This document shows, piece after piece, positions 1 to 64,000 of a DNA stretch of 64,000 nt. The notes under the pieces are model-generated. The model saw nothing but the letters and a program-made list of their open reading frames with translations. It was not told where the DNA came from and made no database searches. Source of the DNA: Dioscorea cayenensis subsp. rotundata (taxonomy: Eukaryota > Streptophyta > Magnoliopsida > Dioscoreales > Dioscoreaceae); assembly GCF_009730915.1 (NCBI RefSeq), contig NC_052496.1, positions 729,875-793,874 of the forward strand, written 5' to 3'. Position 1 is the stretch's first letter. Every line of letters starts with the position of its first letter. The translations under genes and the position numbers were made by a program.

Positions 1-34
1 AACCCGCCACGCAAAGCTTCGAAACCCTCTCTAA

Positions 35-103
35 AATGGCGTCTTCTCGAGGATCTCCATCTTCATGGCTGCCATTGCTTCGCCCCCGTTGCTTCTTCGT
101 CTA
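35..103 (+). promoter_or_regulatory. Upstream open reading frame overlapping the methyltransferase start
   Basis: The first ATG in the window (35) has A at -3 and G at +4, a strong plant context, and runs 22 codons to TAG at 101-103. The main ATG at 65 lies inside it in another frame and has a weaker context (T at -3). If the transcript starts upstream of 35, this frame could lower translation of the main protein. The transcription start is not visible. Confidence 0.35.
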
Positions 104-2810
104 GGGAGAGCCCATTCCCTTTGGTCTCGCTCCCCATTTGCAGCTGTTTTCTCTAAGCCTTCTTCACGACGTATTTTCTTTGGTTTTGGGGCCTCTGTTC
201 TAGATCAGCTCGGCCGCATGACCTCTCTCGGAAGCCGCTTCTCCACCGCTTCAGCGAGGCCTCAGCAGGATGTGTCTCCGGTCGAGCAGGTTTGCCTTTG
301 ATCTTGGATGTTCTTGTAGGGATTTTATATGGTTAGAAGGATGGGATTGGGAATTAGAGGTTGAGATGCCGTTTTCTGTTTTTGTTGTTTGGATTTTGCG
401 TTTTAGGTTTTGAAGAATGTGGAATGGCCAGAGGTGTTCCCATTCAAGGCTGAGGATTTCAGCCGATTCGATGAGTACTCTCTTGGACACTCCTTTCGCC
501 ATTTTGCTTTAATTTCTGCTTTTGATTCGAGAGAAATTATTGTGAAAAGTCACACTAAACACTATTTTGGAATCAATTGAATATGTTTAGATCATCGGAT
601 TCTTTGTTCTACTCGGAACCTCGATTTGTTACGCATATTGATGATCCAGCTATCGCTGCGCTTACGAGGTACTATTCAAAGGTTTTTCCACCGAGTAACA
701 CTCCTGGCGTGTCTCTCTTAGATTTGTGCAGCAGCTGGGTAGGCCATTCTGATTTCATTTTTGGCCTCAAGAGCTTAGTTTTGCTCATATGATTTGTGTA
801 TTTTGATTGAACTCCTTTGGTGTTGTGTTGTACATTTAGGTTAGCCACTATCCTCCTGGGTACAAGCAAGATAGAATTGTGGGAATGGGCATGAACGAAG
901 AAGAGCTCAAGCTGAATCCGGTACTTGGAAATGTTAATTTATATAGGATGCAGGCATTAATAGATCCTTGTTCATTTGCTATTTGTGAGAATTAATATTC
1001 AATCATATCAAATTTCACTCAATTTTATTTAAGCATGTTTCAAACCCACACCTCAATGCCAGTTATGAGTGAAGGAGAAATCTCTGCTTGTGAGCAATTC
1101 TCATAACTGCTTCACTAAGGTACTTATGTGTATAGCTAACTTCAGTTTGATGCATTTTCAGATATTGACTGACTATATTGTGCAAGATCTAAATGAGAAC
1201 CCCAAACTTCCATTTGCTGATGATTCTTTTGATGTCATAACCAATGTGGTATGATGCCCTTTCTTTGTGTTCATTACAAGGGTTCCTTTTTCTTATTTTG
1301 TTGCTATGTTCTATTTCGTCTCTTTTTTATTGTAATTCTGTTATTTCTTTTCCATTTTGGCTAGCGGCTACTGACAGTGAAATTTCTGTTTATCTTTATC
1401 ACCTAGTCTCAGCATGCTAATATTTGTGGAGCATTTTGTTAACGTCTCTAGGATTGGTGTAGAGGCCTACTAAGGTCTGGGTTTTGAGCTCACTGCTATT
1501 TGCTTTGTCCACATTTTATACTTATCACTGTCACTGTCTTCTGATTTTGTTTTTATTTTGGCTGTTTTATTTATTTATTTATTTTTATGAGAAGCAATTT
1601 AGCTGCAAATTTTGTCCTATAACTTGTGTTTTTCCTAATTAGCCGTGGAGGAAAGGTTTTACTTGAATGCATTTTGTTCGTTTTTTCTTTTTTTGGGCAT
1701 CTTCATTGCATATGGATTCAATGTTACATGATATTGCTTGCCATTTTCATATTCTGGAATCTGAGAAATATTGCAGGTAAGTGTTGACTACCTGACCAAA
1801 CCGATCGAAGTTTTCAAGGAGATGCAACGGATACTCAAACCAGGTGGTCTAGCTGTAATGAGGTATTAAGTTATTTCACTGCATTTTTTTTTTAATATTA
1901 TCTGTTCACGTTCCTTATATGCTGTTCCATTAATTTCAATAGAACAATGTTCTGTCTTTTAACATTTACTGTAATCAATAAGCGCCACAACCTTACAAAA
2001 ATTTTGATGTCATTAAAAACTATTCTGAAGGACATCTATATTTCCCTACATGATATGGCGCTAATCAGGTTCATTTGTTTTCAAGCATATAAAGTTTGAA
2101 TTAGTTAATCTTAGGATCCAAGATATGATTCTTGTACTTAATACATTGATCTCAGTTTGGTCTTTTCAGTCTGTTTGTGTTAAAAATAGAGAGAATTAAT
2201 TGGGCATTTTGCTCTTGTTATTCTCTTTGATAGTAATTTGAGCTTTGATTCTATGACTAGTTCTCTTTTTGTTTTGCAAATCTCTAAGTAATCAAATGAT
2301 CACTTGGCAATATCCAAGATCTCTAGTTTGATATAAAATGCTCCCAGGACAGTTGCCGTGAACATCAGTACTAGCTGCGAGAATTAGTCCAGACTTAGAA
2401 CTGGTTTTATTAGGATTTCACCAAAAATTTTCAATCGCATTCGGGCGGCATTGATAGAATCTGTAGAAGATGCACAGTTGCTAATCATGTGCATTTCTAT
2501 TGTATAGTTTCTCAAATCGTCTATTCTGGACCAAAGCCATCTCTATTTGGACATCTACCGGTGATGTTGATCATGCCTGGATTGTTGGGGCCTACTTCCA
2601 TTATGCTGGAGGCTTTGAACCCCCTGTGGTATTGTTACAAATAACTGCATTCCTTGACTCATGTTAGCTTGTGAAGTATGTTATTTTACGCATTCATGTT
2701 AATTTAAATTGTGGTGATCTGGTTTGCAGGCCGTGGACATATCCCCCAACCCAGGGCGATCGGATCCCATGTATATAGTGTATTCAAGGAAGAAGCTAAA
2801 TACTGTATGA
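65..2810 (+). CDS. SAM-dependent methyltransferase-like protein, probably organellar
   Basis: Eight exons give an open frame of 298 codons: 65-289, 407-474, 591-738, 840-920, 1162-1248, 1777-1862, 2508-2628, 2730-2810 (TGA). All introns are GT-AG and phases agree. The N-terminus is rich in Arg, Ser, Ala and Leu with almost no acidic residues, as in a mitochondrial or plastid targeting peptide. Around residues 139-150 the run SLLDLCSSWVSHYP is a motif-I-like start of a Rossmann methyltransferase fold. Further on are PFADDSFDVI (motif II-like) and MQRILKPGGLAVMSFSN (post-motif region), as in type-11 methyltransferases. The substrate cannot be told. The family occurs in plants and cyanobacteria and is mostly uncharacterised. 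An out-of-frame ATG at 35 lies upstream and its short frame (stop at 101-103) overlaps the start used here. It is in the same direction as the ribokinase gene 690 bases downstream, with no sign that the two are linked in function. Confidence 0.85.
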
Positions 2811-2841
2811 TTACTGAATATATGTTTATATATATACACTC

Positions 2842-2844
<3 letters not shown>

Positions 2845-2877
<33 letters not shown>
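2845..2877. repeat. (TA)n microsatellite
   Basis: Uninterrupted TA dinucleotides 35 bases downstream of the methyltransferase stop codon, probably within or just past its 3' UTR. Confidence 0.9.
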
Positions 2878-2880
<3 letters not shown>

Positions 2881-3168
2881 GTGAGCAACATAGTTTTCTA
2901 CTTATGAGTCTATAACTTTTGTTTTGTTTTGTAAGAGGTGCATAAATCGTAGGAGATATATTGCCAATTGATTTAAAAGAAAAACTGTCTGTTTATTCAA
3001 ATTACTTTGGTTAATGTTATAAACTTATAATGAACAAAAAAATTTAGATAATTTATTTATATATATTTTAATAAATTATAATATCAATAAATTTATAAAA
3101 CTAAGATTTTAATTTTAAAATATTTAGTATTTATTAATTAGATCAAAATTTACTCAATTTTCCTCCTA

Positions 3169-3172
<4 letters not shown>

Positions 3173-3223
<51 letters not shown>
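3173..3223. repeat. (TA)n microsatellite
   Basis: About 25 uninterrupted TA dinucleotides in the methyltransferase-ribokinase spacer. Confidence 0.9.
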
Positions 3224-3226
<3 letters not shown>

Positions 3227-3500
3227 TAAACTCCACATTTAAACTTAACCCAACAACCCAGGAAAGAGATAATAACAAAAATAAAATAATAAAAAAAAGG
3301 AGATAACAACAAAGATGGTAGATAATAATAAAGATAAAGATGAAGAATAATGATAACAAATTTTCTTTTATCATAAAGATTATTTTACTAAAAATAGAGC
3401 AATCAGCTTCGTCCTTATGCTAATCAAAAGGAATTTAAGTTGGCCGTAAAAATCCTCTGAAAATCTTTTCTCCATCGCTGCGGAGCTTGAGTGAATAAAA

Positions 3501-5933
3501 ATGGAGTCTTTGATCCAAATCTCAGCGTCCCCAACTCCCCTTCTGTCTCTTCGCCTCAACAACAATGGCCACCATCCCACCACCCACATCTCTTTCGCCT
3601 CCAAGTCCTTTGCCTCGCCATTGCTCTCCGTCTCCGCCTCGTCCGAGAAGCCCGTGGTCGTCGTTGGCTCCGCCAACGCCGATATCTATGTTGAGATCGA
3701 TCGCTTGCCCAAGGAGGGAGAGACTGTCTCCGCCCGCTCCGGTGAGACGCTCGCCGGCGGCAAGGGCGCCAACCAGGCCTGCTGCGGTGCCCTCCTTTGC
3801 CCCCATGGTCGTTCCACTTTCTTCCTTGGCCGCGTCGGTAGTGATGCTCACGGACAATTGATTGAAGACGCACTGTCGGACGGCGGCGTGCGGCTCGACC
3901 GGCTCCAGCGTGTGGAGGCGGCGCCCACGGGCCATGCTGTGGTAATGCTGCAGGAGAATGGGCAGAACTCGATAATCATCGTTGGCGGGGCTAATATATG
4001 GGGGTGGCAGGATGAGGTGATGGTTGAGGACTTGGAGGTGGTGAAGGATGCTGGGATTGTGTTGCTGCAGCGCGAGATCCCTGACCGCGTTAATTTGCAG
4101 GTTGCTCAGGTAATCCTAATGTGTCGTGTGTTTGTGGTTTTCTTTTTCTGGTTCTAAAGTTGTTAGATTTTTCTGAATTAGTGTAAAAATTTGAGCTTGC
4201 ACTTATCTTTATTGTGTGATTTCTCTCAATAATCTTGAATTGTTACTTTCTTGTGAGTATAATTATGATTCTTGATACTGGGCTTCAAAATACTTTGCCT
4301 TGCTGCAGGAATGTGAATGGTCGGCAGTTGTTGGTTTTCATTCAATTGTTGGAGTGTAAAATTTAGTAGGATAGCTTTAGAATTGGCTTAGACAAGGCAT
4401 TGATGAATATTCAGTGAACCGTAATAAAGTCCTTGAAGGCAGCCTATAAATTGATCTAGAAATCACTTGCTCACAAGTAGATAAATTTAATAACTTCACA
4501 GTTTTCTGAGATGGCATGACATAGACAATGGCCATTTGTTTTCTGATATTGTTGTATCTTTGTGTTTTGTTTCTTTATTTATGATATATATTTATCTTAA
4601 TGGTGAGAATACATTTATCTTTTAGTGCCTCAAAAACTCTCTTTTTTACCTTAATTGGATTACATCTCTGCTAATTAGAACTTCATTACATAGGCGGCAC
4701 GAAGAGCAAATGTTCCGGTTATCCTAGATGTTGGAGGGATGGAGGGTCCTATCTCAAAAGAGCTTATTAACGTTGTGGATATTTTGAGCCCAAATGAAAC
4801 AGAGCTAGCACGCCTGACAGGAATGCCAACAGAGAATTTTGAACAAATTACTCATGCTGCTATGAAGTGCCATGAAATGGTGAGGCCTATACGCTTTTCT
4901 TGTGTTAATATCTAATGAGATTGATTGCATACTGAAGACATGCACGGTACATCTAAAACCACTCCATATCCTTTACTTTCTGGATCATTCTCTAGTTTAT
5001 ATTTGGTGATTTTATTAATGTGTGGTTTTTTAAAACTGAAAGCATTTCTTACATTGCGCTTCTCAAATAATTCTTTATCTCTTTTTGGGCAAACATTGGA
5101 TCTGCAAGCCTCATTGAGTGAAAAACAGGATCAAGTAGGGTTGCGGATTGGATTGAGCAGGGGTGATGTTGGATGTATATACAAGAATTGTTTACTTCTT
5201 CGGATGTGTTTTGGTGCTAATTTGAAGTATGTTAATTCAAGGGCTCTCCAAGAAGGCCTTAGGACAAGTGAAACTACTTCCATGGTACATTATGTAATTC
5301 ACTAATGGACAGCATGGAAAACTATTTAATCTGAGGAGAATCTATAATACAAAGGCAAATAAAAGAATTGCATTTATTATGTGTTAATGCTGAGCTTGTT
5401 AGCAGATAATTTAATTCCAGGGAAATTTTGGAGAAATAGCGACAAAGTTCAGATTTGAGAGTTTTGCACTTTCTGTTTTTTTTTTGTGGTTTACCTTTTT
5501 TTTTATTTAATTATATTGAAACATTTAGCATAAGGTGCTTAACTCTCAACACATTGAACAATTTTAGGGTACTAAACAAGTTCTAGTAAAGCTTGGTGAG
5601 AAAGGTTCGGCTTTATTTATTCAAGGGCAGGAGCCTATTAGGCAGCCTATCATCACCGCCAAGAGAGTTGTTGATACCACTGGAGCAGGAGATACATTTA
5701 CTGCTGCTTTTGCCGTCGCCCTTGTGGAGGGCAAGTCCAAAACAGAATGCTTGAAATTTGCAGGTATAGAAATGCTCAGATCATCTAAATCTCTTTTTCC
5801 AAGTCTAATGAATTCCATTCTCACACTGGCCCTTATTTCAGCTGCGGCAGCCTCTCTTTGTGTACAAGTGAAAGGGGCGATTCCAAGTATGCCGAAGAGG
5901 GCAGCAGTTATGAAGCTTTTAGATTCTCTTTAA
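3501..5933 (+). CDS. RBSK: Ribokinase, probably plastid-targeted
   Basis: Phosphorylates D-ribose at O5 with ATP (PfkB sugar kinase family). Four exons, 3501-4109, 4694-4879, 5568-5763 and 5842-5933 (TAA), give 360 residues. Residues 1-50 are rich in Ser, Pro, Ala and Leu without acidic residues, like a chloroplast transit peptide; the kinase core then starts at PVVVVGSANADIYVEIDRLP. The di-glycine ribose-binding motif GGKGANQA is at about 86-93. The middle signature SPNETE lies in exon 2. The PfkB signature DTTGAGDTF is at about 301-309, where the Asp of GAGD is the catalytic base known in this family. All key motifs are present, so it should be active. Exon 1 is strikingly GC-rich against the AT-rich introns. 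It converges with P450-A, whose stop lies 537 bases downstream on the other strand. Confidence 0.93.
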
Positions 5934-6470
5934 AAGAGTTTGCTCTACCATAATCTACTCGTCAAGGAGAAGTACATCTTTCAAGGATTCTGGGGAAACC
6001 TGTTAAACAAAAGCGGATGGAATAACTGCATGTGATATGTAATCATGCTATGATTGTTAACAAATAATTCAACTCCAGGGATGATTTAAGGAAACAACAA
6101 ATGAGAGTTCAATTCTTGTTTGGTCGTTGTAGTTAATCCTAGATGTGGTTTGTGTCAGTATATAGCTTTTCCTGTGTATTAATACATGCATGGATTAATA
6201 CAAACAGCATAATAATTTTTATTTTATGTTCATATAAATTGGAGTTTATGAACCTTGAGTTTATGCAAGCGCCAAATGTATTTTATTACCTGTTTTTATT
6301 TTAAGTCATTCCGTTTGGAATATTGTAAGTTATTATACGTATGACGTAAGTTCAGCAACACTTGTGCCCTCACTTTCCATGAACTGATATTCGAACTTAT
6401 TTGAGTTCATTCTTTATGCATAGACAAAGTGTTCCAATAACAACAGTCTCACAATAAAATATATAATACA
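5934..6470. other. Spacer between convergent ribokinase and P450-A genes
   Basis: Holds the 3' ends of both genes and no supported coding sequence or repeat. AATAAA-like motifs occur on both strands, but the poly(A) sites cannot be placed. Confidence 0.6.
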
Positions 6471-8459
6471 TCAAAGTTTATGCACCATGAGTTGAGCTCC
6501 ATGTTGCGGTTGAAGAGTGATAACAGTCCATGGTGCATGAATGTAAGAAGGTGAGAGCTCAAACGAGAAGTGTTGCAGTATCATACTAAGTGCTATCTTA
6601 GCTTCAATCAATGCAAAGTTCTGGCCAATGCATACACGAGGACCACCACCAAACGGAAAGAAAGCACCTGCAACTTTTGAAGCTTTTGATATCCCTTCTG
6701 CAAACCTCTCTGGCTTGAATTCTTTTGCATCTTCTCCCCAGAATTCAGTGTCATGGTGAATTAAGAGTATAGGCAATAAGAGTATCACACCTGGAGGATA
6801 AGTAATCCCACCAACTTCAATTGTTTTATATGTTCTTCTGTTCAGGAAAACTGCTGGCGGGTATAATCTGAGAACTTCATATAGAATCATGGTCACCTGC
6901 AGCAATCACAAACATTATGTTAATCATGAAATGTTTGGTTGAACAACTTATTAAATAATTCAAAAAAAGAAATTAATATTTAAGTAGTTACAGTCTTCAG
7001 GTGGCTCAATCCATCCATGTCAGGTGTGTTCTTCCCAAACACTTGAAGAACCTCTTCCCTTGCCTTATCCTGCCAGTTTGGATACATGCTCAACAAAATC
7101 ATTGTCCATGTGAGCAGAACTGAAGTGGTCTCTTGCCCTGCAAAGTAGAACAGTTTGCACTCTTGAATTACTTCCTCAGTAGTCATCACTCTGTTTTTGG
7201 ACTTTCCATGCTCTTCTTCACCCTCTTTCATATTGGACTCTAATAATATACCCAGAAGATCATTCTTGCTACTTTCCCCCATTCTTATGGCCGTCTCTCT
7301 CTTCTCAATCATGTCTCTGAGTATTCTTTTCATTTCTTTGTCAACTTGTCTTCTTCTCTTATTCATTGGTGTGGGCAGAAACCTGATTAAATCAAGACCA
7401 AACTTCTTATTGAACGAAGAAAAAGAAAAAAAGGGAAAAAAATCAGGAAGCCAGATTGAAAAAAAGGAATATTAATTGAAAGAAGGCATACTGATAACCC
7501 GGGATATAAACACTCTGGAAAGCCTGAATACAAAGCTGGGTTTGTTCTTTTAGGAATTGGAATATTCTTCTTCCTTCTTCATAGTTGCTACCAAATGCAG
7601 TTCTGGAGATGGCATCTTGTGTGACATTTTGAAGCTCTGGAAACACATCTAATTCCAAACAGCCTCCATCAGGAATCATCTTGTCCCATTTTCTAATTAT
7701 TTCACCACAAGATGTAGAGAATGCTGGCACCATCAGCTGCAAACCAGAAAGTTTAGTGTGTAATTATCTCAGTCCATCTGTTTTTGATAAACAAAAAATT
7801 TGCTAACAATGTGGTCTTCTATATGTAAAATAGGTAGAATAGCACATTACAGTGATTACCTTCAGCTTGTCAAGATTGAAAGCAGGATTGATAATTCTTC
7901 TGTGTATGGCCCATTTTTGGCCTTCATGCCGAGCAAGTCCTTGAATTAGTAATTTTGAAAGAGGATTTCCTTTTATTTTCATAAAATGCCCAAATTTGTT
8001 TGACAAAACTTCTTTGACCAATCTTGGATCCATCAAGCTCACTCTTGGATCAGGTCCAGCCCAAGTTAAGGACATTTTACCTGCATTTTTTTAAGCATGT
8101 AATATATATTACATACAACACTACTCTGTATATTATAACAACAGTTAAATATAAGTAATAATTCTGCAGGAGTTATTGCAAAGCCATGAAGTGCATGAGT
8201 ATGAGTACCATAATCGTTGATGGCGTTGTAGTAGAGAGGGAGGACACGAGGGGCGATGTCATGTGAGTGAAGGACCATAGGCCGGTTTTTAGCCTCGGTC
8301 AAGAGCCGGACGTTGTCCTTGAGATCGCCATGCAAGATCCGGTAGCGGTTACCGCGCAGGCCCTGCCGTCGGAGCTCGCTCTCGAGCCTTTTCGGCGTCC
8401 ACCAAACCCAATCCAACGTTCTCCAAACCCACACTACTAACACTATCACCATACCCCAT

Positions 8460-8491
<32 letters not shown>
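6471..8491 (-). CDS. Cytochrome P450, CYP72A-type (P450-A), intact
   Basis: Five exons, in transcript order 8491-8209, 8080-7860, 7736-7492, 7382-6992 and 6896-6471 (TGA), give 521 residues with consistent phases and GT-AG introns. The N-terminus is a run of Met followed by a hydrophobic anchor ([16 protein letters not shown]), so it is an ER-membrane monooxygenase. Visible P450 landmarks are AGQETTS (I helix, oxygen activation), EVLR (K helix ExxR, about 387-390), KPERF, and the haem loop [12 protein letters not shown] with the ligand Cys near 469. The ending [15 protein letters not shown] is typical of CYP72A. Plant CYP72A enzymes oxidise triterpenoids, steroids, terpenoid indole precursors or gibberellins; the substrate here is unknown. 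The start lies in a (ATG)10 run, so the exact initiator Met is ambiguous; a stop codon lies in frame just upstream. It is the distal member of the cluster. Confidence 0.93.
8462..8491 (-). repeat. (ATG)10 microsatellite forming the start of P450-A
   Basis: Ten perfect CAT units on the + strand, read as ten consecutive Met codons at the P450-A N-terminus. Slippage would change the number of start codons without changing frame. Confidence 0.85.
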
Positions 8492-8493
<2 letters not shown>

Positions 8494-8754
8494 GTATTGA
8501 TCAAGGAACAGGTAGAGTCATGGCTTTGGGGAGTCATATATATATAATGAAAATAGATGGAGCTGAGTTAGAAAAGTACAATTGGACACGACGTATATCT
8601 GTTATATTAAAAAGCCATTATTGCTTGTAATATATTAAAAAAAAAAGCCATACTTTAAATTGAAGGAAGTTACTAAAATGTCCCGGAAATATCTTTGTTT
8701 TTTCAATAAGCCTAATTTTTTTGATAGCTTAAAAAGGTAAGGTTGATATTAGTG

Positions 8755-9624
8755 GATTTTTTATTTTTTTTTTAAAAAAAGAGTAAAGTGATAAACCATT
8801 TATTTATTAAAAAAGAAAACGAGAACTAACAATAACAAAAAAAAAACTAGGAAAAAATGACAAGAGATGAGATACAGTCACAAGGGGTGATTAATGTCTC
8901 AATTAAATAGCCACGTAAAAAATGAAAAATAGAAAACAAAAACAAAAAGCCAAAAACAGAAGAAACTATACAGCAGTGGAGACAAAATCTACCCTCAGAT
9001 ATCCGAAACCTTCTCAAGAGAAGAAACGGAGTCGAACACTCCTTAGTAGTAGAAGGGATTATGGCACAAGGCTGATCATCTGGACGCGCGCTCAGGAAGT
9101 CAATGGAGCACCTTAACTTATGAATGGAATCACCTGGAAAGCGCTGACTCAGGTCTCTAGTTGTTGAAATCCAAGCAAGAAGCATATAAATAATCTTTGA
9201 AATAACTGAATGCGGAGTAAGAGCAAGCAAATAAAAAATATGATAAATTATCTCGAGCCATAAGTTCCAGAAAATGGCTCTTAAGAGATCCTAAAAAAGT
9301 CACTATGGGTCCTTTAAGGATGGGATTCAAAAGGTCCAAACTTTTGAGATAGACCGAGGGTGAGAGCAAAGACCAAATTTTTGTTTGAAGAAATGCCAAA
9401 TTAGATCGGTTTGAGAAGTCGCACTTAAGTAAGAGATGATCCACTGACTCTGGGTATCTGTGGCATAGAATACAAGTGTCCGTTGCACAACGGATATTAC
9501 GACCTCTTTTGGCTAGGTTGGTGAAGGTAAGACTTTTATCATTCCAAGCAAGCTAGTAAAAAAAGGATATTTTGCTGGGGTAACCCACTTTCCAAAAGTT
9601 GGAATAAAGAGGGGTTTGAATACC
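8755..9624 (-). mobile_element. 5'-truncated LINE (L1-type) fragment with 9-bp target duplication
   Basis: Read on the - strand, decayed reverse-transcriptase C-terminal sequence runs from YSNFWK and SKISF-like stretches (about 9610-9560) through LAWNDKSLTFTNLAKRG to the zinc-knuckle-like CILCHRYPESVDHLLLKCDF (about 9480-9410). It ends with a 3' region carrying the AATAAATAAATGGTTTATC-type tail and an A-rich end (8760-8800 on +). The same protein order occurs in the LINE at 23339-24474. The 9-mer ATATTAGTG lies at both ends (8746-8754 and 9625-9633), as expected for a target-site duplication. The frames are broken by stops, so the copy is dead. Confidence 0.75.
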
Positions 9625-9732
9625 ATATTAGTGAAAAAATGAAAAATATTTTTTATAAAATAGAATTTTATTTTTTGTTTAAGAGGGAAAGATTAAATGA
9701 AAAATTAGGCCAAAGAGGTAGGGGACTTTCAT

Positions 9733-9995
9733 TTACCAAAAAACTCATAGCTTAACAACACAGCCCCACTTGCTTAAGATTGAGGTAAGAGATTTTTATT
9801 GCTCCGAATTCAAATCCTCCCCGTAGTAAATTAAGTTGTGGTAACGGATCTCTAACGTGGATTTGGATTTGTCACTCAAGCTTCGTGTCCTCAGGTGAGA
9901 GCGTAGGGTTGAATGTTCACTTTTCGGCCATGTGCACACCTTTAACTGTATGATTTGTCCATTTTGTTAAAAATAAAATAAAATAAAAATAAAAA
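9733..9995 (+). mobile_element. SINE-like element, tRNA-derived type
   Basis: Starts with an A-box-like stretch (ATAGCTTAACAACACAGC), has a B-box-like GAATTCAAATCC about 50 bases on, and ends in an A-rich tail (AAAATAAAATAAAAATAAA). Its second half (GTAACGGATCTCTAAC to CCTCAGGTGAG and beyond) resembles the element at 36415-36640 base by base, so the two are probably one family. CTCATA flanks both ends (near 9745 and 9995) and may be a short target duplication. Boundaries are approximate. Confidence 0.5.
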
Positions 9996-10420
9996 TAAAA
10001 ATTCTCATAAACTTTTACCACTGTTCTTGTCTATATCTTGGTGAAGTTTGGAGTCGCATGTATGTATGTAAATTAAAGTGTCTCTGAGGGTATAGATAAC
10101 TAGAGAAAAAAAAAAGTCGTAGAATTGATTAGAAGATGGAAAAATGGAAGACAATAACACTACCCATATGATGTCAGTGATAACGTTACGGTATTCTAGA
10201 TCCATCTGATGTCAGTGATAATGTCATGGTATTCTAGATAAATCCATGTTGGACATAAGAAAAGATTAATGAAGTGGTCCTTCTTTGCCATTTGTCTTTC
10301 CTTTTTAGTCATCTTAACTTGCCATGGACATATATTTCTTTATTTTCTAATTTGATTAGACCGTGACAATAGGGTGAATTTTTTTTTTCTTTTTTGTACA
10401 AACATGACAAGCCATGTCAG

Positions 10421-11162
10421 TAGGAGTGGACATGGGCCGGGCGACCCATGGGCTGGCCCAAACCCAGCCCAAAAAATACAGGGCCTGGGTTTAGAAAGTT
10501 AGCTAAAAGCGAGTTGAGCTCAAATGTTTTACTGATTAATTTCAGCTGGGTTTGAGTCAGATGAATTTTGACTCGACCCGACCCTGCCCGACCCGAATAA
10601 ATAAATAATATATATATATATATATATATATAATAGTAATAGGCTTGAAAAGAGTAAACATTTATTTTTTTTTTTTGAAAAAGTGGATAAACCACATGCA
10701 TTAACTGAAAATAAGTCCAAACAACATCCACTAGAAGTGGAGCAAAAACAAAGTACAAGATAACAAGGTCGAAACAAAATAACACAACAAGACCCCTAAC
10801 CCACCCAAAGGTTAGGGTCAAAAAATCACTGACTACTCAGCTTTGTCTTCTTCGCCGGATCTTGGCTGGTCATTCAAGAGTAAACATTTATAATACTTGT
10901 GTTGTATTTTTTTTAAATGTTTGAAAAAATTTTAGGGGTTGTAGTAGTAGTTTTATTTAGTTATTTCAATTATTACATAAAAAAAATTATTTATTTTTTG
11001 GGTTGGGTTGGGCTGGGCCTGGGCCTAATGACAATCAAATGGGTCGGGTTTGGATCAAAACAATTTGGCCCGAACATGGCCTGGCCCAGCCCAACCCGAA
11101 TATATGGGTTGTATATTTGAGTCTTGCCCAGCTCAGACCTGACCCGCTCATGTCCACCCCTA
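10421..11162. mobile_element. hAT-like non-autonomous element with 8-bp target duplication
   Basis: The ends are inverted repeats: left TAGGAGTGGACATGGGCCGG, right (reverse complement) TAGGGGTGGACATGAGCGGG. Both are flanked by the identical 8-mer CATGTCAG (10413-10420 and 11163-11170). An 8-bp duplication with GGGTGG and GGGCC-rich ends fits the hAT superfamily. No transposase is encoded; the open frames over the element are low-complexity. A LINE 3' fragment is nested at 10666-10875. Confidence 0.8.
10666..10875 (-). mobile_element. LINE 3'-end fragment nested in the hAT-like element, 16-bp target duplication
   Basis: The 16-mer AAGAGTAAACATTTAT is present at 10650-10665 and again at 10876-10891. 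Between the copies, on the - strand, is a LINE 3' untranslated tail ending in TGCATGTGGTTTATCCAC followed by poly(A) (a T run on +). The tail matches the 3' ends of the other LINE copies in the window. Since it splits the hAT-like element, it inserted later. Confidence 0.8.
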
Positions 11163-11324
11163 CATGTCAGGACAACTGCAGATAAAAACATTATTATTTT
11201 ACAAAAGTGACCCAATAATAATAGATTAAACATTATTAGTTTTTTAAATTTTTTTTTAGGATGGTAGACATGATTGTATCTTATATATTGTAAATTTGTT
11301 TAATTCTTTGTTGTGTGCAATAAT

Positions 11325-11515
11325 AATTTTTTTTTTTGAGGTAGGGAGATAAACACCAACTCTCAGTGGCGTACATACAGACAAAAAATTGCCATAAAGT
11401 CCTCACTTTCTTAAAACTTGGGAATACGGTTAGGAAAATTCGAATTTGTGTCTCTTCCAACGAAAGGATCAGGTATTGTTGGGCTACAAGCCAGTTGGTC
11501 TTTTTTTTTTTCTCG
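11325..11515 (-). mobile_element. SINE-like element between two homopolymer runs
   Basis: On the - strand the segment begins near GGCTTGTAGCCCAACAATAC (A-box-like), has ACAAATTCGAATTTTCC (B-box-like) about 45 bases later, and ends with a poly(A) tail (T run at about 11327-11338 on +). This arrangement is that of tRNA-derived SINEs. No clear target duplication was found. Confidence 0.4.
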
Positions 11516-11631
11516 AGAGAGAAGAAAAAAAAATGATTTCAAATAATCGGACAATTTAAATGTTTGCAAATTATCATATATCTACTAGTTATCAGTGTTC
11601 CAACGACTCACGCACAATAAGATTATATGAA

Positions 11632-13590
11632 TTAGAGTTTATGCAGCTTGAACTGAGCTCCATGCTGTGGCTCAAGAGCAAGAACCATGCATGGTGCATG
11701 GATGTAAGAAGGTGAGAGCTCAAACAAGAAGTGCTGGAGTATCATTCTAAGTCCTATCTTAACTTGAGTCAGTGCAAAGCTTTGGACAATGCATATCCGA
11801 GGACCAGCACCAAACGGAAAGAAAGCACCTGCAACTTTGGATGCTTTTGATATCCCTTCTGCAAACCTCTCTGGTTTAAACTCTTTTACATCTTCTCCCC
11901 AGAATTCAGCGTCATGGTGAATGAAGAGTATAGGCAGTGAGAGTATCACTCCTGGAGGGTAACTAATTCCGCCAACTTCTATTTGTTTGTGTGTCATTCT
12001 TGCTAAGAAAGATATTGGTGGATATAACCTGAGAACTTCATATAGAATCATGGTCACCTGTCACCCCACAAACATTAGAAGGATAATTAAATGAAATGCC
12101 TGGTTGAACAAATTTCAAAAATATTCAAAGAACAAAATATTTCAGTAGTTACAATCTTCAAGCGGCTCAATCCATCCATGTCAGGTGTGTTCTTCCCAAA
12201 GACTTGAAGAACCTCTTCTCTTGCCTTAGCCTGCCGGTGTGGATACATGCTCAACAAAATCATTGTCCATGTGAGCAAAGCTGAAGTAGTCTCTTTCCCT
12301 GAAAAGTAGAACAGTTTGCACTCTTCAATCACATCCTGAGTAGTCATCACTCTGTTTTTGGAATTCCCATGCTCTTCAGCCTCTTTCATGTTGGACTCCA
12401 ATAGTATGCCCGGCCAGAAGATCATTCTTGCTACCTTTCCCCATTCTCATGGCCTTCTTTCTTTTCTCAATCATGCCTTTTATTATTCCTTCCATCTCTT
12501 TGTCAACTTGGCTTATTTTTTTGTTCATTGGTGTGGGCAGAAACCTGAGCAAACTACAGTTAATTTCTACCCTCATGATGAAGATAAAAAACAGAGTGAC
12601 ATTATAGTAAGGAAGATTACTTGAAAGAAGACATACCGGTAACCAGGGATAAGCACACTCTGAATTGCTGGCAAAAGAAGCTGGATTTTCTCTCTTAGCA
12701 GTTGAAATATTCTTCTTCCTTCTTCGTCGTTGCTACCAAATGCTGTCCTGGAGATGACGTCTTTTGTGAGATTTTGAAGCTCTGGAAACACATCTAATTC
12801 CAAGTAGCCTTCATCAGGGATCATCTTGTCCCATTTTCTAATTAGATCACCGCAAGATGTAGAGAATGCTGGTAACATTAGCTGCATACAAACCATAATA
12901 ATAATAATAATAATTTTAAAAGGTGGATAAAACCACTGCAGTTAAAAAAGGAAAAGCAACAAAAGCACTAAACAATAGACAAGGATCGCTCATACCACAA
13001 AGAGTGATATTGCAGTCACAAAACAAAACAAAAGAAGGAAAAAACAACACCCCCGGGCCGACACCAACAAAACAGAACAACTACTCCATATTATCGACGG
13101 GGGCCTCCTCGGCATCAGTGTCCACCCTGTCAAGATGACGCCTCGACTCCAGGAACTCCAGACTGCGTTTCACAGTAGCCATGGAATCAATCAATCTCTC
13201 CTTGGCGCTATCTGCAAGAGCATCGAACCACGATAGAGACATTCGATTAATACAAATTACAAACCATAATATTGATGTCATGAAATTATGAACTCAATTT
13301 ATCCTGATAGTACAATATATATAAACATATATAAGTAAAAATGGATAAACCAATGGTATAGTGGTTACCTTAAATTCTCCAAGTGAAAAGCAGGGTTGAT
13401 GATTTTTCGATATGTGGCCCATTTTTCACCTTCATGACTTACACAAGTCCTTGAAGTAGAAATTTAGTGATTGGTGTCGGTGTCGATTTTATAAATTGGC
13501 CAAATTTTTTAACCAAAATTTCTTTGCCCAACTCTGGATCCATTAAACTTACTCTTGGAATAGGTCCAAGCCAAGTGAGGGATATTTTAC
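11632..13590 (-). pseudogene. CYP72A-type cytochrome P450 pseudogene (P450-B)
   Basis: Exons 2-5 of the CYP72A plan are recognisable at 13590-13369, 12881-12637, 12544-12153 and 12057-11632, but the gene is broken four ways. Exon 1 is absent from 13591-14399. Exon 2 has about two extra bases near 13437-13446, which shift the frame and create a stop. Exon 4 carries four extra bases (a CCGG-like insertion near 12409-12414) after the codons for KNDLL. In the haem loop [12 protein letters not shown] the last conserved Gly of FxxGxRxCxG has become Val. The I-helix AGQETTS has become SGKETTS. Exons 3 and 5 are still open over full length, so decay is fairly recent. A LINE fragment lies in the exon 2-3 intron. 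Confidence 0.9.
12901..13257 (-). mobile_element. LINE 3' fragment in the P450-B intron, 14-bp target duplication
   Basis: The 14-mer TACAAACCATAATA occurs at 12887-12900 and 13258-13271. The insert, read on -, ends the reverse-transcriptase frame with KERLIDSMATVKRSLEFLES, which resembles the LINE C-terminus at 24100-24228. Its 3' end is GTGGTTTTATCCACC-like followed by a (TTA)n tail. It sits just upstream of the exon 3 splice acceptor of the pseudogene. Confidence 0.82.
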
Positions 13591-14358
13591 CTATATTTCA
13601 AATTTATGAATAGTTCACCATTGTTATTTAATAAGATATTAATTATTTTTTTTAATAAAAAATGGATAGATCATAATTTATTGAAAGAGACATGCTAATT
13701 AATTTTTAATTCAATTTTAGATTGATAATTAGCTTGATATAATTTTCTACAAGAAAAAAGGTTATGAAGTGGGATATGTGCTTTTGTAGACTAGATTGAA
13801 TTCCCAATATTTAAATGGAGAGGCAATTGAAATATCTAAGTCTGCCATTTTCGGGTGTATTTATTTTATTTTAAAAAAAATAAAAAAAAGGAAAATAGAG
13901 AACAATCACAACAAGAACAAAACAGAAACCATAAGAAGAAAAAAAGAAAAATAGCCTAGCGTACGAAGGCCACCGTGGTGTATTTATTATGTTTTTAGTT
14001 AATTTTCTTTATTTTAATTTAATAGGTTATTCTATTTGAATATAATAAATTAAAGAAAGGTTAAAAATGGTCAGATCAACATATATGAAAAATAAAAAAT
14101 TTGAGTTTAAAACATGGGCTTGGACTTTAAATCATGAACAATAATTTAAATACTAAACTATATTTAATTAGTAATAAAAAATATAGACTTGGGCAAGTGG
14201 GCTTAACATTATATATATAAGAAATTTAAAAATAAAAAAACCCAGTTATCCCTTTCTTTTGAGCCGGACCCGGCCAGGATTTAAATCCGGACAACCAGAC
14301 TATATCCGGACCCGGCCCGTAATACTAAAATTTTTGTCCAAACCCGGTTTATTGCCAC

Positions 14359-14399
<41 letters not shown>
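13591..14399. other. P450-B/P450-C spacer: short LINE tail insert and hAT-like terminus
   Basis: No P450 exon 1 is present. An A-rich insert at 13866-13976 is flanked by GGTGTATTTATT (13854-13865 and 13977-13988), fitting a very short LINE 3' end on -. Another tail-like stretch lies at 13640-13670. The segment 14250-14362, with GGACCCGGCC-type repeats and ending GGTTTATTGCCACCCCTA, looks like one end of a hAT-like element; I did not find the partner end. Confidence 0.5.

Positions 14400-14400
<1 letters not shown>
14362..14400. repeat. (TA)n microsatellite abutting the P450-C stop codon
   Basis: About 19 TA units. The last T (14400) is the final base of the P450-C TGA stop on the - strand, so the repeat forms the start of that gene's 3' UTR. 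Confidence 0.9.
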
Positions 14401-14405
<5 letters not shown>

Positions 14406-16982
14406 CTTATGGAGCTTGAGTTGAGCTCCATGCTGTGGTTGAACAGTAAGAACCATGTAGGGTGCATGGATGTAAGAAGGTGAGAGCTCAAACGAGAAGT
14501 GTTGCAGTATTATGCTAAGTCCTATCTTAGCTTCAATCAGTGCAAAGTTCTGGCCAACGCATACACGAGGACCAGCACCAAATGGAAAGAAAGAACCTGC
14601 AACTTTTGAGGCTTTTGATATCCCTTCTGCAAACCTCTCTGGTTTGAACTCTTTTGCATCTTCTCCCCAGAAATCAGGGTCACTGTGAATTAAGAGTATA
14701 GGCAGTGAGAGTATCACTTCTGGAGGGTAACTAACCCCACCAAGTTCCATTGTTTTATATGATCTTCTTGAAAGGAAAGGCACTGGTGGGTATAACCTGA
14801 GAACTTCATATAGAATCATGGTCACCTGTCAATTGTCATGACAAAAATGAGAAGGATCATAAAATGTCTGGTTGAACAACTTATTAAATAATTCAAAGAA
14901 AGAAAGTTTTAAGTAGTTACAATCTTCAAGCGGCTCAATCCATCCATGTCAGGTGTGTTCTTCCCAAACACGTGAAGGACCTCTTCTCTTGCCTTAGCCT
15001 GCCAGTTTGGATACATGCCCAACAAAATCATTGTCCACGTGAGCAGAACTGAAGTTGTCTCTTGCCCTGCTAAGTAGAATAGCTTGCACTCTTGAATCAC
15101 ATCCTCAGTAGTCATCCCTCTGTTTTTGGACTTCTTCCCTTGCACTTCTTTAGCCTCTTTCATATTGGACTCCAATAATATACCCAGAAGATCATTCTTG
15201 CTGCTTTCCCCCTTTCTCATGGCCCTCTCTCTTTTCTCAATCATGTCTCTAAGTATCCTTTTCATCTCTTTGTCAACTTGGCTTCTTTTTTGGTTCATTG
15301 GTGTGGGTAGAAACCTAATCAAATTTGAGTAAAGTTATGCCAGTACGAAGAACACAAAAGATATATAATAAAGTCATATGAAGACTAATTAAAAGAAGGC
15401 ACACCGATAACCAGGGATATAAACACTCTGTATAACTGGAATAATAAGCTGGGTTTGCTCTGTAAGAAGTTCGAATATTCTTCTTCCTTCTTCGTAGCTG
15501 CTACCAAATGCAGTCCTGGAGATGACATCTTGTGTGACATTTTGGATCTCTGGAAACACATCTAATTCCAAGCAGCCTTCATCAGGGATCATCTTGTCCC
15601 ATCTTCTGATTAGCTCACCACAAGATGCAGAGAATGCCGGATACATTAACTGCAAACAATAAATTTGTAGTTACAAAACGTTATGAGCTCATTTTGTACA
15701 GTTAAGAAGTGAAGAGTGGTGACCTTTAACTTCTCCAGATGGAAAGCAGGGTTTATTATCCTTCGATGTTTGGCCCACTTCTCACCTTCATGAGTTAAAA
15801 GTCCTTGCACTAGAAATTTAGCAAGTGGAGTTGTTCTTGGTTTCATAAAATGACCAAATTTGTCTGACAACACTTCTTTGACCAACTCGGGATTCATCAA
15901 AGTTACTCTCGCGAAAGGTCCAAGCCACGTAAAAGATATTTTACCTATGTTGCCGGTGTAACAAGCATATCATAAAGCGTACATCTATAATAACATGAGA
16001 CAACCACCAAATAAATAGCCTATTGGAAGTCGACTTTAAATGGTGGACAAGTGAGGTAAGGTCAAATTTTTTATGCCACAGTACAATAAAGTATTATACT
16101 GATATTATATATATATTGTCAAATATTATATCAGTATTATTCATTAACTGTTCATTAGATTCTCTATAGGAGAAGCCGTATTCTCCACCCTTTCAGGGTT
16201 GTAAGAGAGAGGAGATTTACCATTATATGGTTATGGTCCATGTTATATCATGTTGCCATTATATCTGTATATCTTTTTGACACTCCTTTGTGAGGAAACA
16301 TTTATCACCATTCGTTAAAAAAAAAATTACATTGTATGTAGAAACTAAATAAATTTATCATGTTTCTTCATTTATATGAAATAAATAAATTAAAAAATAA
16401 TCTAAATCATAAAACACATACACTATATGCAGCAAATTAGTGCATACTAACTAATTAGTGTTTAGTCTATTAACACTATTTTTTATATAAAATATTTGTG
16501 ATGCTAAAAACAAGTGAATTCAAACTCTAACCCAAATACAGAGTCTACAGACACAAATGAAAAGTGATGTATAAAACTCAATTAATCACACAAAGTTGAA
16601 GAGCACAGTTGCCATAAAACTCAACTAATCACATGTGCATCTAGGTAAATGGTTTTTCTGTATTTGTAAAGACAAAAATGATAGTGAATAGTAAATGATC
16701 AGTACCGTGATCCTTGATGGCTTTATGAAAGAGAGGGAAGACACGTGAGCCGATGTCATGGCAGTGAAGGGGCAAAGGCCGGGATCTAGCGTCCTTGGTG
16801 AGCCTGACACTGTCCTTGGCATCACCGTAAAGTATCCGGTAGTGGTTGCCGCGGAGGCCCTGCCGCCGGAGCTCACTCTCAATCCGTCTCGGAGTCAACC
16901 AAACCCAATCCAACGTCCTCCATACCCAAAAAGACAGCACCGGCACAACCACAGCCCATAACAACATCATCATCATGGTCAT
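14400..16982 (-). CDS. Cytochrome P450, CYP72A-type (P450-C), intact
   Basis: Five exons, 16982-16706, 15944-15724, 15649-15405, 15314-14921 and 14825-14400 (TGA), give 520 residues. The ATG at 16982 is chosen because a TGA lies in frame just upstream. After a short Met-rich start comes a hydrophobic anchor ([18 protein letters not shown]) and then [19 protein letters not shown], the conserved CYP72A N-terminal region. P450 landmarks: AGQETTS, EVLR, KPERF, and haem loop [12 protein letters not shown] with the ligand Cys near 468. All are conserved, so it should be a working ER monooxygenase. Exon 1-2 (about 760 bases) is the longest intron. PPEV replaces the usual PPGV before the fourth beta region, a minor change. 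The substrate is not known. It lies in the same direction as the other cluster members. Confidence 0.93.
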
Positions 16983-17420
16983 CACTCAAAAGAAACTGAG
17001 AAACTCCCTTTGGAATTTGTAAGCAGTGTGACTGAAGATTTTAACCGCAAAGCTTCTGATGATAAGTATACAAATTCCAATGTATGATTTGAAGCCTTTT
17101 GGATGACGAACAAATTTTTAATTTGGTAGAAGAGTCCAACCGTGGAAAGCCATGAATAATTGCTATTAGATAAGTAGTTTGATGTCATTGATTACATCAC
17201 TGTTAAAATCTTATTTTCTATTTTTATTTTATTTTAATATAAATGTGCCCCATCTAGAACTTTAATTTGAATCATGGTTGTTAAAAGGAGTTGAGCTCAC
17301 TCTAACAATGACAAATCATGCATTTTGAGATGTATGGTGGTGCTATTTAGAAGGTTACCACCTCTGTTTGAGGTCTCCTGTGTGTCACTTTTGTTCGTAT
17401 TTATCTTCATCACTCTTTTT

Positions 17421-17736
17421 TTTTAAATAAAGTAGATAAACCATAAATTTATTAGAGAAAAAGAAAACAAAGTACAAAAAGAAAACATAAACAGTAAACA
17501 TAAGAACGAAGGAAAATACTGAAATTCTCACTAGAGATGAGGAAAACAGTAAACATAAAGAACTAGGAAAGCAAAAAAAAAAATAGGGAGGAACTAAAGC
17601 CGGCGAAATCAGCCATATGGAGACACAAGCCTGCTCAGGGAGGGGAGAAGCAAATTACTCCTAAGTCAAGTTTGGCGCCAAATCGCCAGTGGAGTCTGTG
17701 GATCTGGAGCTCAGGAAGTTTAAAGCGCCGGCGAAG
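17421..17736 (-). mobile_element. LINE 3' fragment with 14-bp target duplication
   Basis: TCATCACTCTTTTT is found at 17407-17420 and 17737-17750. The insert on - begins with the LINE C-terminus (LNFLSSRSTDSTGDLAP, near 17725-17670) and ends in the TAATAAATTTATGGTTTATC tail with A-rich end. It matches the 3' part of the LINE at 23339-24474. Confidence 0.85.
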
Positions 17737-17949
17737 TCATCACTCTTTTTCATCTTTAGTGGATTTCGTGAAGTTTTAATTTGTAGGTGTTTACATGATG
17801 TTTTTTCCGGTTGCCATGCTAGTTTTATATGTGTTTTTCTTGTTTGTTTTTGTTTGTCCCCTTTGTTTTTGTTGCTTTTTTCACTTCTCTATTGCAAAAA
17901 TGGTTGGCTTTACCCTAACATGTGTGATCTCTTGTTGTTTTGTGTATTT

Positions 17950-18545
17950 TTTTTTATTTATTTCTAAAAAGATGGATTGCATTAAACTAAAATGAGTACA
18001 TCAATAAAAAAAAATTTTAAAAAAACATTGAACATAGATAAGTAAAAAAAAAAAACAGAGAGTATATGACAACAAAAAATAGTACATGAGAATAGAAGAG
18101 ACAAAAGACTAAAGAAAAATAGAAAGGATGCGTGCATTCCATCCTAGCCAAATATTCCAAGTGATTACTCGAATGAGTAAATTCCCGCATTCTCGCACAA
18201 AAGTTAGTAGAGCCAAACTACACAAAGACAATACTTTTTGAAGAGAAGAAGGAATAGTTGGAAGTTGAAGAAAGCACCCAAAACAACCCCATATCTATTA
18301 TCCAAAATCACAATGTAGAAATAGATGGTCTATAGATTCTCTTGCAGAGTGATACATGATACATGTTGTAATTAGCAAAGTGTTACACCTTTTCTTGCCC
18401 AAGTTTTTGAGAGTAAAAATTTTGTTTTTCAAACCAAGCCTATTGAAAAGGTTAATTTTTTTGGAAAAATATACTTCCAGAAGTGACAAGTCATTTGGCA
18501 CCAGAGAGTAAGAATTAATTAAGGGATCATCAAAAATTTTTTTTT
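17950..18545 (-). mobile_element. Decayed LINE fragment with zinc-knuckle-like region
   Basis: On - the frame shows NRLGLKNKIFTLKNLGKK, then TCIMYHSARESIDHLFLHCD (about 18400-18300), then a broken WNIWLGWNAR-like stretch. This is the order seen in the reverse-transcriptase C-terminus at 23700-24010. The 3' tail (on + near 17960-18000) is GATGGATTGCATTAAAC-like and A-rich. Limits are approximate and I found no target duplication. Confidence 0.65.
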
Positions 18546-18579
18546 ACCAAACAAAATCTTTCTAAATGTAATCACGGAG

Positions 18580-21185
18580 TGTCACACCCTGAACCCGATT
18601 CGCCATACGCGGTGTGTTGACAAATGACCGCACACCTATTGTGCATAGCACAATAGGCATCCAAGGCCTTAGAACTTATTACAAAACAGAACATACAATC
18701 AAGCAATACTATAAGTTTCAAAAGTCAAGTTTCGAAGAAAATACAAAACTTCCAAAATACATATCTTAGACTTTACAAAACAAACAAAGATTTGATCTCA
18801 ACTAGACCAGGGACAAGCTTGCTACTTGTTCACTTTAGTGAGCTATTAAACTCTTGATCTGAAAAAAATTTAATAACAGATTTTGAGCTTGGCAGCCCAG
18901 TAAGCAACTACTAAAAACATTGGGATCATAAAAAGTCTCAAAATTCAGAATAAAAAACCAGTGATATGATTTAGCAGAATAATTATTAAAATACAATTCA
19001 TAAACAAAACAAAAACTACCATCATAGCCTGATTTTTAGATAAATACAGTATATGTCTCCCAATAACTATGATCCAAACAAAAATATCAAAGTTCATTTG
19101 TTTACCCTCGGTGACTCGAGCCAGAATATCAGAAGCTTTTATTCTTCACCGACAGAAGGTGTGAAACTATAGTCTCTTAACAAAATACTTATCGATATGG
19201 TCAGTGTTTAACCCCCAGTGACAGGGTTAGTTCATTATTAATTAGGGACTAATTTTAATGTCAAAATACTTCATGTTCACAAAACAACAAACTATCAAAG
19301 TTCAGATTGAGCAAAAATAAAGTAATTTGCCTAATAAAATTTTAGCAATCACGTGATCCCGTTTTTATAATATTAAATTAAACCAATTATTTGAATCCAA
19401 ACTTGAAGAAATAATTTATAAAATTTCCAAATAAATGAATAATTAACCTAATTCAAATAAATATAATTACTCAGAAATTCAATGAACTAAAAGATTAGTG
19501 AAATAAATGAGAAATCAATAAAATATCATAAATTAAATTAAAAACTGAAATTTGATATATAATTTGACAATTCAAATAATAAACAAAATAAATCGTGCTA
19601 TCATTTTAACTAATGTCGAATAATACGTATATAAGGATTTTTATGTGATTACTTACCTGATACTCACTAATGCGGTAAACTTTAATTCTGACACCATAAA
19701 GCTTTTGGCATGCCCTATAATTAGGGAAGAAAGCCCAGTAAAACACTAATAGCATAGATTTACAAAATGTAACGGTGTGTAAGAGGATTCCAAGATGCAA
19801 AAATTCTACAAAGGTCGCTAGTGAGCAAAGATAATCCAAAAAAAGATTTCAGAAGGGTGTAAAAACAATAACGATCAAATTATTATTTTACTTCCTAAAT
19901 TTAGAATCTTTCAGGGGTATAAAAGCAATTATCCAATCCAAAGGGCATAAAACAATTCTAGCATGAACATTGAGTACTAAATCCCTCATAACTACTTCAC
20001 ATATACTTTTCCAAATAAAAAAATTCAAAATTATGAGAAAAGTAGGCACATAATACTATCCAAAATTCAAATTATTTGGAGTACTAATCAAATTATAGCA
20101 TTCAAATGAATCTCCGATTATTTATGCAGACTTAAAATTCAGACATATCTCATTCAAACATGCATATCTCTCAATCTACAATTCTAAAATCAATGAAATT
20201 TTACTAACAATCATAAGACTGAATAATAAACAACTTTTATATTTTTCACCTCACCTAATTCAATGTCCATGATCATCAAAATACCCATAAATCTTCATAC
20301 TCTGCACAGAAATACCATCCGAGATAGTTACACTAACAAGGCTATATCTTGCAAACTATAGAAACATAAATTCTAAAATTTCTCAGGTTATTAGGTAACA
20401 TCAATATCTACAGCTTTCATATAATTCTTTATATCTAATTCAGACACGAGAATCATGAAAAAAAATTAAAAACACTCCAAGTCATGCAAAGAAATCTTAT
20501 CCGAGGCACTTGCATGTATAGCCTATATCTTACAGGGTACACATAAAAAAAATCTGAAATTTGGTAGTAAGATAAACAAGATCATTGTCTACAATTTTTA
20601 TATTTTGATATCCTCCAAAATATGTCTCTAGCTCCCAAATTAAGTAGAGATCCCTGTTATACTACCAAAAAACTTCTCAATCTAATAATTATCCTTAAAT
20701 AACTCAAATCTTTCACATCAGAAGAATGGATGGAAACATAAGAATTTAATTTCAACTCTCTAATGAAAATCACAAGATTTAAAGATCCATAATCAAGCTA
20801 CAAAGGAAACTCTAGCCCTAACAACCATCAAAACCTAAACAATAAGAAAAGAAGAACAAGAATACAAAATCTTACCTATGACAAGCCCTAATGGAGAAGC
20901 AATTTCGTCCACGATCAGAAACCAAGATCAGAGTATGACGAGGAGATGAGAGAAGAGGCGGATAAGTTAGGGATAGGTCTCTCTGTTTTTTTTTTTTTCT
21001 AAACGAGAACATGATGATCAAAGGGCCGGGGGTTACAGAGGAGATGATGGGTTATAGGTTACCGAATAGGAAAGATCAGAAAGGTTAAGAAAATATTAAT
21101 GATAAGATCAAGGGTTATTTTAAATTTAAAATTCAAAATATCAAAATATAAATTAAAAAAAGGCTTAATTGGGGGTGGGATCCAT
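18580..21185 (-). mobile_element. Probable long LTR of a retrotransposon (3' LTR or solo LTR remnant)
   Basis: The + strand begins TGTCACACCCTGAACCCG; its complement ends GGGTGTGACA, a common end of plant LTRs. At the other side, read on -, TTTTAAGAGGGAAGATTA is a polypurine-tract-like run directly before TGGATCCCACC, as at the junction of internal region and 3' LTR. Within the LTR, on -, a pyrimidine-rich leader-like stretch (CTCTTCTCTCATCTCCTCG, near 20960-20930) precedes a GTAAG motif (about 20875). The interior is AT-rich and non-coding. A second LTR was not found, so type and ends are uncertain. Confidence 0.4.
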
Positions 21186-21950
21186 AATCTTCCCTCTTAA
21201 AAGAGTTTAGCCCTCCAAACTCTACCAATTGATCAAATAAAATTTGACTATGATATTGATCGAAAGATAAAGGCGCAACAATGAACAATAAATGAGTCTC
21301 AGGTTTGCCTTCAACTCACATCGAACATAACTTAGAATTTAAAACGCATGGGCATCCTCTATTAACACCATATCTGTGTCGTGCTTCTTATCGTCTAACT
21401 CTTAAATATGATTTAAATAACAAACATATTACCACCATTTGAATACATCAAAATGTCTCATTTAGAAACATCAATGCCTGTGGCCTCCTATGAATATGAT
21501 GGCTAAACTAACCAAGTTTTGAAAAAGAAAAAAAAAAAAACCAAAATCCCAATATATTTTTTATCAACTAAAATCCATGTTGCCTACTAAAACCTCATGA
21601 CATGATCATCATAGATCTAATTTTACAACCATCAAGCATCTCTTAAAAATGAGGGAGAACATCAAATTCTACATTTTAAAAGACCCTTCTTGTAATTTAC
21701 ACAACTTTGCAATAGCTTCCTCAAAGTAGCATCAAAACCATAATGGAAACGGCGGTTTAGTAAATATTTTTTGCCTTATCAACATCAACAATGCAATAGA
21801 GTTTTTATTACCTTAGCAATCACCAAGTTTTCACAAACCTTAAATTTGCTTTATTTTTTTCCTCAAATCAAATAGTTTTTTTTTAGAGTCTAACCATCAA
21901 AATTGACTAAGTGCTCAGTCTTTCTCATCCATGACCAAACAAGTTCTACG
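21186..21950. other. AT-rich non-coding segment, possibly internal remnant of the LTR element
   Basis: It follows the polypurine-like tract of the putative LTR. No open frame with recognisable retrotransposon domains remains. The 10-mer ACGGAGTGTC occurs at 18574-18583 and 21948-21957. Confidence 0.3.
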
Positions 21951-21953
21951 GAG

Positions 21954-22640
21954 TGTCTGATGCAGCGATATACTTGAACTGTTGATTCGCGCACGAATAC
22001 CCAGTACAAGCCTTCAAAACCTGTTGATCAAAGATAGCCAGGAATTGGAAAGAGAGTAAATTTTATTACTCAAGAGAATAACTATTACAAAATTGAATTC
22101 CTCTTGCCCATAGGCTTACATTAAATAGAAAAAAAATATCAAAGATATGAAAATAATCCTAAAACGGAGATAATTCGAAAATATACCAAAATTGGTAAAT
22201 TTTCAAATACCGGCAAGAAATAAAAGAGTTAACAAAATAAATACTAACGCCATAAACGGCTTACAAATCAGAGATTTCTAGCCAAAGAAATGACGAAATC
22301 AATTATTACTAAAAATAGCAAAATCAGGGTTTTCGAGGCCTAAACGATGGAATTTGGCCGAAATCATGCATGACTCACGAGTTTGTTGGCCCGTTTCCCA
22401 TTAGACTAGGACCAAGTAACCTAAAAACTACACTGCCCGGCGAATTACTAAAATACCCTTATTACTTCGAGTCCCACTTCCGCATGAACGCGCATGCCAT
22501 CTCCTCAATACGTCCCGCATCAGTGTCCAACTTGATAGAAAGTAAACATAACACACCCACCATTCTACTTCCTCACTTGGCCCACTCTTTTGTACAACAC
22601 ACTCCAACTAATCAATATAATATGAGCTTTTTCGTGTGTA
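21954..22640 (-). mobile_element. LTR-like sequence remnant
   Basis: On - the segment ends in a sequence like AAGTATATCGCTGCATCAGACA, preceded by an A/T-rich transcript-end-like region (ATAAAATTTACTCTC), which resembles the R-U5 end of plant LTRs. The right-hand end is not defined; around 22640 the + strand contains ACAACACACTCC. There is no coding content. Confidence 0.3.
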
Positions 22641-22701
22641 TTATTTTAATTAAGCAAAAAAATATTGGGTGTGTATTATTTTACTGAAGCAAAAAAATAT
22701 T
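22633..22701. repeat. Short tandem duplication (about 35-bp unit, two copies)
   Basis: GTGTGTATTATTTTAATTAA and the following AGCAAAAAAATATT are repeated at once as GTGTGTATTATTTTACTGAA and AGCAAAAAAATATT, with two or three differences. Confidence 0.75.
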
Positions 22702-22919
22702 TTGCAATAAAAGTAGACAAATAGTATAAAACTCTTTACATTTTGTTATCAAAACACATTGCACTTGAACTCGTTACTTGTCAATAAAAATTAATGAAAT
22801 TGAATTTAGAATACTTTTGAATGTATTGATAGATTCGTGTTTTTGATTTACAGGTTAAACAATTTATTCATTATTAGTAAAAAAATAAATTAAAATTCAA
22901 TTCAACTAATGAACAAATT

Positions 22920-23275
22920 TAGAGGTGGTTATAACCACCTCTAATTAGCTATAGAGGCGGTCATAATCATCTCTAAGAGAAATAAAAAATTATTAGTGTA
23001 GAGGTGGCTATAACTACCTCTAAAACATTGAGAAGGTTAAGAAATTATTAGGCTGTTATAACCACCTCTAAAACTATTGAAAAAAAAGGTTAAAAAATTA
23101 TTAATTAGCACCTCTAAAACTATTGAGAAGGGATAAAAAATTATGTGTTATAACAACCTCTAAGTTTTTTATTAGAAACCTACGTCACGGTCTAGAGGTG
23201 AGTGAAAAAATCAACACTATAGCTATTGAAGCGATTAAAACCGCCTCTATATATAGGGCTTGAAAACCACATCTA
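22920..23275. repeat. Array of imperfect palindromes, probably CACTA subterminal region
   Basis: The unit AGAGGTGGTTATAACCACCT and variants (GAGGCGGTCATAATCATCTC, GAGGTGGCTATAACTACCTC) recur about seven times in 350 bases, in both orientations. Repeated GAGGCGGTTTT-type units are typical of the subterminal regions of plant CACTA transposons. No CACTA terminus was found next to it, so it is called a remnant. Confidence 0.5.
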
Positions 23276-23338
23276 AAACCCTAATATATTGCACTATTTT
23301 AATAAAAAATTATCAACAAAAGAACATTAATTGAAAAT

Positions 23339-24474
23339 CTTCAGTTGTGGCTGTTCGAAAAGGATTAACATGGGAATTAATCATGAATATAAATTGTTTT
23401 AAAGTAATCCAAGGATAGGAACAGTCCAGGAAAAGAGATGCCCAACGATTGTTGGGGGATTGGCCTTCCAGCCATCTATCAAACCAGAATAAGGTGTTTT
23501 CACCGTTACCAACTGTCTTGATTAAGCAGGCACGGAATTTTTTACCGGATTGTACAATGGATACTGAAGACTCATACTCCTGGTCTTTAGATAAAAACGG
23601 AAATTTCTCCGTCAAATCTTTCTATAATTTCTTAATAGACGGAGGTCTCCGCTCCCAACTCTATTCCAATTTCTGGAAATCTAAATCTCCTAGCAAAATT
23701 ACTTTATTCTGTTGGCTAGCCTGGGATAACAAGATTCTTACACTTGAAAACTTATTCAAGAAAGGTTGCAATCCGAACGCCACTGACACATGCATTCTTT
23801 GTCACAATAATTCTGAATCAGTGGACCACCTATTGATAAACTGTATCTTCTCTTCTCGTATTTGGTCCTTTTTCAAGTGCCTTTTTGATTCTGAAACCCT
23901 ACCTTCCTCAGTCTCAATTATCTGGACCAACTGGATTCCCTCTTTGAATCCCTCCACTAGAAATCTCTGGGATCTTTGTACCAGAGCCATTTTCTGGTTT
24001 ATTTGGCTGGAACGCAACAATCGTATTTTTAATCATAGTTGTTCTACTATTTCTTCTATCTTATACAAAACAGCTAACTTGGTTCTTACTTGGTTATCTG
24101 CAGACTCGGAATCTCATCTGCAGGAAGCTTCAGAGGACATTCAGAAGATCAAGCGCTCCTTAAGCTTCCTAAGCTCCAGATCCACCGACTTCTCCAGCGA
24201 GCTGGCGCCCAGCCGAAACCAGGAGTAATCTGTTACATCAGTTTCTGGACAGGCCTATGTCTTCAGATGATTGACTTCGCCGGCTCCAGATTTTTCCCTT
24301 TTATTGTGTGTTTTTCATGTTCCCTCTGCTCTCTGTTCTCCTCATCTCTGGTGAGGTTTACAGTTTTATATCTTTCTAGCTTTTTTTCTCGCTGCTACTA
24401 TTGTACCTTGTACTTCCCTGTATTTCTTTTTTTAATAAATTAGTGGTTTATCCACCTTATTCAAAAAAAAAAAA
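23339..24474 (+). mobile_element. LINE (L1-type) insertion with 5' inversion and 13-bp target duplication
   Basis: ATTAATTGAAAAT occurs at 23326-23338 and again at 24475-24487 after a poly(A) tail. From about 23540 to 24228 the + strand encodes the reverse-transcriptase C-terminus: SWSLDKNGNFSVKSFYNFL, SKSPSKITLFCWLAWDNK, CILCHNNSESVDHLLINCIF, WFIWLERNNRIF and FLSSRSTDFSSELAPSRNQE, then TAA. The 3' UTR ends in AATAAATTAGTGGTTTATCC. From 23339 to about 23540 the matching upstream protein (VGNGENTLFWFDRWLEGQSP, then NNRWASLF) is on the - strand. This is the hallmark of twin priming. The copy is strongly 5'-truncated, yet the frame is open, so it is young. Confidence 0.9.
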
Positions 24475-25581
24475 ATTAATTGAAAATACGATTATTTTTT
24501 TTTCATGTCAAATATTTCATAAAATAAAACACAGCTTTATTTCAGTTCATTCAAATCACAAAGACACAGTATTATACATAATAATAGATATATACGACTA
24601 AATCACATAATAAGATGATAAATTAGAATTTATGCAGCTTGAGCTGAGCTCCATGCTGTGGTTGGAGAGTTACAACAGTGCATGGTGCATGGATGTAGGA
24701 AGGTGAGAGCACAAACGAGAAATGCTGGAGTATCATGCTAAGTCCCATCTTAGCTTGAATCAGTGCAAAGTTCTGGCCAATGCATACACGAGGACCAACA
24801 CTAAATGGAAAGAAAGCACCTGCAACTTTTGAAGCTTTTGATATCCCTTCTGCAAACCTCTCTGGCTTGAATTCTTTAGCATCTTCTCCCCACAATTCAG
24901 TGTCATGGTGAATTAAGAGTATAGGCAGCATGAGAAGCACTCCTGGAGGGTAACTAATCCCACCAATTTCCATTGTTTTATACGGTCTTCTGTTCAGGAA
25001 AGCCAATGGTGGGTATAATCTGAGAACTTCATACAGAATCATGGTCACCTGTACGTGTTAATTAACAAATTAACATTATGAGGATCATGAAATGACTGGT
25101 TGAACAACTTAAAAAAAAAAATTGAAAGAAAGAAAATTTTTAGTAGTTACAATCTTTAAGCGGCTCAATCCATCCATGTCAGGTGTGTTCTTCCCAAACA
25201 CTTGAAGAACCTCTTCTCTTGCCTTAGCCTGCCAGTTTGGATACATGCTCAACAAAATCATTGTCCATGTGAGCAGAGCTGAAGTAGTCTCTTGCCCTGA
25301 AAAGTAGAACAGTTTGCACTCTTCAATCACATCCTGAGTAGTCATCCCTCCTTCTTTGGACTTGCCATGCTCTTCTCCGCCCACTTTCATATTGGACTCC
25401 AATAATATACCCAGAAGGTCATTCTTGCTACCTTTCCCCATTCTCATGGCCTTCTCTCTCTTCTCAATCATGCCTCTAAGTATTCTTTCCATCTCTTTGT
25501 CAATTTGGCTTCTTCTCATATTCATTGGTGTGGGCAGAAACCTGATTAAATTAGACCAAGTCTCTCATTGAATGAAGAAAA

Positions 25582-25612
<31 letters not shown>

Positions 25613-25711
25613 TAAAGAAAAACAATCAGGAAGTCAGATAAAAATAAGAAATAGTAATTGAAAGATGGCGCGCGTACTGATAACCAGGGATATAAACACT
25701 TTGAATAGCCT

Positions 25712-28700
25712 CACTACAACAAATTTGATGATTAATGGCGCACCATTTAGTGTCACAAAATGAGAAATTCTCGTCATGTATAATATTTGATGACATTAAA
25801 CACCCCGTCACAACGATCGTCACCTTTGCACCGTAGCTAAAGATATACTATGACGATATGCACATTGTCGTTACCAAATGCTAAAATTTACGTGACGACA
25901 TATACAAATGTCACATTATAGCTATGTTTTTGTGACATTTATTTTTGTCATAAAACATATTATAAGATGTCACAAAAAATCATTGATCGTCATAAAATAT
26001 GAGTTGAATATTCAACTATTAATGACAAAATTTATCTTGTCACACTAATAGATGACGTATATTTTGTCACCTATTATTAAATAAACAACGTCGCAAGTTG
26101 TCATGAATTGTCACACAATATGAGAAAATATTCAACAATTCATGACGAAAAGATGGTTGTCACCCAAATTAGTGACATAATTTTTTTTGTCACCGATTAT
26201 TTTAAAATAATGTCACTAGATAACTTATATCGTCAAGAAATACGAGGTAAATGTGCATCTATTTATGACAAAAACATGAACGTCACATGAAATGGTGGTG
26301 TAATTTTTTGCCACTGATTTTCAGAAAATAATGTCATAAAATATTCTAAATGTGAAATTGATCGTAACATTAATATATTTGTCACTCAAATAGGTGGCAT
26401 TTATAGACTCACCAAATATTTATTAATATTTAACATTTCGTGATGTTTGCTAAATGAAAATATGACATAATTATTTTGTGACCCATTTACCATTCGTCAT
26501 GAATATTTTAATATCATTTTTTCATCAGGTCATTTGTTAAAATATATAATATTTTATATCATAATATAAAAGAACACATAATAAAATGAATTCAATACAA
26601 TTTCCACACTTAGATTTCAAACATAAAGTATCTAAATGGAAAAGTGATCCTGAAAAATATAAAATATCCTTACATCTTGATAAATTTAAATTTTTTTTCA
26701 AAAAAAAAAACCAAGCTAGTTGACATATGTTGCAGCTTATTCGCTAGCTTTCAATCTGATTCTTCTTATGACAAAGATTCAGTTGATGAAGAACCCGGCT
26801 CACTTGAAACTGTAATAAATATTCAATAAAAACAAATAAATAATTGATAAAAAGTAAAATAAATGTCGTGATAAGTAAATTTAAAAAAATGACATTGCAA
26901 TGTAAAATAAAACTAAAACATACTATTACCCAAAAATTATGGCATAGGCATGTGTATTTCATAATCAATCATAGCTTGGGTCATTATTTACATTCAAATA
27001 ACTAATTTAATATAATAATAAAATAAAATTATATATATCCAAACAGAGAATGTTTTACTCAATTGATTCAATAATAAAATAAAGCAATCGTGATTAAAAA
27101 TACAAAAATTAAATTCACCTAAAACATGCAATATATATTTTTTCTAAATCAAAATGATATATTTTATACATACCTTGTCTTCTTTGTGTGAAGAAGCCTA
27201 ATGGTCGTCTTAGAAGAAATTTATATATTATTTCTCACTCGGATAGTAAATCAAGAAGATGAACAATGGAGACAAAGGTTTTCTTTAATGAGTTGTGAGA
27301 AGATTTGGTGAAATTTGGAAGAGAGAGTGATTGCTCCTAATTGGTACAAATTTTTAAAAACTATTTTTTGGCGGGGTGTGAAGAAAATAGTAAAATTAAG
27401 TAGAGATTTGAAGAGATTTGGTGAAAGTTGGAGGAGCCAAAAAGGTAAATTTTAATTGATACAAATTTTTTGGATCTTAATTGTACTTAATTTTAGCTAC
27501 CGTTTTTGGCAAAAAGGGAGAAAATATGCATTTTAATCAATCTTTTGAACATTGGGGTTAACAAATTTATACTTTGCTAAAATTTAAAATTTATAGTTTA
27601 TATATTACTTGTTATTGGATCTACAATGTTGGTTATTAGTTTAACATTATTTATCTTAATTTATATATTCTAATAAATAAGTTATATCTAACAAAGTAAT
27701 TTATACAAGATAATGGGTTAAATGATTTACATAAGTTAGTGAGTTAATTAATTAATTAATTTATCCAAATTGTTTTTCATTAGCATCCTATTATATTTAT
27801 AATTTGTAAGATAAATTATTATATTTTTATAATTGTCATATTAAATGATTTAGATTATTTATAACATTTGATTGTTTTAAATCAACTATAAATTTTAATA
27901 TAAATCTCAAATTAAATTTTATAACATTATAATAATTTAATCATATTCCACTAAACATACAAATATAAAACAAAATAAAAATAAATATAATGAGAAAAAT
28001 TTCAAGTATTATTTTTTTAAGTATTATTTCCCGAGATTTTCAAACTCGGACCAAACTTGTTAGTCTAACCTTGTTGACTCGTAATTGATTTTAAGACCGA
28101 TCTTGTTCGACTAGAAAACCTGATTTGGAATAACCCTAGAGCGAATCGTTGACCTAAGCAGTTGGGTTGGTGAACCAGTGACTTGGTTGAATTTTTTAGG
28201 GAGACTCAACTATCAACAAATATTTTCCTAAAAATATAATTTTTAATATTTTATATACTAATTTGCAAAATATAAATTTTTTTGAGATAATATATGTTTA
28301 TAAATATTATTTTTTCTAAAAATAAAATTTTTTATACTACAAAAGTAAATTTGCAAAAAAAAAAGGATGTAATAATATATTTTCCAAAATATTTTTGTTA
28401 AAAATATAAAATTTTAAATTATATGCATTAATTTATAAAAACATTTAACATTTTCGAAAAAAATAAATTGAGGGTATTGTACCCTCAGTGAAACTTGACT
28501 TTTTTAAAAAAAAAGGGGGGAAAAAGAGGGGAAGGGGATGGGGAAAGTGGAACACCCAACTTGTGAGATAATGGGATGCTCAAACACACTCTTGACCCCC
28601 TCTTTCCATCTTTGCCAAAACCATACAAAAATTCACGTGCTCCGGTCAATGTGACTTGCATCCACATGTAGAGGGGCAAAATTTACTTTTATTCTTTTCT

Positions 28701-29018
28701 TGAGAAAAACCCGATGCAACAAGCACAAGAGACCTTAAAGCTCAAAAATAAATAATACAACCCCCAAGAAATCTGGTTTGGATTGCTTTTTAAATAATAA
28801 ATAAAAAGGGTTAATTTGTACTCACCCTTTAATCCATCGTTCTCCTAAAAATTTTTGATTTAGGTCATAATTCAAAGCAAAGCACAAAGAAATAATTCAA
28901 GGTATCCCAACAATAAATGCTCACATTAGAATAAAAATGATATCTCGCTTATGAGGAAAAACTTTATGTCATGCACAAATTAAACAAATGTGACATTTTG
29001 TAATTCATTCCATTAATG

Positions 29019-29087
<69 letters not shown>

Positions 29088-29537
29088 TGACACAATGAGA
29101 CTATCACAAATATTTATATTTTTAGTGACATACATACATGTCACGAAATAATTAAAAACATACATGACAAAAACCAAATGGTCACAAATAATATACAATG
29201 GTATTAGTGACATAATGTCAAAAATTGTTTTAAAAAAATTGTGCTTTATAATCGTCACAAAAATTGCAAAAGATTGATGACAAAATGAGAGCGTTACTAG
29301 TATATTATTAGTGTTACTAAAATGTTTTCCCTCCATCTCCGCTGAAGTGGAGAAATTTGGCGCCACACATTGTGTGACGCTTCTATGTGATATTATCAAG
29401 CATTGTCATGTACTAATATTCAGCTAGTGGAATTAAGTGACTATATTTGATTTTTGTCACATTATATGCTCTTTTAGTGACATATGAAAAATACGTCATA
29501 TAGAAAATCGCCACTAATCATCAAATTTGTTGTAGTG
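25712..29537. mobile_element. Non-autonomous CACTA (En/Spm-type) transposon in P450-D exon 3
   Basis: The ends are inverted repeats of 29 bp with one mismatch, both beginning CACTACAACAAATTTGATGA. The 3-bp duplication CCT (25709-25711, 29538-29540) is typical for CACTA elements. Both subterminal regions are dense in short motifs such as TTTGTCAC, TGTCACA and GTGACG in both orientations (about 25740-26540 and 29080-29520), the likely transposase binding arrays. The 3826-bp interior has no transposase frame. It contains AT-rich sequence, a run of about 32 TA units (29021-29085) and some short frames I do not recognise. Confidence 0.93.
29021..29085. repeat. (TA)n microsatellite, about 32 units
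   Basis: Longest pure TA run in the window, inside the CACTA element near its right subterminal array. Confidence 0.9.
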
Positions 29538-29904
29538 CCTGAAGAAAAAGCTGGGTTTGCTCTGTTAGGAATTGGAATATTTTTCTTCCTTCTTCATAGT
29601 TGCTACCAAATGCAGTCCTGGAAATGACATCTTTTGTGAGATTTTGAAGTTCTGGAAACACGTCTAATTCTAAAGAGCCTTCATCAGGGATCATCTTGTC
29701 CCATCTTCTAATTAGCTCATCCAATGATGTAGAGAATGCTGGCACCATCAGCTGCAAACCAGAAATTTATTTATTTATTTATTTTTTAATGGTTAAAAAT
29801 GAGAGCAGTCCGTTTCTTTTTGATAACCATATAAAGAAAGCTCTTTTTATTAAAAAAAAAAAAACACCAAAGTTTATTTATTTTATTAAAAATAAAAAAT
29901 AAAG

Positions 29905-30075
29905 TGAACTGTCACACCGCTGGTGTAGTGTCTTTTTTCTCTATTAGTTCTTTTGTCTGTTGTGGATTGTTTCTGTTTTGTTGTTTTGTTTGTTTGTTTG
30001 TTATTGACAGTTTTGGTTTCTCTAATAAATTTATAATTTATCTATTTTATTTAAAAAATAAAAAATAAAAAAAAT
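29905..30075 (+). mobile_element. LINE 3'-tail fragment in P450-D intron 2
   Basis: T/G-rich 3' UTR-like sequence ends in TAATAAATTTATAATTTATC followed by an A-rich run, matching the other LINE tails in the window. No target duplication could be resolved in the A-rich flanks. Confidence 0.55.
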
Positions 30076-30347
30076 TCACAATAATTATGTGAATTCTTTA
30101 TTTCTTGAAATATATGAATTTACCTTCAGCTTCTCAAGATGGAAGGCAGGATTGATAATTCGTCTGTGTTTGACCCATTTTTGGCCATCATAGCTTAGAA
30201 GACCTACAAATATAATTTTTGCAAGAGGATTTACTTTTGGTTTCACAAAATGTCCAAATTTGTTCATCAAAACTTCTTTGATTAATCTTGGATCCATCAA
30301 GCTCACTCTTGGATGAGGTCCGAACCAAGTGAAAGATATTTTACCTG

Positions 30348-33300
30348 CACTACAAATAAATTGCCATATAGTGACGGTGTAAAAGACGTTGGTAAAAGTC
30401 AAAAATCTGTTGGTAAAGGTCCCAAAACCCTATACCGACAGTAAAAATAGCTATTCCAACACTTATTTTACCGTCGGTAAAAGCCTTGTAGGTATAGACC
30501 TATACCAACGGATATAGCTTGTTGGAATAGATTTATTAGTTTTACCAACTAATACGAATGTAACTATTGGTTATACTGCTGGAGATAGCACATCAAATTA
30601 CTTATCCTATACCAACAATAAAAACACTTATTCCAACAATTTTTACAATTAGTAAAAGTCTTGTCACATACATCTATACCAACGGTTATAGCTTCTATTG
30701 AAAAGTTCATGGATTTACCAACGGAATATAACTATAACTATTAATCTCACCGTTGGTAAAACATCTCATATTTATTTACCTTATACCAATGATAAAATGT
30801 ATATATTCCAACATTTTTACCGTCAATAAAAAATCTCTACAAGCAAAGACCCTATACCAATCTAGTTACAATATTTGTTGAATAAATCCATTTGATTTAT
30901 CAATGATCACAACATCCGCTGTTATAGATGTATATTCAAAAGACATGTTTAGCTTTTAGCAACGACTGATACCGCTCGGGTAAAAATTTTTATATTAATA
31001 ATTAATTTGTCAATAAAACTATTATTGTTATCCTCGGAAATATATTAGAATAGTTTAATAACTCATACACAATTAAATTAATTTACAATACATTAAAACA
31101 ATCAATGGCATTAAAAACAAAAAACATTTCACTAAAAATAAAAAAGAAAAACTATTACATCACCACAAACATATATTTATAAGGTATATGTCCAAAAATA
31201 AATCACCATTCAATCTTGACAACCAAGAGTTCTTTCCTCAATTTTAAATCTAACAAAAATAAACTACTTTCATTTCATGTCTAACAACCCAATAAAAGCA
31301 ACAAGAATTTTTCCTAAGTAGAACCGTGATGTCATCTTCTAAACGGATCATCATCTACAAGAACCATTTTAAAAAAAATTACAATTAATAAGATGTATGT
31401 AACAATAAAATACTAATATAAAAACTTAAAATAATAAGTTGAATAATATAAAAAACTATAAGTAAAATAATATACAACATGTCATGCCTTCTTTTTCATT
31501 TGGAGACAATAAAAGCTTACTTGATGCATTTTGGATTTACTTGATGACTTGATTCATGAGAATGATTATTCCCACGCCGGGGCGCTTTGTTGAGCACTAG
31601 AAGCATCATATTCCTACAAATTATATAAAATAGAAGTTAAAAATTGTTTACACAACAATAGCTAAAAGGATTTGCAAACTAGTAATAACTTGTAAAGATT
31701 AAAAACAATGATATATATCAAAGACCATTAAAAAATTACCAACAATAACATCAAAATCCTACAACAAACCAAAATAAAATAATTAAATATGCAACCATCA
31801 AAACAAAAATGAACAAAACTTATATATGACAATAAGGAAAATAAATGTATTTAAAAACAATGATAAATATCAAAGACTATTAAAAATTACTAAACAATAC
31901 CATCAAAAATCCTACAACAAACAAAATTAAAATAATTAAATATACAACAATCAAAACAAAAGATTATTATATGTGCTAATAAGGAAAATAAATATATTTA
32001 ATCCATAGTGTGACTATAGACTAACAACAAATTTGCTACTCTAATATATATATATAGTAGCTAAATATACATAGTATCACATACCTCTCCATTGACTATA
32101 TGAGTCACATAGATTTAGGACCTCCATGTTCTCATTAGCAAATTGTTTTTGAAATAATGAAATCACAAAGTAGTTAAAAGCTTCCTTCAATCCTTGAACC
32201 TCAGCCTTCAAATCTTGTACTATTACGATATATGATTTGAGAACATGAAGGACCAGACTTTGCTTGATGAAGTAGAAATTGTTCCCATACAACGAATCAC
32301 GCCTCTTTCTCCGGTCCTTTAACTATGAATACACATCATTTTCTCCCATGAACACCTTTTTAGGATCTTGTGAATTACTTTCACATAATCCTTTCTCTTC
32401 ATAAGTTCCTACAATATAAATCAAAAGCATAAAATCAAAAAATACTAGAACCTCTATTTCCTTGTCATCCATAATTCTACAAACTATTGAATTTAGTGTA
32501 AGTGTCAAGTTATTAGAAAAACACAACCATTAATTAAAAAAGCATGAAGTTAAATAAATACCACAATGTCGCTTTTTCATTCACAACACTTCCATCTTCA
32601 CGAGTACAGTGCAAGTATATACATTTCGGCACGTGATGGTGGAATTCCATTAGATTCTTCGCTCTACAAAAATTACTTTTATTTAGTAGATATAACAAAC
32701 TCAATTTCCCCAAAACCCATAACATTAGTCAAAAATTCAATAAAAATTGTAAATTTATACCACGCTTTGAATAATAGTAGAAATGATCTTGTTCCCACAC
32801 ATGTTCATCGATTTTGAACGATTTGTTCTATTTGTCTCACTTTGTTCCTATACAATTTTTGAGTATATAGAATATAACATAATGTATAATTATGTTTTGA
32901 TTATCAAACCAATATAAATGGTATATAATGTGAAATATATAGATATAGCCTTCGCTTTGTCGGGCCAACCAATAAGTAGCAATTACCAAAAATTGTTGTT
33001 TGTCTACTCGAGGATCATCAATCTTTGAGGCCATTTTCCACTCGCCTTTGTGTTCATCATAATATTTGGACTTCAAAAATTCTTCAATTGCTCCACTTAG
33101 TACTCACATTCTCATTAATCTATCCAACTCTTAACCATTTGAGTTGTATTTTCATTTAAAGACTCATCATTTTTCCCTATGAATGCTACAACTCAAATGT
33201 GAATTTGGTCTAAAAATTTTAAGAAAAATAAGAGTATTAGTTGAATGCTAATATATTGAAGTAAATTATATCTTGAACATAATAAGATTTAATACCTGAT

Positions 33301-33986
33301 TACTTTCCATATTTCTTCCTTTTGTAGAATCGGGAACTCATGCCAAGTTGTGTAAGTAATAGGGTGCAAAGTTAGGCATTCGCATCATACTACCGATAAA
33401 TCGAAAGTTAATTTAGTAGCTTCTTCTCCAATTGGTATACGGTGATCGCTTAACTTGACAACAAACTCGTTCTTTCATTATTCAAATCCCAAATATCACC
33501 CATACGTAGGGACCTCGAACTGGCTTAGCATTACCGGCTACATAAAAGAGTAACACAAAAATTTAAGTCATAGTTAAATATAAATAAGTGAAAATACATT
33601 AACTAATGCATTTAGAATTTATACATGAAATTGATGGTTGTTCAAATTGTTGTCGAGGTTCATTTGGTGAAAAGCTCGGCCCTAAAAACACGCATTGTTG
33701 TTCGTGATAATGAGGCCGATCTCGGATTGTTGTTGAGAAGTCGAGTGCGATTTGCCTTCAGTGATATTCAGAACCGCTTACGCCTTTCCCATTTATCTAA
33801 AAATGAAAAATTAATGATAAATTCATTTCCTCATAAAAATGCCCTCAAATAAATCTTAGTTAAAGGAAAGTAGAGTAATATACCTTTATAAGCTCTTAAA
33901 AGTACATGCATTAACCAAGATAATCAAAATATAATAAAATTCAAACACACAAATTAAACTTCTATACCCACATAGTCATATCAANN
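30348..33986 (-). mobile_element. Second CACTA-type transposon with transposase remnants, running into the gap
   Basis: Begins CACTACAAATAAATTGCC directly beside CTG (30345-30347), the splice acceptor CAG of P450-D exon 2 on the - strand. The first 600 bases are a subterminal array of TATACCAACGG, TTTACCGTCGGTAAAAG and similar units. On the - strand from about 33100 to 32077 broken frames resemble the plant Ptta/En/Spm transposase family: KSKYYDEHKGEWKMASKIDD, PRVDKQQFLVIATYW, TREDGSVVNEKA, DPKKVFMGENDVYS, and DLKAEVQGLKEAFNYFV with FQKQFAN. No far end was seen before the gap or in the first kilobases after it, so it probably lies in the gap. It is unrelated in arms to the first CACTA element. 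Domain assignment is from memory of the family and uncertain. Confidence 0.65.
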
Positions 33987-34984
33987 NNNNNNNNNNNNNN
34001 NNNNNNNNNNNNNNNNNNNNNNNNNNNNNNNNNNNNNNNNNNNNNNNNNNNNNNNNNNNNNNNNNNNNNNNNNNNNNNNNNNNNNNNNNNNNNNNNNNNN
34101 NNNNNNNNNNNNNNNNNNNNNNNNNNNNNNNNNNNNNNNNNNNNNNNNNNNNNNNNNNNNNNNNNNNNNNNNNNNNNNNNNNNNNNNNNNNNNNNNNNNN
34201 NNNNNNNNNNNNNNNNNNNNNNNNNNNNNNNNNNNNNNNNNNNNNNNNNNNNNNNNNNNNNNNNNNNNNNNNNNNNNNNNNNNNNNNNNNNNNNNNNNNN
34301 NNNNNNNNNNNNNNNNNNNNNNNNNNNNNNNNNNNNNNNNNNNNNNNNNNNNNNNNNNNNNNNNNNNNNNNNNNNNNNNNNNNNNNNNNNNNNNNNNNNN
34401 NNNNNNNNNNNNNNNNNNNNNNNNNNNNNNNNNNNNNNNNNNNNNNNNNNNNNNNNNNNNNNNNNNNNNNNNNNNNNNNNNNNNNNNNNNNNNNNNNNNN
34501 NNNNNNNNNNNNNNNNNNNNNNNNNNNNNNNNNNNNNNNNNNNNNNNNNNNNNNNNNNNNNNNNNNNNNNNNNNNNNNNNNNNNNNNNNNNNNNNNNNNN
34601 NNNNNNNNNNNNNNNNNNNNNNNNNNNNNNNNNNNNNNNNNNNNNNNNNNNNNNNNNNNNNNNNNNNNNNNNNNNNNNNNNNNNNNNNNNNNNNNNNNNN
34701 NNNNNNNNNNNNNNNNNNNNNNNNNNNNNNNNNNNNNNNNNNNNNNNNNNNNNNNNNNNNNNNNNNNNNNNNNNNNNNNNNNNNNNNNNNNNNNNNNNNN
34801 NNNNNNNNNNNNNNNNNNNNNNNNNNNNNNNNNNNNNNNNNNNNNNNNNNNNNNNNNNNNNNNNNNNNNNNNNNNNNNNNNNNNNNNNNNNNNNNNNNNN
34901 NNNNNNNNNNNNNNNNNNNNNNNNNNNNNNNNNNNNNNNNNNNNNNNNNNNNNNNNNNNNNNNNNNNNNNNNNNNNNNNNNNNN
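33987..34984. other. Assembly gap (Ns)
   Basis: 998 unknown bases. The far end of the second CACTA element and exon 1 of P450-D could both lie here. Confidence 1.
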
Positions 34985-35045
34985 TTTATTATTACTTTTT
35001 GTTTTAATAAATTTGTGGTTTATCTACATTATTTTAAAAAAAAAA
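34985..35045 (+). mobile_element. LINE 3'-tail fragment next to the gap
   Basis: TTTTAATAAATTTGTGGTTT followed by ATCTACATTATTTT and an A run is the shared 3' terminus of the LINE family of this window. Its 5' part is in the gap. Confidence 0.6.
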
Positions 35046-35747
35046 TAATGTTGTTATTACACTCATCATAAAATCATTCTCAAAAGGGCTTTTAAATTTC
35101 TGGTATTCCTTGAATGAAAAAATGCATGATTCATTTACTTATTTCAAAGAGAAAAAAAGAAAAACTTATTAGAACTTCGTGATCAATATCTTTATTTGTG
35201 GCATGAACCACAAGGGTAGGTCCGAGCTTAATAAGGTATTCATAATGTGAACGTGGTTGAGCATTAATATGCAGAAAAAATTTATAGGAGAATACCTCTG
35301 GCAACTCTTTAAATTATAAGACAAGATGGACTTTGTGTTTTATGATTCATTACACATAATCAAAGGCTATATTTTCTTTTAAAGTGCTCATATAAATATT
35401 AATCAAGAATAATTATTTCTTAATTCTATTTTCATTTTTGTTTAATGCAGCAGTGCTAGTTTATAATACACACATACAAATTAACTCGCTTCTAAAAAAT
35501 AAACATTAAAATAAAAAAATATTGCAAGCGTTTGGAGAGAGCGAAATTGAAACTTTCACTGCCCTCAAGGCATCTCACAAACCTAGTCAAGTTATGGTTT
35601 TGACTTGGTAAATCAATATTTTGCTAATCATAAAGATCAGCCAAACAAGACTTGGTTCAGTCAAAGCACTTATATACATTATAATTCTTGAATAAACTAG
35701 TAATATATATATATATATTTCATTCTTAAACCAAACTAGCTGAGAAA

Positions 35748-35945
35748 ATGAGTTCCATTAGCGTCTATGCTTTATTCCTGGTTACTTAATTTATTCTTAT
35801 GAGGGTTCATGCAATTAACTCACGGCCAAGTGACAACCAAGTACAACAAACTCTACAGCGAATTTTGATGGCAAGAGTATTGATCAAGGGATTGCTTATA
35901 TATATATTCTTATGCTTCTCGAACTATTAGTCACACTTATATATA
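35748..35945 (+). pseudogene. Decayed arabinogalactan-peptide gene copy
   Basis: ATG at 35748 opens MSSISVYALFLVT and then hits TAA. After a frame change the downstream part reads FDGKSIDQGIAY followed by ILMLLELLVTL. This matches the C-terminal GPI-signal region of the gene at 39494-39685 (DQGIAYVLMLVALLVTY), and the start resembles its signal peptide. An early stop, frame changes and an ATAT expansion in the GIAY region show that it is dead. It lies 3.7 kb upstream of its live relative, in the same direction, so a local duplication is likely. Confidence 0.7.
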
Positions 35946-35980
35946 TATATATATAATTTGGTCAAAGGAACTACAAGAAG

Positions 35981-36253
35981 CTAGTTAACTAGACTCAAAG
36001 GTTTAAAAAAAAATCTGGCCTTCTCAGCAACCTCATCCAACCATCTCGGGAGATCCAAGCCCCGGTGGAAGTGGAACACACTAATATTCATCATTTGCTC
36101 TCCCCTCTTAATTATAGCACAACCTATCAGACCCAGTTCTTCGGCATTGTATCTCATATTTTGTAGATTATATCTAAGGATAAGTATGTAAACTGTATAT
36201 GTAATGCATTTGTTGCACATTTGATTACTGATATAATCATTCTTTTCTTTCAA
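35981..36253 (-). other. Unrecognised coding-like frame
   Basis: The - strand frame ends with NAEELGLIGCAIIKRGEQMM, then NISVFHFHRGLDLPRWLDEV, then AEKARFFF. Composition is protein-like (mixed charged and hydrophobic residues, not low complexity), unlike the AT-driven frames around it. The first part (about 36253-36170) looks like non-coding AT-rich sequence, so the real segment is probably 35990-36165. It may be an exon fragment of a captured or decayed gene. I cannot assign it to a family. Confidence 0.3.
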
Positions 36254-36414
36254 TATATATATATGAACCTCGACTTAATTATGCTCATCATTCCTTGTAG
36301 TTTCAGTTCATTTTGTGTTTCTTCTAATTTTGAAGAACTAGTAAATTAATAATAAGGTTTGAGAAATATGATGGAAAAATATTGGCGTAATTGTCAAAGG
36401 TTTATTGTCCAACA

Positions 36415-36640
36415 ACATTAGCCTCACTACGAAATAGCGTTGGTGGGAGACATTCAAAAGGTTCGAAATTCAAGTCATGTTACATACAGTGATGGTAATG
36501 GGTCTCTAGCTGTGAGTTCGGACTTGTAACCCAAACCCACATCATCAGGTGAGGAGAGGCAAGAATTAAACGTTTAATTCCCAGTTTGCATACACGCTTT
36601 TGTCAATATTTATCGCATTTGACAGAAAAAAAAAATGTTG
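36415..36640 (+). mobile_element. SINE-like element, second copy of the 9733-9995 family
   Basis: A-box-like ATAGCGTTGGTGGGAG, B-box-like AGGTTCGAAATTC, then GTAATGGGTCTCTAGC to CATCATCAGGTGAGGAG and a poly(A) run at about 36628-36637. The central part aligns with the element at 9733-9995. tRNA-derived SINE by layout. Confidence 0.55.
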
Positions 36641-36754
36641 GCACAATCTAGTGGGGATTAAATTTGAATTGTTTCATATGTTAATTACAATTTCATAGGA
36701 TTGGATCACTTTTAATATTTTTAATTAATATATATTTTCATCAATATGGCTGAA

Positions 36755-36756
<2 letters not shown>

Positions 36757-36809
<53 letters not shown>
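36757..36809. repeat. (TA)n microsatellite
   Basis: About 26 uninterrupted TA units in AT-rich intergenic DNA. Confidence 0.9.
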
Positions 36810-36812
<3 letters not shown>

Positions 36813-37509
36813 ATTAGTCTTACTAGGCAAATTCTCTTGCTTCGCTTTGGTTTTTTTTTTCTTTACAATTTTGATGGTTGTAAGACAATATTATAAATAA
36901 CCATAATTTGAAATAAAATAGTTTAATTAATGAAATTATAACATCATGCAAAGAGTTTTTAAGAGAAAATAAATAAAGCAAATGCAAATGAAGTAATACC
37001 TAGCAAAAAATTATTAAAAAATAAAAATAGAATAGAAATGAAAAGGTAAAAAATTAATTACACAATAATAGGTATCACAACCTCTTATATACCTTATTAT
37101 AAAAATTAAATCAAAGATCATATTTTAAAAATACATCTAGTTTCTGGAGTTTCAATATCTTTCATCATTTAATTATATTCTGTATTTTGATATCTTTAAT
37201 TTTTTCTAATTTACTTAGATATAATCCAAGATAAATGGCGGGTTTCAATTATGACTTGCAAATTGACCAAAAAAATTTATGATTTGATAACTCCCTAGCA
37301 TACATCTATCAGAAAACAAATATTTTTCAATCACTATAATTGGTTATGAAAGGTTTTATGGAGTATTTAATACAAAATTAATGAAAGCAATTAAACTTTT
37401 ATATTAATAATTTCATAATTAATGCAAACAAATATTTAAGTGCAATAATATTTAAAAAAAATCATAATTACTCCTTGAAATGCTCTCAAGTCAGATTATG
37501 CATAGATTA

Positions 37510-37915
37510 TTTGTTAGAAAAGTAGAGAATCCACAAGGAAAATTAAGAGAGCAATAAGATAATGCAAACACACAAGATTTACGATGTTTGGCAATATGCC
37601 AACGTCCTCGGAAGCGGAGCAGCTGTATTCCTCTTATTAATTCGTCTCACTCTATATAGACAAAAAAATCAGTGTTATATGAATTTATAGGTAAAACCTA
37701 AGCTTATTTGGATACAAACCCAATCTAAATCCTAAACCTATCCGGATACAATTTACAAGATTACTAAATCATAATCTTAACCAAATACAAATTAACTTTG
37801 TATCATATATATCGCAGGCCGTTACCCCCACAACCCAAAGGACAGATGATGTCGCTCCACTCCACTCTATTCTCGCATTTACTCGTTTACTTATGTATAT
37901 GATCCATACACAACA
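37510..37915. mobile_element. LTR-like remnant
   Basis: Starts TGTTAGAAAAG and ends near CATACACAACA (TG...CA). The stretch CACACAAGATTTACGATGTT, then GGCAATATGCC and CGGAAGCGGAGCAGCTGTAT, resembles a conserved segment I associate with plant Copia-type LTRs. No target duplication was found and there is no coding content, so it is tentative. Confidence 0.35.
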
Positions 37916-39385
37916 TCATTCATGATTTGGTGCCTCATAGTTTTTATAACCTTGCAAAATTTGTTTTGGTGAATGGTGATTTATTTGCTTTTATATAAAA
38001 ATAATAATAATAAATGTATTTTTAAAATATATTATATGAAGTTTATGGCTTGAACTATTGGATCAACCTAGTTCATGACTGAACCTTGTGCAAATCTTAT
38101 AATAACATACAAAAATTAAAGTTTGTACTTGTATATGATGGTTTGGACACTAACCTATGGATCCATTTAATTTTGAGCCCATAATTATGGTTGAAGCATG
38201 TACATAGCATGTCTCTTTCTTGTGAAGATTAACAAATCTTTTTCAACGCTTACTACATCAATTACCATGGAATTTAATTTACAATTTGTTTTATAGCAAA
38301 CATTATCTAAATGAACACCGAATTTTATCTCTGATGACTGCTACTTTGTGTTTGTTTTCAGTTGTTTCTTTGTCTGTCTCATTTATTTGTGTTTTATTTT
38401 GGATTTTCTTGTTTTGGGTTTGTTTGTCTATTTTTTTTAAATAAATTTATGATTTGTTTATTTTATTTTAAAAAAAACATCGATGTAAGTTATAACTAAT
38501 TTATCTTAGTATATTAAATCTTAAACAGGAGAAGTATTCTGTGAATAACCCAATCTAATTAACGGAATAGTTTCATGAGTATATAATATTTCATTATATG
38601 GCAACCTTAACCTATTGTATTAAATAAAATGACATTTAAATTATAAGTAATTTGTTTAAAAATATTATAATATAATTATTTTAATAAATATTCAATTGGG
38701 GAGGTTGTCACACATAAGGCGACAAGCGGCGCCCCATAAAAAAATATCAAATAACAGATATTTATGATGATGCACTAGTTATAGTAGTTTAACAATTCTA
38801 TTGAATATTACATATGGTTTTTTATGACAAAAGCTATATAAGCCGCTCTACAAGGTATGAAAATTTCAAAAAAAAAATTCTATAAAATTATTGTGAGAAG
38901 AAAGTTATGATTAGAAAACTAAGTGATAGATTAGCAACATTATATGAATCTGTTGGGGTCTTATACAGACCAGTTTAATGTTTAATTAGATTAGGAATTG
39001 GTCAATTAGTTACTGAGACTAAACACAATTTTTGTTTTAATTAGCCAAGACCTTCATTTAATTTGTTCCTTTCTAACATTTCATTTGTCCAAATGTTTGT
39101 CTCACATATTGGTTCACACATCACATGAACTCTTACGTTCATTCACATTCATTCAAAATATTCATCAGCAATAAATTAAAATTTTAAAAGAATTATAGAA
39201 TTAAATTGTCTCAGCCAATTAAGGCCGCTCCATATCACTTCCATCCAAACAAAGCGAAACAAGTTGGCTAAGTCAACCAGATAAAGTCCAAGAGCAAAGC
39301 CGCACATCAACAACACTAATATATACTTTAACCAAGTCAAACAAACACAGCTTTGAACTAACAGAGCCCTCTGATTTTCAGTTAC
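37916..39385. other. AT-rich intergenic region with a LINE 3' tail
   Basis: At about 38340-38476 (+) a T/G-rich stretch ends in AAATAAATTTATGATTTG and an A run, the LINE tail of this window. Nothing else could be supported. Confidence 0.5.
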
Positions 39386-39393
39386 TATATATA
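39386..39393 (+). promoter_or_regulatory. Possible TATA box of the arabinogalactan-peptide gene
   Basis: TATATATA 101 bases upstream of the ATG at 39494, giving a plausible leader of about 70 bases. TA-rich DNA is common here, so the assignment is weak. Confidence 0.35.
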
Positions 39394-39493
39394 CATCCAC
39401 AAACATTCATCACTTCCATCTCAAGCTAATTATTAGAATACAAGCTCTTCTTCAATTGCTACTATACATAAATATATATATCTCTATATAATT

Positions 39494-39685
39494 ATGATGA
39501 GTTCATCCATGAGAGTTCATGTTTTGGTATTCCTAACTTTCTTCTTCTTGTCTGGGCTGATGCAAATGGCTCATGGGCAATCAACAACAACTTGTTGGAA
39601 GGTTGATAACAAGTCAATTACTGATCAAGGGATAGCTTATGTTCTAATGCTTGTGGCTTTGCTTGTCACTTATATTCTTCATTAG
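39494..39685 (+). CDS. Arabinogalactan-peptide-like GPI-anchored small protein
   Basis: Single exon, 63 residues. Residues 1-28 are a signal peptide (MRVHVLVFLTFFFLSGLMQ, cleavage probably after AHG). The C-terminus TDQGIAYVLMLVALLVTYIL with a final His is the GPI-attachment signal typical of the AGP16/20/22 group of arabinogalactan peptides, in which DQGIAYVLM is strongly conserved. Proteins of this group go to the cell surface as very short glycopeptides. Here the mature part would be about 13 residues (QSTTTCWKVDNKS). It lacks the Ala-Pro, Ser-Pro or Thr-Pro units that carry arabinogalactan and contains a Cys and a Trp. It may therefore not be glycosylated in the usual way. A dead copy lies at 35748. 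Confidence 0.75.
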   Translation: MMSSSMRVHVLVFLTFFFLSGLMQMAHGQSTTTCWKVDNKSITDQGIAYVLMLVALLVTYILH

Positions 39686-40685
39686 AGTTGAGTCATGTTA
39701 ATTTAAATTCTCAAGTACCAATTGCATGAACTAGCTAGCTTGTGCACTTTGTCAATTCATTCATTAATTGTTGTATCTCATGAGACGTTTATATATATAT
39801 AGCTAATTAAGAAATTGAGATTGTGATCTTGCAAGTGAGGTACTGTTGAAAATTAATGGTTTGTAGTTGAACCACAAAGATCAAGTGAAGCAAGAAAAAA
39901 GCAAAAACAAATGTCTTCACAGAAAGTATCCCTGTGAATTAATTTGATTACCAAGATGATGGAGAAAGTATGGGTCATATATTCATGTGCTTGATAATGT
40001 GCTAAAATTCATAACTTATTATAGATCCAAAGACTAATTAATGAGAACCTATTGACCTAATCAGGCATTTGCCATGCAATGCAAGTTAGGAAATTGTCAA
40101 ACATTTGCTGCGTTTACTTAAAGTTAAAGGCACACTTCATATGGACCTCAACAAGTCATGATCTTTGTCTTTAAGCTTTTCAGAAAAAGGAATTAGGTCA
40201 TCATAAAAAGATATTGTAATACATGAGTTTGATTCACTGCAAATTAATGCAATAACTCTCACTGAAGAATCAACTTGAAGAAACTGAATCTGTTCGCTTT
40301 AAATACAAAATTATATTAATCAAATTACAATTAAATAGATTAGCTGGAAAAGTACCCAAAAAAAAAAAAAAATTCAGATATCCATAAATACAATTTATAT
40401 ATGACATTACTCCAGGGATATCTCCACACATCACACATGCATTGCAAACACCCCTAATAAAGTTATATATAAACCCTCCACCATTAATCCCTTGCCAATG
40501 CAACATATCTCCACATTAAATCACCATTAATTATATATCTCTCTCTCCATAAAATTTTATAATATAAATAATATATACACACAGAGAGAGAGAGAGAGAG
40601 AGAGAAGAAGATTTCTCTTTCCTTTTCTACCCTTCTCATCTCCTTCATTTCTCAAACTCCTTTCTTTCTCTCTTTCTCTCTTTCA
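39686..40685. other. Spacer between AGP-like and OVATE genes
   Basis: No coding sequence supported. A (GA)n run at about 40582-40605 and CT-rich sequence at 40610-40685 belong to the OVATE gene promoter or leader. Confidence 0.6.
40582..40605. repeat. (GA)n repeat upstream of the OVATE gene
   Basis: About 12 GA units, followed by CT-rich sequence. GA/CT runs are common in plant core promoters and 5' UTRs and can bind BPC-type GAGA factors; a regulatory role here is inference. Confidence 0.6.
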
Positions 40686-40694
40686 CTATAAAAC
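40686..40694 (+). promoter_or_regulatory. Possible TATA box of the OVATE gene
   Basis: CTATAAAAC lies 83 bases upstream of the chosen ATG, within a CT-rich stretch. Confidence 0.45.
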
Positions 40695-40776
40695 AAATAT
40701 ATTCAACTCCCTCTTGTACACACTGACACAACCTCTCCCATCTTTCTTTCTGAAAAGCAAAAAAGAAGAAGAGATC

Positions 40777-41466
40777 ATGGGAAGGAACAAGAGTCTTAAA
40801 AAGTCCATAAGGATCTATTTCTCCAAACTAAAGAAACCAATTCCCAACTCCAGCGGAGCCAGCAAACTCCTCTCCGTTTGTAAGTACCCAAAGACGCCGT
40901 CTTTCGCCGTGGACCGTGACCTCTCCGAAGAACGAGATCAGGCGGCCACTCTCTCAGACATAGATCGTTTCCTCTACGAGAATTTTCACTCACTCTACGC
41001 CGGTGGAGGAGCATCGGAGTCCAGCTCCGAGTCACCGAGATTCACTGACCCGTTGCCGGACTCCATACGCTCCTCTGGCAGGTTCTTCGTGTTCCCCGGC
41101 GCTTCAAACTCGTTGGTGGAGGAGGCGAGGCTGAGCGCGGCGTCGTCGTTGTCGGAGCAGGGGCCGGTAGTGCCCGGTGGTGGGGTGGCGGTGATGACGT
41201 TCTCTAAGGACCCTTACGATGACTTCCGGAGATCCATGCAAGACATGGTGAACGCTCGACACGTGGACCCGGATCAACCGTTGGATTGGGACTTCATGGA
41301 GGAGCTGTTGTTCTGCTTCTTGGAGCTCAATGATCGAACGGTGCATAAGTACATACTTAGAGCCTTCACTGATCTGACGGTTAGTTTTCGCCGGAAGGCT
41401 CCGGCTAGCCGGCGTGAGGTTCCGGCAGCAAGAAGGAGGACGGTTAGAGAGAGGGAGGGGATGTGA
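40777..41466 (+). CDS. OVATE family protein (transcriptional repressor type)
   Basis: Single exon, 229 residues from the ATG at 40777 (MGRNKSLKKSIRIYFSKLKK). An in-frame ATG at 40714 would add 21 residues, but MYTLTQPLPSF is not family-like and lies close to the TATA-like box. The short basic N-terminal block is typical of the family. The OVATE domain is at about 136-200: VAVMTFSKDPYDDFRRSMQD, then the WDFMEELLFCFLELNDRTVH core and YILRAFTDL. The C-terminal tail is Arg-rich. OVATE proteins repress transcription with TALE homeodomain partners and affect organ shape and secondary wall formation. The subgroup cannot be fixed; the N-terminus looks most like the OFP13/14/18 side. Intronless structure is usual for the family. 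Confidence 0.92.
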   Translation: MGRNKSLKKSIRIYFSKLKKPIPNSSGASKLLSVCKYPKTPSFAVDRDLSEERDQAATLSDIDRFLYENFHSLYAGGGASESSSESPRFTDPLPDSIRSSGRFFVFPGASNSLVEEARLSAASSLSEQGPVVPGGGVAVMTFSKDPYDDFRRSMQDMVNARHVDPDQPLDWDFMEELLFCFLELNDRTVHKYILRAFTDLTVSFRRKAPASRREVPAARRRTVREREGM

Positions 41467-43006
41467 CGTCACTTTCCAGGCTGGATTGTGTTACTTTATT
41501 TGTTTTTTGTTTTTTTTTGAAAAAATGCTTTATTTGTATATATATATATATATATAACATATATTTAGAAGAAGAAATAGTATGAAACTTGATGCGATAT
41601 ATGAAAATAACGACAAAATTAACGTGAATCTCGCATGAATAAAATATAATATATATAATTTTCATTATTAATTAATATATTATTTGTGTTGGAAAATTTT
41701 TCATGAATGAGCGAGCCGAAACAGCACTCATTAATTGTTCTGGCGTTTTTATAGCTATTTGATTAAATCAAAAGGATAGAAGAGTCTAGGGGTGGTATGT
41801 GTGATATACTAATAAGATAATAAAGTTGATAAAATTAATTGGAAAGAAGTTTCTTGAGATGTGGAGTCACATGCAGAGCACTTGCCTCAAGAGAAGTTCA
41901 TAATGGGCTTCGGTTTCAGAGGTTGGGATCTGTTTACCGGAATCATTGACAATAACAATGAAGTTCATAAGTTCAATTTGGAACAAGATAATTTTTTCAT
42001 AGTTTGAATCCACTGTGTAATATTATAATAATAAAGCTTTTTTGCCTCTGAACAATGTCCCACACTAAGGTCCAATCCAGTGGTGAGGATAATCATAATT
42101 TGTTTCATAAGATTAAATAGGACAACAGGATCTGTTTAATGCATGTAAGCAATAAGCCTTGTCCAAAAAGTGAATGTTTTCTTAGTATAGATGTAGAACA
42201 CGAATATTTTTTAAAAAAATCATATATATATATATTTATTTATATATATATTTATATATCTGCTGATCTAAATCAATCCAATGAAAAAACAAATGAGTCA
42301 TGAAACTTGCCTTCTGTTGGCAGATAAAACAATTGCCTCTAAATTCTGTATTTTTTTATGACGCCAGATAAACAATAATTGCATGTATGAACTCTTAAGA
42401 TCTCACACACATACATACACACGTATATAAATGTTAACATGAATCAATCGATGAAAAAGCAAATGAGTCATGAAACTTGCCTTATGCTGGCAAGTAAAAT
42501 AATTGCCTTTAAATTCTGCATTTTCAATGACACCAGATAAATATTGACTACATGTATGAACTCTTGAGATATCATTCCTTGATATTAAACTTGCCCATGA
42601 CCATGCCTTGAATTTTGGGCAAAAAATGAAATTGACACAGAATGGGACTCCTGCAGTTGGGTCACAGGATCATCTGCACAAGAACAAGCTTATTCGAATG
42701 ATAAGAATAAAAAATACAATGTACACCAAACAAGGAAAATAAGAAAATGGCTCTATCTTCAACTCCTTTATGCTTTGCTGTGCTGAATATAATGAACAGG
42801 ATGATATAGTAGGTTATATCACCGACAACCTCATTGATCTGTCATGACAGGATAATAACTCAAATTGGTAAGTTGAGATATCCAATAAGTTCAAGAAAAA
42901 AGAGTCACAGAAGCAGAGATTGTATATACAAAGAACAAAAAAACGTTCTGCAGAACAGTAAAATTCAATGGATAACATGCTATGCTAAAGGCAGTAGTTC
43001 CTTACT
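41467..43006. other. Intergenic: AT-rich, with a tandem duplication at 42271-42569
   Basis: No supported gene. The region separates the OVATE gene from the 3' end of RTEL1, which is convergent with it. Confidence 0.6.
42271..42569. repeat. Imperfect tandem duplication, about 130-bp unit
   Basis: AATCAATCCAATGAAAAAAC through CATGTATGAACTCTTAAGA (42271-42401) is repeated at 42442-42569 with substitutions and small indels. ATGAGTCATGAAACTTGCCT and CATGTATGAACTCTT are in both copies. Confidence 0.8.
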
Positions 43007-46000
43007 TCATTTGGCATCTGCTGCACAATTGGATCTGATATGTTGTTCATATAAAGGACGATATTTAGGTGGGACGAAGTCCTTGAACCTGTCACAACCA
43101 CTATGATGTTAACATATTTAATAGTGCCCTAAACCAGTCTTGAAACAATAATTATAAGAAATTTAGATTGAGAATCAAGTTTTTATAATTGAATAAGTAA
43201 ATGATTGCCCAAGCCCTCAGTCCACAAAAACCAGAAGTCTTGCAAGATACCAACGTTTACGATCAGAGGGAAAAGGCAACTAATGATCGGATATGAAAAA
43301 GAAAAGAACAGAAGAAAAAAAATGAATAATGATGGAGAGAAAAATAAAATAAAATAATATAAGAAAAAGAAGACACTGTTGTATTTTCCCATATGGTTGT
43401 ACAATTTATAAACTTGATCACCCAACAAGGCAGTTTTCCCTCTTATTTTCTTTCTTTCACCAACAGTTACCTAATCTCCATATACAGCCTAAAGCAGAAC
43501 TTAGAGGTAAACAGAAGAGGGGACGCAATCAACTAGGCTGCACATTATTTAGACCAAAATTATTGGCAGACCTGGTTGCGCCCAAATATTCTGACAATGA
43601 TTTTGGTCAATTAAACATGTACAACTTTAGGTTTCACTATCAATACTCTTGTGCTAGTTTAGATTTCTCTTTTTTTTTTTTTTTAATAGAAATGTGAACA
43701 AGCTCACATATTCGAACTCTCGACCTTTTATTTGGGAGGGGAATGAAATATTAACTCTAATATTGTAGCGATGGTGCACATGTTCAATTGCATTTTAAAA
43801 TTTTTTTACAAAATGTCAACGTCAGAGAAAAGAACTCATAGGTGATACTAATTTGCTTGGCTAACAAAGAAAATTGTTTTACAGGCATATAGCATGCATG
43901 AAAGAAGCATACCTTTCAAGAAGAAAAAACCTCCCAGGGGCAGAGAACAATCTAGCAATCGACTCCAATACCGGCATAACCTTCATGGTCTTGGATTTCA
44001 ATGCCTTCATTAAATCTACAAACTCCGTGTATTCCTCAACAGAAAGTTTTTGTTGAACCTGTAAACTTGTGAGAGACCAAAGATACATTCTCAATAAAGA
44101 CTGGTCACAAGGCAATCCCAAATCAAATATAACCAGGCAATGCTAGTAAGGAACATTCGGTTAAACCTATCCTTTATTGTTCCTGTATTATCAGTAACAA
44201 GTGGGAGGATATTATTGACTTCCTCAGAGGATGAATTCCTCCCATAGTAATCATCTAAGCTTATAATTAAAATCAATAGCCATAATTCTAGCATTCAGCA
44301 TAACAAAAAACTTAATAATTAACTCAGGTTAAAATATCACCTGCACTAGGAAAGCAGCACCTCTGGCGTCCTCGCGGCCACAAGGTGCTGAAGTACATGA
44401 CTCCTTATTGCTCTTGTCTGAAGAATGCTTCCCAACTATTTCAACATTGGATATCCCTGAAGAACCAGCTTGAGCATGTAGTGTTTTTCGTTCCTTGTCA
44501 TAAGTTCCGACTTCTGCAGGTCGACATGATGGAAGTTTTAAGATTGGTTTACTGTGGATACTTGCGCTGCCTACGCAAGAATTCTGAGGCAGACTGCTTA
44601 GGTTAGTTTTGTATAAGCTCTTCAAAGATGCATCATCTTCATATCTGGTTGCATCAACCCCAGTTTCAGATAGCTTAGCCTTTTTAAAAGAAACAGGTGC
44701 AGCGTCACCACTACGAAGCTGACATGGTAAATCATTGCTCAAAGCAACCATCTCACTATCCTGCTTACAAAGGTATTTCACATGGCCAACTTCTGGTCGG
44801 TTCTCATTGAAAGCCTGTTCTTTTGTTTGGCCTGACATCAAATCTTTCTTACAAGAAAGATGTGAGCGATTAGCGGGAACAAACTTATCTGTCTGACAAT
44901 GAGTGCTGCCCCTACTCAGAGCAAGTACAGATGACAACGGCTTTCTTGAGGAATGATCAACTGTTGATGTCTGCAAATAACCAAAAGGAGAACGTGACTT
45001 CTAAAACACAAATAACAAAAATTATATCCAAGAACAATGGAGGGACTATGCATGTTCATGATATTGTACCAAAGAATGGGGGAGTTTTGGTAAGAGCAGT
45101 TTGTCAAGAGGTAGTGTAACCTTATCTGCAACGTAAATAATTAGAAAACCTCGATCGCAAAAAAATGTAAATTTGCTTAGATGAAATTTGTAAGTGAAGA
45201 TAATAGGGTAGTTGACAATTTGTAAGTAACAATCATAGGGTAGTTGACATTAAAAAAAATGTAAGAACAAAGATATACCTTGAACTTCGGTTTGCAACTT
45301 TGGTTGATCCGATACACATATTAGATCATCATCTGAAGACTCAGTTATTTCCACTGCATTGACTGAAGTGACATAAGGAAAGAATAGGAAAAATGGGTTG
45401 ACAGGTAAGAATTATTTTCTTCATAAATAATATATTAGGTGTATATTTTTACATATAGGCTTCACATGGACAAGTGAAATGCCTAACATGCCCATTTTTG
45501 TTTTCTCATTGTTTACTACAAAATTTTTAAAGGTTGTACATACATACCCAAAAGGGTCATTTAACATACCTTCTGTTTTTATTCTTACCCTATTAGCTCA
45601 ATCTTAACCATGAGATATATATATATAAGTAAAAAAATGTATCTAAATAAATTATTTACAGAGATATATATAATTTTCACCTTTCAAGGGAATATCAAAA
45701 TGTTCCTTGTTAAAAAGAAATTCAATAAATTGTTAGAGTTAGTCTGAAAGTCAATAATGAAGCTGAAATATGAATGTCTTATGAAAAGCAAGTCCTTCAA
45801 ATTTATAAAGAGGAGATGTGAAACCAATAAATTGTAAACTTGAATCTTTAATATCAACATGCGCCAAACCTAACAAATAGACTCTTCTAATATATCTGAT
45901 GATTCTAAAATTAAACATCATTAAAGTATTTATTAAAATGGCTAAGGTAACTAATGGTAACCAAATTGTCCAAAATGTTGTCTGACAACTCAAATACTAG

Positions 46001-49000
46001 CCTGAGAAGAGCTATATGGAACTTGATGCAGGTGGGTCATAGATTAATAATTTATTCAGCCCATCACTGCATAGATGGCTGTTCTCACGTCACCTACCCT
46101 CCATTTAACTTTTTGACAGAATTGTGGCTAGTAGAAATGCTTCATTTCTAATAGCACAGAGGCCATCAAGCTCGAAAACAAAACAACAGTGACAGGCTGC
46201 ACTATCCTTTTTCATGATCACATAATTCTGGAATTCAGCAATCTAAATTTCTAAAGAAAAAAAGACTCAGAGCTATATGGAATTCAACAAGTATGCTGAA
46301 TTTTTAGGGCATACTAATGGCATCTAAATTATTACTAGTTTGTAAGAAATCAAGCCAACTCAGATGATAAATACAAACCTTTCTCTGGCTATAATTTACA
46401 GTATTTCTATCTAGACTATAGGCATGGAAAACAATAATAGCCTTCAAAATGATTAAGTAGTGAACTAAAGAAACCACTATAAATAAGCAAAAACAACAAT
46501 CAGATAGATATGGAATTGAAGTGCAAGAACTTCAGCAGTTGAATAATAAAAATGTTCTTACAAGCGCTTATTCTATCAGTTGTTTTTGGTTTCACAAGAC
46601 TGGAAGAGACTTTATCTCGAAAGAATTTAGTCAACCCAAAAGCTACATCACCAAACTTGTTGTAGCACTGAATGAGAAAAACGAAACTATTAAAAGAGCA
46701 AAGCATATTAGAAATGAAAACTTATGAAAGAGATAAGACATTACTTGAACATAGGGTCGTAGCCAATATGACATTTGGCATTGATGACTTTGTCGTGTGA
46801 ACCTAATGAAAAAATTCAAAAGATAAAAGCAGCATACCTTAAGCAGAGGAGAAAATATTGGTAATACAAGACGAATAAATTAAGGTCTTTATGGATAATA
46901 TATATATACACATACGAAGAGAACCATCCACCCTCACATTGATTAAACCATAGGTGCTGCCATAAGACAGTCAACACTGAGCACATAATATGAATAAAAA
47001 AGGACAAAGAAAGAAAACAGTAATCCGGATGACACAGCCACCACTATGTTCAAGTTATAAACAACAGCAATAGCAAGTTGGATGCTTTTTGTTCCATACA
47101 TAGTGATTTTTTTTATTATTATTTAAAAAAAGGGGACACACCACATGCTTTAATAGTTCAAGAATTTCTACTGACTCAATTTTCCCAGAATCAATTTTAC
47201 TGTCATTATAAAAAAAAAAGGCGTCCGATGTTAAGAGAACAAAATCATGTGACTTTCTCAAGTTGACCATTGATAATATCTTAAGCAATATGCTAAATAC
47301 AAACCTCTCATCACAGAAAATTATTGCACCATAATCATGACGGTGTCTAATAACCCGCCCGACAGCCTGATTCACAGCCCTTGTAGCTTGCTGGACATAC
47401 CACTCCTCACCAGTCAGCACCTGGTGAAACCATTAAAATTACTTAGTACAATAAACATCTCATCTTCAACAAAATAAATACTCTCAATTTCACGATTTTC
47501 TATGAGTTAAAAGTAACAGCAAATTAATTTTGATCTTATATGTTTCTCTTGGGAGATTCAGTAAAAAATAAAACATTGCAGAATTTTGTCACTCCTCTCA
47601 CAGTGACTCAAATTTGTATCTTATATATTTACCTTAGAATGTCCTTTCTGGGATAGGGCATGCTGATCCAAGTAATCACGTTTGAGACGAATCTGCAAGA
47701 TAATAAGCACATTTAAAGGTCAAAAGTATATGCCAAAGAAATATATCTAGCACTGTGAATTACATCGCAAAATCAGAAAGTACAAAAGAATATCTTATGA
47801 GCAGTGGCGAACAAGCAACATAAATAGGATGCTTAGTGATTGTATTCTTGACTAAATGGTTTCTGTGAAAGAAATGACAATGTTTATGCGTTTTATTCTA
47901 TCTTCCAGCATGATATTCTTCGGATGAAGAAAGGATGCTGTCACCTAAATTTGGGTTTGATGAAAAAAACATGGTTTATATTTAGAAAGAATAAAATGTT
48001 AGGATTTTTGACATAATTATACCATGTATTTTTATAGCAGAAACTTAATGAACATAAGCAAGACTGATGTTTCAAAAACAACCATGAGTTAACATCATAT
48101 TCACCATGTACTTACCATCTATAAGAAAGTAAACTCACAAGTTATTATTATACAAGACTGAATGAGAAGGGGTGAAGCATCTGGCAGAGTTTGTTATTCT
48201 TATTCTAATAAAATAATTTGTCAATACTGAACTGTACCACAGAAGGCAGTATAGAAAACATTACGCACCAGATCAGGCAAAGACCTTGAAAGCATGAGAA
48301 AAGAGGATCACTCGTTTGGAAAAAATAGTCTTTCTAAAGTTGTATTAAAGTACAGACTTGAGATTGTCAAAACTAATAAGAGGCCTCTGCATGCATATGA
48401 ACAAAGATAACAACAAAAGAGAAATAAATCACGAACTTAAAAGAGGGTCAAAAAGTTTTGGGCTTAACACGTTCACATACTACAAAATATCCTTTAAAAA
48501 CCTAGTATTTAAAAACTAAGGAAGAGACAGATATAGGCTCACAACAGATAAGACTATCTTGACGCATTTACAACAAACACAATTGGCTTTCTGAATTATC
48601 ATAAAGTTGTCAGTCTTGAAGTCGTAGGTTTCTCTAAGAATAAAGTACTAGACTTGAATGTGTACTCAGCATGTATTAGGCTGCAATCTCCATCTACTGG
48701 AGATTTCAAGATATTTATACATGAAACCGACGTGAGAAGCAAGTCATACAAATCTTATCATTATTTTGCATTTTAAGATCACTTATCCGGTATTGCCAAT
48801 TATTGTACGGTCACTTATCCAAGATAGCAAGATTCTTAAAAATCTTTAGAGAGCAATTAGATCAATATCATCAGTAGAATTTTTCTGTTAACCAGAAACT
48901 ACATGATGATGAATTACAATCAAATTGAAAATCAACTGAATAGCATGTGTACACGAATCTTACGAAATATTACACCAGTCACGTCACTGGCATTTCTCTT

Positions 49001-52000
49001 TTGAAACAAGCACTCAATTTACTCTCCCTGCTTACTCTGTCATGAGTACCTCTTCGCCAGGAAGCCTATAGTGGGCTCAACTTAATGAAAAAGTGGATAA
49101 ACCATGTTCATCTGAACAAAGTAGGAACAAAAGACATGTCGCAGGTTCACTCATCTCTCATGTTTCGACAACGTTTCAAACTAACATTCAACAAACTAGA
49201 GCTGCTTTATTCTGCCTATTTCAACAGCTCAAATAATTTCAGGCATGAATTACACAGCGATGGAATAAGGGAAACAAACCTTGGGATCAGTCTTCATAGA
49301 AAATGGCATGCCAGTAATGACCACCGCTCTCCCAGCATGGTCAGCAAAATCCAAACCTTCACTTACCTGAAAAACCAAACAATGTTAAACTTGTGAGGTA
49401 ATGACAGCTAGTGCAAAAACATTTTAAACATGTTAGGTAATGACACCTATTACAGAAACAAACTTCAAAGAAAAAGGTCATGCCAACACTCACCTCATTA
49501 AAATTGCATCTTTTACTAAATTTCCAAATATAAAAGAAAATTGAAGTTTAAGAAACTTGGCATTATGGATAACCATCCATGTAGCCATACTGTTCACAAA
49601 AGCCTCTTGTTGACTAAGAACTAACCTTGCCACGACAAACAGCAAAAAAGATTGCCCCAGAATTGGAACGATCACGCAGCTTTGCTTCAAAATCCTGAAT
49701 GACAAGAGAAATTGTGTACAAAGTCAACAGACAAAATAACATGATCAACCTAAACACATATGTAGTACCAAAGAAACAGCCTTGTTATAGTATCAACTCC
49801 CAGATCACATAAAATCAGAACTAGGATAAAGATTTGAATCTGTTAACTGTCAGTACCTCAATAGCATGTTGAAAAAGTGCTGATTGCTTAGGCTCTATGA
49901 CAGGTTTTTTATTCTTGCAAATCCTTTCCCAGATTGTTTTGAAATCTGTTGAGCTGGCATGATTCTGAAAAGGAACATGTGCAGTTGTTCATGTGATAAA
50001 AAATCATCATGTATCAAGCTTTGGCCCCAAACTAATTACAGCGACAGAAATAGATAAGTTGACCAGAAGAAAATGTCAAAAAGATAACAGCCTACTTGGT
50101 TATATAAAAAATTTGCATACCATATTTTTCCAGCAATCAAGGCACTGATCCATAAGATAGTATGACGGGAAGAAAACAAGTAATCCATCAGGTACAATTC
50201 GAGCAAAATTAACTGCAGAATCATAGGGAAAGTTTTCAAATTCCAGAAAGTAGATGTCATTCAGATTTCAATGTTTGCCTCATTATTCACACCTACCAAT
50301 AGCATTCCCAAGTTCTTGTTTGTAATCCAGAGAGTCACGATTCCTGTAAGACGAATTAAATGTATAGCTAGAAGGTCCGCTAGGCACAACTCCTACCCAT
50401 ATTTGACTGGGAGATATGACATGAGGGTTCTCCAACCTGACTGGAAATTCTCTGAGTCCAACATACCAAAGAACTAAGAAATGGAATAACTGTCTCGAGC
50501 AACACTTAATGTGGCATGACATGAGATGGAGGTTGCAAGATGAGCGTGCTTACAGGTTTAGTTCCAGTGCAAATGTGTCCAAGGGAGATAAAGTGCCAGA
50601 TGTCAATATGATAGAACGCACACCCATTCTTACAAACTCTTCCATAGCAAGACCAGGGTTAAAACACCACCAATTAAGTGTTCTAGACATTTTACCTGCA
50701 TAAAATATGTATCGTTAGCAGACACACAGACAATTACTTGAGCATAAAACAATCATTTTCTCAAGCAGAGAAATAAGATTGCAATTTTTAACAAAAACTT
50801 CACCGAAGGAGTATAAACTACAGAAAAACAAATGCATTGATAGTCAAAACTATAGATAATTATGTCTCACTACCTTTTGAGGAATCACTGATACTTGGCA
50901 GGCTTTCCTGTACATGAAACTTTGAATAACAACACTTTGGGATCAGTGCAAATTCAGATTTGCAAACAAGAGAAGCATGTAAAAAGAATAAATGACTTAC
51001 TCGATAGTACTTTGCATGACTTTTTCCACCATCTCTAAAGATAATATTAAGAATATCTCTAATGCTCTCTAATCTGCACACTGTGCCCTTTGTTTCTTTT
51101 GCTGTTACATTTTCTCCAGTATTTCCTAGTTCATCAAATTAGCAGAAACTAAATCCATCCCTTTATGGAAGGTAACAGAACTCCATTAAATGGGGAAGAA
51201 TAGGAATTAATTTTCTAAGCAAGTATATACAAAATATAATATATAGTAGAAAATGTCCTGGAGAAGAATGGAGCTTCTGATGCTGATGATGTACCTTCCT
51301 CAAGAAGTGTAGTAGCATCATCAATTGTAAGAATAAGCATACTAGCTGTTTCATATGTGATGTTCAGCTCTTCTAGGAACTCATATATATAATGCCCAGG
51401 ACGTGTAAAACCCAACTCTTTAGATGTAATAGGAACTTCATAGATCCTCTTCTCAAGCTTCAGCAGAAGGGCTGCCAGAATATCATCACTCATGAAGAAT
51501 AAATAAATAAACAAACAAAGGCATGACAAAATATAATCATGAGATAAGGCTTCAAAAATTTAGGTTAAGGAATGGAATGTGTCTTTTATTTATTTATTTA
51601 TTTTTATTTTTATTTTTATTTTGGGTGCTCAAACAGAACAAAAGACAAACAATCACAAGAAAATGATTTATTCACATACAGATTTCCTTTAGGAAGGCAA
51701 TAAAAAGATATTGAGTACCTTTAAGAATAGCATAATTATCTGGATCAGATTCTTTATCAGCTGATTGGTAAATTTCCCTTTTTCTAATACAAAGGTCAAC
51801 ACATTGTTTTGCTTCAGAAATGCAAGCTGTCAGATAACCAGTGGGCAATTCGAACGATGCAGCATCCGCACAGATACTCTCCTGCATATGTCATCACAAG
51901 GCCACATCCTTGAAAGGATCAAATATAAATGTTTATGTAAAACCAGGCGAGCTTGTAGTGACAATATGTTAACCGTTAACAAGGATAATGCAGACTGTTA

Positions 52001-53446
52001 GAATCAAAAGTAAAAGCTGAAAAGAAAATGCCCAAGTGAAAAGGATGTTTCTCCGATACTCATCACCAAAATGTTTCAGAGATATGTCAATATGAAGTCT
52101 AAGCAGGAATTGTTTCATGGCCATTACCAGGTTGTGTGCTTCATCAAATATTAGCACAGTGTTACGCCAGTCAATGCCTGTAAGAGACCTCCGGTTTCCA
52201 GGATCAATAAGATAATTGTATGGCGCAAACAAAATATCAACCATCTTGTGAAGGTCTCGTGATACATAATACGGGCATCTGCAAGGAAAATTAATTTGCT
52301 CTTATGACAGAAATAATAATTCATTACAGCTAAGGGTAAACAATTATGCAAAAGGAAAGGTGCTCCTGGAAACATACACTCTCTTTGTCCTTCCAATATT
52401 GACCAAATCTTCAATGTCAAAAGGCTCATTTCCAAGCTCCGGATGGTTCTTCATGTAGTCTACATAAATATGGTACATAAGCAGCAAAAAGGAAATGTTC
52501 TAAAGAGGCGGTTTCTTAAGATATTGGGAATCCTAGAAGAAAAATATACTACAGCTGAATAGATAGATTCAAATAACTAAACATCCTTGCTTAAAGTTGT
52601 AAATATTACTGACTGCATATATTTTAAAAAAAAAAGTAACATCAGTCTGAAGGAATTACCAGAGACACGATTATGATGTTGGCATCTACGTTTCTTGCAC
52701 AGGTAATGGCACGCATTATTTTGTGCCCTGCCTCTTAACAAATGCACTTCATCATGAATGCACATTTGCTCCCGAGAACCTAAAACTGCCATTTTGGGCC
52801 TAGAATTGACAATCATTAAGAAAAATAACCAAAAAAAAAATATGAAGCAGGCTAGTTCACTTTCCAACAACCACGAACAATGGGGGCAATGACAAGAACC
52901 TGTAATTGCTTGCTTTCAGCTCCCGGATGACTTGCTTCAGCTGGCTGTGAGTGCGAGATGTATAAACAATGACAGGAAGGTGTGATCTTGGCCTTTCCAT
53001 CGATTGGCTTCCAGAACGCTGGCTCTCTGAAGAACAACCCTTCTCTTCACTCACTGTAGTTGAGAACTCACCCAAACTTCTCCTCCAAGCCAATGAGGCG
53101 CACAATAAGCACAGGGTTTTCCCCGTTCCGGTAGGACTCTCCAATAAAGCATTGCAATTCTAACCAAATTCCAAAAAAACCAAAACAAATCAGCAAGAAA
53201 ACATTAGATTATGCATCAAAATCATACAAATTACGAAGAGACAAAAAGGAGGAAGATCAGAGCAGTATAATTTCTTGTTAAAAAACTAAAGAAAAAAAAC
53301 TATTCTTCAAAAAAGGGAGTTTTGGTGATGGATTGAAAGCGGACCTCTTGCAAAGATTGGATGACCTTCTCCATGTAAACGATCTGGCAATCGTAGGCCT
53401 CGAAGGGGAATTCAACATCGATCCCCCTTATCTTGTAGATCGGCAT
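43007..53446 (-). CDS. RTEL1: Regulator of telomere elongation helicase 1 homologue
   Basis: Iron-sulfur DEAH helicase of the XPD/FANCJ group that unwinds D-loops and protects telomeres and replication forks in the nucleus. 24 exons (high to low): 53446-53345, 53159-52900, 52799-52660, 52459-52378, 52278-52128, 51881-51719, 51471-51295, 51125-51001, 50907-50874, 50695-50554, 50451-50297, 50212-50121, 49964-49857, 49694-49626, 49366-49280, 47692-47633, 47420-47305, 46802-46745, 46667-46562, 45362-45279, 45125-45070, 44970-44341, 44058-43913, 43088-43007. They join in frame to 1074 residues. Motifs: Walker A SPTGTGKT (42-49); Cys residues of the Fe-S domain ([22 protein letters not shown]); DEAH (240-243); helicase-C [20 protein letters not shown] and [15 protein letters not shown]. 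The C-terminus has a harmonin-N-like helical region ([20 protein letters not shown]) followed by [16 protein letters not shown]. All core motifs are intact. Exon 50907-50874 is only 34 nt. Confidence 0.94.
43670..43790 (-). mobile_element. SINE-like fragment in an RTEL1 intron
   Basis: On - GGTCGAGAGTTCGAATATGT is a good B-box and GCTACAATATTAGAG an A-box-like stretch, followed by an A run (T run at about 43670-43683 on +). It lies in the last RTEL1 intron, between 43089 and 43912. Confidence 0.4.
49080..49180 (-). mobile_element. Possible LINE 3'-tail fragment in an RTEL1 intron
   Basis: AAAAAGTGGATAAACCATGT on + equals the reversed LINE tail (GGTTTATCCAC plus A run). It lies in the 1.6-kb intron between 47693 and 49279. 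It is short and weak. Confidence 0.35.
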
Positions 53447-54600
53447 CGCTGTTGAACCGAAGAGATACCTCAGTGAAACCCTAGAATTGGCTTCTCGAGA
53501 AAGCAGATGGACAGCAAGGGCGGGGGAAACATCATTCCCGCCAAACAAGGGTATTTTCGGTATTCTGTTCAATTGGTATAAATGGGCTGAGCCCATGGAC
53601 CGATTTACATCTGGGCTTGCCCTCAAACTCAGCGGCCCAAATGCTTGAGACTTTTGCATAATCACCCTGAGAAAATATGAAAATTATTCATTAACTTTGT
53701 AAAATCTTCCCTCCTGTCTCTCTCTCTGTACTTTATCTTTTTTATTTAATTTATTGGTTTATCTACCTTTTCAAAAACAAAATATTAAAATATTAAAAAT
53801 ATAATAATTATTTTACAATTATGGTTATCATTTCAATGTAAGTTTATTTCGATAAAAAAAATACTATTATCATGTTCGAATTAGACTTGATCTATATTTT
53901 TTTTTATTTATAAAATACAAATATAGAGATAAGAGAAGAGCGATGGTGACCTTTGAATGAGTTTGACAATTAAGTAATTTTGTATTGCAATTCTAAAATA
54001 AACTTTTTAATTGAAGTGTGGAAAAAATTTTATGTAAGACTTCCCCTTTCATGTAAAATTTTATTTTTATTTTTAATATATAATCAATATTTATTCTATA
54101 TATATTGCATGACGTGAGCGTCAGAGATGTTTTTTTAATTATATTATGGTGTCATGTTGTTTTTAGGGAGATTTGATATATGTGTGTGTGTACAGTCCGA
54201 TCACTCATAATCTTCAATATTATACAACACAACAAAAGTCTCATTCCATTAATCTTTAAACAATTCAGAGTAGACAATCTCAATGTTATGGTTCATTTCA
54301 TCTTAATATTTAAACAAACAATTAATAATAATTTGTCGGCAGATGAGATAATTTCTTAGACTAATAACTAATATATATATATATACTGAATGAGATATAT
54401 ACACACAAGAACAAAAGGACGAAGTCAACATTCAAGAAGACTTTTGGCTCAATTATTGAGTTAAAAACAATTAGCGCACTTAAACAAAAACTAGCAGTTA
54501 GTATTCTAATCTAATCACTTATCCAAATTAATCTATATTAATTATTGTTTCATTATCAAAATATAGGACATCAAAATTAACTAATTCAGAAGCAGTTCAA
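53447..54600. other. Divergent spacer between RTEL1 and the potassium-channel gene
   Basis: Must hold both promoters. A LINE 3' tail on + lies at about 53700-53785 (TTATTTAATTTATTGGTTTA, then TCTACCTTTTC and an A-rich run). AT-rich sequence follows, with a short TA run (54371-54384). No coding sequence supported. Confidence 0.55.
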
Positions 54601-57577
54601 ATGGCTGGTGATCAATTACTGGTTCGGCGAGCTTCAAGTGGTGATCAGATAAGAAACTTTGCTACTGTTTCCAGTAGTCTCTTGCCAACTTTAGGAATAA
54701 CCATTGATGATTCTTATCCTCGTCTTAAGAAATACATCATCGCACCATATGATCGTAGATACAGGTAATTAAAAAAATATAAATCATATAAACGTTTGTA
54801 TATGATTAATGGATGAAATTAATATCATTTTGGTACTCTCAAGTCTCAACCATATATTTGATGATGGTGGTGCAGGTGGTGGCAAGTGTTTTTAGTTGTG
54901 CTTGTGATATACTCTGCATGGGCATCTCCATTTGAGTTAGCCTTTGAAAAAGTTGAGTTTGGACCTCTACTAGTTATTGATCTGATAATCGATGCATTCT
55001 TCGTCATCGACATCATCGTCACGTTCTTCGTAGCTTACCTTGATAGCTCTAGTTACCTTCTTGTTGATGATCATAAGAAGATTGCTACAAGGCATGCACG
55101 TTCATATACATATACATATATATATATATAGACTTATATATAATGTTTATTTTTAATTAATCCTTGATTTTTATGTAAGTGTAATTATGATGATGATGAT
55201 GATCAGGTATCTGACAAGGCCATGGTTTGTAATGGACGTAGCATCAACTGTTCCTTTCCAGATCATATATAGAATTGTAACAGGGAAATCAAATGGAGGT
55301 TCTATCTTTGGATTCATTAACCTTCTCAGATTATGGCGTCTCAGACGTGTTAGCGATCTTTTTTCCAGGTATATATTTATAAGCATTTAATTTTACTGTT
55401 TCATTAATTTTAACATAACTGAAGACATATATAAATTCAAGGTTATTATATGTACTACTGCAGGCTAGAGAAAGACATTAGATTCAGTTACTTTTGGACA
55501 AGATATTTGAAGCTTATCTGTGTAAGTGAATGATTTATAGAGAAATTGCAAGTTGTAACACATGATTAGTGAAAATTAATTAATTGATTGAAAAGCAATG
55601 CAGGTGACACTATTTGCAGTGCATTCAGCTGGATGTATGTATTACTGGATAGCAGTGCACTACAAGATCAAGAAGCAGACATGGATAGGAAGTCAGGTAG
55701 CAGACTTTGAAGATAGAAGCATTTGGCTGGGATACACTTATGCGATGTATTGGTCGATAACGACATTGACCACAGTCGGTTACGGGGATCTACATGCAGA
55801 GAACAACTATGAGAAATTGTTCAATATCTTCTTCATGCTGTTTAACATTGGTCTGACTTCTTACCTCATTGGCAACATGACTAACCTCATTGTTCATGGG
55901 GCTACAAGGACATTCATCATGGTAATTAATTAATTGATCTTGTTTAATTTGCTTTTAGAATTGTTTAATTTTGGTGTGTTTATATAGAGATCATATATAT
56001 ATATATATATATATATATAATGTATTGCAGAGGGATACCATTCATGAGGCTTCGAGGTATTCAAGCAAAAACCGTCTTCCAGAAGGCATAAAAGAACAGA
56101 TGATGGCTCATTTTCAGCTCAAGTTCAAGACAGTGGAGTTGCAGCAGGATCAAGTGCTTGCAGACTTGCCAAAAGCTATAAGATCAAGCATTGCACAACA
56201 TCTCTTTCAGAGGACTGTTGAATTAGCCTATCTTTTCAGAGAAGTCTCTCATGATTTCATTATTCAGCTGGTAAAAATGCAAACAAACATAGATTTTATA
56301 TACAAATGTTTTCATACTCAATTAATTAATTGAACAGGTATCTGAAATGAAAGCTGAGTATTTTCCACCAAAAGTGGAAATCATCTTACAGAATGAAATT
56401 CCAACAGATTTTTATATCATTGTATCCGGAGAAGTGGTAATTTTCATGCAATTTATAACTGTTCATGTCTCAATGAGTGTTGCTATAATTATTATTATTA
56501 TTTTTTCTGGCAGGATGTGATCACGTACAAAAATGGAACAGAAAAGGTATGAATTGGGTTTTTCTTTTTTTATTTATAAATAATAAGTTATCTGAAAGTT
56601 CTTTTGGGGAAACATATATTAATTAGGAGAATTAATTAAAAATGCATGCAGTTTCTGTCAAAATTAGGAGCTGCAGACATGGCTGGAGAAATTGGGGTGA
56701 TTTTCAACATCCCACAGCCTTTCACAGTACGTACAAAGAGGCTTTCTCAGGTTGTGAGAATCAGTCATCGGCATTTCACTCAAATTGTTCAACCTAGCAT
56801 TACAGATGGCCAAACTATTGTCTCCAATTTTGTTCAGGTTCTTCTTGTGCTAATTTCTCAATATATATATATATATATATAATTAATTGAACAAATGCTG
56901 ATCAAAGATTAATAATGTAGAAGGTTTTGATTTGCAGTTTCTCAAAGGTCTGAAAGAAGAAATTCTTGAAGAAATACCATTTGTTGCAGAATTGCTGGAA
57001 GACATGAATAACATGGTAATTATTATTATTAATATTATTTTTGTATCTTGATGTCTGTGAACACTTGAGTTAATTAGTAATATGATTGTCTAATCAGAAT
57101 CATAAAGAACCTGGAGAAGCAGAAGAACATGAGGCAATAAATCCAAACATGAATGGTGATGCCCAAACAGAAGGTTCAGACTTTATATACACAATACTCA
57201 TTGGAGCATATTGTTATATAATTCATGCAGATAATTATTACATTAATCAATGCGAATCTATTATCAGGTTTGGCAAGAACTATTTCTCCTGCTTCATTTT
57301 CAAATAATCTTCTCAAGAGAGTGATCATTCATGGTCCAGGACAAATTTCAGGAAAACTAGTACATTTACCTGATTCATTTGGAGATCTTCTTAATTTGGC
57401 TGGTAATAAAATTTCCATTATACATTTAAACTGCAAAGTATACAAATGAAGTGTATGAATTTTGTGAACACAGAGAAAAGTTTTGGGAAACCAGCAACCA
57501 AAATCTTGATGGCTGATGGTGCAGAGGTTGAAGACCTGGAAACTTTGAGAGATGATGATCACTTGTATTTTCATTAA
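54601..57577 (+). CDS. Shaker-type inward-rectifying K+ channel, KAT group
   Basis: Thirteen exons: 54601-54764, 54876-55091, 55207-55368, 55464-55521, 55604-55921, 56031-56270, 56338-56436, 56514-56546, 56652-56837, 56938-57015, 57098-57173, 57268-57402, 57474-57577, giving 622 residues. After a cytosolic start comes S1 ([20 protein letters not shown]), S2-S3, the voltage sensor S4 ([20 protein letters not shown]), S5, and the pore with selectivity filter TTVGYGD (256-262). Next are the C-linker, a cyclic-nucleotide-binding-like domain ([19 protein letters not shown] through [20 protein letters not shown]) and a C-terminal KHA domain ([11 protein letters not shown] to the end). There are no ankyrin repeats, which separates it from AKT1/AKT2 channels. 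KAT channels take up K+ at the plasma membrane, classically in guard cells and vascular tissue. Whether it forms channels alone or is a regulatory subunit is not clear. Intron 2 has a GC donor. Confidence 0.93.
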
Positions 57578-59482
57578 CAATGTTGAAGAAAATACACAGC
57601 AACCTGTATAATAAAACCAAGAAACTTAAAAGTATATCTAGAATTCAAGGATATGTACCGGCATACATGGGCAGAATAAGAATTATTTGTTTTAACATAG
57701 AATGTCTGGATTGCGAACACCAGCATCTTGTTCATGTCTTCAAGGGAAAAATACAATAAAACTACATTTCTCTAACAGTGGGCGAAATAGCCAATAGCAT
57801 TAGAGATATTAAAGGGCAGACGTATTTATGTGCCTGCATCACAACTCTGCCTAGGTAGATTATACAACATTTGAACAAAGGTTTCTAACACGAACTATTT
57901 ATGTGACAAACACAGCACTCAGATGGCCAACCTTCTCATTGTCCTTGACTCACCGCCGGGATTCTGCATGTGAAAAATAGAATGGATTACAATTTTTGAG
58001 GCAAACAAATAAGATTGAAGTTGTAATACCTGAATGAAAGAAACCCTAAAGTAAGAAAATACTTGCTGATAGTACTGCTACACCAATCACAATTTTGGGG
58101 TAATCAATATAAGCATTCAAGCGAACGTTGCATGCACCTGTTAAATGGCTAAAGTAAATATAAAAAAGATTATGCATATCATCTAGTTTAAATTTGTTTC
58201 AATAAGCACACATAATAAATTACTTTGGTCATGCTGTACATATTTATGGACACACATTTGCATCGAATGCCTGCCTGAAAAATTCATCTAAATAAATTAA
58301 GATGTACTTGGAAGTTCTTCCAAAACATTTATTTCTAAAAACTCACTACACAACCTTGTGAAGTCGTCATTTTCTTGAAGTTTAAAAGGTCCAAATGACA
58401 GCACCACCATAAATAAAGTGTAAACTATTCAAAAGAGGGAGGAAGACAGTCATACAATTTAAGATCTCCCCAGAGCTTAACAAGGTTACTTTCGAGTGTA
58501 AAGAGTGTAGATCACTGGTAACATAACTCGAGAAGAAGAAGCATGCACTTGTCCAACAGTAAAACAAAAGAGATTTAAGATTGATGGAAAAAAGCAAAAG
58601 GTATGATATTGAAGAACTCAAACAGAACCCTGGCTTCAATGTGATCTAGCTATGTCCACAAAAAAAAAAAAAAATATATATATATATATCACAAAGCACA
58701 AAGCACAACTGTAAAGATAAATCTTGAAGGCTTTCTATAGTTATATGCTTATATGCGCTTTAATGGAGGCATGCCTATAATAATGCTCAAGATTCCAAAA
58801 TAGTTACATAAGTTCGACCCATGATAGAAAGAACTACCTTACATTCCTTGAGTGCGCAATCTCCATGAATACAGAACTGATTGATTTAACATAAAAGATG
58901 CAAGGGACAGGCTGTTACAAGGCAATCCAGCAGAAGGCCAATTAGCAAAAGAAGCAGAGGACTTGTTTGAAGCATCGACCAACCTATTAGGTTAGTTTTA
59001 TTTAAAATATGTTAACTAAAAAAGAGTCACAAACAACATCCGTCACATTCTCGAAGTAAACTAAAATTAGCACCCGCACAACTTTTGAAGTTGCACTAGA
59101 ACTAAAGATGGATTCTTCCATGATACGAGCAATTTTAGCAACTACAACACTGGACAGTCAAGGCTAACAAAGCTCATACCAGTCCATCAAAGAAGACAAT
59201 TTGTCTAGAAAAAGAAAGAAATACCAACAAAGGAATAAGTAGATCAACAAATTCCATTAGCATCATAGTAATCACTATTGCTCATCATATATCAACTGCA
59301 ATTCTCATGCATTAAAATGGCAACAAAAAGACATCGACTTTATCCAGTTCTTATATAGATTGCGAGAATATTAGATCAATTATAAGTTTCTAAGATACAT
59401 GACAGTTAACAATGGCAACACAAGAACGAAAAACAGAAACAAATCTATAAAGGAACAAAAAGGAAAGGAAAGTTGAGCAACC
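57578..59482. other. Region between KAT-type channel and trihelix gene
   Basis: No firm gene. It holds the 3' UTRs of both flanking genes, a short A/TA run at 58660-58690, and the weak two-exon frame listed separately. Confidence 0.5.
57950..58137 (-). other. Possible end of a small spliced gene
   Basis: On -, a good acceptor (TTTAACAG) opens 58137-58063, reading ACNVRLNAYIDYPKIVIGVA then VLSA, one membrane-segment-like stretch. A GT donor and an acceptor after a pyrimidine tract (CACATGCAG) lead to 57963, where the frame closes with KSRR and TGA at 57950-57952. I found no upstream exon or start, so this may be chance, an exon of a 3' UTR, or the tail of a small membrane protein. Confidence 0.2.
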
Positions 59483-60571
59483 TCATCGAGCAGAAGCATC
59501 GATATCCTCTTCATCCTCCTCATCTTCTTCTTCCTCCTCAGTTTGCCTGAGCTTTGCGAGCTCCACCTGTGCTCTCTCCAAAATCTGCCTTTTATGGATC
59601 TCCAAATCCCTCTGAAACTCCTTCCTCATTCGGTCCAATTCTGCCAGCTGCTGCCGCTTATTATTCTCCATCCTCTCATAAATCTCTCCAAACCTCTTAA
59701 TGGAGTCTGCGAGCATCCTAAACGAAGCGGGCCCTGGAACACCCAAACCCTTTGTCATCTTTGGCGGAAGCCCATCAGAGTCGTCATCATCGTCCTCATC
59801 GTTGTCCGTCCCAGTCTCACCAGGGCTATCCCTCATTTCATCCCGCCCATTAGATCGGTTGAGATAAGGACTCGGCCTGGGTGGCGCCGGTGGCTGCCAG
59901 GAAGGCTGCGGCTGCAGCTGGGGCGGAAGAGGGGGAGGTGGCGAAGGCGCCGACATCAAAAAGTCCATCTTTTTGAAATAAACCCATTTACTATTGGGAT
60001 TCATCGATTCCGCCATGCTGGCCTTCTCCTTCTTGTACTTCTTCTTCAAGGTATCCACCCGATTGCGGCACTGGGTGTCGGATCGGGCGGTCCTCGAGGA
60101 CTGCGAGACCTTCTTCGCAACCTCGCTCCACTCCTCGGAACGAAGGCTTTTCCGGCCGTTCTGGACGTAAAGCTCTCCCCATGCATCAAGCAGGGCAAAC
60201 GTTGATTCCTCTGACCAATCTGCCGGTGAATTCCTCGCCGGAGGGGGCGGCGGTGGTCGGGCGGCTGCTGCCGCAGCGGCAGCTCGGGGGGCAAATTCGA
60301 AACCTAAAGCAAGCTTATCGAGCCTGCGACGCTTTCCACGGCTCTCCGACGAGGAGCTATCCTCGTCGTCGCCGCGCATCCGACGGTATCCGCGATCACC
60401 GTCGGAATCGGATTCGGAGTCTTCGATGGCTCGATCGGGTTCGTCATCGTCGTAGGCGGCGGGAGGGGGAGAGGGGGGATTGCGGAAGGGGATTTTGGGC
60501 CGGTGGGAGGAGGGGGGAAAGGAGCGACGAGGGTTGGGAGGGTACCTGGCGTCGTCCTCGGTGTCGTCCAT
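59483..60571 (-). CDS. Trihelix (GT/Myb-SANT-like) DNA-binding protein
   Basis: Single exon, 362 residues, GC-rich. Residues 1-115 are acidic and low-complexity with a nuclear-localisation-like RGKRRRLDK (about 79-86), a poly-Ala and a poly-Pro run. The trihelix domain at about 118-205 starts DWSEESTFALLDAWGELYVQ, continues SEEWSEVAKKV and DTQCRNRVDTLKKKYKKEKA, and ends SKWVYFKKMDFLM. The C-terminal third is Pro-rich, then acidic, then a coiled coil (EIYERMENNKRQQLAELDRM to VELAKLRQTE) ending in Glu/Asp repeats. Architecture and spacing fit the SIP1/ASIL/ENAP group of trihelix proteins, nuclear regulators often linked to histone acetylation state and seed-gene repression. The start is the first ATG of the frame. 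Overlapping antisense frames are by-products of GC-rich sequence. Confidence 0.92.
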   Translation of the reverse strand: MDDTEDDARYPPNPRRSFPPSSHRPKIPFRNPPSPPPAAYDDDEPDRAIEDSESDSDGDRGYRRMRGDDEDSSSSESRGKRRRLDKLALGFEFAPRAAAAAAAARPPPPPPARNSPADWSEESTFALLDAWGELYVQNGRKSLRSEEWSEVAKKVSQSSRTARSDTQCRNRVDTLKKKYKKEKASMAESMNPNSKWVYFKKMDFLMSAPSPPPPLPPQLQPQPSWQPPAPPRPSPYLNRSNGRDEMRDSPGETGTDNDEDDDDDSDGLPPKMTKGLGVPGPASFRMLADSIKRFGEIYERMENNKRQQLAELDRMRKEFQRDLEIHKRQILERAQVELAKLRQTEEEEEDEEDEEDIDASAR

Positions 60572-61247
60572 GGCGGAGCGAAGGAGGCGATCGAGAAGAG
60601 GGGCAAACCCTAGACGCGTCTCTCTGGCTCTGATCGTGTGGCTTCGAGAATTCCGGTTTTGGGGATGCGATGATGGCGATCAGGGATGGGTGACTCGGTC
60701 CCCGTAACTCGTCCGACCCGGCGAGTAACTCTTTTTATTCTGTATAATTTTCTTCCCGCTTTTTCCTCCAATAGAAAAATTGTATTTAAATATTGAAAAT
60801 GGATGGTATTTTGAACAGATGATATTTTATAATTAAAAAGGTTACATTTACTTTTTTTTTATTTTTCTCCTCATGCAGAAAATATATTAAATTATATTTT
60901 ACAAATATTATGAAGGTTGGTACAATACAGTTTCAGGGTGTACGACGGCTGATAAGAACTTTCAAAATAGTGAAAATTATTAATATATCATTTAAGATTA
61001 TATAAAAACTATTTTATTTTTGTTGTTTCTCCATTAAAAAATCTATGTAAATTTTATCTTATAAATTTCTGGTAGAAATCAATTTTAAGTATATAAAAAA
61101 GTTATTTTTATTTCTTTAAATATCTAATTTTCGCCAGACTTGTTTATACTGTGTAGATAATTAGTTAAAAAAAAAAATTCAATATCAAGTTGGTTAGCAA
61201 AATGTCCTTTCAATAATACAACATTATCATTTAAAAGTTAACCAGGT
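60572..61247. other. Trihelix promoter region, GC-rich leader then AT-rich spacer
   Basis: The first 150 bases upstream of the trihelix ATG are GC-rich and probably its 5' UTR. The rest is AT-rich with no supported feature. On the - strand a TTTT run at about 61231-61234, 14 bases past the tRNA, could be the Pol III terminator. Confidence 0.5.
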
Positions 61248-61321
61248 CGACCACAGTGGGAGTCGAACCCACGACCTTTTGATCCGAAGTCAAACGCGCT
61301 AATCCACTGCGCTATGCGGTC
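61248..61321 (-). tRNA. tRNA-Arg (anticodon TCG)
   Basis: 74 nt including the discriminator G. It folds into a full cloverleaf: acceptor GACCGCA/TGTGGTC (one G-T pair), D arm GCGC...GCGC, anticodon arm TTTGA-CTTCGGA-TCAAA with anticodon TCG, and T arm GTGGG-TTCGACT-CCCAC. It has no intron and CCA is not encoded, as expected for a nuclear gene. A box (TAGCGCAGTGG) and B box (GGTTCGACTCC) are intact. Confidence 0.96.
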
Positions 61322-61637
61322 ACAACTGTTATATTAAATCCTCATAGAAGAACATATCAATACACCACAATTGCAAGCCTCAACACTTTTATCATCAACT
61401 TATAACATGACCATTCATCATGGCAAGCCTTATAACATAGATGAACACTGAACAAATTTTATGAAGGAGCCCAGTGTGAATGAGAATATTCCATTGCAAA
61501 ATGCACAATGACCACAAGACTGATAAATATTTTCCTCATAAAAGTTAAAGAGTGATCACTTTGGGCAAGGGCAGAGATGTGGTGGTCCTCTTGCTGTCTG
61601 GAAAGACTGGCCTGATGGTAGAAAAGTAGAAATGACT

Positions 61638-64000
61638 CTACATCTGGCGAGTATTGTATGATCTGCAATTCAGGCATTTCTGGGCAACCACATGAAACTG
61701 GACTTCTGAAACCGTGGCACAGTCATTGCACAGTATTCGAACCTGCATATATGCCTGAAAATTAGGCAATGTCCGTGCATGACAATTGAAAATGGTAAAA
61801 AGGTGAACATGGTTGGCAGGGGGCGTATGGTAAACACTGACCATTTTGTTTTGGTATAGTTCAGGCATTGGTGTGGCTGCGATTTCAATGTCTAGTTTCT
61901 CCCATACTTTTGACATGTCGCAGACAGACTTGGAGCAAAGAGGGCATGCATATCTAGAATAAGTTCTTGTTATTATTTGGTAAAAATGTATGTATAGGTT
62001 TTCAGGGATGAGAGAGGAACGTGTAACAGCAAATGAGGGAGAAACTTACTGGAAATGCTGCTGCATTTCTTTCAAACACTTCACGTGAATAGTGTGGCCA
62101 CATGGCAAGACACTCACATCATTGGTGGATTCAAAGAGATACTGTAGAAAATAAGATATTAATTAATGGATCTTGGTATTGAGAAGAAGGCTTGTTTTAT
62201 GCTTCTAAAATTATAGCTTTGCATTTATAGAAAGAATGAACGTGAAAAATAAGGTCTCACCTCAAAGCAAACTGGACAATCATGATGCATCGCTCCTTCA
62301 ACACAAGCATGACTATTCTTCAATAGCACTGAGTAGCAACATCCTAAAATTTGATGACAAAAGAAGAGGTTAGCACCAACCTACAATGTGTAAATAAACC
62401 TTCTTGGAGAATAAAAACAACGTGATAAGAAGCAGAGCTCCCAAAAAGATCATGCAGTGGATCAGTATTTCAATTGTAAAGAGGCCTCCTATTAAATCCT
62501 AAATACAACAATACAAGTCTTGATCATCTGCTCAAAACTTCTGTGAACCAAAATATTTTGATTGCAAGAAACAAATATATCATGCAGCAGTCATCCAGAC
62601 GGCATGTCTCGCAATGAACACACATCAAAAATAAATGTTCTAACATTAGTCATATTCACATAGCATATTGGCAGCTTATAGAATTCGGAGGTGCAATACT
62701 GAGTGAACTGTGCAAGTAGTGACTGCTGCTATGGGGTTTGCATTTGATGCAATGACAGGAGCGGAGTTGAAGATGGATAGAATGTTCTGTGACTGTACCA
62801 GCTTAGTTGATGTGGTTCAACATTATGATGATCAAACTACTTGGGGATACACAGAGGTGGTTAGATGCATGGACAGCCTTTTGAGCAGGTCCCTTGGAGT
62901 GAAACCTGAATCTATTTGCAGATAAGATAATTACTTGCAGATCACTTTGCTGTTTCTGGTAGAAGTAGCCCTCAATCATCCCTATACTTAAAAGGATCCT
63001 TCAAATGATTATATCTTCCTCGATGGCTACTAGAAGCCAGCAAAGGGATGGGTTTTAATTTCTAAGTCGTTGCATCTCTTCTTAGCCTGTTTCTCTTTCT
63101 TATGTATCTAGCTACTTGGTAGCTCTTAGGGTTAAAAAATGCGGACACTGCCGCTAAAAGAATATAATCAGATATCTTGACTTTTAAATTGTCATTCTAC
63201 AATCAAAATGTAATGGGTATATTAATGGAAAAAAAAAATCATGAAATCAATTTAAACATCTACCTGATCATAACAGATTGGACAAGGTCAGATATAGCAT
63301 TATACAAGATAGAATTCCTACCCGAAACAAAAACTAGGGTTTGAAGGGAAATAGTTAGTTGAGGAAAAGAAGTGATTTGATCAGAAAGCATACCAAACCT
63401 TAACAGCATTACTAGCATAGAGCATGTAAAATCATAACAGAAAGCACTCAAATAGAATCACAAATTCAGGGCATTACCGCATCTGAAGCAATGAAAGAAG
63501 TTCTCCCTGCCACCTATTCTGTTAAAAAAAATAAAAAGGAAAGAAAAAAGACTCCCCGTCAGAGTTTAGATACATTTCACTTCCTAAATAATCGGGAAAA
63601 AAACTACCAACTGAAATTACTACAAATAAGATAAGTAAACAATCAAAGTTCAAACCTGCAGATTCCGCAACCATTGCAGTGATACTGCTGCTTTGAGGTC
63701 TGAAAGTAGCAAATAGATATTCTTTTTAGTACAAAAGAAAATAAAAAAACATTCTAATAATCTGTACAAATGCCAGAAATAGAAGTTGTGGATTGCAAAA
63801 GGATATGAACATAAGCTTGCAAAGGAGGGAAATCAACTCACATCATCATCGAACAACTTGCATGTTGCACAGAAGTATTTTCCCATGCATACACCGCAAT
63901 TAATGCACACCTGGCGGACCTGTTGGGTAGCAATTTCAACCCAAAAAATGACATAAGAATCTAAACAGACGATAGAATCAGTTGTGCAAAAGACTAGTCA
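61638..64000 (-). CDS. CHY/CTCHY/RING zinc-finger E3 ubiquitin ligase, C-terminal part (RCHY1/MIEL1 type)
   Basis: The gene runs off the window at its 5' side. Visible exons: 63919-63842, 63699-63656, 63518-63478, 62343-62261, 62141-62050, 61953-61842 and 61742-61638 (TAG), 184 residues in frame. They encode the CTCHY zinc finger ([20 protein letters not shown] to [13 protein letters not shown]), a RING-H2 finger (CPVCFEYLF to [15 protein letters not shown] and CPLC) and the C-terminal zinc ribbon ([20 protein letters not shown] then CLNC), ending SYNTRQM. This order is specific to RCHY1/Pirh2-like ligases; the plant members MIEL1 and RZPF34 target MYB factors or act in ABA signalling. The CHY finger and start should lie beyond 64000. 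The intron 62344-63477 holds an unexplained open frame. Confidence 0.93.
62710..62925 (+). other. Unrecognised protein-like frame inside the RING-ligase intron, opposite strand
   Basis: 71 codons from ATG to TAA: begins [20 protein letters not shown], includes [18 protein letters not shown], and ends [17 protein letters not shown]. Composition and codon use look more coding-like than the surrounding intron. It might be a captured exon or a decayed retro-sequence. I do not recognise it, and no splice partners or poly(A) tail are evident. Confidence 0.25.

Follow-up and report, generated by a model that had tools for sequence, protein, structure and literature searches.

The insertion of a CACTA transposon into a gene is already a well-documented event, and a raspberry case involving an exon is closely similar to the one described here. 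RiCACTA1 is a 4.3-kb CACTA element in exon 2 of raspberry ANS, where it is accompanied by a CCT duplication and a premature stop, and it has no transposase ORFs (PMC11790086). RiCACTA1 is heterozygous in another raspberry cultivar, and the cultivar 'Anne' has a 5-bp insertion whose origin the authors suggest to be the same CACTA event (PMC11790086). Soybean examples are Tgmt*, a 20.5-kb, putatively autonomous CACTA element with imperfect 13-bp TIRs in intron 1 of F3'H (PMC2613891), and TgmR*, a 13-kb element that carries a tnp2-type transposase and lies in an intron of a MYB gene, for which excision products were found and the intron was spliced (PMC4219821). In maize En/Spm and the defective dSpm, non-autonomous members depend on an active partner (PMC2613891).

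Here we describe a P450 cluster in the window, that is, the whole 64,000-nt stretch of Dioscorea cayenensis subsp. rotundata DNA that was analysed. It is highly probable that an apparently non-autonomous CACTA (En/Spm-type) element, designated as element 1, is inserted in exon 3 of the gene P450-D, and that a second CACTA-like element, designated as element 2, lies at the exon 2 acceptor of the same gene. F3'H, the host gene of Tgmt*, is also a P450. Element 1 resembles RiCACTA1 in its similar size, its location in a coding exon, the CCT duplication, and the premature stop; RiCACTA1 has no transposase ORFs, and none was detected among the 8 of 36 ORFs scanned in element 1. The host gene in raspberry encodes a dioxygenase instead of a P450, and the terminal repeats of RiCACTA1 are poor, compared with 28 of 29 agreeing positions in element 1 (PMC11790086). 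Tgmt* likewise occupies a plant P450 gene. It is a CACTA element with structured subterminal repeats and a 3-bp duplication, but it is 20.5 kb long, putatively autonomous, located in intron 1 and not in an exon, and has imperfect 13-bp TIRs (PMC2613891). TgmR* shares with element 1 the CACTA ends, the 3-bp duplication, the subterminal repeats, and a position within a gene, but differs in its 13-kb length, tnp2-type transposase, intron site, and excision products (PMC4219821). Maize En/Spm can be likened to element 1 by description as a member of the same CACTA superfamily, although the subterminal motifs vary between families (PMC2613891).

The cluster contains four neighbouring P450 copies, A, B, C, and D. 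Pfam PF00067 (p450) matched exon 5 of P450-D with an E value of 9.4e-31, and the P450-D translation contains FxxGxRxCxG, which we take to be the heme-binding motif of P450. A PDB search confirmed P450 in general. We presume the cluster to be CYP72-like; no CYP72 is named among the 60 PDB chains listed of 264 matched, and Pfam gives p450 only. The closest paralogue of P450-D is A, with 89% identity in exons 3 and 5. The exons of P450-D and the corresponding third exons of the paralogues are as follows.

24623..25048, minus strand: P450-D exon 5, 426 nt with stop, carrying the p450 domain and FxxGxRxCxG
25151..25541, minus strand: P450-D exon 4, 391 nt
25678..25711, minus strand: downstream portion of P450-D exon 3, 34 nt, with donor GTACGC
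29541..29751, minus strand: upstream portion of P450-D exon 3, 211 nt excluding the CCT copy, with acceptor TTTGCAG
30124..30344, minus strand: P450-D exon 2, 221 nt, located by a tblastn match to exon 2 of C
7736-7492: paralogue A exon 3, 245 nt
12881-12637: paralogue B exon 3, 245 nt
15649-15405: paralogue C exon 3, 245 nt

We reconstructed exon 3 of P450-D from its two parts. The upstream part including a CCT copy (29538-29751) measures 214 nt and the downstream part 34 nt; subtracting one CCT gives 245 nt, the length of exon 3 in all three paralogues. When exons 2 to 5 (221, 245, 391, and 426 nt) were joined without element 1, the resulting 1,283 nt contained a single stop, at the end, with GT-AG borders and no frameshift. 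Blastn of P450-D against paralogue A returned three blocks, 24615-25719, 29537-29768, and 30120-30348. The homology between D and A is lost no more than 8 nt from the left end of element 1, and also at its right end. A preliminary description of this DNA had proposed a CACTA transposon cleanly inserted into a P450 exon whose earlier state could be rebuilt exactly; the break of homology at the element and the in-frame 245 nt bear out both points, and the span it had noted, 25678-29751, is precisely exon 3 of P450-D on the minus strand with element 1 inside.

The boundaries of element 1 were defined by the following features.

25712..29537, no strand: CACTA element 1, apparently non-autonomous, with TIRs, CACTA/TAGTG ends, CCT duplication, and subterminal motifs
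25712..25740, plus strand: left terminal inverted repeat of element 1, 29 bp, by sequence match
29509..29537, minus strand: right terminal inverted repeat of element 1, 29 bp with one mismatch, by sequence match
25709..25711, no strand: target-site duplication CCT, left copy
29538..29540, no strand: target-site duplication CCT, right copy
25712..26512, no strand: left subterminal repeat region of element 1, TGTCAC/GTGACA 12 times and TCGTCA/TGACGA 8 times
28960..29537, no strand: right subterminal repeat region of element 1, TGTCAC/GTGACA 7 times

Element 1 is 3,826 bp long. Its inverted ends agree at 28 of 29 positions, starting with CACTA and finishing with TAGTG, and CCT stands on both sides; 29-bp inverted ends and a CCT duplication had been claimed for this insertion. 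Searched at up to three mismatches, the 29-mer occurred at just these two sites in the window, with no second copy of the ends, and none of 100 shuffled sequences had two sites. The short core CACTACAANAAAT, allowing one mismatch, also gave two sites; however, at least two were present in 26 of 100 shuffles, which is not above chance. The weight of the end evidence thus lies on the full 29 bp together with the exon. A match of the 3-bp flanks alone would arise by chance in about 2% of cases. The empty site with one CCT copy is consistent with all three paralogues. A chance inverted repeat was considered as the source of the ends and rejected (0 of 100 shuffles). Other transposon types were also considered; CACTA ends with a 3-bp duplication fit CACTA instead. 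A literature search with the string CACTACAACAAAT returned an unrelated match only, and 23 bases of the element end had no match among viral contigs, which is uninformative for a plant element.

Subterminal motif counts were compared with those in 1,000 sequences randomised by a first-order Markov model. Over the left 801 nt of element 1, TGTCAC/GTGACA occurred 12 times (randomised mean 0.8, maximum 5) and TCGTCA/TGACGA 8 times (mean 0.6, maximum 4), and in the right 578 nt TGTCAC/GTGACA occurred 7 times (mean 0.4, maximum 3), an excess that is somewhat flattered by picking the motifs from the same sequence. The 2,447-nt middle contained no TGTCAC/GTGACA, with 0.3 expected. The subterminal repeats are present in both orientations. 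This motif pattern is the arrangement of subterminal repeats found in the CACTA elements described in PMC2613891 and PMC11790086. Element 1 thus has the inverted CACTA/TAGTG ends, the 3-bp duplication, and the two-orientation subterminal repeats by which CACTA (En/Spm) elements are recognised. The mechanism at exon 3 of P450-D is ordinary CACTA insertion, which duplicated CCT, as the sequence on both sides of the element shows. As just one genome copy was seen, mis-assembly of the insertion is formally possible.

There are 36 ORFs of at least 38 aa overlapping element 1, and eight of these were scanned against Pfam at E values up to 1. Seven had no match, and one had two weak matches to viral families (E 0.23 and 0.62) that fell below the cut-off. 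Element 1 looks non-autonomous, because no transposase was detected in these 8 of 36 ORFs, a scan that a gene split into very short exons could escape. Its movement would need a transposase supplied from elsewhere in the genome.

We then evaluated the consequence for the reading frame. In the gene sense with element 1 kept, a TGA occurs at element nucleotides 15-17, so that the frame counted from the beginning of exon 2 has 149 codons, compared with 426 without the element. The part lost downstream includes the I-helix, ExxR, and heme-cysteine motifs. Because the TGA precedes these parts, no functional enzyme is expected from the P450-D allele in its assembled form.

Removal of element 1 from the pre-mRNA like an intron, leaving partial expression, would soften this effect. 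Some maize dSpm alleles are known in which the element is spliced out in this manner. The gene-sense end of element 1 reads TTGTAG|TG, followed by the duplication GAG|G, so that either of two AGs could serve as an acceptor. If the exon 2 donor were spliced to the later one (the AG of the duplication), the product would be in frame for 355 residues and 213 nt would be lost, among them the upstream portion of exon 3. We also examined the 14 best-scoring donor candidates in the region that begins with exon 3 and takes in the first ~490 nt of element 1. The early stop was kept in every case for the ten donors inside the element, and three of the four exonic donors (29745, 29661, and 29628) were in frame with one acceptor but lose 207, 123, and 90 nt, respectively. 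Full exon 3 was regained by none of the candidate splices. The donor matrix was a rough one, and five of the nine donors accepted for A, C, and D scored -2 or lower in it; since accepted donors also score below zero, weak scores do not preclude use. A clean splicing-out of element 1 was rejected, as none of the donor-acceptor pairs examined returns the full exon. In soybean, splicing of the MYB intron that harbours TgmR* is accurate (PMC4219821). A shortened P450-D protein produced by splicing is possible on paper, and we regard intron-like removal that sustains partial expression as highly unlikely.

Excision is a separate route to restoration. If both CCT copies were retained, exon 3 would stay in frame with one residue added; excision would therefore restore exon 3 in principle. 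The preliminary description had extended this to the gene. That extension is not demonstrable, since excision would leave element 2 in place and exon 1 unseen, and only the statement on exon 3 stands.

Element 2 was overlooked in the preliminary description, as was the lack of a visible exon 1 in P450-D. The visible part of element 2 and the flanking features are as follows.

30345..30347, minus strand: CAG splice acceptor of P450-D exon 2, CTG on the forward strand, flanking element 2
30348..33984, no strand: CACTA-like element 2, visible part, with CACTACAAATAAATTG end, flanking CTG, and subterminal motifs
33985..34984: exactly 1,000 consecutive N, directly after the visible element 2

The CACTA-like end CACTACAAATAAATTG at 30348 abuts exon 2 of P450-D, and the homology between D and A ends at this same position, the element 2 terminus. 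In its first 643 nt, CCAAC occurred 12 times and GTAAAA 11 times (randomised mean 1.2 and maximum 6 for each). These subterminal motifs differ from those of element 1. The string CACTACAA as such has five occurrences in the window, two of them at unrelated places (51960 and 55658). The exon 2 acceptor of paralogue A is CAG as well. With one copy of the duplication visible, element 2 probably landed on the exon 2 acceptor and duplicated CAG. Such an insertion would retain the acceptor AG and replace the intron upstream of exon 2; the 40 nt before the acceptor are as T-rich in P450-D (0.40) as in A, B, and C (0.33-0.38). Element 2 was judged as CACTA-like from one end. A partner end was not found from 30501 to 45000, where the best local score (23) was below the highest obtained from 20 shuffles (29), and 7 scanned ORFs of the 33 listed gave no Pfam match at E values up to 1. 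At 36425, CCT is followed by the CACTA-like string CACTACGAAATAGCG, with no evident subterminal repeats by eye; this is probably a chance occurrence.

The run of 1,000 N is probably an assembly gap, in which the other end of element 2 and exon 1 of P450-D may be hidden. TBLASTN of the A and C exon 1 sequences over the whole window (E up to 10) recovered A and C themselves and nothing else better than E 3.6, and BLASTN over 30000-50000 gave matches at E 0.6 or worse only. Exon 1 of P450-D may thus lie within the gap at 33985-34984, or be lost.

These results limit the earlier claim that P450-D was a sound gene when element 1 landed. The claim is correct for exons 2 to 5, which have no stop or frameshift, and cannot be extended to the whole gene, because the end of element 2 lies at 30348 and no exon 1 was found. 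It is quite possible, although we would not give it an even chance, that the loss of exon 1 (or the arrival of element 2) predates element 1, so that P450-D was already a recent pseudogene and the insertion in exon 3 had no effect. The exon 1 search is consistent with this sequence of events, although exon 1 may sit in the 1,000-N gap, and a neighbouring copy is in a similar state.

11632-13590: P450-B, pseudogene-like, with no exon 1 detected and odd-length exons 2 and 4

Exon 2 of P450-B is 222 nt long and exon 4 is 392 nt long; stops occur in each of the three frames, and this copy looks like a pseudogene. For P450-D, the intact exons 2 to 5 argue against prior decay, and the substitution data can be read on both sides. 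Ka/Ks was 0.376 for A-D, 0.276 for C-D, and 0.266 for A-C, suggesting that P450-D has been a gene mostly under constraint. Lineage-specific codon changes (nonsynonymous:synonymous) were 31:17 in D, compared with 21:20 in A and 33:34 in C, a nonsynonymous lean in D that would favour the pseudogene reading but is not significant (Fisher p 0.28 vs A, 0.13 vs C, and 0.12 vs both). We also simulated neutral decay of exons 2 to 5. After 20 substitutions (1.6% per site), the probability that the exons stay open was 0.49 when stops only were counted, and 0.07 when frameshifting indels were assumed at one tenth of substitutions. These values hint at a recent loss of function, in a model-dependent manner. 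The two ends of a CACTA element cannot be used for dating as those of LTRs can.

The preliminary description had raised the possibility of an unstable allele that varies among individuals. Instability of the P450-D allele between individuals is plausible only by analogy with described systems. The stronger proposal is that P450-D is a live unstable allele, at which an active autonomous partner moves element 1 so that individuals differ at the site. The near-perfect TIRs and subterminal repeats of element 1 would suit such movement, the open exons 2 to 5 suggest a recent event, and the CCT footprint would be in frame with one added residue. In raspberry, the 5-bp insertion of 'Anne' is linked by the authors to the same CACTA event (PMC11790086). 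However, no transposase was found in the scanned ORFs of element 1 (8 of 36), and P450-D may stay disabled after any excision on account of element 2 and the unseen exon 1. We therefore consider a live unstable allele quite unlikely. A related proposal, which we consider rather unlikely, is that P450-D is a young compound allele hit by two CACTA families, at exon 3 and at the exon 2 acceptor where CAG was duplicated, and still segregating. If this were true, empty, singly hit, and doubly hit haplotypes would reveal the order of the events and the activity of both families.

The insertion of element 1 is a clean gene-breaking event in a P450 cluster and can be used as a presence/absence marker. 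It also provides a handle for testing the activity of CACTA families in the species. Should P450-D make a specialised metabolite, chemical differences between plants would have a simple cause in this insertion.

Other repeats were observed around the cluster. An ORF with a zf-RVT domain, a LINE remnant, was identified by Pfam at 23419-24228 within 23419-24475, and LINE-related protein fragments lie at 9039-9677 and 18088-18459. Further LINE remnants are located at 17416-17662, 10665-10695, 8761-8818, and 34993-35045, the last being a LINE-like tail that follows the 1,000-N run. Related LINE 3' tails surround the P450 cluster in both orientations. A stretch of P450-B intron 2, at about 12925-13220, resembles a LINE tail by eye only, and the LINE tail query gave no match there. 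Just 3' of P450-C, on the minus strand, the segment 14300-14361 starts with GGGTGGCAATAAACCGGG, which we take to resemble the ends of some hAT-type elements.
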